Source: an uncultured Vicinamibacterales bacterium (GTDB lineage Bacteria > Acidobacteriota > Vicinamibacteria > Vicinamibacterales > UBA8438). From it: 64,000 nucleotides of DNA. The notes under the pieces are model-generated. The model did no database searches. It saw nothing but the letters and a program-made list of their open reading frames with translations, and was not told where the DNA came from. The stretch is from NCBI GenBank assembly GCA_958295905.1, contig CATQHG010000001.1, positions 1 to 64,000 of the forward strand, written 5' to 3'. The stretch's first letter is position 1. Every line of letters starts with the position of its first letter. The position numbers and the translations under genes were made by a program. Shown piece after piece: positions 1-64,000 of this stretch.

Positions 1-176
1 CGGCTATAATCAGCGCCGACCGGCGGCCGGCTCCGGTTCGAGGGCGTCCGAGCCGTAATCGACGGCGGCGGCGGGGCGGGTCACGCCGCGGCGACGGCTT
101 CGAGCGCCGCGGCCCGTCATCCGTCCCGCCCGTGCCGACCGGCCTTCTGTTCCCGGCAGAGAGGCGTTACCGACTC

Positions 177-1133
177 GTGCTCTACGACATCGTCCTCATC
201 GTCCTCGGTCTCGGTCTGGTCGCGAAGGGCGGCGACCTGTTCGTCGACTCGAGCATCTACATCGGACAGGCGCTGCGAATCCCCCGGTTCGTCATCGGCG
301 GGACGCTGGTGAGCCTGGCCACCACCACCCCCGAGCTGGTGGTCTCGGCGATGGCGAGCAGCGTCGGCGACACCGGCATCGCGCTGGGGAACGCGATCGG
401 GTCCTGCATCTGCAACATCGGGCTGATCGTCGGCACCGTCTCCCTGCTGACCCCGGTGGAGGTGGAGAAGCGCGACTTCGTCCGACGGGCGGCGTGGATG
501 GTCTCGGCCGGGGTGCTCGTCGTCGTCTTCACCTGGGACCGGACGCTGAGCCGTCCCCTCGCCGCGGTCCTGCTGGCCCTGGCGTTCGCGTACCTCGCCT
601 GGGACTATCTCGGCATCCGCCGCCGGCGCGCCGAGACCGCGGGCGGCCCCGAGCCGGAGACGAGCGGGCTGACCCGGGCCATCGGCCTGTTCGTCCTCGG
701 GGCGGCCCTCATCGTGGTCGGCAGCCGTTTCCTTGTCGACTCGGGTCAGGCGCTGGCCGCGGCCCTCGGGGTCCCGTCGGTCATCATCGGGCTGTCGGTG
801 GTGGCCATCGGGACGTCGCTGCCCGAGCTGGTGACCGGGGTCTCCGCGGCTCGCAAGGGGGTCCCGGACCTGTCGCTGGGCAACATCCTCGGCGCGAACG
901 TCCTCAACCTCTACCTCATCGTCGGCCTGTCCGGCGCCATCAACCCGTTGTCGCTCGACGTCTTCACCCAGGTGTACTCGTACGGCTGGCTCGGCGTGTT
1001 CTTCGCCGCGGTCCTCGGTCTGACCGCGCGCACCGGCCACTTCCACCGCCGCGGGGGCCTGCTCCTGCTGGCCCTCTACGCCGTCTACGTGACCGGTCTC
1101 GTCCTCGTGCCGGCGCTCTCGTCGGGCGCGTGA
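177..1133 (+). CDS. Na+/Ca2+ exchanger family membrane antiporter (YrbG-like)
   Basis: This is an inner-membrane cation antiporter of the Ca2+:cation antiporter (CaCA) family, which exchanges Ca2+ for Na+ or H+. The two inverted alpha-repeats are visible: 'ATTTPELVVS' with 'GNAIGSCICNIGLI' in the first half, and 'GTSLPELVTG' with 'GNILGANVLNLYLI' in the second. The acidic residue after TxxPE is the cation ligand in this family. About ten hydrophobic segments fill the 318-residue protein, which is normal length. GTG at 177 is preferred over the in-frame GTG at 132 because it starts directly before the first membrane helix, as YrbG proteins do, and a GAGAGG lies 12 bases upstream. It stands alone with about 0.8 kb of non-coding DNA downstream. 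The family call is firm; the ion specificity is inferred. Confidence 0.9.
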   Translation: MLYDIVLIVLGLGLVAKGGDLFVDSSIYIGQALRIPRFVIGGTLVSLATTTPELVVSAMASSVGDTGIALGNAIGSCICNIGLIVGTVSLLTPVEVEKRDFVRRAAWMVSAGVLVVVFTWDRTLSRPLAAVLLALAFAYLAWDYLGIRRRRAETAGGPEPETSGLTRAIGLFVLGAALIVVGSRFLVDSGQALAAALGVPSVIIGLSVVAIGTSLPELVTGVSAARKGVPDLSLGNILGANVLNLYLIVGLSGAINPLSLDVFTQVYSYGWLGVFFAAVLGLTARTGHFHRRGGLLLLALYAVYVTGLVLVPALSSGA

Positions 1134-1945
1134 GCGTGCCGCGCCGGTCTGTGCCCGCGCCGGCCGGCGGCCGCCCGACGCGCCCGCTGGCGATGGTCCG
1201 CGGACGCCGGCGCCGTTGCCTTCGCCGCGGCGGCGGGCAGACGGCGTTGCGCCGAGTCCGCCGGGTTGGTGGTCAGGCCGGTCAGGCGCCCCGAGCCTAG
1301 ACTACTGGGCTACGCCCAACCGCATGCAGCGCCCCTTCGACCTGGTCGATGTGGGAACGATGGCCGGGGTTCAGGTGCGTCCGAATCGCGGTTTCGTTGA
1401 TGTTGGGCGTCGCGAGCTCCACGTTGGTGATGTCGTGCGCACGCATCGCAGTTATGGAGCGCCAGCTTGGCGGCGGTAACCGGAGGTGCCGGGATTAGCT
1501 CCCGCCCGTCGACCGGCGGGCTCGGTACTTGTCCCGCCACAAATAAACATTAGGATTTTCGCAGAGGATCTCCGACTGGTTGATGGCCGCGAGCGGGAGC
1601 GAACGGGGCAGGAGCGGCCATCGCGGGCGACCGCGAGGACGCGGTGGCACCGACGCCCGAGCGTGAGCCGAAGCCGGTCCGGATCGGCACTCGCAGCGAG
1701 CGGGCCGGGGAACCCGCCGCCGGATAGTTGCTCCAGGTCGATCCGATTCGTGGTCGAGCTGCTCAGAGTCCTTCCGGGTAGAGAAGGCGGTATCATTTCT
1801 GTCGATGTTGTCAGGTCGGCATGGCTCCACCGGGTCGACTACCGGATCCTGCGGCCCGACACGGCCGACCGCCCACTAGATTGCCGGGACGTGGACCACG
1901 CTGCGATGGATGCGCCCCCAAGTCTCCAATGTCGCTTGTAGCCCG
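1134..1945. other. intergenic region before the defence operon
   Basis: About 810 bases separate the exchanger from the restriction operon. Open frames here have no recognisable family or ribosome-binding site, apart from a weak 49-codon minus-strand frame at 1297-1446. The stretch around 1530-1560 is AT-richer than its surroundings. I see no tRNA, repeat array or clear promoter. It is probably the left junction of the acquired defence operon. Confidence 0.4.
1297..1446 (-). CDS. small unrecognised ORF, possibly a gene remnant
   Basis: A 49-codon minus-strand frame runs from ATG at 1446 to TAG at 1297. Its product is balanced in composition (MRAHDITNVELATPNINETA at the N-terminus) and, unlike most antisense frames here, is not arginine- or proline-rich. 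No ribosome-binding site is clear and I do not recognise a family. It could be the last exon-like remnant of a larger gene destroyed at the left edge of the defence island. Confidence 0.2.
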   Translation of the reverse strand: MRAHDITNVELATPNINETAIRTHLNPGHRSHIDQVEGALHAVGRSPVV

Positions 1946-4900
1946 ATGAGAATCGTCAGCAACGTCGGCACGGATCGTATCGTTGACCTGATTCGGCCGT
2001 GGTGTCAGGGTGGTCATCGCATTGACGTGGTCACGCCGACGCTCTCCCTGTTCGCTTTTGGTGAACTGATGGACGAGCTGTCCTGTGTCGAGAAGACGCG
2101 TCTCGTCCTGCCTCCCGACGACGCGGATCTCCGGTTGCTCGGTGCCGGTGCGGACCGTGCGACGCGCAACCGCCTGCAGGGACGCTGGTTGGCGAGACGG
2201 TGCGCCAAATGGATCGAGAACAGCGTGGAGCTGCGCCGGACGGATCGGCCCGCACCGCAAGGAACGGTGGTGCTGCGAGATACCGGCGCAACACCCCGAC
2301 AGGTCGTATCCGGTGCGTTCTCGTTCGACACCGGTGGTCTTGGCATCGCGCCTAGCAATCCCTTCGGCCTGATTCAGGCGTCTGATGATCTGGATGAATG
2401 TACCCGTCTCGGGACTTGGTTCGACCAGCTATGGTCCGGCCTCGGGACCGACACCGGCACGCGGGCCGGTGTGGTGGCCGCCTTGCGAGCGCTGGCGGCC
2501 GACCGGGACCCGCTCGGCGTCTATGCCCTGATCCTGCGCCATCTCTTCGAGGGGCAGGACGACGGACTGGACGAGGAGCAGGTCGTCAATTCCGCCACGG
2601 GCATTCGCAAGACGGAGGTCTGGCGAAGGCTCTACAAGTTCCAGCGCGATGGAGTGGTCGGCGCCATCGACAAGCTCGGCCGTTTCGGCGGCTGCATCAT
2701 CGCCGACAGTGTGGGGCTCGGGAAGACCTTCGAGGCGCTGGCCGTCATCAAGTACCACGAGCTGCGGAACGACCGCGTGCTGGTGCTGTGTCCGAAGCGG
2801 CTGCGCGACAACTGGAGCCTCTACCGCACCAACGACCGGCGCAACGTGCTGGCTGACGACCGTTTCAGCTACGACATCCTGAACCACACGGATCTGTCAC
2901 GCGCCGGCGGTCTGTCCGGCGACATCGATCTCGCTCATCTCAACTGGGGCAACTACGATCTGGTAGTCATCGACGAATCGCACAACTTCCGCAACAAGAA
3001 GACGCCGCGCCAAGGAGGCGAGACCCGCTACGATCGGTTGCTGCATCGCATCATCCGCCACGGCGTCAAGACGCGTGTCCTGATGCTGTCGGCCACGCCA
3101 GTCAACAACCGGCTGGCCGACCTCCGCAACCAAGTCGCGTTCGCGGCCGAAGGCGACGACAGAGCGCTGGCTGATCACGGCGTCGCGAGCATCGACGGAA
3201 CGACCCGGCTCGCGCAGAAGCAGTTCAACCGCTGGTTGAAGCTGGATGACGCGGAACGGACGCCGACGCGGCTGGTGGAGATGCTCGGATTCGACTACTT
3301 CACGCTGCTCGACCGCTTCACCATCGCGAGGTCGCGCCGGCACGTCGAGAAGTACTACGGCACTGCCGAGACGGGCCGGTTCCCGGACCGCCTCAAGCCG
3401 CTGAACGTCAAGCCGGATGTCGACCGCGCGGGGGCGTTTCCTTCCATTCGCGACATCAACCAAGAGATTCGCCGCCTGCACCTGGCGGCGTTTGCGCCAC
3501 TGCGGTACGTGTTGCCGCACAAGCACGACGCGTACGATGCGAAGTACAGCACCCGTCTCGAACAGCGCGCGGGGTTCTTCCGACAACTGGATCGCGAAGA
3601 GAGCCTCATTCACCTGATGCGGGTGAACCTGCTCAAGCGGATGGAAAGCTCGGTAACGTCGTTTGCGCTAACCGTGCAGCGTCAGCTCGCCAACGTCGAT
3701 GCGATGTTGGCACGCATCGACGCGCAGACCACCGAGGTCGAGGAACTCGACATTGCGGACGTGGAGATCAACGACCCGGCATTCGAGAGTCTGCTGGTCG
3801 GCCGGAAGGTCAAGGTTCTGCTACAGGACGTCGACCCCGTTCGCTGGAAACAGGACCTTGTCGATGATCGCGATCGTCTCGCGGCGCTGCATGCGGCGGC
3901 CGCGGAGATCAGCGCTGCGCGGGACGCCAAGCTTGAGACGCTGCGCCGGATGATCGCACAGAAACACCGCAACCCGATCAACCCGGGCAACCGCAAGGTC
4001 ATCGTCTTCACCGCGTTCGCGGACACTGCCCGCTACCTTTACGGCGAACTGGCGCCCTGGGCCGGCGACACCCTGGGCGTGGACTCCGCGCTCGTCACCG
4101 GTTCCGGGGGCAATCGCACGACGGCGGTCGATCTGCGGAAGGACCTGGCTTCGATTCTGGGCGCCTTCGCACCGCGCGCCAGGGAGCGTCCGGATGATTT
4201 GGCGGAAGAGGGGGAGCTGGACCTCTTGATCGCGACCGATTGCATCTCCGAGGGGCAGAATCTGCAGGACTGCGACTGGCTGGTCAACTACGACATCCAC
4301 TGGAACCCGGTGCGTATCATCCAGCGCTTCGGCCGGATCGACCGCATCGGGTCGCCCAACGCCTGCATCCAGTTGGTGAACTTTTGGCCGAACCTGGAGC
4401 TCGAGGAGTACTTGACTCTGGAACAGCGCGTGAGCGGCCGCATGGTGCTTCTCGATGTCTCCGCGACCGGAGAGGAGAATGTGATCGAGCGGCAATCGGG
4501 CGACCCGATGAACGATCTGGAGTACCGGCGCAAGCAGTTGCTCAAGCTGCAGGAAGCGGTCATTGATCTGGAGGACTTGTCGTCCGGCGTGTCCATCGCT
4601 GATCTGACCTTGACCGACTTTCGCCTCGATCTGGCTGAGTACCTGCGGGGGCATCCCGGCACGCTGGACCGAATGCCGCTCGGTGCGCACGCCGTCACCA
4701 CCACAAGAGAGTCCCAGGTGCCTTCCGGGATCGTGTTCTGCCTTCGGGCCGAAGGACGCACCGCGTCACAGCCGGCAGATTCCGGCCCCGTACTATCTGG
4801 TGCATGTCGGCGACGATGGCGCCGTGCTGTTGCCGTTCACCCAGGCCAGACAGATCCTGGACCGGCTCAAGCATCTCTGTTTGGGCCGGGAGGTTCCTGA

Positions 4901-5132
4901 TGAATCCGCGTGGACCCGGTTCGACGCGGCGACGCGCGGCGGGAGGGACATGCGGGCGCCGCAACAGCTTCTGGCCGCGGCCATCGCCTCCATCGCAGGC
5001 AAGAGCGAGCAGCGGGCCGTCGCCAGCCTATTCTCACCCGGCGGCACCCACGCCATGACCGGTGAGTTCGCAAGCATCGAAGACTTCGAGGTGATCGCTT
5101 TTGTCGTCGTGCTGCCGGGAGGTGCCGAGTGA
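1946..5132 (+). CDS. SNF2-type helicase of a restriction operon, with one frameshift near the C-terminus
   Basis: This is a superfamily 2 DNA helicase/translocase, expected to act on DNA in the cytoplasm with the neighbouring Mod and Res proteins. Visible motifs, numbered from the ATG at 1910, are Walker A 'DSVGLGKT' (about 266-273), Walker B 'VVIDESHNF' (about 354-362), motif III 'LMLSATPVNN', and C-terminal helicase motifs 'LLIATDCISEGQNLQ' and 'RIIQRFGRIDRIGSPN'. The first 200 residues look like the PLD-like N-domain of such helicases. ATG 1946 ('MRIVSNVGTDRIVDLI') is chosen as the better N-terminus; ATG 1910 is in frame. The original frame ends at 4900 with an arginine-rich tail. Between about 4745 and 4790 the coding signal moves to the +1 frame ('APYYLVHVGDDGAVLL') and runs to TGA 5130-5132, which overlaps the next start. 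The gene is either broken or the base is an assembly error. Confidence 0.85.
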
Positions 5133-5887
5133 CCATTTTCGATCTCGTCCACGTCCTTGCCCTGCCAGCCGGCGCCCGGGTCGACCGACGAGTGCCGAAG
5201 GCGTTGCTGCTGCAGCACGGCGCGCCCACTGCCGCCGACAAGCGGCGGATCACGGACGGCATCCAGGAGATCCGCTGGCTGGCCGTCCTAAAGCCGGCGA
5301 CCGTCGGGATTGCCGCATATCGGGACGCCGTGCGAGAGTACCTGGAGATCGCTGTGCTGACCCTTACACTCCGGCCCGGCGTGGCGGCCGAGCGCCTCAT
5401 GGAACTGATGCATCGAGCCGTTCCCTACCCGGTGGTGCTGATCACGTGGCACGACGGTCTACCGAATCTCAGCCTTGCGCACAAGCGATGGGCTCAGAAC
5501 GACCACGGCCAAGTCGTGTTGGATGGCGAGATCGTTACGGTTCCGCTGCCGTGGGGCGCGCACGACGCACTTGCAGGTGCGTTCCTGGATGCCGTGGCTC
5601 TCCCCAATCAGCCGCGGACCAGCCTGTACACAGTCTACGCAGGCTGGATCGACACGGCGTTCGCGTTCCTCGCCGCCCGGGTCACGGGCGTCTTTTCACC
5701 GCCAGCCTGCCCGGCGGACGCGGCGATCCGCAGGGTGGCCTTGCGGGAGTACGAACGCCTCGAATCGACCATCGCCGCGCTGCGAACCGACGCCGTCCGA
5801 GCATGCCAGCTCTCGCGGCGCGTGGCGATCAACCTGGAGATCCGGCGCCTCTGCGCGGAGCGGGACGCCGCGCGGACCCGGCTATAG
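5129..5887 (+). CDS. DUF4391-family protein of the type III-like restriction operon
   Basis: This 252-residue protein matches the DUF4391 pattern: an N-terminal 'RVDRRVPKALLLQHG' stretch followed by 'ADKRRITDGIQEIRWLAVLK', then a mixed alpha/beta core and a helical C-terminus. DUF4391 proteins are found between a helicase and a type III-like methyltransferase in restriction-associated operons, but their biochemical role is not known to me. The GTG start at 5129 overlaps the stop of the repaired upstream helicase frame (GTGA), which implies translational coupling. It also supports the helicase originally ending at 5132. The gene ends 14 bases before the methyltransferase start. The family call rests on recall of the pattern and should be tested with a profile search. 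Confidence 0.75.
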   Translation: MTIFDLVHVLALPAGARVDRRVPKALLLQHGAPTAADKRRITDGIQEIRWLAVLKPATVGIAAYRDAVREYLEIAVLTLTLRPGVAAERLMELMHRAVPYPVVLITWHDGLPNLSLAHKRWAQNDHGQVVLDGEIVTVPLPWGAHDALAGAFLDAVALPNQPRTSLYTVYAGWIDTAFAFLAARVTGVFSPPACPADAAIRRVALREYERLESTIAALRTDAVRACQLSRRVAINLEIRRLCAERDAARTRL

Positions 5888-5901
5888 CCACGGGACGACC
5901 G

Positions 5902-7908
5902 ATGAAGACGCTGACGCCCAACGACCCGGAAACACGCTCCACCGATGTCGTAGCCGAGAACGTCGACCGATTGAAGGCGCTGTTCCCCGAAGCCGTCACC
6001 GAAGGCAAAATCGACTTCGATACGCTGCGACAACTTCTCGGCGGCGAGATCGAGGAACGCGAAGAGAAGTACGGCCTCAACTGGAACGGGAAACGCAGGG
6101 CCCGCCAGCTCGCATTGACCCCGTCGACCGGCACACTGCGTCCGAGTCCGGAGGACAGCGTCGACTGGGGAACCACGAGGAACCTCATCGTCGAGGGGGA
6201 TAATCTGGAGGTGCTGAAGCTGCTCCAGAAGAGCTACGCAGGGAAGGTGAAGTTGATCTACATCGATCCGCCTTACAACACCGGAAAGGATTTCATCTAT
6301 CCGGACAATTACCGGAACAGCATTCAACACTACCTGGAAGTGACTGGCCAGCGTGACGGCGGCAACAGGATGCTTTCATCCAACACCGAGACCTCCGGAC
6401 GGTTCCATACGGATTGGCTCAATATGATGTATCCGCGCTTGAAATTGGCGCGATTTATGCTTAGACGCGACGGTGCCCTATTTCTGTCCTGCGACGAAAT
6501 GGAGCATCCGCGCGTCAGGATAGTGATGGACGAAGTGTTCGGCCAAGAGAATTTCGTAGCAGACATGATCTGGGCGGCGGGCCGAAAGAACGATTCTCGG
6601 CTAATATCAATTTCCCACCAGTACATTGTTTGTTATGCTTCAGATGCCAGATTCCTCTCTGACCAGAAAATCACGTGGAGACAGAAGAAGAAGGGGCTGA
6701 ATGAAATTTACGCGCAGCACCGGAAGCTCTTGAAAGTTCACGGCGACAACTATAGAGCGGCCTCCAATGCCTTGAAGAGCTGGTTCCGGGATCTGCCGGC
6801 CTCGCACCCGGCGAGGGACCACAAGCACTATTGTCATATAGACCAGATGGGCGTCTACTTTCCGGCTGATATTTCGTGGCCCGGTGGAGGTGGACCGAAG
6901 TATGAAGTACTGCATCCGAAGACGGGAAAACCGGTTGCCGTGCCGTCGCGGGGATGGATGACCAGCGACCCGCGGAAGATGCACGCGTGGGTCGCTGGTG
7001 ACCGAGTGCATTTCGGTCCGGACGAGACGTCGGTGCCTTGCATAAAATCATATCTCAAGGATCGCGAATTCCAGGCTCCCTATAGCGTATTTTACCAAGA
7101 CGGCAGGGCGGCGTCGAAACGACTTAGAACACTGATGGGATGTGATTGTTTTGATTTTCCAAAAGACGAGGGCGTGATTCAGGAACTCGTCGCGATGATG
7201 TCGAGTAGTGACGATACCGTAATGGACTTTTTCGCGGGATCCGGCACAACCGGCCATGCCGTGATGGCCCAGAACGCGGACGACGGCGGTACGCGCCGTT
7301 ACATCTTGGTTCAGCTTCCCGAACCTCTCGATCCCGAAAATGGGAGACAGAAGATCGGTGCCGCCTTCTGTGACGATATTGGCAGGAAGCGCAATATCGC
7401 CGAGTTGACCAAGGAACGGTTGCGTCGAGCAGCGAAGCGTCTGCGCGATAGTGACTCGGGCGACGCCGCGGGCGATCTCGGGTTTCGTGTTTTCAAGCTC
7501 GACAGCTCCAACATCCGCGCATGGGAGCCGGATGCCGACGATCTCGAACGCCAACTATTGGCATACTCGGAGCATCTGACTCCAGGCCGAACTGAACAGG
7601 ACGTCCTGTACGAGCTCCTCTTGAAACTCGGTCTCGATCTCTGTGTGCCCATCGAAACGCGGACCATCGCGGGCAAGAAGGTTCACGCCGTCGGCGGCGG
7701 TGCGTTGATCGTCTGTCTTGGCGATGGACTCGATCTGGACGTCGTGGAGACGCTCGCTACCGGCATCATCGCGTGGCGCGAAGAGCTTGACGTGGCCGGG
7801 GATACCCGTGTCGTCTTCAAGGATTCCGGATTTGTCGACGACGTTGCCAAGACGAACATGGCGGCGATACTGCATCAGCGGGGCGTCACGGACGTCAGGA
7901 GCCTGTAG
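5902..7908 (+). CDS. mod: site-specific DNA-methyltransferase, type III Mod-like (adenine-specific)
   Basis: This 668-residue enzyme transfers a methyl group from S-adenosylmethionine to adenine in a specific site. Catalytic motif IV 'YIDPPYNTGKDFIYPDNY' is at about residue 120, and the AdoMet-binding motif I 'MDFFAGSGTTGHAVM' near residue 443. This motif IV-before-motif I order defines the beta class used by type III Mod subunits. The segment between the motifs, about 6400-7200, carries the target recognition domain and is clearly AT-richer than the rest of the gene, suggesting domain replacement. ATG 5902 is chosen because coding similarity starts there; the same frame is open much further upstream but overlaps DUF4391. 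With the helicase, DUF4391, HicA and Res it forms one operon with short gaps. Confidence 0.92.
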   Translation: MKTLTPNDPETRSTDVVAENVDRLKALFPEAVTEGKIDFDTLRQLLGGEIEEREEKYGLNWNGKRRARQLALTPSTGTLRPSPEDSVDWGTTRNLIVEGDNLEVLKLLQKSYAGKVKLIYIDPPYNTGKDFIYPDNYRNSIQHYLEVTGQRDGGNRMLSSNTETSGRFHTDWLNMMYPRLKLARFMLRRDGALFLSCDEMEHPRVRIVMDEVFGQENFVADMIWAAGRKNDSRLISISHQYIVCYASDARFLSDQKITWRQKKKGLNEIYAQHRKLLKVHGDNYRAASNALKSWFRDLPASHPARDHKHYCHIDQMGVYFPADISWPGGGGPKYEVLHPKTGKPVAVPSRGWMTSDPRKMHAWVAGDRVHFGPDETSVPCIKSYLKDREFQAPYSVFYQDGRAASKRLRTLMGCDCFDFPKDEGVIQELVAMMSSSDDTVMDFFAGSGTTGHAVMAQNADDGGTRRYILVQLPEPLDPENGRQKIGAAFCDDIGRKRNIAELTKERLRRAAKRLRDSDSGDAAGDLGFRVFKLDSSNIRAWEPDADDLERQLLAYSEHLTPGRTEQDVLYELLLKLGLDLCVPIETRTIAGKKVHAVGGGALIVCLGDGLDLDVVETLATGIIAWREELDVAGDTRVVFKDSGFVDDVAKTNMAAILHQRGVTDVRSL

Positions 7909-7927
7909 CGGCGGGCGCGTACCGACG

Positions 7928-8182
7928 ATGGCGCGGCAGGAGCGGGTTCAAGAGGACGTACTGGGTGGCAAGTCGGATGCGAACGTCCGCTTCGACGACC
8001 TGCGAAACCTGCTGTTGTCCTTCGGGTTCAAGGAGCGCACGCGGGGGAGCCATCATCTGCTCAGCAGGCGGGGCGTCGCCGAACGTGTCAACTTGCAACG
8101 AGACGGCAGCCATGCGAAGCCATATCAGGTGCGCCAAGTTCGCCGGATCATGCTGAAGTACCGGCTGGCCGGGGAGGAGTGA
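7928..8182 (+). CDS. hicA: HicA-type toxin (mRNA interferase)
   Basis: HicA toxins are small double-stranded-RNA-binding-fold ribonucleases that cleave mRNA and are held inactive by HicB. This 84-residue protein has the hallmark catalytic-histidine region 'GFKERTRGSHHLLSRRG', followed by a basic strand and the C-terminal 'YQVRQVRRIMLKY' helix. It starts 19 bases after mod and its TGA (8180-8182) shares its last base with the ATG of hicB-res, so the pair is translationally coupled as in normal hicAB loci. Finding it between Mod and Res of a restriction operon is unusual. The start could lie a few codons further in; the family call is good. Confidence 0.8.
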   Translation: MARQERVQEDVLGGKSDANVRFDDLRNLLLSFGFKERTRGSHHLLSRRGVAERVNLQRDGSHAKPYQVRQVRRIMLKYRLAGEE

Positions 8183-11100
8183 TGCACAAGTACGAGATCA
8201 TCCTTCGCTGGAGTAAGGAGGATGACGCGTTCGTCGCCGAAGTGCCGGAACTCCCCGGCTGCATGGCGCACGGCCGCACGCAGGAGACGGCGCTCAGAGA
8301 GATCGAGGAGGCGATGCGCCTCTGGATCGAGACGGCGCGCGGGTGCGGCGATCCCGTGCCGGAACCGAAGGGCAAGCGGCTGACTGCTCGCCGGAGCAGG
8401 GCCGGTTTCCCCGACAACGCGCGGATGAAATTCCATTTCGAGCCCGATCTCGACTATCAGCTTCGGGCGATCGACGCGGTGTGCGATCTGTTCCGGGGGC
8501 AGGAGGTCTGCCGGACGGAGTTCACCGTCACGGGGGCCGCCGATGCCCAGGGGCGCCTTGGTTTCGCCGAGAATGGCCTCGGCGTCGGCAACCGCTTGAC
8601 GCTGCTGGACGACGAGATCCTGAAGAACTTGAACGAGGTGCAACTCCGCAACGGCGTGAAGGCGTCGGCGTTGCTCGACTCCGGCGACTTCACGGTTGAG
8701 ATGGAGACCGGAACCGGCAAGACGTACGTCTACCTGCGCACGGTATTCGAACTGAACCGGCGTTTCGGCTTCATGAAGTTCGTCGTCGTCGTCCCGTCCG
8801 TGGCGATCAAGGAGGGGGTGTACAAGAGTCTGCAGATCACGGAGGAGCATTTCAGGAGCCTCTACTCCGGTCAGCCATTCGACTACTTTCTGTACGACTC
8901 GTCGCGGCTCGGGCAGGTACGGAACTTCGCGACCAGCTCGCAGATCCAGATCATGGTGGTGACGGTGGGCGCCATCAACAAGAAGGACGTGAATAACCTG
9001 TACAAGGACAGTGAGAAAACCGGCGGAGAAAGGCCGATCGACCTGATCCGGGCGGCCCGCCCGATCCTGATCGTCGACGAGCCACAGAGTGTCGACGGCG
9101 GTCTCGCAGGGCGCGGAAGGAAGGCGCTGACGGCCATGAACCCGCTCTGCACGCTGCGCTACTCCGCTACGCACGTAGACCAGCACCACATGGTGTACCG
9201 ACTCGACGCGGTCGACGCCTATCAGCGCAAACTGGTTAAGCAGATCGAGGTGGCGTCAGCGACGGTGATGGACGCGCACAACAAGCCGTACGTACGCCTG
9301 TTGTCGACAAGCAACCGGCGCGGGTCGATCAGCGCCCGGATCGAGATCGACGTCGACACGCGCGGCGGTGTCAGGCGCAAGGCGGTCACTGTCCATGACG
9401 GGGATGACCTGGAACAGACGGCGGGCCGGGCGATCTATCACGATTGCTGGGTCGGGGAGATTCGCGTGGCGACGGGTGACGAGTTCCTCGAGCTGCGTGC
9501 GCCGGGCAACGATTGTTTTCTTCGGCCCGGGGAGGCGTACGGCGACGTGGATGCGCTCGCACTTCAGCGCGAAATGATCCGGCGTACGATCAGGGAACAC
9601 TTCGAGAAGGAGAAACGGCTGCGCCCGCAGGGCATCAAGGTGCTCAGCCTGTTCTTCATCGATAGCGTGAACCGCTATCGCCGGTACGACGACGATGGCA
9701 ATCCGGTCAAGGGCGAATACGCAAGAATCTTTGAGGAGGAGTATCGGCGGTTGGCCAAGCATCCTGACTACCACAAGCTCTTCGACGGCGTGGACATCGA
9801 AACGGCCGCCGGCGACGCCCACGACGGCTATTTTTCGATCGACAAGAAGGGCGGCTGGATCGAGCCCGAGCTGAACCGGAACGGGGAGTTAAGGAACCAA
9901 GCCAGCCGCGACGGCGCGGGACGTGCCTACAACCTGATCATGAAGGACAAGGAAAAGCTTCTGAGTCCGGAAGAGCCGCTCATGTTCATCTTCTCGCACT
10001 CGGCGCTGCGCGAGGGGTGGGACAACCCGAACGTCTTCCAGATCTGCTCGCTCCGAGACATGCGCAGCGAGCGACAGCGGCGGCAGACGATAGGTCGTGG
10101 CCTTCGGCTCTGCGTGAACAGCAGCGGCGAACGCCAACGTGGGTTCGACGTCAACACGCTGACCGTCGTCGCCACCGAGAGCTACGAGGAGTTCGCCGAA
10201 CGGCTTCAGCACGAGATCGAGAACGACACCGGGATCCGCTTCGGAATCGTCGAGGCTCACCAGTTCGCCGCGATGACTTCGTTGGACGATAGCGGCCAGC
10301 AGGCTGCTCTCGGGCACGACTGGGCGCAGATCCTGTTGACGCATCTGCGAGCGTCCGGGTACATCGATACCGAAGGAAGGGTCCAAGACCGTCTCAAGCA
10401 GGCGCTCCAGCAGGACTTGGTCGACATTCCGGACGAGTTCGCGGCGCAGCGTGATCAGATAACCGAGATGCTACGGAAATATGCCGGCCGCTTGGAAATC
10501 CGGAACGCGGACGAACGCCGCCCAGTGCGTCCGCGGCAGGCAGTGCTTCACAGCCCGGGGTTCAAGGCTCTATGGGACCGGATCAAGCACAAGACGACCT
10601 ACCGCGTTCGGTTCGACAACGAGAATCTGATCCGCCAATGCACGAAGGCGCTTCGTGACGCGCCGACGATTCCACGCACACGGCTGCAGTGGCGCAAGGC
10701 CGATGTCGCCATCGGCGCTGCCGGCGTCGAGGCTACCGAGCGCGAAGGAGCCGCGACCGACACCTTGCGGGAGACGGATATTGAGTTGCCGGACCTGATC
10801 ACGACCTTGCAAGACCGCACCCAACTCACGCGGCGGAGCATCTGCCGCATTCTCGCCGGGAGCCGACGGCTGAGCGACTTCAGGCACAACCCGCAGCGTT
10901 TCATCGAGATCGCCGCGCGGGCGATCGGCGAATGCAAGCGGCGCGCCCTGGTGGACGGTGTCAAGTACCAGCCCCTTGGGAAAGACCACTACTACGCGCA
11001 GGAGCTATTCGAAAAGGAGGAGCTCACCGGATACTTGAAGAACATGCTGCAGGAGACTCGGAAGTCGGTGTACGAACACGTTATATACGATTCGGGAACC

Positions 11101-11442
11101 GAGGCCGCCTTCGCCGAGCAATTGGAACGCAACATTGCCGTCAAGGTGTACGCCAAGCTGCCCGGATGGTTCCAGGTGCCTACACCGCTCGGGGGCTACA
11201 ACCCAGACTGGGCCGTCTTGGTCGATCAGGACGGGGCCGAGCGGCTGTACCTGGTTGTCGAAACCAAAGGCTCGACATCCCAAGACGATCTACGCTACAG
11301 CGAATATGCAAAGAACGCGTGCGGTCGTGCGCATTTCGACGCACTGGCGGTGCGGGAATCGCGCGCACGTTACGTCGTCGCGAGCGATCTGGACGGAGCC
11401 CTTGCCCAGACCAGCGGTGCCGCGTCCGCATCACACCGGTAA
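8182..11442 (+). CDS. HicB antitoxin domain fused in frame to a type III Res-like nuclease-helicase
   Basis: The first about 68 residues are a HicB antitoxin ('DDAFVAEVPELPGCMAHG', 'ALREIEEAMRLWIETARG', 'PVPEPKGKRL'). With no stop codon, the frame continues through a 13-residue linker into a type III restriction subunit starting 'MKFHFEPDLDYQLRAIDAV' (ATG 8425). The Res part has Walker A 'ETGTGKTYVY' (about residue 176), Walker B-like 'ILIVDEPQSVDG' (about 296), motif VI region 'RQRRQTIGRGLRLC', and a C-terminal PD-(D/E)XK nuclease 'GGYNPDWAVL...VVETKGS' near residue 1025. Total length is 1086 residues. No good ribosome-binding site precedes 8425, so a true fusion is more likely than re-initiation. 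The alternative is a lost hicB stop through a small deletion. The protein could link HicA control to restriction activity; that is inference. Confidence 0.85.
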   Translation: MHKYEIILRWSKEDDAFVAEVPELPGCMAHGRTQETALREIEEAMRLWIETARGCGDPVPEPKGKRLTARRSRAGFPDNARMKFHFEPDLDYQLRAIDAVCDLFRGQEVCRTEFTVTGAADAQGRLGFAENGLGVGNRLTLLDDEILKNLNEVQLRNGVKASALLDSGDFTVEMETGTGKTYVYLRTVFELNRRFGFMKFVVVVPSVAIKEGVYKSLQITEEHFRSLYSGQPFDYFLYDSSRLGQVRNFATSSQIQIMVVTVGAINKKDVNNLYKDSEKTGGERPIDLIRAARPILIVDEPQSVDGGLAGRGRKALTAMNPLCTLRYSATHVDQHHMVYRLDAVDAYQRKLVKQIEVASATVMDAHNKPYVRLLSTSNRRGSISARIEIDVDTRGGVRRKAVTVHDGDDLEQTAGRAIYHDCWVGEIRVATGDEFLELRAPGNDCFLRPGEAYGDVDALALQREMIRRTIREHFEKEKRLRPQGIKVLSLFFIDSVNRYRRYDDDGNPVKGEYARIFEEEYRRLAKHPDYHKLFDGVDIETAAGDAHDGYFSIDKKGGWIEPELNRNGELRNQASRDGAGRAYNLIMKDKEKLLSPEEPLMFIFSHSALREGWDNPNVFQICSLRDMRSERQRRQTIGRGLRLCVNSSGERQRGFDVNTLTVVATESYEEFAERLQHEIENDTGIRFGIVEAHQFAAMTSLDDSGQQAALGHDWAQILLTHLRASGYIDTEGRVQDRLKQALQQDLVDIPDEFAAQRDQITEMLRKYAGRLEIRNADERRPVRPRQAVLHSPGFKALWDRIKHKTTYRVRFDNENLIRQCTKALRDAPTIPRTRLQWRKADVAIGAAGVEATEREGAATDTLRETDIELPDLITTLQDRTQLTRRSICRILAGSRRLSDFRHNPQRFIEIAARAIGECKRRALVDGVKYQPLGKDHYYAQELFEKEELTGYLKNMLQETRKSVYEHVIYDSGTEAAFAEQLERNIAVKVYAKLPGWFQVPTPLGGYNPDWAVLVDQDGAERLYLVVETKGSTSQDDLRYSEYAKNACGRAHFDALAVRESRARYVVASDLDGALAQTSGAASASHR

Positions 11443-11878
11443 CTCGCCGCGCAGGATTGTGAAGTCTGTCACTCCAGTAGCAAACTCCAATCGCCTGTCA
11501 TCTTTTATACCTTCACGACGCTATGGCTGCGGGGCACGGTCAAGCGGTCCAGGTTTTGCCCGAAGAGCCGGTCCGCAGGATTGGCGATGCTGGACGTCTT
11601 GCCGGTCTTGCCGAGCAATGATCCTCGTGGTGCCGCTCGACGGTTTCGACATCGTTCCAGGTTCGTGTCCTCGTTCGGATCTAGCCCGGTTTCTGCCAGC
11701 CGAAGTGCCAGCCATTTGGTTCTACCAGCCGTTTTCCGGCTTTTTGGACCCGTTCGCCTGCGGCTCCGATTGCCGCCCAACCAACCCTCCAGGATGCTTT
11801 GGGCGCGTCCGGAAACTGCTTGAGACCCCTCCCTCGTCCGGGGCGAACACGCACGGATACGGGTATCGCGTCAGAAAT
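11443..11878. other. intergenic region after the restriction operon
   Basis: These 436 bases separate convergent genes. A 91-codon minus-strand frame (11505-11780) has a non-arginine-rich product, but no start signal and no recognised family, so it is not called as a gene. I see no terminator with a clear T-tract and no repeat. Confidence 0.35.
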
Positions 11879-13500
11879 TCACGGCGTTGCGCCCGGTGCC
11901 GCCGGCCGGCGGAGGATGGGGTAGACCGAACCGGCCGCGGTCACGTGGTCGTCGACCAGGTTCCAGTTCACGATGCCGTCGTCGGACCGGGGCTCCAGCA
12001 GCGCGAACAAGAGGCGTCCGAGCGGCTGGTCCACGGGCACGACCAGGGTACCGGCGGGCAACACGCGCTCCACCGGGGTCCAGTCGCCGGTGGCCAGACG
12101 TTCGCGGTGGCCCTGGAAGGGGCGGTCGGCGACAGACGAGGCGCGCACGACGAACTCCTGCAGATCCAGCATCGTGTCGGCGGCGAGGGGGGCGCCGTCG
12201 ACGCCGTGGGCGGCGAGGAGGTCGACGACCGCGGTGAGGTCCGCCGGCACGTAGTAGGCGGCGGGGGCGAGCTCGTCGCCGTCCTCGGCGGCCGCGAACG
12301 TGCCGTACTCGTGCATCGGCGTCGGCTGCGCCACGTCGAGGCGGCGCCGCATCGGGGCTCGGGTGTACGGGTTCTGCACCTCCTCGGTGCGTCCCAGCAG
12401 GATCTCGACGGGGCCGGCCGACGGCACGGGCACGGCGCGGGTCGCGAGCCGGGCACCGGCGACCGGGGCCGCGTCGGCGGTTTCGATGAGAGCGGCGATG
12501 GCCCCGGCGCGGTCGTGGGCGAACGTCAGCGCCTCCTCCACGAACCGCAGCGAGGCGTGGATGCGTTCGTCGAACGGCGCGTAGGCGTAGGCCTCGCCGA
12601 GCAGCGCGATCCGGTTGCGGAGTCCGACGTAGTTGTTGTTGAACCGCGGCCGGTGATCGAACGTGCGCCAGCTCGGCTCGGTCCCGGCCGCGGGCGGGAG
12701 GTTGCCGTAATAGTAGAAGCGCCAGCCGTCGGACTGCTCGACGGCGCGGGTGATCGCGGGCAGCCATTCGTCGCGGAGGAGGGCGTCGATAGCGGGATGG
12801 GTATTGGGGTGGAGCGGCGGCGAGTAGGTCAGATGATAGGCGTGCTCGGTGCCGTTGGTGGTGTGGAGGTCGATGACCACGTGCGGGTCGTAGGCTTCGT
12901 ACGCGCGGGCGAGGGCCCGCGCCTCGGGCGACTCCAGCTTCATGTGGTCGCGGTTGAGGTCGAGGCCCTGGGCGTTGGTCCGTTCGCCCTGGCCCGCGAA
13001 CGGGCCGAACTGATAGGGCCGGGTGTCGGGCCCCATGCGCTCGTGGCCGTCGGCGTTGTAGATGGGGGCGACGAGCAGGGTCATCGACGACGACCACGCG
13101 GCGTGGGCGCCCCCCGCGAGGTCCCGCAGCAGCATCAGCAGCGCTTCCTTGCCCGCGACCTCGCCGCCGTGGATGGCCCCCTGCAGCCAGACGCGGAGGC
13201 GGCCGGCGTCGATGACCGAGGCGGGCCGCGCATCGGCCGTGTCCCCGACGACGGCGAGGGGCAGGGGGCGGCCCTCCACCGTCGACCCGAAGGTGGTGGC
13301 GTGGATGCGATCGGACCCCTCTGCGGCCAGGGTCACGAACTGGACGACCTCGCCGTACCGGTGGTCTGCTCGTAGCCGGTGCGCTCCGCGCGCGTGGGCG
13401 GCAGGGCCCCCGCTTCCCGGTCTCCCGGTGCGCACCCCGCCAACGGGGCGGCCGCCAGCACGGCCGCCGCCAGCAGGCCGGCCGCCCCGGAGCCGGCGGC
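11879..13500 (-). CDS. M14-family zinc carboxypeptidase lipoprotein with a frameshift after the signal region
   Basis: This is a secreted metallopeptidase that removes C-terminal amino acids. Zinc ligands are visible as 'LQGAIHGGEVAGKE' (HxxE) and 'VIDLHTTNGTEH' (third His). 'LDLNRDHMKLES' provides the Asn-Arg substrate contact, and the late 'IALLGEAYAY' a candidate catalytic Glu. The main frame runs 13435-11879. Its first about 26 codons are nonsense, whereas the neighbouring frame encodes a lipoprotein signal peptide ending in the lipobox 'AAPLAGC' and then 'DREAGALPPTRAERTGYEQT'. The two frames join at about 13366 if one C is restored in a CC/GG junction. The start codon cannot be placed because the 5' end runs into the repeat block. 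Likely anchored in the outer or inner membrane facing the periplasm. Confidence 0.82.
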
Positions 13501-13574
13501 CGGCCGCCGCGCCGCACCGGGACCGGTCGCCCGCCGCGCTGCGCCGGGATCGGTCGCCCGCCGTGGAACTCTTC

Positions 13575-14175
13575 CCGCCGGATGCTGGACGCGGCCATCA
13601 CCGGCACCCCGCAATCCGTTCGGCGTCGTCGTCCGCCGCGCTGTGCCGGGACGGTCGCCCGCCGCGGAACTCTTCCCACCGGCCGCTGGAAGCGGCCACC
13701 GGCACCTCGCAATCCGTTCGGCGTCGACATCCGCCGCGCTGCACGGGGACCGGCCGCCCGTCGCGGGACTCTTTCCACCGGATGCTGGAAGCGGCCATCA
13801 CCGGCACCTCGCAATCCGTTCGGCGTCGTCGTCGCCCGCCGCGCTGTGCCGGGACGGTCGCCCGCCGCGGAACTCTTCCCACCGGCCGCTGGAAGCGGCC
13901 ATCACCGGCACCTCGCAATCCGTTCGGCGTCGTCGTCCGCCGCGCTGCACGGGGACCGGTCGCCCGCCACGGGATTCTCCCCACCGGATGCTGGAAGCGG
14001 TCATCACCGGCACCTCGCAATCTGTTCGGCGTCGACGTCCGCCGCGCCGCACCGGGACCGTCGTCGGCCGCACTGCACGGGGACCGGCCGCCCGCCGCGG
14101 AACTCTTCCCACCGGCGGCTGGAAGCGGTCATCACCGGCACCCCGCAATCCGTTCGGCGGCGGCGTCGACGTCCG
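13575..14175. repeat. tandem block of about six ~100-bp repeats
   Basis: A unit of about 98-104 bases containing 'gcaatccgttcggcg', 'gaactcttcccacc' and 'ctggaagcgg(c/t)catcacc' recurs. The 'gcaatc(c/t)gttcgg' core begins at 13611, 13709, 13811, 13915, 14017 and 14145. Copies differ by point changes, small indels and alternation between two versions of the middle ('ctgtgccgggacggtc' and 'ctgcacggggaccgg'). The rightmost copy contains the last codons of the cysteine desulfurase gene, so the block looks like an amplification of that gene's 3' end. It fills the space between two minus-strand genes. Confidence 0.85.
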
Positions 14176-15255
14176 CCTCGGTGGTCCCGCGGCCGACGCT
14201 GAACCGGACTGCGCCGAGACCGACGGCCGGCGGGACCCCCATGGCCGCGAGCACCGGCGAGATCGCGCGTTCTCCGGTGTGGCACGCGGAACCGGTCGAG
14301 GCCGCGATCTCCGGCATCTGCGCGAGGATCTCGTCGCCGTAGCGGCCGGTGAAGCCGACGTTGAGGGTATTGGGCAGCCGCAACGTCGGGTGGCCGTTCA
14401 GCAAGATGCGGTCGCCCAGCCGCGCCCGCAGTCCGTTCCACAGGCGGTCGCGCAGGCCGCGCTGGCGGTCCCGCAGGGGTCGGTCTCGGCGAGCCGGCAG
14501 GCGGCTCCCAGGCCGGCCGCGAGGAGCGCGCTCTCGGTGCCGGCCCGCCGGCCGTCCTCGTGGCCGCCGCCGTGCACGAGCGGGGTCAGCTCGACACCGC
14601 GCCGGACGAACAGGGCGCCGACGCCCTTGGGGGCGTACAGCTTGTGTCCGGCCAGGCTGAGCAGATCGACGCCGAGTTCGCGCACCCGTACGGGGATCTT
14701 GCCCGCTGACTGGGCCGCATCGGTATGAAAGAGAACGCCGTGGTCGCGCGCGATGTGCGCGATCTCGGCGATCGGCTGAACCGTCCCGACCTCGTTGTTG
14801 GCGTGCATCACGCTGACGAGCGCGGTGTCGGGGGCGATGGCCCGACGGACGTCGTCGGGGTCGACGAGGCCGTGACCGTCAACCGGCACCGCCGTGACCC
14901 GCGCCCCCAGGGTCTCGACGAAACGGCAGGGCTCGAGAATGGCCGGATGCTCCACCGCGGTGGTGACGATGTGCGGCGGGGACGCGGCGCCGAGGACCAC
15001 GCCCTTGATGACTTGGTTGTTCGCCTCGCTGCCGCCGCTGGTCAGCACGATCTCGGCGGGGTCGCAGCCGAGCAGCGACGCGATGCGGCGGCGGGCGGCG
15101 CCGACCGCGTCACGGGCCGGGCGCCCGGCCCAGTGTCCGCTCGACGGATTGCCGAAGTCGTCGTCGAGCAGGGGCCGCATCGCGGCCGACACCGCCGGGG
15201 CGATGGGGGTGCTCGCGTTGTGGTCGAGATAGATGCGCGTCGGATCTTCTGGCAC
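14132..15255 (-). CDS. cysteine desulfurase (NifS/IscS family) with a one-base frameshift
   Basis: This PLP-dependent enzyme takes sulfur from cysteine for iron-sulfur cluster or thio-cofactor assembly. The N-terminal frame (from GTG 15255) shows 'IYLDHNASTP', 'LTSGGSEANNQ', 'HTDAAQSAGK' and the PLP-lysine region 'SLAGHKLYAPKGVGALFVRR'. It stops at 14398. The rest ('LRDRLWNGLRARLGDRILL', 'LRLPNTLNVGF', and the active-site cysteine loop 'ASTGSACHTGERAI') lies in another frame ending at 14132. The two frames join if one C is added to the C-run near 14463, giving about 374 residues, the normal family length. Start GTG 15255 has a GGAAGAGG upstream. The single-base C-run deletion makes an assembly error as likely as a pseudogene. 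Confidence 0.88.
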
Positions 15256-15673
15256 CGGGGCCTCTTCCGGGGAACCTCGTGGCGGTGCCGGCCGTAGTGG
15301 TCAGAGAAGCTCGGTGCGATCCCACGCGGACCGGGACCGGGTGCCGCCGCCGGCCGGGAGCCCATTGTATCGGCTGAGAGCCTGCACCGCGGAACGGCGC
15401 GGCCTTGGGCAGGGCGGGTCGGGTGCCGGGCGGCGTTTCGGAGAACGGCGGCGCCGACCCGGATTCCCGCGGCGAACCCCGGGTTGCGCCGTGGCCCGCG
15501 GGGGGTGCCGGCGGGCTGAGAGGTGGCCCGTTTCGATCAAGCCGGACGAGGGCGCTTTCGGCGGACGCGGCGGTGGAGCGACCGCAGTCGGACGGGATGG
15601 CGCGCCGGTCGAACGCAGCCGGCGCCGTCACGGGCCTCCGGGCGTGCGGGTGGCTCGACGGGAGGGGCGCGGA

Positions 15674-16699
15674 ATGACGATCGGACTCCGGCGGAGGCGC
15701 TTTCGGCCCCGACTCCTGGCCGTCGGCGTGTTGCTCGCGGCCGCCGCGGCGTCGCCGCCCGCCGCCGGCGCCGGGCAGGCTGGTTCCGCCGGCGGCGCGC
15801 CGGTCGTTTCGGCCGGCGCGGGGCAGTCCGGTAACGAGATCGACCGGTTCATGGAGCGGGTGCTCGAGAACCGCGACGCCTCGTGGCGCCGTGTCGGCGA
15901 CTTCGTCCTGCGCGAGGTCGAGACGCTGGCCGTCGAAGGTCCGGCCGAGCTGCCGATCGCCGGTTTCCGGCGCGAGTACGAGTGGTACGTCCGGGACGTC
16001 GTCGTCGTGCGCAGTCCGCGGCGCTTCGACGGGGTGGACATCGGCGAGGTCCGGCGCCGCGAGTACGAGGAGGCTTGGCTGCGGCGGCGCGAACGCCGGG
16101 CGGCGGGCCGCCGGGAAGAGGAAGACGCCGAAGCGGCGGCCGGACGGGGGCCCGGGGGGCGGGAGACGGACGCGGGGGACGCGGGGCCGCTGGCGCCCGA
16201 GTTCATCTCCGACGCCTACTACTTCATGGAGTTCGAGTTCGAGCCGGGGAACTACTACTTGGCCGGCTACGAAACGCTGGCGGGCCGGGAGGTCGTGAAG
16301 ATCGAGTACTACCCCACCGACCTCTTCGACGGCGACGTGGAGGCGGACGACTCTGAGCGCGAACGGCGCATCGCGCAGGGGTTCGCCAAGACTTCCCTCG
16401 TGACCCTCTGGATCGACCCCGACGTCCACCAGGTCGTCCAGTACACCTTCGACAACGTCGGCCTCGACTTCCTCCCCGGCCGCTGGCTCGTGCGCGTCGA
16501 CGGGTGGCACGCGTCCATCGAGATGACGCAGCCGATCGGCGGCGTCTGGCTGCCCCGCCGGATGACCCTGTCCGGCCGCGCGACGACGGCGCTGGGGGCG
16601 TTCGAGCTGCGGTTCACCCGCGACTATACCGACTATCGAGAGGCGCTCACGGGCGGGCGGCTGGTCGGCCCCGGGGATGCGCCCGGAGACGGGCGATGA
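15674..16699 (+). CDS. exported protein of unknown function
   Basis: This 341-residue protein begins with an arginine-rich n-region and a hydrophobic, alanine-rich signal peptide (about residues 8-32). The mature part alternates acidic and aromatic strands ('FISDAYYFMEFEFEPGNYYL', 'DPDVHQVVQYTFDNVGL', 'GWHASIEMTQPIGGVWLPRR'), like periplasmic proteins that sit with outer-membrane barrels. A charged low-complexity insert lies at about 140-175. The TGA stop overlaps a downstream ATG (ATGA at 16696), and the next real gene is an Omp85-family barrel, so the two are probably cotranscribed. I do not recognise a named family. It is preceded by a GGAGGGGCGCGGA start region. Confidence 0.7.
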   Translation: MTIGLRRRRFRPRLLAVGVLLAAAAASPPAAGAGQAGSAGGAPVVSAGAGQSGNEIDRFMERVLENRDASWRRVGDFVLREVETLAVEGPAELPIAGFRREYEWYVRDVVVVRSPRRFDGVDIGEVRRREYEEAWLRRRERRAAGRREEEDAEAAAGRGPGGRETDAGDAGPLAPEFISDAYYFMEFEFEPGNYYLAGYETLAGREVVKIEYYPTDLFDGDVEADDSERERRIAQGFAKTSLVTLWIDPDVHQVVQYTFDNVGLDFLPGRWLVRVDGWHASIEMTQPIGGVWLPRRMTLSGRATTALGAFELRFTRDYTDYREALTGGRLVGPGDAPGDGR

Positions 16700-16770
16700 T
16701 CCGCGGCCCCGCCCGGCCCGGGGTCCGCGGCGGGACCGCGTGCCGCACGGGTCGAGCCCGGCGGGGCCGC

Positions 16771-16870
16771 CGCCGCGGGCTCCTCGGCGCGGCGCCCGCG
16801 GCGCCGCCGCCGCCGCGAACACCAATGCAACCCCGGCCAGCGTGTCGCCGCGGGCTCCTCGGCGCGGCGC
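16771..16870. repeat. 25-bp direct repeat, 75-bp period, at the start of the Omp85 gene
   Basis: The same 25 bases, containing 'gccgcgggctcctcggcg', occur at 16771-16795 and 16846-16870. The spacing of 75 bases keeps reading frame, and the second copy encodes the signal-peptide core of the barrel protein. It looks like a local duplication that doubled the 'RRGLLGAA' segment. Confidence 0.7.
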
Positions 16871-18294
16871 TCGCGGTGTTGCTCGCCTCGCCGCCGGTTC
16901 CGGCGCAGCCCCCCGCGGGGCTCGCGGCGCTGCTCGCTGCGGCGCCGGCCCCGGCGCAACCCCCCGCGCCGGCCCCGTCCCCCGCGCCGGAGGTCGTCGG
17001 CGAGCTGCGGGTGCACGGGAACTACTCGACCCCCGACGCGGACGTCCTGCACTTCGCTGCGGCGCCGGCCCCGGCGCAACCCCCCGCGCCGGCCCCGTCC
17101 CCCGCGCCGGAGGTCGTCGGCGAGCTGCGGGTGCACGGGAACTACTCGACCCCCGACGCGGACGTCCTGCACTTGGCCGGCGTCGCCCTCGGCGACCCGG
17201 TGGAGCCCGACACCCTGGACCGGATTGCGGCTCGACTGCGCGCGAGCGGCCGGTTCGAGTCGGTCGAAGTCCGGAAGCGCTACACGTCGCTCGTGCGGCG
17301 CGAAGCGGTGGCGCTGATTCTGCTCGTGCGCGAACGCCCCGGAGCCTCGGACGCGGCGCGCGGGGGCCTGGGCCGCGCGCTCGGCTTCCTGGCGCGGCGC
17401 ACCATGTTCCTGCCGATCCTGGACTACGCCGAGGGGCACGGATACAGCTACGGCGCCCGGTTCAGGCTGGTCGACCCGCTCGGCGCGCGGAGCAGCGCGT
17501 CGGTTCCGTTGACCTGGGGCGGGACGCGGCAGGCCGGCCTTGCCCTCGAGAAGCGGTTCGAGACCGGCGTGCTGCACACGGTGCGGGGCGGGGCGGCGGC
17601 GACGCGCCAGGAGAACCAGCACTACCGCGAGCACGACCGGCGGCTCTCGGTGTGGGTCGGGGCCGACCGCCGCCTCGCGGGTCCGCTGCGCGTGGCCGCG
17701 CGGGCCGAGTGGAGCGACGTGGGTTTCGGGACCATCGCCGAGACGGCGGCGACCTACCGCGTCGGGGTCGAGCTCGATACCCGCCGGAACCCGGGGTTCC
17801 CCCGCGATGCGGTGATGGCGCACGCCGGGTGGCAGTGGCTCGACCGCATCGGCGGGGCCGGCGTCGTCGCCCAGCCGCAGGCCGACCTGCGCGGGTTCGT
17901 GGGGCTGTCCGGGCAGGCGGTGCTGGGGCTGCGGGTTCTGTACCAGGGGGCGGGCGGCCCGCTCCCGGCCTACGCCCAGCCCCTGCTCGGGGGCCGCGCG
18001 TCGGTGCGGGGGCATCGGTTCGGACACCGCGCCGGCGACCGCCTGGCTGCCGCCTCGGCCGAGCTGCGGTTCCCGGTGAACTCGCCGCTGAGCCTCGGCA
18101 CGGTCGGCGTCCGGGTGTTCTTCGACACCGGGGCCGTGTATGACGCCGGTGAAGACCTGTATCGGACCCGCTTCAGCCAGGGCGCCGGGGCCGGCGTCTT
18201 CTTCAATGCGGCGTTCGTCAACCTGCAGCTCGACGCGGCCCACGACCTCGACGGCGGCGCCCGGCTCCACTTCGGGACCGGCGTGAGCTTCTGA
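16825..18294 (+). CDS. Omp85/BamA-TamA-family outer-membrane barrel protein with a POTRA domain
   Basis: This belongs to the Omp85 superfamily, outer-membrane proteins that insert or secrete other proteins. From ATG 16825 there is a signal peptide ('RRGLLGAALAVLLASPPVPAQ'), a proline/alanine linker, one POTRA-like domain ('EVVGELRVHGNYSTPDADVL', 'LRASGRFESVEVRKRY'), and then about 330 residues of alternating beta-strands. It ends in phenylalanine ('HFGTGVSF'), the usual C-terminal insertion signal. The linker and POTRA start are duplicated in frame (see the 120-bp repeat). An upstream ATG at 16696 is in frame, but 16825 gives a proper signal peptide. With one POTRA it is smaller than BamA; a TamA-like or autotransporter-secretion role is possible, but not decided by sequence. 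Confidence 0.8.
   Translation: MQPRPACRRGLLGAALAVLLASPPVPAQPPAGLAALLAAAPAPAQPPAPAPSPAPEVVGELRVHGNYSTPDADVLHFAAAPAPAQPPAPAPSPAPEVVGELRVHGNYSTPDADVLHLAGVALGDPVEPDTLDRIAARLRASGRFESVEVRKRYTSLVRREAVALILLVRERPGASDAARGGLGRALGFLARRTMFLPILDYAEGHGYSYGARFRLVDPLGARSSASVPLTWGGTRQAGLALEKRFETGVLHTVRGGAAATRQENQHYREHDRRLSVWVGADRRLAGPLRVAARAEWSDVGFGTIAETAATYRVGVELDTRRNPGFPRDAVMAHAGWQWLDRIGGAGVVAQPQADLRGFVGLSGQAVLGLRVLYQGAGGPLPAYAQPLLGGRASVRGHRFGHRAGDRLAAASAELRFPVNSPLSLGTVGVRVFFDTGAVYDAGEDLYRTRFSQGAGAGVFFNAAFVNLQLDAAHDLDGGARLHFGTGVSF
16935..17165. repeat. 120-bp tandem in-frame duplication inside the Omp85 gene
   Basis: The segment starting 'cgctgcggcgccggcc' at 16935 is repeated essentially perfectly from 17055, a period of exactly 120 bases (40 codons). 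Each copy encodes 'AAAPAPAQPPAPAPSPAPEV' followed by the first strand and helix of the POTRA domain. The near-identity of the copies shows the duplication is recent or was created during assembly. Confidence 0.9.
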
Positions 18295-18487
18295 CGGCCG
18301 CGCCGCAACCTGCGGATCGACCCGGCGACGTCGATGGCGGTGTCTGGCTCCACTTCGGGACCGGTCTCGGCTCTGACCCGCCGCCCGCGCAGCGGTGGGG
18401 TAGGGGTGCCGCCGGCCACTGCCGCCCCGCGCCCGCGGCCCGCGGCGGGACGCGCCCGCACGGGACGACCCGCCGAGCGCCGGGAGG

Positions 18488-18493
18488 TATAAT
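18488..18493 (+). promoter_or_regulatory. -10 element (TATAAT) 12 bases before the HAD gene
   Basis: A perfect TATAAT in the context GGTATAATCC lies 11 bases before the ATG at 18505. No -35 hexamer is recognisable at 16-18 bases upstream. Transcription would start at or next to the start codon, implying a leaderless or very short leader mRNA. The same GGTATAATCC context precedes the PQQ dehydrogenase at 27239. Confidence 0.55.
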
Positions 18494-18504
18494 CCGCCGG
18501 CACG

Positions 18505-19146
18505 ATGGCGCGGCTCTCGACCTATCTGTTCGATCTCGACGGGACGTTGATCGATTCGATCGAACTGATCATGTCCTCGTTCCGCCACACCATGCTGACG
18601 CATCGCGGCGCCGTGCCCCCCGACGGCGAGTGGCGCGCCGGGTTCGGCCGGCCCCTCCGGCCGCAGCTCGCCGGCTATGCGCGGGACGCGGACGAGGTCA
18701 CGCGGATGGCCGCCACCTACCGCGCCCACAACCTGGAGAACCACGACCGGCTCGTGAAGCCGTACGCGGGCATCCCGGGCGTCGTCGCCGAGCTCGTCGA
18801 GCGCGGCATGCGGCTGGGCATCGTCACCAGCAAGAACCGGCCGGCGGCCGAGCAGGGCCTGCGCCACTGCGGCCTGGACGGCTTCTTCGGCATGCTGGTG
18901 ACGTCGGATGACGTGACCGAGCACAAGCCGCATCCGGCGCCGGTGCTCGCGGCGTTGGCGCGTCTCGAGGCGCGGCCGGCGGAGGCCGTCTTCATCGGCG
19001 ACTCGCCGCACGACTGCGCGGCGGGCCGTGCGGCGGGGGTGTCGACGGCGGCGGCGCTGTGGGGTCCGTTCTCCCGCGCGTCTCTCGACCCGCACGGTCC
19101 GGACCATTGGCTGGAGCGTCCCGAAGCGATTCTGGGGCTCCGGTGA
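18505..19146 (+). CDS. HAD-superfamily hydrolase (phosphoglycolate/pyrophosphatase-like)
   Basis: A 213-residue cytoplasmic phosphatase with all HAD motifs: motif I 'YLFDLDGTLIDSI' (nucleophile Asp10), motif II threonine in 'LGIVTSKNRPAA', motif III lysine near 'VTEHKPHPAP', and motif IV 'VFIGDSPHDCAAG'. The cap domain is the helical C1 type of the Gph/PpaX group, so phosphoglycolate or a small phosphomonoester is a plausible substrate; specificity cannot be read from the sequence. The start is set by the ATG just after a TATAAT box. Confidence 0.88.
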   Translation: MARLSTYLFDLDGTLIDSIELIMSSFRHTMLTHRGAVPPDGEWRAGFGRPLRPQLAGYARDADEVTRMAATYRAHNLENHDRLVKPYAGIPGVVAELVERGMRLGIVTSKNRPAAEQGLRHCGLDGFFGMLVTSDDVTEHKPHPAPVLAALARLEARPAEAVFIGDSPHDCAAGRAAGVSTAAALWGPFSRASLDPHGPDHWLERPEAILGLR

Positions 19147-19261
19147 GCGGCCTGGACGCCGGACCCGGCACCCGTGGCGGAACTCCGCGCCGCCCCGAGC
19201 CCCGGCGTACCGGGCAGGCTGCAAGTGCGCCCGGGGGCTGCAAGGTCGCCCGTGCGGCACG

Positions 19262-19345
19262 GTGTGACGAGGGCGCATACTGGTGGGACACCGGGGAGTC
19301 ACGCAGTCGGGGGGGGGTGCCGCCGGTCGAATGCGGCGGAGCCCT
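19262..19345. repeat. dispersed repeat, copy 1 (copy 2 at 22750-22836)
   Basis: The segment 'gtgacgagggcgcat' ... 'acgcagtc' ... 'tgccgccggtcgaatgc' at 19266-19340 recurs in the same order and orientation at 22754-22832. The matching blocks are separated by diverged bases of similar length. Both lie in intergenic DNA, here just upstream of the thioesterase gene. They are likely members of an intergenic repeat family. Confidence 0.5.
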
Positions 19346-19388
19346 CTGTCACCGGCTGTCGGCGTTCCCCCCACAACGTGAGGCAGGC

Positions 19389-19829
19389 ATGACCAGTGTC
19401 CCCCGGGGCTATCGGTTGTTCGATTACGTCGACCCGTTCGAGGATCTGGTCGGGCCGCTGTGCTATCGGGAGGACGAGGACGGCCGGCTGCGGTTCGCGT
19501 TCGAGGCCCGGCCGAAGCACGCCAACACCGCCGGGCAGCTCCACGGCGGCATCCTCATGACCTTCGCCGACTTCGCGCTGTGCCTGACCGCGATCCACGG
19601 CCTGCCCGGCGAACGGTGCGTCACCGTGTCGCTCGGCTGCGAGTTCACCGCCCCCGGTGAGGTCGGGGACTTCGTCGAGTCGACGGCGGAGGTCGTCCGG
19701 CGCACCCGGTCGCTGACCTTCGTCCGCGGGCAGGTCTCGGCGGGGGAGCGGACGCTGCTCAACTACAGCGGCATCGTGAAGCGCCTGCCGCGCTCGACCG
19801 GGACCGTCCGCGGCCAGCCGTCTGGTTGA
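19389..19829 (+). CDS. hotdog-fold thioesterase (PaaI/4HBT family)
   Basis: This 146-residue protein has the PaaI-type hotdog core: 'ANTAGQLHGGILMTFADFAL' with the HGG(I)xxxxAD active-site helix, then 'CVTVSLGCEFTAPGEVGDFV' and 'RSLTFVRGQVSAGERTLLNY'. Such enzymes hydrolyse acyl- or aryl-CoA thioesters in the cytoplasm; the substrate is unknown. ATG 19389 is chosen because upstream in-frame codons are low-complexity and overlap a dispersed repeat. It stands in a separate unit from the HAD gene. Confidence 0.85.
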   Translation: MTSVPRGYRLFDYVDPFEDLVGPLCYREDEDGRLRFAFEARPKHANTAGQLHGGILMTFADFALCLTAIHGLPGERCVTVSLGCEFTAPGEVGDFVESTAEVVRRTRSLTFVRGQVSAGERTLLNYSGIVKRLPRSTGTVRGQPSG

Positions 19830-19941
19830 TGGGGCGGCAAGACACCGACGCATGGAACCGCGCGGGGCCGAGAACGGCCGATACAGGACCATCCCGCGCG
19901 CCGCCACCGCCGTGCGCAGGCGGAATCGTGGCGGGTCCTGG

Positions 19942-20058
19942 GGCTCCGGACGTGCGGCATCGTGGGGCTCACGCGGCGCCGGCCGGTCGGCAAAGACGGT
20001 GGCGACCCCTCGAATCGGGGGCGAGCCGTCACGCGCAGTCAGCGTGGGATGCCCCTGC
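19942..20058. repeat. dispersed repeat, inverted relative to 36130-36240
   Basis: The segment containing 'ggacgtgcggcatcgtggg', 'ggccggtcggcaaagacgg', 'tggcgacccctcgaatcggg' and 'cacgcgcagtcagcgtggga' is found again, reverse-complemented and with a handful of differences, at 36130-36240. There it abuts an IS66 fragment. Length is about 115 bases. Its spread next to mobile DNA suggests an IS-end-derived or MITE-like sequence. Confidence 0.75.
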
Positions 20059-20105
20059 GGCCGATAGCGGCCCCTTTTCCGACGTTACGCGGTAGCATGA
20101 GAGGC

Positions 20106-20282
20106 ATGGAAGTGGAGCAGGTGCTGCTGGTGATTGCGGCGGGGGGGGCGTTGTGGAACGGCTGGCAGATTGCGCGGCTGTCGGGCCGCGTGGATGCGCT
20201 CGAATCCACGATGCAGACGGTGTTGACCCTCCTGGCCGGCCGAGCGCCGGAATCCACCAACCGGCCGTCTCCGCAATCCTGA
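20106..20282 (+). CDS. small single-pass membrane protein
   Basis: A 58-residue frame from ATG 20106 (an in-frame ATG at 20097 is also possible) encodes a hydrophobic helix, 'VEQVLLVIAAGGALWNGWQI', followed by a short amphipathic coiled-coil-like segment, 'RLSGRVDALESTMQTVLTLL', and a polar tail. This is a typical small membrane-anchored protein. No family is recognised and there is no strong ribosome-binding site. Confidence 0.45.
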   Translation: MEVEQVLLVIAAGGALWNGWQIARLSGRVDALESTMQTVLTLLAGRAPESTNRPSPQS

Positions 20283-20498
20283 AAGACCGCGACCCCGGCG
20301 GACTCTTCGCCTGCGGGCCGTTCGCCCGCGCAGGTAGGCGGGTGCGTGCCGGATGCGGCGGTACCGCTTGCCGAGTCCGCGGAGCTCCGTAGGAACTTCC
20401 GGGTCCTGCCCCACGCCGGTCGAGCCTCCGCCTGAATGGTGTCCCATCAGCCGTGCGGCAGGTCGGGGGCTTGCGCGACCCTCAGGCCGCGCGGCGGC

Positions 20499-20504
20499 TA
20501 TAAT
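20499..20504 (+). promoter_or_regulatory. -10 element upstream of the first PQQ dehydrogenase
   Basis: GGCTATAATCG places a TATAAT 44 bases before the ATG at 20549. A TTGCGC at 20471 is 22 bases further up, too far for an ordinary -35. The ribosome-binding site AAGGAGG at 20535-20541 sits 7 bases before the ATG and fixes the start. Confidence 0.6.
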
Positions 20505-20548
20505 CGAACCTCATCGTTGGCGGACCTGTTCTCGAAGGAGGCTCTCAG

Positions 20549-22510
20549 ATGCGTCCCCGCGCAATGTTGTCGATGACCGTGACCGCACTCGTGGCGGCGA
20601 CCGCCGCCGCGTTCGCCCAGCAGGGGGCGGTGGACGGCGAGTGGCGAAGCTTCGGAGCCGATCTCGGCAGCACCAAGTACTCGTCGCTCGACCAGATCTC
20701 GGCCGACAACGTCGGACAGCTCGAGATCGCCTGGCGACGTCCGATCGTCGATCCGTCCTACTTGGAGATGGACCCGAATCTCCGCTTCTCGAACGTCTCC
20801 ACCGCCGCCCCCCTCATCGTGGGGGACACCGGCTACGTGCCGAACGCGGTCGGTCTCGTCGAGGCCTACGACGTGACCACCGGCGAGACCCGCTGGGCCC
20901 AGACGCCGTTCGGGGGCCCCGACGACCTGCGCGGCGCCGGCACCCGCGGCGTCGCCTACTGGACCGACGGCGCCGAGGCGCGCATCATCGTCCAGCGCGG
21001 CGAGTATCTCTATGCTCTGCATCCGGACACCGGCGAGCTGTTCCCCGGCTTCGGTGACGGCGGCCGCGTGCATCTCACCATCGGCCTCGCCGAGGGGGCG
21101 CGCTACCGGTGGGGCGGCGCCCCGACGGTGGTGCGGGACGTGATCGTCGTCGGCCAGTCGATGTCCGACACGTTCCAGACCAAGGAAGCGATTCGCGGCG
21201 ACGTGCGGGCGTTCGACGTGCGGACCGGCGCGCTGCGCTGGGTGTTCCACACCGTCCCCCAGGCCGGCGAGTTCGGCACCGACACCTGGACCGACGACTC
21301 CTGGCAGTACTCGGGGCACGCGCCGGTGTGGTCGCTGTTCAGCGCCGACGAAGAGCTCGGTTACCTCTACATGCCGGTCACCTCGCCAACCAACGACATG
21401 TACGGCGGTCACCGCGGCGGCGACAACCTGTACGGCCAGAGCATCGTCTGCATCGACGCCGAGACCGGCGAGCGCATCTGGCACTTCCAGACCGTGCACC
21501 ACGGGCTGTGGGACTACGATCCGCCGGCCGCGCCGATCCTGATGGACATCACCGTCGACGGGCGCGTGATCAAGGCGGTGACGCAGCTCACCAAGCAGGC
21601 GTTCGCCTTCGTTTTCGATCGGGCTACCGGCGAGCCGGTCTGGCCGATCGAGGAACGGCCGGTGCCGCAGTCGGCGACCCCGGGCGAACTGACCTCGCTC
21701 ACCCAGCCGTTCCCGACGAAGCCTCCGGCGTTCGACCGGCAGGGGGCGACCATCGACAACCTGATCGACTTCACCCCCGAGCTGCGCGCCGAGGCGGTCG
21801 CCATCACCGACCGCTACGTCATCGGCCCGATGTTCACGCCGCCGTCGGTCAAGGGCGACGGCCCGAACGACAAGCAGGGGACGATTCAGCTTCCGGGGTC
21901 CCAGGGCGGCTCGGACGTCCAGGGGGGCGCTTTCGACCCCGAGACGGGCATGCTCTACATCCCCTCGATCACGTCGCCGTTCGTGGCCGACATCATCGAG
22001 GGCAACCCCGACCGCACCAACCTCGCCTATATCAAGGGGAGCCGCCAGTGGATCGGCGGCCCGCGGGGACTGCCGCTCTTCAAGCCGCCCTACGGGCGCA
22101 TCACCGCGATCGACATGAACCGCGGCGAGATCGTCTGGATGACCCCCAACGGCGACGGCCCGCGGAACCACCCCGCGATTCGGCACCTCGACCTCGGGAA
22201 GCTCGGCGTCCCGGGGCGTCCCGCGCCGCTGCTGACGAAGACGCTGCTGTTCATCGGGGAGGGGTCGACGAATCTGCCGGGGGGTGCCCGCGTGCCCGAC
22301 GGCATGCCCCCGCAGATCGTGACCAACTACGGCGGCCGCATCTTCCGGGCCTATGACAAGGCCACCGGCGAGGTCGTCTGGGAGACCGAGCTGCCGGCCG
22401 GCACCATCGCACCGCCGGTCACCTATCTGGCGGGCGGGAAGCAGTATGTGCTGGTGGCGTCAGGGGATGTCGAGACCCCCGGCGAAACGCTGGCTTTCGC
22501 CCTGCCCTGA
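20549..22510 (+). CDS. PQQ-dependent dehydrogenase (quinoprotein beta-propeller), soluble/periplasmic
   Basis: This 653-residue exported enzyme oxidises an alcohol or sugar using pyrroloquinoline quinone. A signal peptide (about residues 1-24, ending 'AAAFAQQ') leads into the family signature 'GEWRSFGADLGSTKYSSLDQ' and the propeller blades with W-motifs such as 'AYDVTTGETRW', 'CIDAETGERIWHFQ' and 'TAIDMNRGEIVW'. It has no cytochrome c domain (no CxxCH) and no N-terminal membrane helices, unlike membrane-bound glucose dehydrogenase. A perfect Shine-Dalgarno precedes the ATG. A GC-rich hairpin follows the stop codon. It is about 45% shared in motif layout with the second copy at 27239 by eye, so the two are paralogues. 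Confidence 0.88.
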   Translation: MRPRAMLSMTVTALVAATAAAFAQQGAVDGEWRSFGADLGSTKYSSLDQISADNVGQLEIAWRRPIVDPSYLEMDPNLRFSNVSTAAPLIVGDTGYVPNAVGLVEAYDVTTGETRWAQTPFGGPDDLRGAGTRGVAYWTDGAEARIIVQRGEYLYALHPDTGELFPGFGDGGRVHLTIGLAEGARYRWGGAPTVVRDVIVVGQSMSDTFQTKEAIRGDVRAFDVRTGALRWVFHTVPQAGEFGTDTWTDDSWQYSGHAPVWSLFSADEELGYLYMPVTSPTNDMYGGHRGGDNLYGQSIVCIDAETGERIWHFQTVHHGLWDYDPPAAPILMDITVDGRVIKAVTQLTKQAFAFVFDRATGEPVWPIEERPVPQSATPGELTSLTQPFPTKPPAFDRQGATIDNLIDFTPELRAEAVAITDRYVIGPMFTPPSVKGDGPNDKQGTIQLPGSQGGSDVQGGAFDPETGMLYIPSITSPFVADIIEGNPDRTNLAYIKGSRQWIGGPRGLPLFKPPYGRITAIDMNRGEIVWMTPNGDGPRNHPAIRHLDLGKLGVPGRPAPLLTKTLLFIGEGSTNLPGGARVPDGMPPQIVTNYGGRIFRAYDKATGEVVWETELPAGTIAPPVTYLAGGKQYVLVASGDVETPGETLAFALP

Positions 22511-22514
22511 CAGC

Positions 22515-22537
22515 CCGGCGGGCGCTGCGCCCGCCGG
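22515..22537 (+). terminator. GC-rich hairpin directly after the PQQ dehydrogenase stop
   Basis: An 11-base inverted repeat, 'ccggcgggcgc' and 'gcgcccgccgg', with almost no loop begins 4 bases after the TGA. There is no T-tract, so it is a weak intrinsic terminator or an mRNA 3'-end stabiliser rather than a canonical one. Confidence 0.5.
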
Positions 22538-22628
22538 TGTCCGCCGGAGCCGAGAGTCCGCGGTGCGGCGGGGCGGTCTCGCGGCTGGCCAGCGCCCGCT
22601 GGTGTCCGCCGGAGCCGAGAGTCCGCGG
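22536..22628. repeat. 27-bp direct repeat with 66-bp period
   Basis: The 27 bases starting 'gtgtccgccggagccgaga' occur at 22536-22562 and again at 22602-22628 in the space after the PQQ gene. Only two copies are present. The region to 22850 otherwise holds the second copy of a dispersed intergenic repeat (22750-22836) and no gene. Confidence 0.75.
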
Positions 22629-22852
22629 CGGCGCCGCGGGCTTCTTGGCCGGCCGTGATGAAACCCCCCCGCGTTGCGCCCGAGACCGGGGAGTGCGCCT
22701 GCGGGTCGCAAGAGCACGCCCGCGGGCGAAGAACACCCCTGCTTGACAAGGCGTGACGAGGGAGCACGGCTGGACACATGCGGCCGAGGAACAACGCAGT
22801 CAGGCAGGATGCCGCCGGTCGAATGCAGCGGCGCCTTCGCCGCGCGGGCCGC

Positions 22853-23224
22853 TTAGAACCCGCGCTTGCGGCCGCGGAGGCCCCGGCGGCTGCCCTTGGG
22901 CTTTGCCGCCCGCCGCCCGAAGTCCATCGGCGGCGGGCCGTCGTCCATGAAGCTCGGTCCCATGGGAGGCCGCGGCGCCCGATCCCGGGCTTCGCTGACC
23001 CGGAGATTCCTGCCGTTGAGTTCCTTGCCGTCCAGTTTCTCGATGGCTTGGGAGACCGACGCGGCATCCCCGAACTCGACGAAGGCGAACCCCCGCGGCT
23101 TCTCGGTGGCGCGGTCTACGGGGAGGAACACCTCCGTGACCTGACCGACCTGTCCGAACAGCGTTTCCAGGTCTGTCTGTGACGTTTCGTAGCTGAGGTT
23201 ACCGACGAAGATGCGTGAAGAAAT
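22853..23224 (-). CDS. RRM-type RNA-binding protein with a probable ATT start codon
   Basis: This is a 123-residue single RNA-recognition-motif protein of the bacterial glycine-rich/cold-induced type. RNP2 'RIFVGNLSYET' and RNP1 'RGFAFVEF' are both present, followed by 'AIEKLDGKELNGRNLRVSEA' and an Arg/Gly/Lys-rich tail. RNP2 lies upstream of the first conventional start (GTG 23131). Extending the frame back gives 'ISSRIFVGNL', preceded by an in-frame TGA 18 bases upstream. The ATT codon at 23224 is preceded by AAGGGAGG with a 6-base gap, so initiation at ATT, as in infC, is the best reading. Such proteins bind mRNA and may act as RNA chaperones. Confidence 0.8.
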   Translation of the reverse strand: MSSRIFVGNLSYETSQTDLETLFGQVGQVTEVFLPVDRATEKPRGFAFVEFGDAASVSQAIEKLDGKELNGRNLRVSEARDRAPRPPMGPSFMDDGPPPMDFGRRAAKPKGSRRGLRGRKRGF

Positions 23225-23496
23225 GGTGTGCCTCCCTTGTCAAGCGGCGCCGTTCCAAAATGCGGCACCGCAACCGGTGCCGGCTCCGCTTCGTCGTTGC
23301 GCGGTGTCCGCCGATCGTAACGCCCGTCCTGTTGTGGTGCGGAATGTAACGCGAACCGTCCGCTGACATCGGCGGCGCGCGGAACGTGCTCAGCTCGATT
23401 AGCATACCCCGTCGCCGCCGCAAACGCAAAGCCGGCCGGGTTCGGGGGGGGCGCTCGCACCTTGACTGCGCCACGCGGGATGCGAAAATCCCGGTC

Positions 23497-23850
23497 ATGA
23501 CTGAGCCGCGCCGCCCGGCGGCGAATCCCACGCTCCGGGAAGCAGTCCGGTGTCCCCTGCTGGAGGGCGATCTCGAACAATGGGTCCGCTGCTGCACTTG
23601 CCGGTTCCTGCCGCTCGCCCGCCGCGTGGCGGGCGACGACGACATGGCGCACGACGCGTTGCAACAGAGCTGGGCCATTGTGCTGGAGAGGCTCCACCAG
23701 TACCGGGGCGGGTCTCCCGCGTGCGGGTGGGTCGGCGTGATCGTGCGCCATGTAGCGCTGCACGGTGTGAGGTCCTGCGCCATCAACCTACTGGTTCGTC
23801 ACGTCATAATCTTCAGACAGACGGACTTGAGTCGAACGACGTATTTCTTC
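23497..23850 (+). pseudogene. truncated ECF sigma factor (region 2 only)
   Basis: From ATG 23497 the frame encodes a sigma-70 region 2: 'DLEQWVRCCTCRFLPLARRV', 'DDDMAHDALQQSWAIVLERL' and 'QYRGGSPACGWVGVIVRHVA'. This matches the ECF pattern in which a helix with acidic residues precedes 'W(A)I..R..QYRG..F..W' and 'I.RN'. After about residue 85 the sequence loses all similarity and no region 4 follows before the convergent permease gene. The frame itself stays open much further, but its later product is an antisense shadow. It is most likely a 3'-truncated regulator. Confidence 0.55.
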
Positions 23851-23916
23851 CTGCATAGGACTCTTGCGGTTCGAGGTGAGTGCCCCGGCAACCCTGTTTT
23901 TAGTCGTGGCGATGCA

Positions 23917-26313
23917 CTACGTGCGCAGGGCGACGGCCGGATCGACCCGCATCGCGCGACGGGCGGGAACAAGAATCGCCGCCGCGCCGGCCACGCCCAG
24001 AATCAGCAGCGACAAGCCGAGCAAGCCGACCACGCCGGTCGTGTCCAGATCTGCGACGCGGCTGCCAGCCAGCCGCCAGCTTCCGACGGCGATGCCCGCC
24101 CCGACCGCGGTCCCCCAAGCCATCGTCAGGCCGCCATCTGCGAGCAGCAGTCGGACCACGTCGCCCGGCCGGGCCCCGAGCGCCATGCGGATGCCTATCT
24201 CCCGCCGGCGCAGTCCGACCAACCGGGCGGCGGCGCCGTACAGGCCCAGCCCGACCAGTACGAGGCCGACCCCTCCGAACGCTCCGACCCCCGCCGCGGC
24301 GCGCCGATCCTGCGACAGCACGGCGTCGACGAAGTCACCCAGCGTCGAGACGTCATGCGTCAGCACCTCAGGGTCGAGCGCCCCGATCCGCGCGCGCGCC
24401 GCCGACGTCATCGACCTCGGCGGCAGGTCGGTCCGCACCAGCAGATGACTGCTGGGCATGGCGTCGTCCGGCGGGAAATAGACGATCGGCTCCATGCCCG
24501 GCTCCAGACCTCGGTGCGCCCGTTCGGCCTCGCCCACGATGCGGTAGCGGGTGTCGCCCACGACTCCGACGACATCGTAGGTGCTGTTGTAGGACACCGA
24601 CCGGAGACGCTGACCGGTCGGATCGCGGCCCGGCCACAGTATCGCGGCCAGCCGTTGGCTGACGACCACCTCGCGTCGCCGGCCCTCCTCCTCCGAGAAC
24701 CCGCGGCCGTGCACGACAGGGATGCCCAGGGCGCTGAAGAACCGGCGGTCCACGTAGTTCGCGAGCACCATCCTCGATTCCTGCGAACCGTCGCCGGGCG
24801 CCACCTCGTTCTCGAACGTGAAGCTGTCGAACGGCACGAAGAGCGCCCAGCTCGCGACGCGCACGCCCGGCAGGGCCGCCATGTCGCGCAACAGGGCGCG
24901 CCGGAACGCCGGGGCCGTCGTTTCCGTGTAGCCGGCTTGGCGAAGCGGCAGCCTGACGCTCAGGACGCCGGCGGGGTCGAACCCGTGGTCGGTCCGCAGC
25001 CGGTGCTGCAGGTTCTGCACGAGCACCAGCGCGCCGCAGACCAGGGCCAGCGACAGGGCGACCTGGATGGTCAGGAACGTGCGCATCAGCGCAGAGCGGG
25101 TCGTCGCCCCGCGCGGGGCGGCCATCGGGTGAATGGCGCCGGCCGTCTCCATCCGGTGAACGCGGACCGCCGTCAGCCCGCCGGCGGCGACCGGCACCGC
25201 GAGGGCCAGCCCCGCCACACCGGCGAACGTCCAGGGACCGGCGGTCAGGGGCGGCACGACGCCCGCGAGCTCGAGCAGGGCAAGGGCGCCCCGCGCCGCG
25301 GCGAGGCTGCACGCGCCGGCCAGCCCGCCCAGCAGCAGGTGCTCGACCGCCTGCTGGCGGGCGATGCGCCACCAGCGCGCGCCTTGCATCAGGCGCACCG
25401 CCAACTCGCCGCGCCGCGATTCGGCCGCCGCCAGCAGCAGGATGGTGACGTTGGCCAAGGCGATCAGGAAGACCGCCGCGACCGCCAGTTGCAGCAGGCC
25501 GAGACCCTGCCCGACGGACGTCCGGCGATCCGGCGCCAACGCGGTCCGCGCCAGGGGCGCAACGTCGATGTTCCGGACGTGGGGATAATCGTTGTCGCGC
25601 GGATACTCCGCGATCAGGGCGTCCACGAGCCGGCTCACCGCGATGCGCAGTCCGGCCGGCGGCGTGTCGTCCCGCCGGGCGAAGACCGTCACCCACGGGG
25701 GTGTCCGGTTCTCGAGCAGGTCGGCGAGATCGGCGCGTACCGCGGGCAGGAGCGACAGCGGCGTCCACACGTCGGGCGCGTAGTCGAGCGTGGTGCCTCG
25801 GAAGGCGGCCGGGGCGACGCCGACGACCGTGACCGCCACGTCGTTCAGCCGCAGCGTCCGGCCGATGATCGCCGGGTCGGAGGCGTAGGCGGCGCGCCAG
25901 AAGCGTTCGCTGATGACCGCCGTGCGGGTATCCGACTGCGCCGAGTCGGCGTCGAAGGTGCGGCCCCGGATCGCGGCGACCCCCAGTACGGCGAAGTAGT
26001 TGGCGGTCACGAACGCCCCCTGAACGGGTTCGGGCGCGCCCTCCGTCAACGTCATCCGCTGGTTGAAGAACGCCGCCACGCCTTCCACCCCGTCAAGCCG
26101 ATCGACGAACGATCGGTAGTTGGGGTACGAGAGGCGGCCGAACGAAACGAGGGTCCGAGGCCGGTCGACGGCCAGCGGTGAAATCAGCAGGCGTTCGACG
26201 CCGGTGAAGACGACGGCGTTGCCGGCGATGCCGATGGTGAGCAACAGGACGACGGCGGCCGGGTGCAGCGGCCGCCGCCGCCAGCCGCGCCAGGCGAGGC
26301 GCACGTCGGTCAT
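23917..26313 (-). CDS. ADOP-family ABC transporter permease (MacB-like, two MacB-PCD/FtsX units)
   Basis: This 798-residue inner-membrane protein has two copies of the MacB unit. Helix 1 is at about residues 16-38, followed by a periplasmic core ('GVAPAAFRGTTLDYAPDVWTPLSLL' region) and an FtsX domain ('RRGELAVRLMQGARWWRIARQ'). A second helix ('FLTIQVALSLALVCGALVLV') begins another periplasmic core and a final FtsX domain with 'RRREIGIRMALGARPGDVVR', ending 'RRAMRVDPAVALRT'. This fused permease without its own ATPase is the acidobacterial duplicated orphan permease (ADOP) type. ATG 26313 has AGGAGG 9 bases upstream. No ATPase or PadR regulator gene is adjacent. Substrate unknown. Confidence 0.9.
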   Translation of the reverse strand: MTDVRLAWRGWRRRPLHPAAVVLLLTIGIAGNAVVFTGVERLLISPLAVDRPRTLVSFGRLSYPNYRSFVDRLDGVEGVAAFFNQRMTLTEGAPEPVQGAFVTANYFAVLGVAAIRGRTFDADSAQSDTRTAVISERFWRAAYASDPAIIGRTLRLNDVAVTVVGVAPAAFRGTTLDYAPDVWTPLSLLPAVRADLADLLENRTPPWVTVFARRDDTPPAGLRIAVSRLVDALIAEYPRDNDYPHVRNIDVAPLARTALAPDRRTSVGQGLGLLQLAVAAVFLIALANVTILLLAAAESRRGELAVRLMQGARWWRIARQQAVEHLLLGGLAGACSLAAARGALALLELAGVVPPLTAGPWTFAGVAGLALAVPVAAGGLTAVRVHRMETAGAIHPMAAPRGATTRSALMRTFLTIQVALSLALVCGALVLVQNLQHRLRTDHGFDPAGVLSVRLPLRQAGYTETTAPAFRRALLRDMAALPGVRVASWALFVPFDSFTFENEVAPGDGSQESRMVLANYVDRRFFSALGIPVVHGRGFSEEEGRRREVVVSQRLAAILWPGRDPTGQRLRSVSYNSTYDVVGVVGDTRYRIVGEAERAHRGLEPGMEPIVYFPPDDAMPSSHLLVRTDLPPRSMTSAARARIGALDPEVLTHDVSTLGDFVDAVLSQDRRAAAGVGAFGGVGLVLVGLGLYGAAARLVGLRRREIGIRMALGARPGDVVRLLLADGGLTMAWGTAVGAGIAVGSWRLAGSRVADLDTTGVVGLLGLSLLILGVAGAAAILVPARRAMRVDPAVALRT

Positions 26314-26471
26314 TGAGTCACCCTCCTGCCTCCGCCCCGGTAGAGCGGGCCGGCGTCCAGCTCGATGATGGACCAAGTCGGGCAGCCGAGCGGCGCGAAC
26401 AAGAGCAACGCGGTGGCCAGAGAACCGCCAAGGTTGAACGAACTCGCATGTCGCACCTCCCTTGTTGCCAT
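26310..26471 (-). CDS. possible small leader ORF overlapping the ADOP permease start
   Basis: A 53-codon frame from ATG 26471 ends in a TGA overlapping the permease ATG (ATGA, 26310-26313). Its product contains a hydrophobic stretch, 'GGSLATALLLFAPLGCP', that could be a degenerate signal sequence. An AAGGGAGG lies inside the frame rather than before it, so expression is uncertain. It could be a translationally coupled leader or the remnant of an exported-protein gene. Confidence 0.25.
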   Translation of the reverse strand: MATREVRHASSFNLGGSLATALLLFAPLGCPTWSIIELDAGPLYRGGGRRVTQ

Positions 26472-26719
26472 GGCCCGTCCGTCCGATCGTTCCGGGCCGC
26501 CTACTGTATAGAGGGTCCGACGAGGGGATCGATTACAGATTATTTGCGGACCGGCCCGGAGAATGTCCTGGGCCGTGCTGGCTGGGTGTTCTTGGGACGC
26601 TTCCGTTGGGGGGCCTCGGTGCCACGGGATGCCCCGGGGGGCGGCCACGCCGCGTCCGGACAGCGGCGGCGCCCCGCTGTCCGGACGCGCGCCCCGGGTT
26701 CGGCGGCGGGGTGCAGTAT

Positions 26720-26825
26720 CATCGAAAGGCGGCGGCGACGCAGAGGCGCGACGATCGCCCGTCGTCGCGCTGGTAGTGGCCGTCCTGGTCCATCGAGAGG
26801 CGGCGGCGACGCAGAGGCGCGACGA
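26720..26825. repeat. 36-bp direct repeat with 69-bp period before a small gene
   Basis: The sequence 'catcga(a/g)aggcggcgg' plus 'cgacgcagaggcgcgacgat' occurs at 26721-26756 and 26790-26825, differing at one base. The second copy supplies the AGAGG and the ATG region of the small gene at 26825, so the repeat unit may carry a translation start. The 250 bases upstream hold no gene. Confidence 0.75.
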
Positions 26826-27094
26826 TGATCACCATTCTCAACCTGACCTCCCGGTTCCTCAGAATCCATCTCTCCCGCGGGAAGGTGCTGCGGCTGGGGC
26901 CCCGGAAGGAAGGCCAGATCTCCTCCCAGGACGCCGTCGGCGACACCGTGAAGCAGCTCGTGGCCGCCGGTACGGTCAAGGTCATGGGGGAGGGGCCGCA
27001 GGCGGGGGCCGCGTCCCCGGCCAACCCGGCGGCGCGGACCAACCTGCACGGGCACCATCCCCGCCTGTCGGGCGGCCGGCGCGGTGACCGATGA
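26825..27094 (+). CDS. small conserved-looking hypothetical protein
   Basis: An 89-residue protein, 'MITILNLTSRFLRIHLSRGK' at the N-terminus, then 'KVLRLGPRKEGQISSQD' and 'VKQLVAAGTVKVMGEG', followed by a Gly/Ala/Pro-rich tail. The first 60 residues look like a compact beta-rich domain with normal composition, so this is probably a real gene. I do not recognise the family. AGAGG lies 7 bases upstream, within a direct repeat. Confidence 0.55.
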   Translation: MITILNLTSRFLRIHLSRGKVLRLGPRKEGQISSQDAVGDTVKQLVAAGTVKVMGEGPQAGAASPANPAARTNLHGHHPRLSGGRRGDR

Positions 27095-27190
27095 GCGCCG
27101 GCCGGCGCGGCGCGGCGCGTCGCGTCGCACCGGCCGGCGGGGATGCATCGCCGGCCGACGGCGGGGGGGCCTCCGGCGCGGGCCGACAGG

Positions 27191-27196
27191 TATAAT
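27191..27196 (+). promoter_or_regulatory. -10 element upstream of the second PQQ dehydrogenase
   Basis: GGTATAATCC carries a perfect TATAAT 42 bases before the ATG at 27239. There is no visible -35 element. GAGGGAGG, ending 8 bases before the ATG, is the ribosome-binding site. The wider hexamer context matches the element at 18488. Confidence 0.6.
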
Positions 27197-27238
27197 CCGG
27201 CGGTTTCCGGTTGCGGAGAGTCGAGGGAGGTTCAACCG

Positions 27239-29362
27239 ATGGCGCAGATGCCGACAGGTCTGACGGCCGGGCTGGTCAGCTTGGTGCTCGTCGCGTCGCC
27301 CGGGGCGGTCCGGGCCGCGCAGGACGGCCCGTGGCAGACGTACGGCACCGAGAACGGCGAATGGCGGAGCTACGCGGGCAACATCGCCGGCCAGAAGTAC
27401 TCGCCGCTCGACCAGATCGACGGGACCAACTTCAGCGATCTGGAGATCGCCTGGCGCTGGCAGTCGGTCGACGCCATGGTCAGCCGCACGATGCCCGACG
27501 GCAGCGAGTGGTGGGCGCCGCTCGAGACCATCGTCGCCTCGCTCGAAGAGGACAATCCGAATCTCTATCGGCGGGGGCATCCTCCGCGGCCCGGCGGCAT
27601 GCAGGCGACGCCCCTCATGGTCGGCGGGGTGCTCTACTTCAACACCGCGATCTCCCAGGGGGTGGCGGTCGATGCGGCCACCGGGGAGACCCTGTGGGTC
27701 TTCAATCCGAAGAGCTACGAGGAGGGCACCACCCCGATGAGCGGCACCTTCCGCCAGCGGGGGGTGGCCTACTGGACCGACGGCGGGGGGGACGAGCGCA
27801 TCTTCTGGGGCACCGGCGCCGGCTATCTGGTCTGCGTCGACGCCGGCACCGGAGAACCCTGCCCGGACTTCGGTCCCGACGGCGGCGGGAAGGTCGATGC
27901 GATGGTCGGTCTGCCGCGGGCCGAGCGTGAGGAGCGCGACTACCTGAACGCGATGCTCTACGGCATCCACTCGCCGCCCATCGTGGTGCGCGACCGGGTG
28001 ATCCACGGCTCGCAGGTGGCCGACCGCCGGATCACGAAGGAAGCGGTGCCGGGCTGGGTGCGGGCCTGGGACGTCAAGACCGGGTCCCACGCCTGGGACT
28101 TCCACACCGTGCCCAACAGCGCCGACGAGTTCGGCGCCGACACCTGGCTGAACGAGTCGTGGCGGTACTCGGGCAACGCCAACGTCTGGTCGATGCTGGC
28201 CGGCGACAACGAGTTGGGGCACGTCTATCTGCCGACCGGCACCGCCACCAACGACTACTACGGCATCGACCGGCCCGGCGACAACCTGTTCTCGGAGACG
28301 ATCGTCGCCGTCGACGTCGAGACCGGACAGCGTATCTGGCACTTCCAGGCGGTGCACCACGGCCTGTGGGACTACGACTTTCCGACCCATCCGAACTTGG
28401 TGGACGTCACCGTGGACGGGCGCGGCGTCAAGGCGCTCGTGCAGGTCAGCAAGCAGGGGTTCGTCTATACGTTCGACCGGGTGACCGGCGAGCCGGTGTG
28501 GCCGATCGATGAACGTCCCGTGCCCACCGACACCAACATGCCCGGCGAGTACGTCTCGCCGACCCAGCCGTTTCCGACCCGGCCCGCGCCGTTCGAGTAT
28601 CAGGGCGTGACCCTCGACGATCTCGTCGACTTCACGCCCGAGATCCGGGAGATGGCCGTCGCGGCGGTGCAGCCGTACCGGCTCGGGCCGCTGTTCACGC
28701 CGATCTCCCGGCCGGTCGAGGGCGGTTGGCAGGGAACCCTGATGCGTCCGCCGGACGCCGGCGCCGCGACCTGGGCGGGGGCTGCCGTCGACCCGGAGAC
28801 CGGCGTGCTCTACGTGCCGTCGAGGAACAACGCGGTCGTCATCTCGATGTACGAGCCGGATCCGGCGCTCGGCGCCACCGTGGCCTACACGCACGGCGCC
28901 CCGGAAAGGGATCGGCTGGCCGGCCGCGGTCTGGGGCCGTCGCGGAGCGGCAACCTCATGCCGCGGGGCCTGCCCCTGCTCAAGCCGCCCTACTCGCGGA
29001 TGACCGCCATCGACATGAACACGGGGGACCACGTCTGGATGGCGCCGCTCGGGGACGGCGACCGGTACCGGAACCACCCGATGCTCCGGGACTTGGACCT
29101 GCCGCCTCTGGGCGGCGACGGGTGGGGCGGTCCGGTGCTCACGAGCACGCTGGTCATCAGCGCCCTCTCGGCGGGCGGCAGCGACGGGGGGCCGCGTCTG
29201 GTCGCACGGTCGAAGGAGACCGGCGAGGAGCTGGGCTCGGTCGATCTGCCCACCGGCGCCCTGGGGACGCCGATGACCTACCTGGTCGACGGGCGCCAGC
29301 ACATCGCGCTCCCGATCGGGGGGCGCCCCCCGGAGATGATTGCGTTGCGTCTGCCGGAGTAA
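27239..29362 (+). CDS. PQQ-dependent dehydrogenase, second paralogue, in an operon with a lactonase
   Basis: This 707-residue exported quinoprotein has a signal peptide (about 1-27) and the signature 'GEWRSYAGNIAGQKYSPLDQ'. Propeller motifs include 'AVDAATGETLWVFN', 'AVDVETGQRIWHFQAVHHGL' and 'TAIDMNTGDHVW'. It is longer than the first paralogue because of an insert early in the propeller ('GMQATPLMVGGVLYFNT' region with additional loops). No heme motif is present, so electrons must go to a separate cytochrome or the quinone pool. The SMP-30 lactonase starts 37 bases downstream, which suggests the substrate is a sugar or cyclic hemiacetal oxidised to a lactone. The exact substrate is not decided by sequence. 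Confidence 0.9.
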   Translation: MAQMPTGLTAGLVSLVLVASPGAVRAAQDGPWQTYGTENGEWRSYAGNIAGQKYSPLDQIDGTNFSDLEIAWRWQSVDAMVSRTMPDGSEWWAPLETIVASLEEDNPNLYRRGHPPRPGGMQATPLMVGGVLYFNTAISQGVAVDAATGETLWVFNPKSYEEGTTPMSGTFRQRGVAYWTDGGGDERIFWGTGAGYLVCVDAGTGEPCPDFGPDGGGKVDAMVGLPRAEREERDYLNAMLYGIHSPPIVVRDRVIHGSQVADRRITKEAVPGWVRAWDVKTGSHAWDFHTVPNSADEFGADTWLNESWRYSGNANVWSMLAGDNELGHVYLPTGTATNDYYGIDRPGDNLFSETIVAVDVETGQRIWHFQAVHHGLWDYDFPTHPNLVDVTVDGRGVKALVQVSKQGFVYTFDRVTGEPVWPIDERPVPTDTNMPGEYVSPTQPFPTRPAPFEYQGVTLDDLVDFTPEIREMAVAAVQPYRLGPLFTPISRPVEGGWQGTLMRPPDAGAATWAGAAVDPETGVLYVPSRNNAVVISMYEPDPALGATVAYTHGAPERDRLAGRGLGPSRSGNLMPRGLPLLKPPYSRMTAIDMNTGDHVWMAPLGDGDRYRNHPMLRDLDLPPLGGDGWGGPVLTSTLVISALSAGGSDGGPRLVARSKETGEELGSVDLPTGALGTPMTYLVDGRQHIALPIGGRPPEMIALRLPE

Positions 29363-29399
29363 TCCTACGACCTCACACCTCAGACCGGGGAGCTATTGC

Positions 29400-30527
29400 A
29401 TGAAGAGATCTGCTATCGGGGTGATCGCGGTTCTACTGCCTGTCCTGTCGGCGTGCGGCTCCGACCCGCAGTTCGTGGGGACCGCCCATGTCCTGCGGGT
29501 GCTGGAGAGCCTCGAGACCCAGCAGGCGGCCACCGCCGAGAGCATCGCGGCGCTGCAGGAGAGTGTGGGAGCCTTGGAGGCGTCCCTGAGCGCCGGCTCC
29601 GGGACGCCGGATACGGATCTCGCCGCCCCCGCCGAGCCGGCGCGGGCGCTCGCGGTCGAGGCCACCGTCGCGTTCACCGAGGGCCCGACGGTGGCCGAGG
29701 ACGGCGCCGTCTACTTCACCGACCTCGGCAACAACCGCATCATGCGGTGGTCGGCCGACGGCCAGCTCTCCACGTTTCGCCAGCCCAGCAACCGCGCCAA
29801 CGGACTGATCTTCGACAGCGAATGGCGCCTGCTGGCGTGCGAGGGCGGGGACGGCGAGACCGGCCTGCCGCGCGTCACCCGCACCGACCTGGCGACCGGC
29901 GAGGTCGAGGTGCTGGCCGATGCGTTCGAAGGCCGGGAGTTGCACCAGCCGAACGACCTGACCATCGACGGGCAGGGGCGCATCTACTTCACGGACCGGC
30001 CCGGGCCGAACCCGACGCCGAACCAGACCGGCGTGCACGGGGTGTACCGCATCGACCCCGACGGCGCCATCGCGCGCATTCTGACCGAGCCGGAGGTGAT
30101 GCGGCCGAACGGCATCGTGATCTCGCCGGACGACACCACGTTGTACGTCATCGAGACCGAGCAGGCCGAGGGCGGGCCCCGGTTGATCCGGGCCTACGAC
30201 TTGAGCCCCGGGGGCACCGTCGGCAACATGCGCATCTTCCACGATTTCCATCCGGGCCGCAGCGGCGACGGGATGACCATCGACAGCGCCGGCAACCTCT
30301 ACGTGGCGGCCGGGTTGAACCGGACGCGCGGCACCAGCGAGACCCTCGACACCGTGGCCGGCGTCCATGTGTTCTCGCCGGCCGGCGAGTTGATCGAGCA
30401 CATCCCGGTGCCGGAAGACACGATTACCAACGCCGCCTTCGGCGGGCCCGATCTGCGCACGTTGTACATCACCGCGGGCAAGACGCTGTTCAGCGTCCGA
30501 ACTGACGTCGACGGGACCCGCCGGTGA
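29400..30527 (+). CDS. SMP-30/gluconolactonase-family lipoprotein
   Basis: A 375-residue lipoprotein: signal peptide with lipobox 'LPVLSAC' (Cys about 19), a short coiled-coil spacer ('LESLETQQAATAESIAALQE'), then a six-bladed propeller of the SMP-30 type. Metal-site features are 'AFTEGPTVAEDGAVYFTDL' (Glu), 'SNRANGLIFD' (Asn), 'LHQPNDLTID' (Asn-Asp) and 'RSGDGMTIDSAGNLYVA' (Asp). These enzymes open lactone rings using Ca2+ or Zn2+. Its position 37 bases after the PQQ dehydrogenase gives a two-step route: oxidation to lactone, then hydrolysis, both outside the cytoplasm. A GGGGAGC lies upstream of ATG 29400. Confidence 0.88.
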   Translation: MKRSAIGVIAVLLPVLSACGSDPQFVGTAHVLRVLESLETQQAATAESIAALQESVGALEASLSAGSGTPDTDLAAPAEPARALAVEATVAFTEGPTVAEDGAVYFTDLGNNRIMRWSADGQLSTFRQPSNRANGLIFDSEWRLLACEGGDGETGLPRVTRTDLATGEVEVLADAFEGRELHQPNDLTIDGQGRIYFTDRPGPNPTPNQTGVHGVYRIDPDGAIARILTEPEVMRPNGIVISPDDTTLYVIETEQAEGGPRLIRAYDLSPGGTVGNMRIFHDFHPGRSGDGMTIDSAGNLYVAAGLNRTRGTSETLDTVAGVHVFSPAGELIEHIPVPEDTITNAAFGGPDLRTLYITAGKTLFSVRTDVDGTRR

Positions 30528-30549
30528 CGGCTGGAGGTTGGCGGCTGTC

Positions 30550-31068
30550 GTGAACGAGACGGAATCGGCGGGCGAATCGCGGTTCCAGATCTGGCGGTGG
30601 GAGTCGATCAACCGGCACGAGGGCGAGCTGTACCTGCGGCGGCTGCGCGTGGTCTCCTGCCGGTGGTTCGGCATCTACGTCCACTGGTTCCACGCCAGCG
30701 ACGACGATTCGCTGCACGATCACCCGTGGTGGTTCCTGACGGTCATCCTCCGGGGCGGCTACTGGGAGTACACGGGCCCGCCCGACGGGACGGCGGTCGT
30801 CAGGCGGTGGCATCCCCCCGGGGCCGTCCGGCTGCGTTCGGCACGCTGGTTGCACCGTGTGGAGATCGACCCGGCGCGGCGGCCGATGACCATCGTGTTG
30901 CGTGGCCCGCGGATTCGCCGGTGGGGGTTCCAGACCCCTTCCGGATGGATACCGTGGCCCGAGCACAAAGACCATCGGGCCCGGTCCACACCACCGGCGG
31001 GGACATCGTCCGCGTCGAGGCGGGCAGCCGCATGGCGGCCGTTCGCCGATACGGGAAACACGTGTTGA
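30550..31068 (+). CDS. cupin-like protein of unknown function
   Basis: This 172-residue protein has a cupin-type core: 'SDDDSLHDHPWWFLTVILRG' followed by 'GYWEYTGP', 'RWHPPGAVRLRSARWLHRVE' and 'PMTIVLRGPRIRRWGF'. The two histidines of 'LHDHPW' and the later 'LHRVE' could form a metal site. GTG 30550 has GGAGG 12 bases upstream; a TTG at 30538 is also in frame. It follows the lactonase by 23 bases and is likely in the same transcript. The last about 35 residues turn arginine- and serine-rich after 'GWIPWPEHKDH', which may mark a frameshifted end. Confidence 0.65.
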   Translation: MNETESAGESRFQIWRWESINRHEGELYLRRLRVVSCRWFGIYVHWFHASDDDSLHDHPWWFLTVILRGGYWEYTGPPDGTAVVRRWHPPGAVRLRSARWLHRVEIDPARRPMTIVLRGPRIRRWGFQTPSGWIPWPEHKDHRARSTPPAGTSSASRRAAAWRPFADTGNTC

Positions 31069-31111
31069 CGCCGCCGGTCCGCGGCGGCGCGGTGACAGGG
31101 GAGGTCTGGGG

Positions 31112-31255
31112 ATGAAGTTGCGGTGGATGGCCGGCGCCGGCGCGGTGCTCGTGGTGACCCTGGCGGCGGTGGCCCCCGCCGCGGGGCAGTGGGTCCCGAA
31201 ACGGGTCGAGTCCGACGGCTCCGCGATCCCGCGGACGCCCTGGGGAGACCCATAG
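31112..31255 (+). pseudogene. exported-protein gene interrupted by the IS4 element
   Basis: The 47-codon frame gives a clear signal peptide ('LVVTLAAVAPAAGQWVP') and then 'VESDGSAIPRTPWGDP', where a TAG stop appears. 'PRTPWGDP' is how many acidobacterial exported proteins begin their mature part, normally continuing 'DLQGIW'. The stop falls exactly where the IS4-type sequence begins, so the remaining gene was lost or displaced. GGGGAGGTCTGGGG gives a good ribosome-binding site before ATG 31112. Confidence 0.65.
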
Positions 31256-32610
31256 GCGCTAACTTGTTTTCGCGACGTGGCCGGCGTATCCTGGCATGCG
31301 GATGCATGACACGGAGACCGGCACAGTGGACGAGGACTGGGAGGTGCTGTTGTCGTTCCTCCCCCGGGACTGGCGCGAGTTGGCGCAGAACACCGGGGCG
31401 CTGAAGGGGCTGCGCAAGGACAAGACGGTCGACAACCTGCTGCGGACGCTCCTGCTGCACCTGGGCTGCGGCCACTCGTTGCGGGAAACGGTGGTTCGCG
31501 CCCGACAGGCGCATCTGGCGGACCTGTCCGACGTGGCGCTGTTGAAGCGGCTGAAGAAATCCAAGGGCTGGTTGCACGCGCTGTGCGTGCGTCTGTTCGA
31601 GGAGCAGGGCCTCGCGGTCGTCCCCGGGGGCGCGTTCCAGGTGCGGGCGGTGGATGCGACGACGGTGAAGGAACCGGGACCGAGCGGGTCGCTGTGGCGC
31701 CTGCACTACAGCGTGGGTCTGCCGTCGCTGACGTGCGACTTCTTCAAGCTGAGGGAACCGAGGGGCCGGGCGCGGGAGAGTCGTTGGCGCAGTTCCCGAT
31801 CCGTGCCGGCGACCATGTCCTGGCCGACCGCGGCTATTCGACGGCCCGGGGCATCCGCCACGTCGTGGACGCGGGCGGTCGGCTGATTGTGCGTGTCAAT
31901 ACGGGGTCGCTGCCGCTGTACACGGCGTCCGGGCGGCCGTTCGACCTGCTGGCCGCGGTGGGGTCGGTCACGCGTCCGGGCGCCGTCCGGTCCTGGGCGA
32001 CCACGGTCGCGGCGCCGGGTTGACGACGGCCGCCCGGCGGGCAACGTTCCGGGCCGGGTCTGCGTGCTCCGCAAGTCGGCGGAAGCCATCCGCTTGGCGC
32101 ACCGGAAAGTCCGTCGGGACGCCGCCCGCAAGGGCAACCGGGTGCAACCGGCGACCCTGCGGTTCGCCGAGTACGTGATCGTCTTCACGACCTTCCCCGA
32201 GCCGCCCTTTTCCGCCGCGGACGTGCTGGAGTGGTATCGCCTGCGCTGGCAGGTCGAATTGGTGTTCAAGCGCTTCAAGTCGCTGGCCCAGTTGGGACAC
32301 GTGCCGAAGTACGACGACGACAGCGCCAAGGCTTGGCTCTACGGCAAGCTGTTGGTGGCCCTGCTGGTGGAGAAGCTGGTCCACCATGCCCGCGCGATTT
32401 CCCCCTGGGGCTACGACGTGCCGACGCCGGCTCCCCCGCAGCGCGTGGCGTGACTTCAAGTTCGTGCTCAACCAAGTCACGCGCACCATTGAGCCGCCGC
32501 TCCCGCTGGCGCACATGATCAGGGACTGGCGAACGATCTCCGGCGATCTGGCAGAGCCGCCACGTCGCCGACAGTGTAGAGTCGACGACTGGCGCGGTGG
32601 CGGTAGGCGG
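31253..32610 (+). mobile_element. degraded IS4-family insertion sequence
   Basis: The element starts at the point where the exported-protein gene breaks off (about 31253) and contains a transposase gene with several frameshifts. I cannot find a matching pair of terminal inverted repeats, so the right end, near 32600 where the group II intron begins, is approximate. Confidence 0.6.
31296..32570 (+). pseudogene. IS4-family transposase, broken by at least three frameshifts
   Basis: Pieces of one DDE transposase are read in succession: 'DWEVLLSFLPRDWRELAQNT' to 'FQVRAVDATTVKEPGPS' (first Asp); then 'AGDHVLADRGYSTARGIRHV' (second Asp) in another frame from about 31745; then 'VLRKSAEAIRLAHRKVRRDA' and the IS4 signature 'WYRLRWQVELVFKRFK' (Y-x2-R-x3-E-x6-K) in a third frame from about 32025; and finally 'RDFKFVLNQVTRTIEPP' after a last shift near 32445. 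It is inactive as it stands. Confidence 0.85.
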
Positions 32611-32694
32611 ATGGGGGTAGCTGTTTCCGGCCGCTTTCGCCCGGTGCCGGTGCCTCACTCCCCGCCGTGACTCCGTTTCCAGTCGCCGCTCATC

Positions 32695-32727
32695 GAACCG
32701 GACATGCGGATTTCCCGCATCCGGCTC
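32695..32727 (-). ncRNA. group II intron domain V
   Basis: Read on the minus strand, 'gagccggatgcggg', a GAAA-like turn, and then 'tccgcatgtccggttc' form the 34-nt hairpin typical of domain V. It carries the catalytic AGC triad and the two-nucleotide bulge side. It lies just downstream of the maturase C-terminus, as expected. Confidence 0.75.
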
Positions 32728-32737
32728 TCGGACGAGA

Positions 32738-34075
32738 TCATGCCTTCGCCCACGGAAAGCTCGCCGTGCGCTGCGCAAGGCACGTGAGCCCGTACTCCTG
32801 CCGGAGTCGCTCGTTCGGGAAGCGCACACTCTTCCCGGACCGCACCTTGTGCTTACGACAGAGCCACTGGCGCAGCCGGCGCGTAGCATGCTGGTCAACG
32901 GCGCGATACGCCGGGCTGACCTGCCCAAGGGTGAAGTAGTTCGCCCAACCGGTCAACGCCCGGTTGAGGCGCGCCACCACTACCCCCGGCGACAGGAGCC
33001 CGCTGCGTCGTGTCGTCAGCCCGCTCACGCGGCGGCAGATGCTCCGGACGCTCTCCGGCTCGGACGCGTGCCGATGTAGGCGGCTCCCGTGTCCGGCCGG
33101 TAGTTGCGCCCAATCCGGTAGCCGAGGAACGTCATCGGCTCCTCCGGCACCCGGCAGCTGCGGGTCTTCTCGGCGTTCATCGGCAGCTTCAGACGCTTCA
33201 TCAGCCCTTCGACCGCCGTCAGCATCGCCGCTGCCGGCGCGCGGCCGAGGACCGCGAAGTCGTCCGCGTAGTTGACGATTTCCGCCTTGAAGCGCCGGGC
33301 GTAGCCCAGCACCTTCCAGCCGAGGATGAAGCGACGCATGTAGATGTTGCTGAACAGCGGCGAAATCGGCGACCCCTGCGGGGTCCCCTTCCGCTCCCGA
33401 CGCGCCCGGTTCGTGCGGCGGCGACCGCCGCGCCCGTCGTCCTCCTCCACCGCCATTTCCAGCCACGCCTTGACCCAGCCCAACAGACGCCCGTCGCTCA
33501 CGCGACGCGCGATGGACCGCATCAACTCCGCGTGCGGTATCCGGCCGAAGTAGTCCGACAGGTCGGCGTCCACCACCTCCCGGCGCCCCGTCGTCAGCAG
33601 CCGGTGCGCACGCCTGACCGCGTCAAGCGCGCCCCGGCCCGGTCGGTAGGCGTATTGCTCCGGTTGCAGGTCCGCCTCGAAGATCGGCGACAACACCAGC
33701 ATCGCCGCCGTCTGCGCCACCCGGTCCCGGAGACACGGAATGCCAACGGCCGGAACTTCCCGCGTTGCTTCTTCGGGATGAGCACCTGCCAACCGCACGC
33801 GGCCGGTAGGTCCCCTCCTTCAGGTCCCGCGCCAGTGCCCCCAGCCACCGGTCAACCCCGAACGACTCGACGCCCGCGACCGTTTCGCCGTCCACCCCGG
33901 CCGACCCGCCGTTGCGGCGGACCGTCTGCCAGGCGACCGCGAACACGTCGTCGCGCCACACCTTGTCGCTCGGCGAGTAGAACCGGAAGCCCGGAGCTTC
34001 CTTCGCTTTCGCATGTAGCGCCGTCTGGAGTCGCTGAACTCGTTCTGAGGCGGTTAGGCTCGCACCAGTCCCCAC
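32738..34075 (-). pseudogene. ltrA: group II intron reverse transcriptase/maturase, at least three frameshifts
   Basis: Successive frames give an N-terminal RT0-like region ('SAGVDGETVAGVESFGVDRW', from about 34075), 'VLIPKKQRGKFRPL' (about 33790), then 'GIPCLRDRVAQTAAMLVLSP' through 'KGTPQGSPISPLFSNIYM' and the catalytic 'VNYADDFAVLGR' (YADD), and finally the maturase/X domain 'VVARLNRALTGWANYFTLGQ' with 'LRQWLCRKHKVRSGKS'. Joins lie near 33805, 33740 and 33085. All catalytic residues are present, so one or more shifts could be sequence errors. As read, the enzyme is not produced. Confidence 0.88.
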
Positions 34076-34594
34076 GTCCCTTCCTCCGTCATGCGCTGCT
34101 CTCGAACCGAGGCCCCTTCCCTCCGCCGGCGTTACCCGGCTTCCCCGGTACTACGGGCCTCTCCGCCACCCCCGCCGGCCCGACCTGACCCTCACGGGCT
34201 GTCAGTTGGCGCGTGCCACGCCACCGGCGGGGCTTCCCGTGTTGCGTCCATCCCCCTCTTCCATGCGTGCCGCCGCCAGTACCCCGGCGGAACCGGCCGG
34301 TACCCCCGTCGCTCGCTTCCCGACCCGTGGCAGCCTTCCCCGTATCGTGGGCGGGTCGGCTTCCGCATTCGTCGTTTCGAGGCCTGCTCGGCGTTCACTC
34401 GCGTTGCGGCCCGCATGGTCGCTGAGCCGCCCAATGGCGGCCCGTTGTCGTCGGAGTGCTTCAGGCGATGTCGTTGCCTCCATCGTCCGCTCCGACTGCT
34501 ACCGGCTGGAGCGACAGTTGCCGGGCGGGATTCGCACCCGCTGAGGAATGGCGCCTTCGCACGGCGCACCGCAACTTCCGCCTTGAAAATCCCA

Positions 34595-34638
34595 GGGATA
34601 TCCCAGGGGCTTGCTTCGCGGTGTTAAATTGATATAAT
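34595..34638 (+). promoter_or_regulatory. sigma-70-type promoter with an upstream palindrome for the alpA-parB-like pair
   Basis: TTGCTT (34611-34616) and a perfect TATAAT (34633-34638) are separated by 16 bases, 35 bases before ATG 34673. The palindrome GGGATATCCC (34595-34604) lies directly upstream and could bind a regulator. A GAGGGG ribosome-binding site precedes the ATG. This is the clearest -35/-10 pair in the window and unlike the -10-only promoters of the chromosomal genes. Confidence 0.65.
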
Positions 34639-34672
34639 GGTAGAACCATTGGGAAACTACGAGGGGCGAACT

Positions 34673-34918
34673 ATGACGAAAACGCAGATGGATCGATTGT
34701 TGACACGTGCGGACGTGGAGCTGCGCACCGGCCTCGGGCGGAGTGCGCTGTACCGCGCGATGCGTGAGGGCCGGTTTCCCGAGCCGTTTCAAGTTGGTCC
34801 GGCATCCGTTCGATGGTCGCAACGGGAAATCGAAGCGTGGGCAGCGGCGCTCCCGCGCTCCCGCGGCGATGGGAGCCACCGCGCGAGCAAGCAAGACGTA
34901 CCGAGCGCGTCACGCTGA
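34673..34918 (+). CDS. AlpA-family helix-turn-helix regulator
   Basis: An 81-residue DNA-binding protein of the AlpA/excisionase-like (MerR-fold) class: 'LLTRADVELRTGLGRSALYR' followed by 'MREGRFPEPFQVGPASVRW' and 'SQREIEAWAAALPRSR'. Such proteins control excision or early genes of prophages and integrative elements. It starts the two-gene unit whose second gene (ParB-like) begins 10 bases downstream. An in-frame ATG at 34637 overlaps the promoter and is rejected. Its presence next to intron and IS debris suggests the remains of an integrative element. Confidence 0.85.
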   Translation: MTKTQMDRLLTRADVELRTGLGRSALYRAMREGRFPEPFQVGPASVRWSQREIEAWAAALPRSRGDGSHRASKQDVPSASR

Positions 34919-34928
34919 AGAGAGAGAT

Positions 34929-36122
34929 ATGCCCAAGTCACCGCCCGCCGGCGTTCCCGGCCGCACCGGAAACGCAAAACCGGAACCGGCCGCGGCCGTG
35001 GGAAAACCGCCGGCCGCATCCGCCGCCTCGGGGAAAAACCCGCCGGCCGCGCCCACGTACCTCGTCGCGCCCGGCCGCCGGCTCCCGGCGCACCCGGCGG
35101 CGACCGCGTTCCCGGACATGCCGGAGCACGAGTTCAAGGAGCTGGTCGCCGACATCGCCGCGAACGGCGTCCGCACCGCCGTCGCGGTCACCAAGTCGGG
35201 GATGGTCCTCGACGGCCGCCACCGGTGCCGGGCGGCGGAACTCGGCGGAAAACAGGTGCCGACCCGCGAACTCGACGTCGACGATGCTCAGGCGGCGGAG
35301 TTCGTCCTCTCGTTGAATCTGAAGCGGCGCCACTTGACGCCCTCGCAGCGTGCCGCCAGCGCCGCCGAACTTGCAACCGCCGGCCCCGGCCGGCCGAAAA
35401 CAGGGTCCACGGACCCGGTTTCTCCGGGCGCACTTCCGGGTTCCGAAAAAACCCCGCCGGATGGCGGGGTTTCCGGCGGCGGGGAAACTCCGCCATCTGG
35501 CGGGGTTACGCAGTCCGATGCGGCGAACAAGCTCAATGTCGGCCTGCGCAGCGTCCAGCGCGCGGAGGCGGTCCGGCAGACGTCCCCCGAGCTCCACGAC
35601 GCCGTCAAGCGCGGCGACATCACGGTCGCCGACGCGGCCGGCGCCGTGAAGACGATCAACGAGCTGCCGCCGGAGAAGCGCGCCGAGGCGACCGCCAAGG
35701 TGGTCGAGAAGGTCGTCGAACGGTCCTCGGCGAAAGCGGCCGCCCCCGCGGCCGGCGGGAAACCCAAGCCGTCCGGCCGGGCGGCCAAGGCCGCCCGAAA
35801 GGCGGCCGGCAAGCCGGCGCCGTCGAGGAAACCGCCCCAGGCGGACCACGACACGGACGCGGCGCTGCCGCCCCTGCCGTCCGCCAAACCCGCGGGCGCC
35901 CCGCCAGCCGCCGGATCCGCGCAACCTCTCGCCCCCGGCGACGATCCTTCTTCGACTGTCGAGATCGTCGTTTCGGACCCGGACGCCACGCTCATCGACG
36001 AGCTGGCCCAGAAATGGGACAAGTCGTCGGTCGAGCTCATCGAGATGGCCGTCCGCCTTGGGATTCCGCTCCTGCCGAAGGCGCTCCGCGCCGGGCGCGG
36101 CGCGGAGGGTGCGGGGTTGTGA
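34929..36122 (+). CDS. ParB/Srx-fold protein with a helix-turn-helix and a long disordered middle
   Basis: This 397-residue protein has an Ala/Pro-rich N-terminus, then a ParB-like nuclease-fold domain ('EFKELVADIAANGVRTAVAV', 'GMVLDGRHRCRAAELGG', 'VLSLNLKRRHLTPSQRAASA'; about residues 55-145). A helix-turn-helix follows ('SDAANKLNVGLRSVQRAEAV'), then a Lys/Ala/Pro-rich linker and a C-terminal ribbon-helix-helix-like end ('DATLIDELAQKWDKSSVELI'). The first box and the HTH are typical of plasmid and phage ParB-like regulators; GRHR is the conserved nucleotide-binding box. No parA is adjacent, so a regulatory rather than partition role is likely. Between the two domains is a segment encoding 'PPDGGVSGGGETPPSGGV' built from DNA hairpins. 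Confidence 0.8.
   Translation: MPKSPPAGVPGRTGNAKPEPAAAVGKPPAASAASGKNPPAAPTYLVAPGRRLPAHPAATAFPDMPEHEFKELVADIAANGVRTAVAVTKSGMVLDGRHRCRAAELGGKQVPTRELDVDDAQAAEFVLSLNLKRRHLTPSQRAASAAELATAGPGRPKTGSTDPVSPGALPGSEKTPPDGGVSGGGETPPSGGVTQSDAANKLNVGLRSVQRAEAVRQTSPELHDAVKRGDITVADAAGAVKTINELPPEKRAEATAKVVEKVVERSSAKAAAPAAGGKPKPSGRAAKAARKAAGKPAPSRKPPQADHDTDAALPPLPSAKPAGAPPAAGSAQPLAPGDDPSSTVEIVVSDPDATLIDELAQKWDKSSVELIEMAVRLGIPLLPKALRAGRGAEGAGL
35446..35471 (-). terminator. canonical intrinsic terminator on the antisense strand inside the ParB-like gene
   Basis: Read on the minus strand, 'aaccccgcc', 'atcc', 'ggcggggtt' forms a 9-bp GC-rich hairpin with a 4-base loop, followed directly by six T residues (the A-run at 35446-35451). 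A related second stem, 'ctccgcc', 'atct', 'ggcgggg', lies at about 35488-35506. Both are inside the coding sequence of the plus-strand gene. Confidence 0.55.
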
Positions 36123-36129
36123 TCTCCCC

Positions 36130-36240
36130 AGGGCATCCCGCGCTGACTGCGCGTGACAGCCCGCCCCCGATTAGAGGGGTCGCCACCGTCTTGCCGACCG
36201 GCCGACGCCGCGGGAACCCACGATGCCGCACGTCCGGATC
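36130..36240. repeat. dispersed repeat, inverted copy of 19942-20058
   Basis: Reverse-complemented, this segment matches 19942-20058 across 'ggacgtgcggcatcgtggg', 'ggccggtcggcaagacggtg' and 'tgtcacgcgcagtcagcgcg', with scattered differences. It begins a few bases after the ParB-like stop codon and runs directly into the IS66 3'-end fragment. Confidence 0.75.
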
Positions 36241-36362
36241 ACCACGCTGCTGTGCGCCCCAAGCCTGTCGTACCCGAAGCGCTTGTGCTGCCGCCACCCT
36301 CTTGACGGCGGGCAAGCCGGCCCCCTGCGGCCGGTCCGCACTCACTCATCTCACGCCGAGCC
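36238..36362 (+). mobile_element. fragment of an IS66-type element (3' end)
   Basis: 'accacgctgctgtgcgcccc' and the following bases through 'cctgcggccggtccgcactc' match, in the same orientation and with few differences, the last codons and 3' flank of the IS66 transposase at 63886-64000. Only this about 125-base end is present. It shows that a related IS66 element was once here, or that recombination moved its end. Confidence 0.8.
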
Positions 36363-36739
36363 GGCCGCAACCGCCCGCCCCCGCGACACGTGGGTTTCGT
36401 CGCCGGACCGACGGGCACGCCCACCGGACGCTCGCCGCAGTTCGCAACGTCCGTCCCCGCCGCGTGCCCCGTTTGCGGCACCGCCACCGAAGAAGACCGC
36501 AGGGCCTTGCGCCCCGGGCCGGGCGGTACGTACGCCCCTGCCGGGCCCGCTTGCAGGCCACGCTGTCAACAGTCGCCTGAAAGCGCGTCAAATCTGGACA
36601 GGTCGTCGACCACAAGATGTAGGGGTCAGGGTTGGGCATCGTCCGCGGGGATGAACCTGAAGGGTCGACCATCGCGGCGAAAACAATCGGAAAGGCTGCA
36701 ACACATGCCCCGCCGACGCGGGGATCAACCTCATCGGAC

Positions 36740-36990
36740 TCGCGCACCTCGACGCGAGCGTTCGGGCCGAGCGGGCCAGCCGGCGCGTTGAACAGCACCG
36801 TCAGGAACCCAACCGGGTCGAGCTCGAGCGCCTCCGCGACGGCGACGAACTCCGGCACGTCAAGGCGTCCCGAGCCGTCCTCAACGCGCGTCACCCACGA
36901 CGGCGGGCGGTCGAGCTTGGCAGCCAGTTTCCGCCCTCGTCAGTCCGGCCGCATGCCTCCAGGACCGCCGCAACGGTTCGCAGGGCCGCC
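36740..36990 (-). pseudogene. XRE-family helix-turn-helix regulator, frameshifted remnant
   Basis: The minus strand encodes 'KLAAKLDRPPSWVTRVEDGS' followed by 'GRLDVPEFVAVAEALELDPV', the helix-turn-helix and following helices of an XRE/Cro-like repressor. Just upstream, 'ALRTVAAVLEACG' is in another frame and an in-frame TGA lies between. The part beyond 'GFLTVLFNAPAG' has no recognisable end. The gene is broken. Confidence 0.6.
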
Positions 36991-37118
36991 GCAACGGTTC
37001 GCAGGGCCGCCGCAACCGCGGAAACCAGTCGCTCATTGGTGCGCCAACATCCGCCACGACATCGAGCTCGTCGCCAGCGAAGCCGCAACCGCGGAAACCA
37101 GTCGCTCATTGGTGCGCC
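36965..37118. repeat. 21-bp tandem repeat followed by a 37-bp direct repeat (73-bp period)
   Basis: A 21-base unit 'ccgccgcaacggttcgcagg' plus g occurs twice in tandem from 36965 and begins a third time. Then the 37 bases starting 'gccgcaaccgcggaaacc' occur at 37009-37045 and, unchanged, at 37082-37118. They are separated by 36 unrelated bases. The 37/36 arrangement resembles one CRISPR repeat-spacer-repeat unit, but no further copies exist. Confidence 0.7.
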
Positions 37119-37323
37119 CCCTTTGGCGGCGAATGCAGGCATGATCGTTCAATCTTGACGCCGTGTTGGAGTCGGCGGTGCCGCCCCGGACTTCTCACTT
37201 GGTCTCGGTGCCGGGCTTCGCCCCCGTCCCCGGCCGCCTTCCCGTGCAACGCGGAGACGATCTCGGACGGACGTTCGCGTAGCGACCGCGCGGTAGCAGA
37301 ACCACCGAAGGTCGGGACAGCAC

Positions 37324-37362
37324 TTGCGGAGGTTGCCGGACAGCGACCATAATTATAATTAT
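37324..37362 (+). promoter_or_regulatory. AT-rich promoter region of the restriction-methyltransferase gene
   Basis: TTGCGG (37324), TTGCCG (37333) and an AT-rich block 'ataattataattat' (37349-37362) containing CATAAT and TATAAT lie about 225 bases before ATG 37584. TTGCGG to CATAAT gives an 18-base spacer. The block is the most AT-rich sequence in this area. The leader between the promoter and the gene would be about 220 bases and contains no obvious gene. Confidence 0.45.
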
Positions 37363-37583
37363 CCACCGAACGAAAAGGTGGGAACTCGACGGCCACGCCA
37401 TTTTCGAGCCCCGGCATGGCGACCGGGCCGCAGAACCGGACCCACCACCGTGCCGCCGCAAGCGCCGTTCAACCAAGCCGCGGACAGCCAGCGGCCTCAA
37501 CTCCAGCCATCCGAAGCCGACGCTGGCAGAGACTGTCGCTGCAACGCGCCCAGCTGCTTGGCGGCACCGCCGGCGCAGACGAT

Positions 37584-40500
37584 ATGACTGACAACACAAG
37601 GCGCATCGCGGCATCTCTGACGAGCAGGGACGACCAACACACCCGACGGTACCGAAACGAGAGCAACGTCAAGCTCGACCTGTCGCAACTGATCGACACG
37701 ATGGGCTACGGCCCCGTCGAGAACGAGCACGCAACCGTCGACGGTTTCATCGACATCTACGTACCCCACCACCGCGTCGTCATCGAGACCAAAGCTCGGG
37801 GACTCGCGGTCGATCCGCACATGCCGCAAGGCGGCGGCAGGGAGACCCCGAAAGAGCAACTCGACCGCTACGTGTTGAGCGAGATCCGGAAAGAACTCGA
37901 ATCGTTCGACTGGAATCCGGCGGACCGGTCCCAGCACCCGTGGATCGGAGTTGTAACCGACGGGCACGCGTGGCATGCATGGCGGTACCCACACACACAC
38001 GACCCCGAGGCCGAAACCATTTCCTCAATCACCGCAGACAGCGGCGAGACGCTGATCGCAGGGTTGAGGAACGCGTTCGGAGAAGAACGTGCAGGGAAGC
38101 AATGGGTGCCGGCGGCCCCCGCTGATCTGTTCCGAGATCACGCAACGACACTCAACGAGCTGTACCACCGGCTGCCGCGCGACGTGCGCGGGCGAACGGA
38201 GACGAAGCGTCGCCTCTGGCTTGACATGCTGCGGGTCTCGGGGATTGCGCCGCACGACAACGATGCCGACAGGCTGTTCGTGACCCATTCGTTGCTGATC
38301 GCGATCGCGCGCATGGTAGCGTACGGGCTGACCCCGCAGGCAAAGAACTGGGAAGGCGCGCTGAAAGACGGCTTCGTATCGTGGATTACCGACTCGCACA
38401 CCGGGAACGAATGGGCAAACGGCCTTCACCTGACAATCGACCGGCACGACTGGAAGCGCCGACAGAACGACGTGATGCAGTCCCTGTACATGGACTTTGT
38501 GTCGGCCACCGACCGGAAAGTGTTCGGCGAGTACTACACCCCGGATTGGCTGGCGGCGCTGATCGTGGGCGAGGCGCTCGACGACGCATGGCGCAGCAAC
38601 GCCGTCGAGCAGGCTGAATCGGCAGGACGCTCAGGCGCTCGCCTGGAAGGGCTCGGGGTGCTGGACCCGACCTGTGGATCCGGCACGTTCCTGTACCACG
38701 CCGCGCGACGGATTCTCGACGCACCGGAGATGCGGGAGCTCAACCCGGTACAGCAAGCCGACATCACGGCAAGCTTGATCCACGGCATCGACGTCCATCC
38801 GGTCGCCGTCGAGATCGCGAAGACCAACATGATGCGGGTGTTGCCCACCGCCCCGACGATGGGAAACGCAGCCATCCATATCCGCATGGGCGATTCGCTG
38901 ATGACCGACGGAGACCCGACGAGGCTGTTCGAAGTCGAGGGTGCCATGCGAATCATGACGCCGAAGAGACGCGAGATCCTGCTGCCAATGAACTTCGTCC
39001 GCCGGTCCCGGTTCGCGGACGACATGGGTCGCGTCGTCAGCGCGGCCATACAGAAGACGCCGGTGCCCGTGCCCGTACTGGGCACCTTGGAAGCAGCGGA
39101 CCGCAAGGGCGTCGAAGAGGCCCGCGACGCGCTCGAAGACGCCATCAGCGAGGAGGGAAACTCCGTCTGGACGTGGTACGCGGTCAACATCGCCGCCCCG
39201 AAGCTGCTTTCCGAGCACAAGGTCGATCGGATCGTGGCCAACCCGCCGTGGGTGAAGCTGTCCGATATCCAACACGAGCCGCGGAAGCGGGCGATGGAGA
39301 GGTTCGGCGAACGCCTCGGGATCTACCAAGGCGGCAGGCAGGCCCCGCACACCGACATCGCGGCCTTCTTCATCCAGCGCACCCGTGAGCTCTACCTGAA
39401 GAACCCGAAGGAGAACCCGGCAATCTGGCTCGTGAAGAAGTCGTCGCTGAGAGCCGGCCAGTGGAGCGCGTTCCGTAAACTGCACCGGGGCACGTTGGCG
39501 CAATCCGTCGATCTTGAAGACCTCCAGCCCTTCGGGGGTGGGGACGCCACGCGGTGCTGCCTCCTCCTCGAACACCGACCCATGGCCCTGGCCGCGGGTT
39601 CGAGACAGCTGCAGGCCCTACGCAAGATCGACGACAGTACGAAAGTGCCGACAGAACGCCCGCGGTTGCACGAAGCACCCGAAACTGCAATTGAACGGAT
39701 ACGTTTCACGGCGGCAACGTCGCAGGCGCCGCAAGCGCCGTCCGGCTACCTCACGTCCACGGGCAAGCCCGTGTTCCGCCAAGGCGCAACGGTGCTTCCA
39801 CAGGTGCTGACCATCGTGGATAAGACGGAGCCGGCACCTGAGCGAACCCGGGTCCGCGCGACCACACGAAAATCCACAAAGACGCCATGGAACGGCGTGA
39901 AGCCACGCACAATCGAGATTCCGAAGCACTGGCTGATCGACCTCTGCACATCGAACAGCATGGCGGCATTTGTGGTGCGCACGATAAGAGCAATCGTTCC
40001 ACTGGACGCCCAAGGCACCCTGCTCCCGCTACGCGAAATCAACGAACAGGGCTGGCTGCTGCTCAACGATCTCTACAAGACGCATGCTGGCACAGGCAGG
40101 CACACGCCCGGAACCCTTCTCGAACGGATCGATCATCTGCGGAATCTGACGGTTCAGCTCCCGCTACGACAGGACGCACAGCGGAAACTGGTGCTGTACC
40201 CGAAATCAGGGGACATGATGAGGGCCGCGCGCGCACGAGCTGGGCACGCGGTCATCGACCACGGCTTGTACTGGTACCGCGCGCGCACGAGTGGAGAAGC
40301 CGCGTACTTGGCAATTCTCCTGAACACCGGCTGCCTGCAACAGGCGTACGCCGATTCCCGCGAGAGCGGTCGCGACTTCCATCTGCAACCGTGGCGGAAG
40401 GTGCCGATCCCGCGGTACGACAAGACGATCCCGCTCCACACCGAGATCGCCAAGCTCTGCACGCAGGCCGAAAAGATCGCGGCGACCACGGTGAACGAAG

Positions 40501-40631
40501 AACTAGAGGCCACACCGGGGAAGGGCCAAGTCGCCCTGTCGAAAGCAATCCGCAAGGCCTTGGCAGACGCTGGAGTCGATGTTGCGATGGACGAGTGCGC
40601 TCGACAGCTTCTACCAGACCACGCGGCGTAG
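37584..40631 (+). CDS. single-chain restriction-modification enzyme (type IIG-like N6-adenine methyltransferase with N-terminal nuclease)
   Basis: This 1015-residue protein has a PD-(D/E)XK-like nuclease near its N-terminus ('VDGFIDIYVPHHRVVIETKA', about residues 52-75), a helical region, and an N6-methyltransferase domain with motif I 'GVLDPTCGSGTFLYHAARRI' (about 352) and motif IV 'RIVANPPWVKLSD' (NPPW, about 550). A C-terminal specificity-like region follows ('YWYRARTSGEAAYLAILLNT'). The gamma-class order (motif I then IV) and single-gene layout fit type IIG/Eco57I-like enzymes. No separate specificity or restriction gene is adjacent, and a BREX PglX role is unlikely without partner genes. 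ATG 37584 starts the region with normal composition; upstream in-frame codons look non-coding. Confidence 0.85.
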   Translation: MTDNTRRIAASLTSRDDQHTRRYRNESNVKLDLSQLIDTMGYGPVENEHATVDGFIDIYVPHHRVVIETKARGLAVDPHMPQGGGRETPKEQLDRYVLSEIRKELESFDWNPADRSQHPWIGVVTDGHAWHAWRYPHTHDPEAETISSITADSGETLIAGLRNAFGEERAGKQWVPAAPADLFRDHATTLNELYHRLPRDVRGRTETKRRLWLDMLRVSGIAPHDNDADRLFVTHSLLIAIARMVAYGLTPQAKNWEGALKDGFVSWITDSHTGNEWANGLHLTIDRHDWKRRQNDVMQSLYMDFVSATDRKVFGEYYTPDWLAALIVGEALDDAWRSNAVEQAESAGRSGARLEGLGVLDPTCGSGTFLYHAARRILDAPEMRELNPVQQADITASLIHGIDVHPVAVEIAKTNMMRVLPTAPTMGNAAIHIRMGDSLMTDGDPTRLFEVEGAMRIMTPKRREILLPMNFVRRSRFADDMGRVVSAAIQKTPVPVPVLGTLEAADRKGVEEARDALEDAISEEGNSVWTWYAVNIAAPKLLSEHKVDRIVANPPWVKLSDIQHEPRKRAMERFGERLGIYQGGRQAPHTDIAAFFIQRTRELYLKNPKENPAIWLVKKSSLRAGQWSAFRKLHRGTLAQSVDLEDLQPFGGGDATRCCLLLEHRPMALAAGSRQLQALRKIDDSTKVPTERPRLHEAPETAIERIRFTAATSQAPQAPSGYLTSTGKPVFRQGATVLPQVLTIVDKTEPAPERTRVRATTRKSTKTPWNGVKPRTIEIPKHWLIDLCTSNSMAAFVVRTIRAIVPLDAQGTLLPLREINEQGWLLLNDLYKTHAGTGRHTPGTLLERIDHLRNLTVQLPLRQDAQRKLVLYPKSGDMMRAARARAGHAVIDHGLYWYRARTSGEAAYLAILLNTGCLQQAYADSRESGRDFHLQPWRKVPIPRYDKTIPLHTEIAKLCTQAEKIAATTVNEELEATPGKGQVALSKAIRKALADAGVDVAMDECARQLLPDHAA

Positions 40632-41040
40632 TAGACCCTCTGCCAACGGCCCCCCCCGCTCCAACACCGCCCAACTGACCAACCGTGGTTCAATAAACGC
40701 ACACTGACATGCTCATCTCGGACCATGCCCGCCCATCCGGGGCGGCCTCGGCGAATGCCCCAACTCGAGACCGCTTTCCACCCCGCCGGGGCGAAGTCCG
40801 CGCGTTCCAGTGCGCGGCACAGTTCGAACCGCGTAAAAACGCTGACGGGGATTCCCACCAAACACGCGCACGTGGATTCTTGGGTGCCAAAGCGCACTCG
40901 ACGGGCTGATCGGCGGACTGGCAAACTCCCAAGCCAAAGGCAGCGGACAGATCAACGAAAACGGGAACCCGCGGTACTGGCTCGACGTGATCGAACGCAT
41001 CGTGACGCTGAGTATCGAGACTCAGAAACTGAGAATCTCC
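40632..41040. other. intergenic region between the restriction enzyme and the CRISPR locus
   Basis: These 409 bases hold short open frames with no family or start signal. The segment 'ggattcttgggtgccaaagcgc' region to 41040 is less GC-rich and may be debris of a mobile element. No repeats or hairpins stand out. Confidence 0.35.
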
Positions 41041-41465
41041 TCAAATGCGTGTGGGTAGGGGCGGCACCAGTTCGATGCCTCCGCAGCACAGGAACAGCAT
41101 CGAGATGAGCGCACCGGCCGAGTGGAAACCGTACGCGCGCCGCGCAATCACACGCAGCTTGTTGTTGATGCCCTCCACCGAACCGTTCGTCATCCGGGTG
41201 TCCAGATACGCCAGGATGCCTTCCGCGTGGTTCCGAATCGTGCGCCCCAGCTTCACGAACGGCGCCAGGCGGGACCGCGCAGCCCACTCCAGCCACTCCT
41301 CCAGCAGCTCTGGCGCATCCTCGGGCGTCGCCTGACCCAGGATCGTCGCCAGATACTCCTTCAGTTCGTAGGCCCGGTCCAGCGCCCGGTTGTCACGGCG
41401 CAACGTCTCCAGACGCCGGGCTTCGCCGGGCTTCAGCCGCCCCGGGTGCTTCAGCAACGCATGTC
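41041..41465 (-). pseudogene. ISL3-family transposase, 3' fragment
   Basis: About 140 C-terminal residues remain: 'PGRLKPGEARRLETLRRDNR', 'LDRAYELKEYLATILGQATP', and the conserved 'MTNGSVEGINNKLRVIARRA' with 'YGFHSAGALISMLFLCCGGI' that marks the end of the ISL3 DDE domain (third acidic residue in VEG). The 5' part of the transposase is missing. The break joins directly onto the cas4-cas1 gene at about 41462, so this element truncated the adaptation gene. Confidence 0.85.
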
Positions 41466-42239
41466 GTCGATGGTCACGACCAGAGTCTCTCCCGATTTCG
41501 CCACCTTGGCGTGGCGCGCCTGCACGTAGAGCGGCAGAGCTTCCGTGCAGGGCACGGCGATCGGCCGCGGAGCCGTCGTCGTACGGGTCAGACGGTTGAC
41601 CTCGTCCGGCAGGCAGATCCCGACCAGCGAGCAGCGCGGACACTTGGGACTGTCTTCGAGCGGCGGCGGGATGACGCCCTCCGTGGCGGCGCGCCGCAAC
41701 CCGTCGACCGCTTCGTGCGTGGCGGCGACGAGATCGTCGTCGAACACCACCCGCACGCGCTCGCGGCTGCCGACGAAGTAGAGCACCCCGTCGGTGCAGT
41801 CGTAGCCGTGCTCGCGCAGCAGCAGGCCCTGCACGCAGAGCTGCACCCGCTCGGGATCGTGCGCTCCCCGTTCGACATGGGGCCGTTTGCCGCGCTTGTA
41901 GTCGACCGGCGTGACCCGGCCGCCGTCCGATTCTATGAGGTCCGGCCGCGCGATCAGTCCCAGGCGGCGGGACGACAAGGTGATCGACCGCGCATGCAGC
42001 CGGGAAGCCCCGTCGCCCCGCGACGGCGCCGGCAGCGACCCGCCGTCGCGGTTGACCCGCCGGTGGGCGTGGCGGCCCTCGACGGTGTCCGCAGAGTCGG
42101 CCCACTCGCTCTGCACCCACTCAAGATAGGCGAGCCGCGGACAGTAGACGTACTCGTTGACCATGCGCGCCGGCACGAGGGGCGCGTCGGCTGGCGGGTA
42201 CGGAATCGACGGCGGCGCCCGGTGGTCCGGAGCTGGCAC
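41451..42239 (-). pseudogene. cas4: Cas4-Cas1 fusion of a type I-G (I-U) CRISPR system, truncated at the start of Cas1
   Basis: Cas4 trims and orients new spacers and Cas1 integrates them; type I-G systems fuse the two. The Cas4 domain is complete: 'MVNEYVYCPRLAYLEWVQSE' (first Cys), 'LGLIARPDLIESDGGRVTPV' and 'DYKRGKRPH' (RecB-like nuclease core), and the cysteine cluster 'CPRCSLVGIC'. After a linker, Cas1 begins, 'TEALPLYVQARHAKVAKSGE', and stops after 29 residues where the ISL3 fragment starts ('DDMRC', TGA). Start GTG 42239 has a GGAGG upstream; frames further upstream are repeat DNA. No cas2 follows. Spacer acquisition should be lost, though the Cas4 part could still fold. Confidence 0.85.
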
Positions 42240-42274
42240 GGCACCTCCGATATCCGATGTTCGGCATATCAGCC

Positions 42275-42425
42275 CGTGGTAAAACTCCGCGGCGCGCCGG
42301 AACTGGCCGGCGGTGGCGCGGAAACGGCTCGGTTCGGCCGGATTTCGACCGCTGTACGAACATTCTTGAGCCGAGTACGGCCCGGCCGGATGCAGCGCAA
42401 CTTCTGCCACGGACTGATACGGGTC
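42275..42425. repeat. dispersed ~150-bp repeat, inverted relative to 59707-59868
   Basis: The segment from 'cccgtggtaaaactccgcgg' through 'ggaaacggctcggttcggcc', 'gccgagtacggcccggccgg' and 'cttctgccacggactg' matches the reverse complement of 59707-59868 with small indels. At 59.7 kb it is inside a Cys-rich hypothetical gene. Here it forms the leader of cas4. Its ends resemble each other ('cgtggcaaaactccgc' and 'acttctgccacgg'), so the unit is partly palindromic. Confidence 0.75.
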
Positions 42426-42458
42426 GTTTCGGCAGTTCGAGCCGTCCGCGGTAGGGCG

Positions 42459-42570
42459 CGCCGGATGCCGGACGCGGCGTGCGAGCCGGTTTCCGCGACC
42501 CGAGGGCAACGCACAGCGCGAACCCTTGATACGCCGGATGCCGGACGCGGCGTGCGAGCCGGTTTCCGCG
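42459..42570. repeat. 39-bp direct repeat with 34-bp spacer next to the cas genes (possible minimal CRISPR unit)
   Basis: Thirty-nine identical bases starting 'cgccggatgccggacgcggc' occur at 42459-42497 and 42532-42570, separated by 34 unrelated bases, a period of 73. The position between divergent cas4 and cas3/csb1 genes fits a CRISPR remnant, and the lengths fit type I-G arrays. But only two copies are present, and I cannot verify the repeat against known arrays. Confidence 0.5.
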
Positions 42571-42959
42571 CCGGGAACCGGTCGATCAGCCGGTCCCGAC
42601 CGCGGAATCGGCCGCAAGCGGCCGGTCGGACGGGTCGGACGTCAGAACGCCTGATCGGCGCCGGACGACGCCGGCCGCAATCCGCACGTCGTTCGTCGAA
42701 TGTCCGGGAATGTCCGGCGTCCATGGCCAAGTGCCTGTACAATTGCGCATCGTGGTGGTGCATCGTTCGTTCGTCGGATACGAGAACGAACACCGAGGAC
42801 CGCCCAGAGGAACCGTTGCAGGTTGGCGGCGTTGAACGCAGCACCGGACTTCGCTGCCGTCGGGTAGGCGGCAGCCGCGCCGGTTGTACCGTATCCGGGC
42901 GGGAACGACAGCCGCGCCGGCGGGGACCGACTGACAGGATCTGACAACGAGCCGTGTCA

Positions 42960-43480
42960 GCCTGCCGTTCGGAAGAAATGGCCTCTTCGCGGAATCGCGC
43001 ACGAGGAATCGCTTGGACGGGCCACCCTCTATCGCATCGCGCTCGGAGACGGGAAGCGCCCCGACCCGTGGCAACGGGTCCTCACGACCGGGGCGTGGCC
43101 TCTCGGATCCTGGTTGCGCCGACCGGATCGGGCAAGACGGCCGCGGTGACGCTCGGATGGGCCGCGCACCGGTTGCGGAACCCGGCCGGACGCCCCGGCG
43201 ACTAGTCTGGTGTCTGCCCATGCGGACGCTCGTCGAGCAGACGGCGGAGTCGGTCGGGGAGTGGTTCGGCAGGTTGGTCGAAGTGTGCGGCGAGACGCTG
43301 CTCCCGCGGCCCGATGACGTGCACGTGCTCATCATGGGCGGCGTGGACGGCGGGGCATGGATCGAGACGCCGGAGCGCCCCGTGGTGATCGTGGGAACCC
43401 AGGACATGCTGCGTAGCCGCGCATTGATGCGCGGCTACGCGTCGTCCCAGGCAGTTGGTCGATGGCAGTTGGTCGATGGA
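42960..43480 (+). pseudogene. cas3: N-terminal fragment of a second cas3 helicase gene
   Basis: Pieces in shifting frames give 'ATLYRIALGDGKRPDPWQRV' (about 43025-43085), 'ILVAPTGSGKTAAVTLGWAA' (Walker A, about 43100-43160) and 'RRLVWCLPMRTLVEQTAESV' to 'VVIVGTQDMLRSRALMRGYA' (about 43195-43440). These are the Q-motif, motif I and early helicase region of a Cas3 distinct from the intact one at 46460. Sequence similarity ends at about 43450, where 'cagttggtcgatgg' is repeated twice, then csb1 follows. The rest of this Cas3 was deleted. Confidence 0.75.
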
Positions 43481-43522
43481 ATCTCACGTGCCACCCATCC
43501 GTGGCCCTGACAAGGAGACGTA

Positions 43523-49339
<5,817 letters not shown>

Positions 49340-49341
49340 TC

Positions 49342-50262
49342 ATGAATGGAACGCATCTCACCGGGCTGGAAGGCACGAACCCCTTGGGATTCCTGGCTGC
49401 CCTTGGCGCACAGGTCGTCTTCACCACCGACTCTGAACAGCCACGTCTATGGTGGAGCGACGATATCACTCCACACGCAGTCGTGGACGCCGATATCACC
49501 GTTGACCGAATAGCCGATCGGGCACTGGAGGTTTGCGGGGAGTGGAGCGACAGCGCGGCACTGACGCCGCGGCGTCCTGACGGCTCCGCGATGCCGCAGG
49601 GTGACGAACTCAAACTCGCGCCGGTCGACGCGCGGACTTGGCTCGAACATGTCCGCGAAAACGATTCCGCGGAATCCCTGATTGCCGCGCTCGTGGCGGA
49701 GGGGAGCTTGGACAAGCAAGGTGTCACCAAACCCTCGGATCTCTACTTCACAGCGGGGCAACAGAAGTTCCTGGACATGGTCCGCCAGATCCTGAGCGGG
49801 GTGTCACGGGAGGATCTACTCATAGGACTCGATGGGCCATGGAGCTACCGCAGCCGACTCCCTTCCCTGATGTGGGACGTCAGCGACGATCGGGTGTACG
49901 CGCTGACAGCCGATGATCCGGCAAAAGAAAAAAAACTCACCAACCCTGGTCCCGAAGCTTTAGCCATCCTGGGACTGAGCCGGTATCCGGTGTTCGCGGA
50001 CCGAGGCCGGACGCTCACGCAGGGATGCTCGGGATCTTGGAAGAGCGGCAGCTATTCATGGCCTCTTTGGCGAAAACCGGCATCACCGCATGCCGTTAAG
50101 GCGGTGTTGGCGCATGCCTTCGACCACCCGAAGGCCACCAATCGCCAGCGCTGGTTCCGCTCGTGGGGTATCGCTATGGTTCTCCGATCACCGATTCGTC
50201 GCTCCGGGCAGGGAGGTTATGGCACATTCGGCCCGCCGGAAGTCGCATGGCAGGCACCATGA
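49342..50262 (+). CDS. type I-G CRISPR large-subunit candidate (Cas8u-like)
   Basis: This 306-residue protein begins two bases after cas3 (ATG 49342) and carries 'LTGLEGTNPLGFLAALGAQV', which is how many Csx17/Csb3-like type I-G accessory or large-subunit proteins start. Later features are 'SDLYFTAGQQKFLDMVRQIL', 'LDGPWSYRSRLPSLMWDVSD', 'GPEALAILGLSRYPVFADRG' and 'SYSWPLWRKPASPHAVKAVL'. It would recognise the PAM and start R-loop formation. The exact subfamily (Cas8u1/Csx17 or Cas8u2/Csb3) cannot be settled by eye. It ends shortly after 'QGGYGTFGPPEVAWQAP', which looks like a normal C-terminus. Confidence 0.75.
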   Translation: MNGTHLTGLEGTNPLGFLAALGAQVVFTTDSEQPRLWWSDDITPHAVVDADITVDRIADRALEVCGEWSDSAALTPRRPDGSAMPQGDELKLAPVDARTWLEHVRENDSAESLIAALVAEGSLDKQGVTKPSDLYFTAGQQKFLDMVRQILSGVSREDLLIGLDGPWSYRSRLPSLMWDVSDDRVYALTADDPAKEKKLTNPGPEALAILGLSRYPVFADRGRTLTQGCSGSWKSGSYSWPLWRKPASPHAVKAVLAHAFDHPKATNRQRWFRSWGIAMVLRSPIRRSGQGGYGTFGPPEVAWQAP

Positions 50263-50515
50263 CGTCGCTGCCCGAGCGTCTCGTCGACACGCTCGCACTC
50301 GACACCACCGACTATCAGGACCGCGGCTGGAGCCGTCCCCGGCGGCCCGCGAAGTCGTCTATTCGCGTGCGCCGGAGGCCGCCCCGGAGGCCGCCCCCGG
50401 TGTCGTTCCCGGCGCCACGCCGGCGCACGGGCGGCGCGGAGAACGGAGCCCCCGGCGACGCTGGCCGCGTCGGGGCCGGCGAACGCCGCGAACAGGGCGG
50501 AAGGAAGCAGAGCCC
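50263..50515. other. short low-complexity intergenic region
   Basis: This 253-base gap encodes Arg/Pro-rich nonsense in all frames ('cggaggccgccccggaggcc' is an internal repeat). No gene, terminator or array repeat is visible, although this is where a CRISPR array or cas1-cas2 might have been expected. Confidence 0.4.
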
Positions 50516-51178
50516 ATGAAGATAGAAGTCGGCGAATCCCTCGTGTACTCCTACCTCCGCCACGTCGAGCGCTGTTGGCTCGTGCAGGCCAACTGGAGGG
50601 CGTCAAAACACTGGGACAGGCGCCTCACGGACGGGGAACTCGAGGCGCTCTTTCAGGAGATGAAGCGGCGCTTCGACCGTGACGTGTTCAAGCAGACGAA
50701 GAACGCCGCGCAGTTGCTCAAGCAGGGCGAAGTGGACGTCGTGGGCGTTGACCTGCAGGGCGGCGTCCACGCGGTGGAGATCGCCTTCCACGAGGCGGGG
50801 CTGAACTATGGAATAAGCACGACGGAGACTGTCGACCGCATGCTCAAGAAGATGCTCCGCACGCTGCTCGTCCTGCGCGCTTGGCACCCGGGGCAGACGC
50901 CGCTCCATATCTACTTCCTTTCGCCGAAAGTGAACCCCGTCGTCCAGGACCCGTTGGCAACGACCTTCGCCGCCTTGCAAGCGGCATACGACGATGTGGA
51001 GTGGCGCCTCCTGACCAACGGCGACTTCGCGGAGCGCGTGGTCAAGTCCACGCTGGAGAACGCGAGCGACATCTTCGACTCATCCGAGTTGTTCGCGCGC
51101 TCGGTCAAACTGCTGGAAACGGCGGGCCATGGACCTCGGCCCTTCCCGCGCGCGGTTCGCGGCCTGCATGGCGTCTAG
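50516..51178 (+). CDS. hypothetical protein, possible stand-alone nuclease-fold protein
   Basis: A 220-residue protein of good composition: 'MKIEVGESLVYSYLRHVERC', 'WLVQANWRASKHWD', then 'GEVDVVGVDLQGGVHAVEIA' with 'FHEAGLNYG', and 'HIYFLSPKVNPVVQDPLATT'. Proteins with this start occur widely in bacterial accessory regions as single genes. The 'EVDVVGVD...VHAVEIAFHE' segment has the spacing of a PD-(D/E)XK-like core (D, then E-x-A instead of E-x-K), so a nuclease-like fold is possible but not established. ATG 50516 follows a GGAAGGAAG. The last 15 residues ('GHGPRPFPRAVRGLHGV') look like a run-on end. Confidence 0.6.
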   Translation: MKIEVGESLVYSYLRHVERCWLVQANWRASKHWDRRLTDGELEALFQEMKRRFDRDVFKQTKNAAQLLKQGEVDVVGVDLQGGVHAVEIAFHEAGLNYGISTTETVDRMLKKMLRTLLVLRAWHPGQTPLHIYFLSPKVNPVVQDPLATTFAALQAAYDDVEWRLLTNGDFAERVVKSTLENASDIFDSSELFARSVKLLETAGHGPRPFPRAVRGLHGV

Positions 51179-51285
51179 CGCTGGGCCGCGGATGCCCCCG
51201 AGAGAGCTGTCTCGGCACGATGAAGGGATCGGGTGAGTTCATCACGCGGGTTCTGGAGACGGTCTTGCCGGGGAGGCTGCCGAGC

Positions 51286-51510
51286 CATGATGCTGGAGCA
51301 CATTATGGTTGAATTTCGGATGCAGGAGCAGGTTATGGTTGGATCCAAAGCAAAAGCGGTCTGAGAGCCGGAAAATCGAGCACCGGGACCGACGAACTCG
51401 GGAGAACGCGCAAATGGCGCAACGAGAAGGGGTTACGGACGAAGGAAACGCCGAACGAACCGGGGTGAAGCCGGCGGATCAGGCAGGAGCAAGTTATGGT
51501 CGAATCCGCG
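51286..51510. repeat. three copies of a short GGAGCA..TTATGGTYG motif
   Basis: 'gagcacattatggttgaatt' (51295), 'gagcaggttatggttggatc' (51327) and 'gagcaagttatggtcgaatc' (51487) are near-identical 20-base units in one orientation, spaced 32 and 160 bases. Each contains an ATG and lies in DNA with no convincing gene. They may be binding sites or ends of a degraded mobile element. Confidence 0.5.
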
Positions 51511-51655
51511 ATCAATTTATGGTTTTTCCCACATTCCGCGGCGGTCCAGGCGCGGCGCGCCGCGGCCGAGCAGGACGGGGTTCTGTGCGCCTGCCCCGGT
51601 CCACACGTTCAACGATGATGCGCCCCTCTCCACGCTCGACGTTCATAAAGCATGG

Positions 51656-51901
51656 GTGAATGCGCCGGCCGGGGAGGAAAAGCCGAAGCACCCGCTGGCG
51701 CCGATCGTCAAGGAGTGGATGCGCTGCCGGACCACGGCAGCCGAACCGTTCAAGCCGAAGAAAGCCGCGACCCTGCCCGACCTGGCGAGGCGCGTGCAGC
51801 CGTATACGCTGCCGCAACTGCCGAACATCTTCACCCCGGACCCTGGTCCTGTGAGGGTCGGTCGGACTGGCTCACTCCCTATTCTGGCAACTCAGACGTG
51901 A
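51656..51901 (+). pseudogene. remnant ORF of unknown, possibly mobile-element, protein
   Basis: The frame encodes 'KPKHPLAPIVKEWMRCRTTA' and 'PYTLPQLPNIFTPDPGP', a non-arginine-rich sequence that looks like part of a real protein. A related upstream piece ('SAAVQARRAAAEQDGVLCAC', from about 51530) is in another frame, so a frameshift at about 51615-51650 has broken the gene. I do not recognise the family with confidence. Confidence 0.4.
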
Positions 51902-51947
51902 CAGCGAACATCCAAATCAGAGCGCGATTCTATCAAAGGTAGAACTC

Positions 51948-52487
51948 ATGCATGCAGAAAGTCCGGTGTGGCGATGCACGAACCTGCTGCTATTATTCAG
52001 TGGTATCTTGTTGGCGACAGGGGACCATCGCGCCGTGGCTCAGACTCTGGAGCGACCGCCTCGTTTCGAGATTGTGGGCGGCATCGGCGGTATCCTCCCG
52101 AGCAACGTTCCCACGTTCAATTTCGGCGGAACCGCGTGGCTGAGCGACCACTGGGGCATCGGTGCGTGGCACTTTGGATATTGGGCAAGGGGTTACCGTG
52201 GACGTCAAGAACGAGAATCATGGTCCATGCCCGTGTTCCGCTTTCGGCACCGGATGTCCTCAGACACCACATACGGGCACGTCGGCGTCAGTCCGGTGCA
52301 CTACCGGACGTGGAACGAAAACGTGAGGAGTAGTTCTGGATACGAAGTTGTGGTCCTCCAACCTGTCATGGAGCTGTTCGTGAGCCGCTCGGTGTCGCGC
52401 CGTCTCCGTGTCCGCGTTGGAGGGCATCTCAGGTTCGAACAGTGGTATCCGAACGTGGTGCTGGCCGCAGCGTATGTGTTGGACTGA
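51948..52487 (+). CDS. putative exported beta-barrel-like protein
   Basis: A 179-residue protein with a signal peptide ('CTNLLLLFSGILLATGDHRA', cleavage near 'AVAQ') and a mature part of alternating strands with many glycines and aromatics ('GGTAWLSDHWGIGAWHFGYW', 'LQPVMELFVSRSVSRRLRVR', 'VGGHLRFEQWYPNVVLAAAY'). The size and pattern fit an eight-stranded outer-membrane barrel, but it ends 'YVLD' rather than in an aromatic residue. ATG 51948 follows an AAAGGTAGAA. GC content is lower than that of its neighbours, hinting at transfer. The function is unknown. Confidence 0.6.
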   Translation: MHAESPVWRCTNLLLLFSGILLATGDHRAVAQTLERPPRFEIVGGIGGILPSNVPTFNFGGTAWLSDHWGIGAWHFGYWARGYRGRQERESWSMPVFRFRHRMSSDTTYGHVGVSPVHYRTWNENVRSSSGYEVVVLQPVMELFVSRSVSRRLRVRVGGHLRFEQWYPNVVLAAAYVLD

Positions 52488-52508
52488 ATGAATGCATCCC
52501 TGTTGACC

Positions 52509-52618
52509 CTGCGGATGGGATCAGCATGGAGCACCGCCACGACCGTGACGGTCACGTCCACCTATTCCTACACCGCCGCGGCTGCGGATGGGATCAGCAT
52601 GGAGCACCGCCACGACCG
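52509..52618. repeat. 37-bp direct repeat with 36-bp spacer (possible minimal CRISPR unit)
   Basis: The 37 bases starting 'ctgcggatgggatcagcatg' occur unchanged at 52509-52545 and 52582-52618, separated by 36 unrelated bases. The 73-base period is the same as that of the unrelated repeats at 42459 and 37009. No third copy follows and no cas gene is adjacent. Confidence 0.55.
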
Positions 52619-52780
52619 GCTCGATGTCATTGAGGACCGCCGCGGCGTGCCGTCGACGGTCGTGATCAACCAGCTTCCCATCGACCAGTGGCATGATGCC
52701 GTCGGCGGCCGACGCTCGCTGCCGCGATTCTCGACCATCCCGCGCACCATGCATTCATCCGCGCAGGTCGATCGACGATA

Positions 52781-53029
52781 TCAGGCCGCAACGCCGCGTA
52801 CCGGCTTGCCGAGAAAGAACCGGATGTCAGCGCGGCGGGCGGCCCGGGCCGTCGCCGGCCAGTCCAGGGCGGCCGCGCAGTGCAGGTCCGTCCACCCGTT
52901 GCCGTCCACCGCCGACGCGGACAACTTGCGGCCGAGATGGGCGGCGAGTTCCACCGGCGACGTGACCGACGGCCGGCGCCCCCGCCCTGCCGGGGCAAGC
53001 TCACGCCCCGCCTTCTTCCCGTTACTCAT
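52781..53029 (-). CDS. short ankyrin-repeat-like protein or fragment
   Basis: An 82-residue frame from ATG 53029, with AGAGGG nine bases upstream, contains 'ELAAHLGRKLSASAVDGNGW' and 'TDLHCAAALDWPATARA'. This matches the start of an ankyrin repeat (D-G-x-T-x-LH-x-A-A). Only one repeat is visible before the frame ends in 'FFLGKPVRGVAA'. It may be a truncated ankyrin protein. It is the last minus-strand gene below the large Lon-type protease, 235 bases away. Confidence 0.45.
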   Translation of the reverse strand: MSNGKKAGRELAPAGRGRRPSVTSPVELAAHLGRKLSASAVDGNGWTDLHCAAALDWPATARAARRADIRFFLGKPVRGVAA

Positions 53030-53264
53030 GGAGTGTCCCTCTGTTGCTCTGGATCTGCGCGGTGTCGCCGCCGACCGGCTCCGACTGCCGCGCGTTTGTC
53101 ATCGATGCCGACCGCCGCCTGACCGTGCGGCCGATGTCGGCCGGGGGGCGGCTTGCCGCGCCGCGCACACCCGGTCGCGCCCGACGGCGCGAACGGGTTT
53201 CTGCGAGTTAGAGTCGCCGGCTTCGCCGGCCGCGGCGGGGGTGGACGGGCGGCCCGGCCGCGGG

Positions 53265-56200
53265 CTACGCCGCGGCGTCGGGAAGCACCACCGCGAGCAC
53301 GTCGCCCATCGTCCTCACGTAGCGCACGGCGATGCCGCACGGCAGCCCGTCGCCGAAGCTCTCCGAGATGTCGGCCTCGTTGGCCGACGGCAGGATTACG
53401 GCCGCCATCCGTGCCCGGCACGCCCCAAGCACCTTCTCCCGGATGCCCCCGACCGGCTGCACCGCGCCCGCGAGCGTCAACTCACCGGTCATCGCGACGT
53501 CGCCCCGCACCGGCCGCCCCGTCAGCGCCGAGACCAGGGCGACGGCCACCGTCACCCCCGCCGACGGGCCGTCCTTCCCCCGGGCCGCCTCGGCCAGGTG
53601 CACGTGCACGTCCGTCGAATCGTCGAACCCCGCGACGCCGGAGAGGCGGTCCGCATACGAGCGCACCCACGTCATCGCGACGTCCGCCGACTCCCTCATC
53701 ATCGGCCCGACCGTCCCGGTGACGCGCAGCGTCCCGCGGCCGGGAAGGCGCGCCGCCTCGACGAGCAGCACGTCGCCGCCCCCGCCGGTGACGGCCAGAC
53801 CCAGGGCGACGCCCGGCCGGCGGGTGCGGGCGGCGATCTCCCCGCTGCGGAACCGGGGCGCCCGCAGCCACGCGGACACCGTTTCCGGCCCCATCGCCCC
53901 GGGCAACGGAAGACCCTCCGCCCGCAGGCGCGCCGCTCTGCGGCAGAGCCCGTCGATGCCGTCGTCGAGGAGGCGCACGCCCGGTTCGCGCGAGTAGCCG
54001 CTGATCAGGAGTTCGATGGCCGCCGGAGAGAACGACAGCTCATCGGCGGACAACCCGTGCCGCCGGCGCCGGTGCGGGACCAGATGCCCGGTCGCGATTC
54101 GCTGCTTCTCCGCATCGGTGTATCCGGCCAGCGGCAACGCTTCCAACCGGTCCTGCAACATCGGCGGGATGCGCCCGGGGTCGGTCGCGACGGCGACGAA
54201 CAGCACGCCGCCCAGGTCCAGCGGCAGGCCGACGTAGCGGTCGCGGAAGCGGCGGCGGCGCGCCGGGTCGAGCGCGCCGAGCAGCGCGTCGGCCGCCCCC
54301 ACGCCCATCCGGTCGAGCCCGCCGAGGACGACCAGCGGGTTGTCGCCGGTGTGCCCGGGCGGGGGGCCGAGCCGCCGCAGGGCGTCGACGAGGCGCCCCG
54401 GCCCCGCGTCCGGAGCGGGTCCGGCGACGCCGAGAATGCCCGCCGGCTTCTCGACGCCGGCCAGCGAAACGCGCGCGAAGCGGCGCCCGAGAGCGGCGGC
54501 CAGCGCCCGGGCGAACGCCGTTCTGCCGGTGCCCGCCGGCCCGCAGAGACACAGAATCTCGGCCGCGGCGGCGTGGCCGCCGCCCGCGCCGCCGTCTGCG
54601 GAGGCCTGACGGGCCACCAGGTAGTCGAGCGCCTGGTCCTTTTCCCGGGCGCGGCCGACGTGTTCACGGTCGAGCGCCCGCCGCAGCCGCGCCGGCGACG
54701 CGGGCCGCTCCTCCGAACGCCGCCACGGCAGTTCCTCCACCACCTCGATCCACGCCTGCGCGGCGGCGGCCCCGGGGTCCGCCGGATGGAGGCCCACCAC
54801 GCGGTCACGCTCCCGGGAGACCGCATCCCGCACGTGGTCGGGCAGCGAGTCGTACCGCGGCGGTCCCAGGATCTCGGCCACGCTGTAGTGGAGCCGCGTC
54901 GGGTCGAGCCCTGCAGCCCCGCCGCCGCCGGCCACGACGGTGACCGGGACGGCGGCGCCGGTCTCCACCCGGCGGCACGCCACGAACTGGCAGACGGCGC
55001 CGAGCTGCCGCGCGAGCTGCCGTACCCCCGCCTCGCAGGTATGGCCCCGCACCACCGCCCGGATCGCCGCATCCGTCACCTCGACACCCCCCGCCGGCGG
55101 CGGCCCGGGCCGGTTCGCCGCGGGGGCGGCCGCCGGCGTCGTCACCGCCGCCTTCCCTCCATCGAGCACCTCCACCGCCGGCCGCCGGCGGGCCGGCACC
55201 GCGCCGGAAGCCCCCTCCGGACGTTCCCGGCGCGTCGCCGTCGGGGTCCGGGTCCAGAAGCCGCCGGCGCTCAGCCCGCTGACCTCGAGCTGCTCCCCCC
55301 ACAGGGTGCGCCGCACGATGGCGACCTTCTCGTCGTCCGTGTACCCGGGCGCCTCGATGATCTCCAGCCGGTCCCGCAGCGGGGCGGGGATCTTCGCCGG
55401 GTCATTGGCGGTGGCGATGAACAGAGTCTCGGACAAGTCGACCGGCACCTCGATGTAGGCATCGCGGAAGTGCGTGTTCTGCGCGGGGTCGAGCACTTCG
55501 AGCAGCGCCGCCGACGGGTCGCCGGAGTTCGTCGTCGCCCCGCCCACCTTGTCGATCTCGTCCAGGATCATCACGGGGTTGCGGACCCGGGCTTTCTGCA
55601 GCCCGAGGACGACCCGGCCCGCCTGGGGCGACCGGAAGCTGATCGGCAGGCCCCGGACCGCCGATTCATCCCAGACGCCGCCCAGGGCGACGAGCACGCC
55701 CGGACGGCCCAGCGCACGGGCGATCAGCATCGCCAACGTGGTCTTGCCCCCGCCGGGCGGGCCGGCGAAGCACAGGATCGGCGGCCGGGCGGCGGACCGG
55801 GCGGGGCGCACGACGAGGCGGCGGAGCGCCGCCGGCGCCGAACCGTCCCCGCCGCGGGAACGGCCGCCGCGGACGCGCCCTTCCACGGTCCACATCGTTG
55901 ACGTCAACCGGCGCGTGGCCAGGAAACGCCGGATCCGCTCCTTGAGCGCCGCGCGGCCGGCGTGGGCCGCTTCCAGCTCCGCCATCGCCGCCCCGATGTC
56001 GACCCGTTCGCACGCCCGCGCGGTCCACGGGAGGTCGAGCACCACCCGAAGCCGTTCGAGCAGCGCGGCGGCGGCCTCCCGGCCCGCCGTCTGCACCATG
56101 CGGATTTCGTCGAGGGAGCGGGTCAGCACCGGAAGCGGCAGGTCGCAGGCCTCGAGCCGCGCGAGCACCTCCCGCGCCGCGGCCGCCAGACGGTCGGTTG

Positions 56201-57449
56201 ACTGCCGTTCTTCGTCCAGCGCCTTCAGACCATCCCGCACCGCCGCGACCGCGCCGTTCGGCAGGCTGTCGCCGTCCAGCACCTTCCGCGCGTCCTCGAA
56301 GCGGCGCAGTACGAGCCGGATGCGCCCGACCGCGGCGTCGCTCCATTCGCCGGCTTCGACCCCGCGCCGGGCGTCGACCACGCCGCGGATACGGCTGACC
56401 GCCTGCCCGGCCGCCCGTTCGAATCCCCCCAGGGCCTTGTCGCAGGCCGCGGCCAACCCCTCCCCGGGGATGTTCCCGGCCGGGTCGTCTTCGACCCGCT
56501 GCAGCAAACACCGGAACGCGGACGGCGACGGCGCAATCTCCATCCCGTCGAAATCCAGCCTCCCCAGGGGCCCGCCGACCTTCCGCAGGCACCTCCTGAT
56601 CAGCCGGCACGTTCCCGCCGCCCGCTCGGCCGCCTCATCCGACCCGGCTGCGACGCCCGCATCGCCGAGACGGTGCGGCGTGACATCCTCCCGCCGCAAT
56701 GCCGCGAGCCGGCGGCGGGCATCCTCGAGTTCCCGAACCGCCGCCGTCTCGAGGGGCTCGATCAGCGCATCGATCGACTCCAGCAGGCTGTCGATCCCCG
56801 GCTGCCCGCACAGGTCCCGGAACGATGCGCGGACGTCGTCGGGGATGGGCCCCCGGTCGTGCTTCAGGTTCACCGTCGCGGCCGGGTGTGTTCGCCCGCG
56901 CCGGCGCGCTCCGACGGCGCCCCCGTCGCTGTCTTCGTCGTCGAACCCGTTCCCGCCGCCCCCGAAGAGGAGGTCGACCGCCTCGGCGGAGTCCACCACC
57001 CGAACGGCGTCGTGCCCCTCGATCGTGTCCACACCCCCCGGGGCGGCGTCGGGGGCGGCCGTCCCGTTCGCCAAGTCCGGCAGGCCCCACGCCCGGCGCT
57101 GCGAATCGCTGGTCACCACGTAGTGTCCGCCGCACGGCGTCTCCGCCGTTGCCGCTTCCCCTTCCCCGGCCGGTGTTGCGCCCTCGGCGGGGTCGGCGGA
57201 TTTCGTCCCGCCGGGCGGCCGGCGCCGGATGCGCTCGGCCAGCCGCGCGATCAGCGCGGGGCGCTCGGCGGGTTTCGTCTCGACGTTCGGCCGGGTGGAG
57301 GTCTCGACCTCCGCCCGCGCCTGTTCGTACTCGGCGGGGGTCTCGGGAAGCAGCAGCGTCACGCTGCCGGACATCTCGGCGCCGGCCGCGCAGGCGCCCT
57401 TCTCGTCACGAGACGGGCCGTCATCGGCTCTCAACACATAGCGTTGCAT
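53265..57449 (-). CDS. Lon-type ATP-dependent protease with two tandem AAA+ modules, the second degenerate
   Basis: Lon proteases unfold and degrade proteins; the usual order is N-domain, AAA+, Ser-Lys protease in about 800 residues. This one has 1394. After an acidic, low-complexity N-terminus (1-200) and a long helical region (210-520), module 1 starts 'LDLPWTARACERVDIGAAMA' and has Walker A 'GPPGGGKTTLAM' (about 563), Walker B 'PVMILDEIDKVG' (about 625) and sensor 1 'TLFIATANDP', ending at 'AEILGPPRY'. Module 2 repeats the layout ('ELPWRRSEERPASPARLRRA'), but its Walker A is 'GPAGTGRTAFAR' (Lys to Arg, about 970) and its Walker B 'LVVLGGLDRMG' lacks the DE pair. The protease domain has 'GKDGPSAGVTVA' (Ser about 1295) and 'PVGGIREKVLGA' (Lys about 1338). 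It is uninterrupted by frameshifts. GTGGAG precedes ATG 57449. Confidence 0.93.
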   Translation of the reverse strand: MQRYVLRADDGPSRDEKGACAAGAEMSGSVTLLLPETPAEYEQARAEVETSTRPNVETKPAERPALIARLAERIRRRPPGGTKSADPAEGATPAGEGEAATAETPCGGHYVVTSDSQRRAWGLPDLANGTAAPDAAPGGVDTIEGHDAVRVVDSAEAVDLLFGGGGNGFDDEDSDGGAVGARRRGRTHPAATVNLKHDRGPIPDDVRASFRDLCGQPGIDSLLESIDALIEPLETAAVRELEDARRRLAALRREDVTPHRLGDAGVAAGSDEAAERAAGTCRLIRRCLRKVGGPLGRLDFDGMEIAPSPSAFRCLLQRVEDDPAGNIPGEGLAAACDKALGGFERAAGQAVSRIRGVVDARRGVEAGEWSDAAVGRIRLVLRRFEDARKVLDGDSLPNGAVAAVRDGLKALDEERQSTDRLAAAAREVLARLEACDLPLPVLTRSLDEIRMVQTAGREAAAALLERLRVVLDLPWTARACERVDIGAAMAELEAAHAGRAALKERIRRFLATRRLTSTMWTVEGRVRGGRSRGGDGSAPAALRRLVVRPARSAARPPILCFAGPPGGGKTTLAMLIARALGRPGVLVALGGVWDESAVRGLPISFRSPQAGRVVLGLQKARVRNPVMILDEIDKVGGATTNSGDPSAALLEVLDPAQNTHFRDAYIEVPVDLSETLFIATANDPAKIPAPLRDRLEIIEAPGYTDDEKVAIVRRTLWGEQLEVSGLSAGGFWTRTPTATRRERPEGASGAVPARRRPAVEVLDGGKAAVTTPAAAPAANRPGPPPAGGVEVTDAAIRAVVRGHTCEAGVRQLARQLGAVCQFVACRRVETGAAVPVTVVAGGGGAAGLDPTRLHYSVAEILGPPRYDSLPDHVRDAVSRERDRVVGLHPADPGAAAAQAWIEVVEELPWRRSEERPASPARLRRALDREHVGRAREKDQALDYLVARQASADGGAGGGHAAAAEILCLCGPAGTGRTAFARALAAALGRRFARVSLAGVEKPAGILGVAGPAPDAGPGRLVDALRRLGPPPGHTGDNPLVVLGGLDRMGVGAADALLGALDPARRRRFRDRYVGLPLDLGGVLFVAVATDPGRIPPMLQDRLEALPLAGYTDAEKQRIATGHLVPHRRRRHGLSADELSFSPAAIELLISGYSREPGVRLLDDGIDGLCRRAARLRAEGLPLPGAMGPETVSAWLRAPRFRSGEIAARTRRPGVALGLAVTGGGGDVLLVEAARLPGRGTLRVTGTVGPMMRESADVAMTWVRSYADRLSGVAGFDDSTDVHVHLAEAARGKDGPSAGVTVAVALVSALTGRPVRGDVAMTGELTLAGAVQPVGGIREKVLGACRARMAAVILPSANEADISESFGDGLPCGIAVRYVRTMGDVLAVVLPDAAA

Positions 57450-57950
57450 TATCTACACTCCACAAAAGTCTGTCCGGTTCTGTCCGGCGATATCCGCACC
57501 GACCGCGGGAGACGGCGGCGCAGCGGTCGGACCGGCGGGACCGCCGCCCCGACGGTTTTGCCTCACGGCATCCACGCAGCAGCGCCGACCCGCGCGGGGG
57601 GAGGGTCGCTTCCCAGTCCCGCGTGACCACGGCCGCTCCGCGTGGGCGACGGGCGTCGGCGCCGGAGCTGAGGCCGGACCGCGGGCTGAAGCCCGGCCCC
57701 GACCGCTTTCCCGGTCCCGGTTTCTCGTGACGACCGCGAAACGAGTTCAAGCGGCTGCGGTGACGACCCGCACGACCCCCCCGCCCGCCGGCGCGGAGCA
57801 TCGTTCGCCTGCCGGGCCGTGCGGAGCCGTCACCCGGGCGGCGGCCGGAACGGGCGGCTGAACGGCGGGGTCTTAATGGGTGCCGGCGCGGGGACCGCGC
57901 CGGCCGGCATCGCCGCGCCTCCCCCTCCGCGGGCGGACGGGGCGGGCGGT
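57450..57950. other. 500-base leader/intergenic region upstream of the Lon-type gene
   Basis: No gene is seen. On the minus strand, just above the Lon start, 'ccggacagaaccggacagac' (57470-57489) carries two direct copies of CCGGACAGA ending about 21 bases before the ATG. They could be an operator. Most of the rest is GC-rich without hairpins that stand out. Confidence 0.4.
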
Positions 57951-58457
57951 TCAGCGCTGTATGCGCGGCGGGGGTTGCCGCCGTACGTGTTCGGGCGGGT
58001 ACGCATCGGCTTCGGTCGGCAGCATCAGCTTGTCGCAGAGCCAGGACCGGCGGGCGCAGTCCCAGAGGACCTGCTCCGACGCCTCCGCGTCGCAGCCGAT
58101 GTACGAACGGCCCTCCCACTCCAAGGGGGCGTCGGGGCCGTCGAGCGGCGCGGCCAACGCGAATTCGACGTCGATCTTGAGGCCGGCGCCGCGCCCCGGC
58201 ACGTTCGTCACCGTGTACTTCAGCGCCCGATGTCGGATTTCCAACCCGACTTTGCTCACGATCCCGCACGCCTTCCCGTAGGCGGCCGAGGCCGCCGTCT
58301 TCAACGGCTCCTCCTCCGCGTGCTCGTTTCCGGGGACGCGCTCGACGCGCGGGAGAATGTCGTCGACGATCGGGGATGTCAGCCGTATGGCTTCGAAGAA
58401 CCTCCTTATCCTCGTTAGATCGATGCGGCCGCGTTCGGTCTGTTCGTGTCTTGTCAT
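57951..58457 (-). CDS. hypothetical protein upstream of the Lon-type gene
   Basis: A 168-residue protein from ATG 58457 with AAAGGA nine bases upstream. It is mixed alpha/beta: 'DLTRIRRFFEAIRLTSPIVD', 'LKTAASAAYGKACGIVSKVG', 'IRHRALKYTVTNVPGRGAGL', 'KIDVEFALAAPLDGPDAP' and 'EWEGRSYIGCDAEASEQVLW', with a proline-rich tail. The composition is that of a real cytoplasmic protein, but I recognise no family. It is read in the same direction as the Lon gene, 501 bases before it, so it may be a partner or substrate; that is inference from position only. Confidence 0.6.
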   Translation of the reverse strand: MTRHEQTERGRIDLTRIRRFFEAIRLTSPIVDDILPRVERVPGNEHAEEEPLKTAASAAYGKACGIVSKVGLEIRHRALKYTVTNVPGRGAGLKIDVEFALAAPLDGPDAPLEWEGRSYIGCDAEASEQVLWDCARRSWLCDKLMLPTEADAYPPEHVRRQPPPRIQR

Positions 58458-58599
58458 GATGGTGTCCTTTCTTCACGTTGGAAACGAGTCTGCGGTTGTG
58501 TAACGGGCACACGCCGTACCCGGCGCTATGCCCTTGGGAGGGTGTACTGAATTAAGTTGCCAGCTTGGTGCAGTTCCGATCATACTCGCAGCATGAGAC

Positions 58600-58710
58600 G
58601 AGACGTGGAGCTGGACCGGCGTGACGGCGACCAAGTCGCAGATGGACGCCATCGCGCTGGTTCCCGATGAGTTTCACGGCGACTGGAACTACCAACTCGT
58701 CCCTCGATGA
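58600..58710 (+). pseudogene. ISAzo13-type transposase, 3' remnant
   Basis: The last about 35 codons encode 'GVTATKSQMDAIALVPDEFH' and 'GDWNYQLVPR', then TGA at 58708. The 'F-H-G-(D/E)-W-N-Y' end is characteristic of ISAzo13 (Rhodopirellula-type) transposases. Everything upstream of about 58600 is missing. Confidence 0.7.
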
Positions 58711-58762
58711 AGTTGGCAACCTTATATCGATCGCTGTCCTTAGCAGCCCGTGGTGGTGCGCC

Positions 58763-58857
58763 GTGAAAGGCGCCATTCTTCAGCGGGTGCGAATCCCGCC
58801 CGGCAACTGTCGCTCCAGCCGGTAGCAGTCGGAGCGGACGATGGAGGCAACGACATC
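58763..58857 (+). mobile_element. truncated 5' end of the group II intron with its 5' exon
   Basis: 'gtgcgaatcccgcccggcaa' (from 58787) and the next about 50 bases are identical to the 5' end of the intron at 34537 (minus strand). The preceding about 20 bases of 5' exon ('gaaaggcgccattcttcagcg' here, 'gcgaaggcgccattcctcag' there) are also similar. The intron sequence stops at 'gacatc' (58857) and continues as an IS21 istB fragment, so the copy is a 71-base truncation. Confidence 0.85.
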
Positions 58858-59079
58858 TTCAAGCGCTGGGACACCGTCTTCCCCAACGCCTCCTGCGCCG
58901 TCGCCCTGATCGACCGCCTGACCCACCACGCGGAGATCCTCGCCATCGAAGGCCGGAGCTACCGCCGCCGCGAGGCCGAGCTCACCCGGCAGCAGTGCAG
59001 CCGCAAACGCCCGTCCCGCAAACGGGCAGCCGACAACGGCGGTCAGCAGTGGGCACAGTCGATGGCGGTGCAGAAATGA
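58858..59079 (+). pseudogene. istB: IS21-family IstB-like ATPase, 3' fragment
   Basis: The frame reads 'FKRWDTVFPNASCAVALIDR', 'LTHHAEILAIEGRSYRRREA' and a basic end, which is the C-terminus of IstB helper ATPases. The ATP-binding part is absent, replaced at its left edge by the group II intron 5' fragment. A minus-strand frame on its right ('RDDRNYFELTRVYGLVVVEH', about 59080-59150) looks like a gene start cut off by this fragment. Confidence 0.75.
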
Positions 59080-59194
59080 TCACTTTCAGGTGCTCGACAA
59101 CAACCAAGCCGTACACGCGGGTCAACTCGAAGTAGTTCCTGTCGTCGCGCATCGTCACCCCCACCACAACCTCGCCCTTCGCGCCGGATCCTCG

Positions 59195-60066
59195 TTACTG
59201 CACCGTGTCCCGATGCAGCCGCCGCGCGGCCACTCCCCCGACGGTGTCGTATACGGACCGACGGACCGCCTTGTAGATCCCGCGGGACACGGAAACCCGG
59301 CTTGCTATCGCCGTCAGGAACACCCCCGCCGCCCCGACGTAATCGGCCAAGTCGGCGGGCGGCAGGTCGGCGCCGGCAGAGACCGTGAACGTCAGGTCAT
59401 GGACGCGCCGATCGGCGCCGACGCCCGCCGGCACCCCCGCGTCAACGTAGTGCCGCAGGAAGTGCAGCGCCGCCGCCGCAACCACGGGCATCGCGGGCGG
59501 AACCCGGATCACCATGAAGGGAACCGCATCCCCGGGCTCTACTGTGAACAGGGTCAGGCTCGCCGATTGCAGGATAGGCCGGTGCGGGGCGGCCGAAGCC
59601 AGCGCGCGGGCGTAACCGGCGTCGACCGCGCAATCCCAACACAGCACAGGGCCGCCGTCGGGGTCGGGGCCGATCCGGAACACCCACTCCCCCCCGGGTA
59701 CCGTGCGGTTACCAGTCCGTGGCAGAAGTTGTGCTGAATCCGGCCGGGGCCGTACTCGGCCCAAGAACGTGTCGTACAACGGTCGAAATCGCCGAAATCC
59801 GGCCGATCCGAGCCGTTTCCGCGCACCGCCGGCCAGTGCTGACGCGCTGCGGAGTTTTGCCACGGGCTGTTACACGTCTCGCAGACACGGCCGAAGGGCC
59901 CCCCCGTGTAGCCCCATTCCCCGTCCAACAGGGCACGGCGCCGCGCCCGGCGGGCCAGCCACACCCGGGCGCAGGGGTTGCACCGATGATGCGTGCCCGG
60001 CTCGCCGTCGCGGCGGGCGGGTTGCGGCCTCTTGCCGCAGTCGATGCACAGGCCGGCGTCAGTCAT
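59195..60066 (-). CDS. cysteine-rich zinc-ribbon-like hypothetical protein, frameshifted
   Basis: From ATG 60066 the first frame gives a probable zinc-binding start, 'GLCIDCGKRPQPARRDG' and 'HHRCNPCARVW', then 'RVCETCNSPWQN', ending in nonsense after 'HNFCHGLV'. The continuation is in another frame: 'VPGGEWVFRIGPDPDGGPVL', 'CWDCAVDAGYARALASAAPH', 'DLPPADLADYVGAAGVFLTA', stopping at 59195. The frames join at about 59690-59715, giving about 290 residues with four CxxC pairs. The middle contains the 150-bp dispersed repeat shared with 42275-42425. The ATG overlaps the stop of the small gene above it (ATGA). Family unknown. Confidence 0.6.
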
Positions 60067-60260
60067 CGCCTTCCTCCAGAATCCGGTTCCGGGATTTGCC
60101 GTCCGGTTCCACGGAGGTCGTCAAGCGTCCCTTCGATGCCGCCTGTGCTGACGACGGCGGCAAGGGCCGTCAACCCGGCCCGCTCGCTTTCTTCGGCCGC
60201 GCGGGCGGCTTCAAGCCGCTTTCTCCGTCCGCCGCTCTGCAGAACATCCCGCAGTTTCAT
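60063..60260 (-). CDS. small hypothetical protein
   Basis: A 65-residue protein from ATG 60260 with a strong GGAGAGAG ribosome-binding site: 'MKLRDVLQSGGRRKRLEAAR', a helical 'AAEESERAGLTALAAVVSTG', and a polar tail. Its TGA overlaps the ATG of the next gene (ATGA at 60063-60066), a firm sign of coupled translation. No family is recognised. Confidence 0.6.
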   Translation of the reverse strand: MKLRDVLQSGGRRKRLEAARAAEESERAGLTALAAVVSTGGIEGTLDDLRGTGRQIPEPDSGGRR

Positions 60261-60331
60261 GTCTCTCTCCTCGATAAAACGCCGGGCCCGTCCGACCCGC
60301 CGGTTCCGGATCCGCCGCAGCGACCCCGGTG

Positions 60332-60553
60332 CTAGAACACGAAGTCGCCCTCTCCGAGGCCGGGCATCGCCGCCCGGGCTGCAGTCTTGTCGTCGCCGTC
60401 CCTTTCCCGCCCTTCCCGAAGTTCTCGGCCGCGGCCGCTTTCCTCTTTTCCGGACGGCCGCGGTCCGCGGTAGTCCATGTCGACATCGTCGGGCCCCTCG
60501 ACGCTTTCCATGTCGAAGTCCGGATCCCCATATCCGTATCTCCATCCGCCCAT
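60332..60553 (-). CDS. small acidic hypothetical protein
   Basis: A 73-residue protein from ATG 60553, with GGAGG eight bases upstream that favours it over the in-frame ATG at 60568. The sequence is rich in Asp, Gly and Tyr ('GYGDPDFDMESVEGPDDVDM'), followed by a charged stretch and 'MPGLGEGDFVF' at the C-terminus. It is probably disordered. It is the first gene of a minus-strand run 60553-59195 with the next two genes. Confidence 0.5.
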   Translation of the reverse strand: MGGWRYGYGDPDFDMESVEGPDDVDMDYRGPRPSGKEESGRGRELREGRERDGDDKTAARAAMPGLGEGDFVF

Positions 60554-60605
60554 CACCGTTTCCTCCATCCCGCAGTCCGGTCTGCAGACGTGCGTCCGCC
60601 CTCAA

Positions 60606-61045
60606 AACCCGAAGGGTTTTCGAAAGCCGGACCGTTTGTTTTCGATTCCGCGGAGCGTGGACCGGAACCGTGGGGGCGATGTCCGCCCCTACGCCCCGCG
60701 CGCTTTATTGATTATCCCGCCGCTCTTGCTTTTCTTTGTGCGGGGTTTTCGGTTGCCCGTTCCGGCTTTTTCGGAACGGTCGCGGAGCGGAGAACAGGGA
60801 AGACTTCTTCGGAACAGTCGAGACGGGAAGATCCAGAGTTGATCCGAGTACGGCGAAGAAAAACGGTCAGGCCGAGTTCCAGTGCTCGTACCTGTCCGAC
60901 AAGGCGACACCGGGAAGACCCGGATCATGACGGGGCTCGGGGAGCCGCGGCGGCACGGGTGCGGATGACCGCGTCATCCGTCTTCCCGGGACCGCCGATC
61001 CGTTCTTCGGGCGACACCTTTTTACGGCCGTCTGCGATCGTGGAA
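60606..61045. other. intergenic region upstream of the small-gene run
   Basis: This stretch is less GC-rich than the window average ('ttgcttttctttgtgcgggg', 'cgcgctttattgattatccc'). No frame has normal protein composition. It probably contains the promoter for the minus-strand run 60553-59195, but I cannot place -35/-10 boxes with confidence. Confidence 0.35.
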
Positions 61046-61448
61046 GGGTGCGGCTCTTTTGCGTAGAGCGTTTTTCCCCCGTATCTGCACTACGACCGCT
61101 ACCTCGCGGCGGGCTATCCCATCGCCACCGGGGTCATCGAAGGGGCGTGCCGGTACCTGGTCCGCGACCGGATGGAGTTGACCGGGGCCCGCTGGCACCT
61201 GGTGGGCGCCGAGGCGGTCCTGAAGCTCCGGGCGCTGCGGGCCAGCGGCGACTTCGATGCGTACTGGGACTTCCACGAAGCGCGCGAGTACCAGCGGAAC
61301 TACGCCCAGCGATACATGGATGGGACAGCGCCGCCGGTCACCGAGCCGCCCCCACCGCCCTCCTTACCCCGCCTTCGACGGGTCAAGTAGCTCTTGCCAT
61401 GCCGCTTGCAGAGAACCCCGGTGCCGTCGACGAAAAAGAGCCGCACCC
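61046..61448 (+). mobile_element. short ISKra4-derived element bounded by 15-bp inverted repeats
   Basis: GGGTGCGGCTCTTTT at 61046-61060 is repeated in perfect inverted form at 61434-61448, enclosing 403 bases. Inside, about 61076-61390 on the plus strand encodes the C-terminus of an ISKra4-family transposase ('[20 protein letters not shown]', '[20 protein letters not shown]', '[20 protein letters not shown]'). The element is thus an internal-deletion derivative (MITE-like) that keeps both ends and the 3' part of the gene. No target duplication is evident. Confidence 0.75.
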
Positions 61449-62404
61449 TATGTGTTTACCTCCATGTCCAACATTGCCTCGACGTACTCGATTACCGTTG
61501 TGCTCAAGTAATGCCCGTATATTTCGTTCATGAAGCCCTTCGGTGCGTCCAGTCCTGTTCCGGTGTAGTCCGTCTGTTGGTAACATGCCAATCCGATCAA
61601 TTCGGGTTTCCCGAAGTCGTCGAATGACACCTCGGGGTTGATTCGCGCCAGTGCTTTTGCCCTCCCGGGCTTCAGTCGACTTCTCCAGATGGGGGAACCG
61701 GAAAACCCTTTCCAACTTCTGTTGAAGTCCTCTCCCGTTGCGTCTTGTCGGTTGACCCCGTAGCCTATGTACTTGAGGTCCCCCGCTTTGTACATCCTGC
61801 ACACGTTCAGCCACGCGGATTCTACGTATACCCCGCCTCGTCCTCTCGTGCCTTGTCTGTCCTGAGGGCACCCGACCATGATGTGAAGTCCCTCTTCTGG
61901 ACTCCGTCTGTCGCCCTCTTTGAGTTCCTTCAGGTTGATTGGCTCCAGCCCGAACTCTGCGCAGTGTTCTTCCGCCTTATCCCGCGGGAGCTCGGCTACC
62001 CCGAGGTCGGCTCGACCGTTCCGACTTTCTGGCGTTGTCACGGAGACTGTTCGCGCGTTGAGCGTTATTCCCGGTACGCGCTCGGGCTTGTCGCTCTGCA
62101 TCGTCAGGTTCGGTCGTCTCGACATCAGTACCCGAACCCCCGCTGTTTTGCCGTCAGCCTCCTGTTCCCCTGCCAGTACGTGCGCCGCGGTAAGCACAGC
62201 AAGCCTCCCGCTATGGTTTACCAGAACCCCTGCGGCTGTGATCGCCGGTTCATCCCCTGCAGGTCCACCGACGAGTACTGGCACTACGGCGCTTGTCCGA
62301 AGGCGGGTGATGTACCTCTCCGCAGCCATCAGCGGGATCCCGCTTATCCTTGACAGCTTTTCCTCGTCCTTCTCTTGGTCTATCGACCATTTCAGGTGGT
62401 GCAC
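61448..62404 (-). CDS. trypsin-like serine protease, stop codon formed at an IS end
   Basis: A 318-residue stand-alone peptidase of the S1/HtrA-like fold with the full triad: His in 'GRLAVLTAAHVLAGE', Asp in 'NGRADLGVAELP', and Ser in 'WKGFSGSPIWR'. It has no signal peptide or PDZ domain, so it is probably cytoplasmic. Such stand-alone trypsin-like genes are common in defence islands, where they act with partner proteins, but no clear partner is adjacent. GTG 62404 is the only good in-frame start. The TAG stop (61450-61448) uses the first G of the ISKra4-derived inverted repeat, so the original C-terminus may have been longer. Confidence 0.8.
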   Translation of the reverse strand: MHHLKWSIDQEKDEEKLSRISGIPLMAAERYITRLRTSAVVPVLVGGPAGDEPAITAAGVLVNHSGRLAVLTAAHVLAGEQEADGKTAGVRVLMSRRPNLTMQSDKPERVPGITLNARTVSVTTPESRNGRADLGVAELPRDKAEEHCAEFGLEPINLKELKEGDRRSPEEGLHIMVGCPQDRQGTRGRGGVYVESAWLNVCRMYKAGDLKYIGYGVNRQDATGEDFNRSWKGFSGSPIWRSRLKPGRAKALARINPEVSFDDFGKPELIGLACYQQTDYTGTGLDAPKGFMNEIYGHYLSTTVIEYVEAMLDMEVNT

Positions 62405-62479
62405 CGAAAAGACTTCCCGCCAGGTCTTCGGTTAGCGGGTCGTGCCGAGAAAATCCACGAAATGGTGTGCAGGTACGGC

Positions 62480-64000
62480 GGACTCGTGCCGATACGTGAT
62501 GTATGGCGCGCAAGAGCGATGACCACGACGGTTCGAAGGGTCCTGGGCCGCAACGGGATCCACAGGACGTGCGGCGCATCGAACGCCTCGAACGAGACAA
62601 GGCGAAGCTGATCGAGGAGCGGGATCACTGGAAGCGCCGCAGCGAGCATCTGGAGAAGGAACTCGAGGCCGCGCGGCGCGCCGGCAAACGGCAGGCGGCC
62701 CCCTTCGCCAAGGACCGACCGCAGGGAAGCGGCCGGCGGCCGGGGCGGCGAGCCGGCGCGGAGTACGGGAAGCAGGGACGCCGCCGGGAACCGACACGAG
62801 TTGACGAGACGTATGCGGCGCCGACCCCCGACGACCTGTCCGGACTGCGGCGGCGCGGTCGCGCTGGACCGTGTGGCGTCGCAGTATCAGGAAGACCTGC
62901 CGGAGGTGCGTCCCCTCGTGCGGCGCTTCGACATCGAGGTGGGCCACTGCTCGCAGTGTCAGCGGCGCGTGCAGGGCCGGCACCCCTTGCAGACCTCCGA
63001 CGCGTTGGGCGCGGCCAGCGCGCAGTTGGGTCCGAACGTCGCCGCGCTGGTCGCCGAGTTCCACACCGAGCTGGGCATGCCGGTGGAGAAGGTCGTCCGC
63101 GTTCTGCAGACCCAGTTCGGCCTGCACGTGACCAAGGGCGGCTTGGTCCAACTGCTGCACCGCACCGCCGACGCGGCGGCGCCCGCGTATGCGGCGCTGC
63201 GCGAGCAGGTCCGCCGCAGTCCGGTGGTCACGCCGGATGAGACGGGCTGGCGTGTGAACGCGCTCCGCTACTGGCTGTGGGCATTCGCCACCCCGGAGAC
63301 GACGGTGTACGCCATCTGCGACGGCCGGGGGTTCGCCGAAGCGGCGGCGGTGCTCGGCCCCGACTTTGCCGGCGTACTGGTGCGGGACGGGTGGGTGGCC
63401 TATCGCGGCTTCAAGGAAGCGCCGCAGCAGACGTGCTTGGCTCACCTCTTGCGACGGTCCAAGGACTTGCAGGCCGCTCATCCCGACAGTCCCTGGGCGG
63501 GGGAGGTGCAGGCGGTCCTGCAGGACGGTCTCGCCCTGCGGGACCGCTCGAACGCGGGCGAAATCAGCGGGCACGGTCTGGCGTCGGCCCGCGGCCGACT
63601 CGCCGCCCGGCTCGGCCGGCTGATCGACGCTGCGCCGCCGTTGGCCGCCGCCGAGCGCTTCGCCAAGCACTTGGCCAACGAATTCCCCGCGGTGTTCCTC
63701 TTCTTGTGCGACCCGTCGATAGACGCCACCAACTGGCGGGCCGAGCAGGCCATCCGCCCCGCCGTCGTCACCCGCAAGGTCTGCGGCGGCAATCGTACCC
63801 GCAAGGGCGCCGACACCCAGCAGGTGCTGGCCAGCGTGATGCGCACCACCCGCCAACGCAACCTCGACCCCCGTTCGCTGATCACCACGATGCTGTGCGC
63901 CCCCAAGCCCGTCGTACCCGAAGCGCTTGCGCTGCCGCCACCCTCTTGACGGCGGGCAAGCCGGCCCCCTGCGGCCGGTCCGCACTCACGCCGAGCCGGC
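62480..64000 (+). mobile_element. IS66-type insertion sequence (right end beyond or at the window edge)
   Basis: It contains one IS66 transposase gene (62503-63949) without visible TnpA/TnpB helpers. The 3' flank (63950-64000) also occurs at 36300-36362, so it belongs to the element. The exact ends and terminal repeats cannot be fixed because the window stops at 64000 and the left end merges with the protease promoter region. Confidence 0.75.
62503..63949 (+). pseudogene. tnpC: IS66-family transposase (TnpC type) with one frameshift
   Basis: An N-terminal leucine-zipper-like helix ('RRIERLERDKAKLIEERDHW') and a basic linker lie in one frame from ATG 62503. The zinc-finger ('CPDCGGAVAL', 'GHCSQCQRR') and DDE region follow in another: 'VVTPDETGWRVNALRYWLWA' (first Asp), 'FAGVLVRDGWVAYRGF' (second Asp), 'CLAHLLRRSKDL' and 'NWRAEQAIRPAVVTRKVCGG' (Glu). 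The join is at about 62827-62835 in a 'gacccccgacgacc' stretch, where one extra base shifts the frame. Apart from this, all catalytic residues remain. Confidence 0.85.

Follow-up and report, generated by a model that had tools for sequence, protein, structure and literature searches.

A Lon-type protease with two AAA+ modules, the second degenerate, and its multi-module relatives in Acidobacteria

The window, i.e. the whole stretch of 64,000 nucleotides analysed here, comes from an uncultured Vicinamibacterales bacterium and carries a Lon-type gene whose product, designated P0001, contains two AAA+ modules followed by a protease domain. The gene, its parts and an upstream open reading frame are listed below.

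53265..57449, minus strand: tandem-AAA+ Lon gene (P0001), stop included; one open frame, 1394 aa
56088..57449, minus strand: N-terminal region, residues 1-454, without a Pfam family at E up to 10
54939..56087, minus strand: AAA+ module 1, residues 455-837 (Pfam, module profile, motif positions)
55740..55763, minus strand: Walker A of module 1, GPPGGGKT, residues 563-570 (motif)
55104..55235, minus strand: insert at the AAA core/lid boundary of module 1 (module profile)
53904..54788, minus strand: AAA+ module 2, residues 888-1182, degenerate (profile, motifs, predicted fold, Lon match)
54519..54542, minus strand: Walker A of module 2, GPAGTGRT (Lys to Arg), residues 970-977 (motif)
54309..54332, minus strand: Walker B of module 2, VVLGGLDR, both acids missing (motif)
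53283..53885, minus strand: Lon_C Ser-Lys protease domain, catalytic motifs intact (Pfam, motifs)
57951..58457, minus strand: 168-aa ORF upstream of the lon gene, inside the 53021-58533 block common to a second assembly (L074)

An earlier, sequence-only reading had recognized the Lon middle region twice in this 1394-residue frame, before a single protease domain, and both methods applied here agree with it. Pfam detected two stretches of AAA (PF00004), two of Lon_lid (PF22667) and one Lon_C domain (PF05362; residues 1189-1389, E 4e-58). A module profile built on 27 distinct modules, taken from 30 ordinary Lon frames of the same order, found one module in each of these frames versus two in P0001, namely module 1 at residues 455-837 (in three pieces owing to inserts; core 202 bits) and module 2 at 888-1182 (194 bits). 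The endopeptidase La model TIGR00763 matched P0001 in two stretches with 643.2 bits, above its curated cut-off of 608.05. The 168-aa ORF gave no match with Pfam or PADLOC.

The sensor, arginine-finger and pore-loop positions used here are presumably those of E. coli Lon, from which their identities were taken. Module 1 is intact at Walker A, Walker B, sensor 1, the arginine finger, sensor 2 and the pore-loop Phe; GPPGGGKT and DEID (the latter within Walker B), both quoted in the sequence-only reading, were seen at motif level. The degenerate Walker A and the absence of an acidic Walker B pair, reported for module 2 in the same reading, were confirmed. In addition, the sensor-1 Asn of module 2 is replaced by Thr and its pore-loop aromatic is gone, while the arginine-finger and sensor-2 arginines are retained. 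A module without the pore-loop aromatic and the ATPase residues fits a putative passive ring. The Ser-Lys protease domain proved as intact as had been claimed, with both the catalytic KDGPSAG (1292-1298) and the Lys helix GGIREKVL in place.

The suspicion that module 2 might not be AAA+ at all was not borne out by structure prediction: the predicted model of module 2 and the protease matches E. coli LonA (6u5z) with Z 34.4 and rmsd 3.2 over 511 residues, the input alignment containing many ordinary Lons over this part. The P0001 model has a pTM of 0.56 and does not fix the placement of module 1 relative to module 2. The structure matches cover no module 1, because module 2 and the protease took up all the matches listed.

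The second assembly encodes a 1393-residue homologue of P0001 (L074b; 97% identical), and the 5.5 kb block at 53021-58533 is common to the window and L074 with 96.8% DNA identity. L074 also carries a homologue of P0003, one of the relatives described below, at 2564-6058, adjoining the P0001 homologue (7829-12010) on one strand, with a 149-aa counterpart of the 168-aa ORF between the two tandem Lons. These data bear on the concern, raised with the sequence-only reading, that two lon genes had been collapsed or fused in assembly. Several lon genes are indeed present in the window genome, where Lon_C has eight matches, including L007 (66 bits) and L008 (28 bits). However, modules 1 and 2 share only 35% identity, and therefore do not represent a collapsed repeat; with the closer of the two ordinary Lons compared from this genome they share 48% and 40%. 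Since the same layout recurs in a separate assembly, and module 2 clusters by position with modules of other proteins, we regard such an artefact as extremely improbable.

A search for homologues, proposed with the sequence-only reading, identified further tandem Lons, P0002-P0005, in two genomes. P0002, P0003 and P0004 have two intact modules each and P0005 has three modules; the window genome encodes two of the double-intact proteins besides P0001, and a related genome encodes one double-intact Lon and the three-module P0005. With four further multi-module proteins in two genomes, the wider novelty is the multi-module Lon, and P0001 is no lone oddity. The number of TIGR00763 stretches in P0001-P0005 (2, 2, 2, 2 and 3) runs parallel to the number of modules. 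Since NCBIfam would annotate all five plainly as ‘endopeptidase La’, multi-module Lons are easy to miss. Among 176 module-matching frames (179 loci), more than one near-complete module was found only in P0001-P0005 and the two L074 proteins. Intact multi-module Lons were found in 2 of 28 family genomes, and broken or fragmentary copies in three more. The length of the open frame was not a usable marker of doubles, as frames of 1002, 947, 1187, 1166 and 1298 aa contain a single module, and a 1420-aa frame in G010 was rejected as a double on the basis of one weak, partial module match (30 bits).

The named ATPase and pore-loop positions are complete in module 1 of P0001, module B of P0005 and both modules of P0002-P0004. 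The modules lacking the pore-loop aromatic (module 2 of P0001 and of L074b, modules A and C of P0005, and module C of P0006) have all lost ATPase residues as well. To judge from these motifs, the multi-module Lons are of two putative kinds, double-intact (P0002-P0004) versus one fully intact module plus a degenerate protease-side module (P0001, P0005), and the apparently dead modules are limited to the latter. The N-terminus of P0001 is weakly similar to that of P0005 (E 9e-5), and Met26 (57374), which lies near the P0005 start position, may be the true start of P0001. No Pfam match to the LON substrate-binding domain (PF02190) was obtained in residues 1-451 at E up to 10, in a search that filters weak matches; P0002 gave a match at E 0.2 in the expected place, and Pfam gave no match to it in P0003 or P0004. 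The sequence-only reading had also called for a comparison of gene neighbours: no neighbour is common to all tandem Lons compared, only local ones being conserved.

The selection acting on the gene was estimated by comparing P0001 with its L074 homologue. The dN/dS ratio was 0.53 overall (33 synonymous, 45 non-synonymous changes) and 0.21 in the module-2 core (4 and 2), and the module 1 insert contains 1 synonymous versus 8 non-synonymous changes. A ratio near 0.5, with few changes behind it, indicates only moderately purifying selection; by Fisher test, purifying selection is significant for the gene (p = 0.008) and for module 2 plus the protease (p = 0.02). One alternative is that a Lon with a duplicated module is becoming a pseudogene, module 2 reflecting loss and not design. 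The moderate dN/dS is in keeping with this, as are the Walker B acids, which vary between L074b (LGELDR) and the window (LGGLDR), and the relatives that are broken or reduced to fragments (L020 in G000, L044 and L045 in G012, L066 in G025 and the fragment L046 in G001), several broken copies implying that genes of this kind often decay. Nevertheless, 1394 and 1393 codons are open in two assemblies, the protease motifs are intact, as are the ATPase residues named above for module 1, purifying selection is significant, and the protease-side modules are degenerate alike in P0001, L074b, P0005 and P0006. We consider ongoing decay quite unlikely.

In the module tree, module 2 of P0001 joins module C of P0005 and of P0006 with support of 99/97, apart from module 1 of P0001. 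The latter and module A of P0005, both long branches, were joined weakly (83/63). When the tree was rebuilt without P0005 module A, module 1 of P0001 was placed within the multi-Lon modules (88); without P0001 module 1, P0005 module A was unplaced and the ordinary modules were not resolved as one clade. The protease-domain tree did not recover a single clade of multi-Lons: it grouped P0002-P0004 with ordinary Lons (83) and P0005 with P0006 (97), with P0001 apart. Because these trees fail to unite the multi-Lons, one origin for all of them is not established. That P0001 might represent a triple minus module B is only a suggestion.

Alongside what is observed here (domain content, motif losses, the predicted fold of module 2 and the protease, relatives and selection), we favour, with modest confidence, a reading of P0001 as a stacked-ring accessory LonA-type protease, with a live distal motor, a passive Lon-type ring and a fused protease chamber. 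The AAA+ module of such a protease would have been multiplied within one chain, and six chains would form stacked rings over a fused protease hexamer. The N-terminal region would select the substrate; module 1 would hydrolyse ATP, its pore loop gripping the chain; the dead module 2 would retain the shape of Lon and serve passively as a collar or gate, the chain being pushed through it into the Ser-Lys chamber. Extended to the relatives, this would give true multi-ring Lons with two motors (P0002-P0004) or with one motor and one or two dead rings (P0001, P0005), the protease chamber being fused below and the protease-side dead ring being a separately maintained collar; we give this extension an even chance.

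Dead subunits lend an arginine finger to their neighbours in some AAA+ hetero-rings. The main rival to the stacked-ring reading is one of mixed rings, in which P0001 would be a regulatory subunit whose partner in assembly is a double-intact Lon, for example P0003, and module 2, unable to bind or split ATP, would lend its arginine finger to the neighbour's site. The adjoining P0003 and P0001 homologues on one strand of L074 are compatible with this, and module 2 has lost the residues of its cis ATP site but retains sensor 2 and the arginine that acts in trans. In the window genome, however, P0003 and P0001 lie on separate contigs (C2 and C1; C2 has no exact end overlap), the N-terminal regions of the P0001 and P0003 kinds differ, and module C of P0005 shows the opposite loss, with Walker motifs present and the arginine finger gone. 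Mixed rings seem unlikely to us.

Multi-module Lons bear on the classification of AAA+ proteases, which separates one-module (Lon, ClpX, FtsH, HslU) from two-module (ClpA, ClpC) enzymes and has Lon as a standard one-module case. Proteins with two or three complete Lon modules cut across this division. Lon variants ranging from one module to three, some rings being live and others dead, could reveal how an additional ring affects grip, unfolding force or gating; if the multi-ring reading is true, it is a natural experiment on the reason for ring stacking in AAA+ proteases. In a few Acidobacteria, the Lon machine, known only with a single storey, seems to have acquired several.

The class I Clp ATPases (ClpA, ClpC, ClpB) have two AAA+ modules, D1 and D2. 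P0001 shares with them tandem modules in one chain and, probably, a two-ring logic, but both of its modules are Lon-type and its protease, of family S16, is fused. The ClpA model TIGR02639 gave P0002 34.7 of the required 993.15 bits and did not list P0001 at E up to 0.001. BrxL is a Lon-related BREX protein with a weak match to the Lon_C part of P0001 (PADLOC, 2.7e-13); the identification of P0001 as BrxL was dropped on its score of 41.2 bits against the NCBIfam cut-off of 628.25. With LonA (E. coli Lon, human LONP1), P0001 shares, in each module, the LPW entry, the AAA core and the lid of Lon, and further KDGPSAG and the Lys helix in the protease, and the fold superposed on 6u5z. It differs from LonA in the number of modules (one in LonA, two in P0001-P0004, three in P0005) and in the lack of a profile match to the LON substrate-binding domain, weak matches being filtered. 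LonA is described with one AAA+ module (PMC6722904, PMC9569914); the former paper states that Lons are class II AAA+ proteins and also argues that part of a second module survives in LonA. As portrayed in PMC3391209, which also names the LonC insertions, MtaLonC has a Lon protease domain beneath an AAA+ ring that lacks the canonical ATPase motifs. On that portrayal, LonC resembles module 2 plus the protease of P0001, but it has no live motor, whereas P0001 has an intact module before the dead one. Overall, P0001 has an S16/LonA protease and a TIGR00763 match without the single AAA+ module, two AAA+ modules without the Clp sequence model, and the motif-free AAA+ state of LonC in module 2 but not in module 1.

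The sequence-only reading knew of no described equivalent. This holds for the open-licence literature, where no tandem-AAA Lon was found among the matches listed, but not in the sense that P0001 stands alone, given its four multi-module relatives. The searches across the order and the phylum were set up for the double-intact and three-module kinds; the double-intact profile scored P0001 at E 1e-118 versus thresholds of 1e-150 and 1e-246, and P0001-like proteins would have been missed. P0005 as query was run against 396 phylum genomes, a sample without a positive control, and gave no match at 1e-100 in G000, the genome with P0001. P0001 as query covered G000 and 20 relatives, with results taken among the matches listed. 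Other phyla were covered by one pattern scan with the N-terminal region of P0002-P0004, which yielded 71 stretches and three relatives. In viral Lons, none of the 84 module-bearing frames (84 of 88 viral loci) contained two modules. Matches were obtained in 133 plasmid and 12 phage records; in the best 15 and 10, respectively, each matched place spans under 2.4 kb, so among the matches listed these are ordinary or partial Lons.

A smaller observation concerns the insert at the core/lid boundary of P0001 module 1: module A of P0005 is split near the same profile position.

The 1394-residue frame at 53265-57449 (minus strand) contains two AAA stretches, two Lon lids and one Lon protease domain. 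The complete Lon module (LPW entry helices, AAA core and lid) was profiled from ordinary Lons of the same order, 30 frames that supply 27 distinct modules; this profile matched once in each of the 30 and twice in the window protein, at residues 455-837 and 888-1182. The NCBIfam Lon model likewise matched in two separate stretches, which bears out the sequence-only reading of two Lon AAA+ modules before a single protease domain. Since its score (643.2 bits) passes the cut-off of 608.05, an annotation pipeline using that model would name the protein plain endopeptidase La. The motifs of the two modules are as follows.

Module 1: GPPGGGKT, ILDEID, TAN, DRLE, GVR; pore-loop Phe
Module 2: GPAGTGRT, VLGGLD, VAT, DRLE, GVR; pore-loop aromatic absent

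The same reading had called module 2 degenerate and devoid of the acidic Walker B pair, as VLGGLD and the Walker A motif GPAGTGRT confirm; the protease Ser and Lys motifs, also claimed, are intact. By the roles that these positions have in E. coli Lon, module 2 has lost cis ATP-binding and ATP-splitting residues and the residue that would grip substrate, with the arginine-finger and sensor-2 arginines retained.

Residues 440-1394 were modelled with AlphaFold2 (38 sequences; mean pLDDT 79.3, pTM 0.56). The model predicts a LonA-like fold for module 2 plus protease, which superposes on LonA 4ypl_F (Z 35.9; 513 residues at rmsd 3.5) and on 6u5z (Z 34.4; 511 residues at rmsd 3.2); the input sequence alignment, in which 33 ordinary viral Lons cover this part, biases the model towards that result. 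Module 2 plus protease occupied the structure-match list, and module 1 was assigned from profiles and predicted secondary structure.

Homologues with more than one module were found. The source genome (G000) has eight Lon_C matches, comprising two ordinary Lons, two weak matches, the window gene on the 147-kb contig C2, two further tandem Lons about 7 kb apart on contig C1, and L020, a broken relative in which a single module core survives. A second genome of the family (G035) encodes, on a single contig, two multi-module Lons separated by about 16 kb.

P0002: C1 of G000, 1271 aa (the start may lie 29 codons further in), both modules intact
P0003: C1 of G000, 1164 aa, both modules intact
P0004: G035, 1238-aa frame, both modules intact
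P0005: G035, 1416-aa frame, three modules (A, 178-543; B, 579-860; C, 913-1196)

The middle module of P0005 is the only one to keep all residues. In its module A the Walker A lysine (GPPGTGKM) and arginine finger remain, but Walker B, both sensors (1 and 2) and the pore loop are lost; in module C both Walker motifs remain, but both sensors, the arginine finger and the pore-loop aromatic are lost. P0006, cut at a contig end, has a C-type module in which both Walker motifs and the arginine finger remain, with both sensors and the pore loop lost. The tandem-module architecture is real and common to a small number of related proteins.

On the chromosome contig C1, L019:5871-7583 holds a truncated, 95% identical copy that covers residues 12-511 of the window Lon; adjoining ORFs resemble transposase genes by eye. 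Four Lon_C stretches in 369-aa frames on G035 contigs C6, C13, C15 (L065) and C64, scoring 139.8-140.1 bits, perhaps ride on a repeated element. Other ORFs were noted near broken Lons.

L020:7723-8112, directly upstream: small, Cys-containing; only a weak zinc-ribbon match (E 0.019)
L044:4884-5486, at the start: small, Cys-containing
L045:8959-9345, downstream: small, Cys-containing
L020:1583-2470 and L044:3393-4277: an ORF of some 295 aa with 85% identity across two genomes, matching no Pfam family

A pattern scan with the N-terminal region of P0002-P0004 covered 84,980 species, each represented by a single genome, and matched 71 stretches, three of them relatives.

L074: CATQHP010000001.1, recorded as Bryobacterales
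L075: CATQHX010000066.1, recorded as Vicinamibacterales
L076: JAJDTI010000172.1, recorded as Pseudomonadales, lon gene cut at contig end

In L074 a P0003 homologue (2564-6058) adjoins a homologue of the window protein (7829-12010, 1393 aa) on the same strand. The layout therefore recurs in a second assembly, which speaks against assembly collapse of two lon genes. The P0003 homologue was also modelled (mean pLDDT 78.7, pTM 0.52; N-terminal 240 residues largely low-confidence), with Lon as best match (6u5z, 531 columns). Window 53021-58533 is 96.8% identical to L074 in DNA, and sharing outside it is limited to a dispersed 163-bp repeat; the lon gene and its upstream 168-aa ORF have therefore been moved or rearranged as a block.

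Gene decay is one rival explanation of the window Lon, whose module 2 carries the motif changes. The protein is 97.0% identical to its L074 homologue, with a dN/dS of 0.53 (N-terminal 0.61; module-1 core part 0.45; module-1 insert 3.6, from nine changes; module 2 0.40; module-2 core 0.21; protease 0.285). Fisher tests of changed versus unchanged sites gave p = 0.008 for the whole gene and 0.02 for module 2 and protease together; the P0003 pair is 97.1% identical (dN/dS 0.44, p = 0.002). These sequence comparisons indicate that the window Lon is kept by selection, the change counts being too small to measure the strength of constraint.

In the module tree, module 2 of the window protein grouped with the C modules of P0005 and P0006 (support 99/97), and module 1 of P0002-P0004 with P0005 module B, L020 and L044 (89/89). 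Module 2 of P0002-P0004 formed a separate clade (100/99), as did the 27 ordinary modules (99/97). Such grouping by position implies that in each kind the doubling predates the split of its members. The pairing of module 1 of the window protein with P0005 module A was weak (83/63), though a split at nearly the same point of the profile is common to the two. When the tree was rebuilt without module 1 of the window protein, the ordinary modules failed to resolve as one clade, and multi-module Lons did not cluster in the protease-domain tree, both of which we count against a single origin.

Among 28 genomes of the family, intact forms occur in two (G000, G035) and broken or fragmentary ones in three more (G012, G025, G001). 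A search of 162 genomes of the order at E 1e-150, too strict for proteins like the window Lon, gave no further full double-intact Lon; with P0005 as query (E 1e-100, again too strict for such proteins), matches were confined to G012, G035 and G068, the last a single-module Lon. In 396 genomes sampled from the phylum (E 1e-246, which would also miss such proteins) only G000 matched. The best 15 of 133 plasmid records and the best 10 of 12 phage records were all ordinary or partial Lons, and none of 84 viral Lon frames had a double module.

No tandem-AAA Lon was found among the open-licence papers listed. In the parts consulted, PMC6722904 classes Lons as one-module AAA+ proteins and argues that LonA possibly retains a portion of another module, PMC2605481 tabulates the architectures of 117 Lon-like proteins with no AAA-AAA-Lon_C among them, and PMC3391209 describes LonC as a Lon protease beneath a ring without canonical ATPase motifs. 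The multi-module architecture is new relative to one-module Lons. A second rival explanation of the window Lon is that it forms mixed rings with a double-intact Lon such as P0003. The reading we somewhat favour is that a live and a dead ring would be stacked on one Lon.

A type I-G cas cluster is found 3.0 kb away from the window's lon gene, and no CRISPR array was seen in 38000-64000, where direct repeats were two-copy only. In G035, the double and triple Lons flank a type I restriction-modification set. Beside the L076 lon gene are RepA and RepB-primase matches, an S24-type repressor, an integrase and tRNA-Arg, and L068, on the window's contig, encodes a MobA/MobL relaxase. These surroundings point to an accessory, mobile setting, perhaps a defence-rich one. 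A 165-aa ORF of the plasmid-like L076 contig (391-888) is about 30% identical, in a gap-rich alignment, to the N-termini of the window Lon and P0005. Features of the window are listed below.

41451-50262: type I-G CRISPR-Cas genes (Cas4, GSU0053 and GSU0054 families, Cas3, Cas3-extension protein)
41041-41457: ISL3 transposase piece beside the cas genes
37584-40631: type IIG restriction-modification-like protein (PADLOC 2.4e-33)
32597-34543 (minus): group II intron, two Rfam matches; enclosed ORFs reverse-transcriptase-like by eye
16934-17174: 120-bp segment duplicated exactly in tandem (100% matches), within a predicted gene
13526-14071: array of a repeat of about 102 bp
59710-59872: dispersed repeat (roughly 163 bp), of which C1 and C2 together carry at least 40 copies with an identity of 88% or higher (40 of 155 candidates scored)
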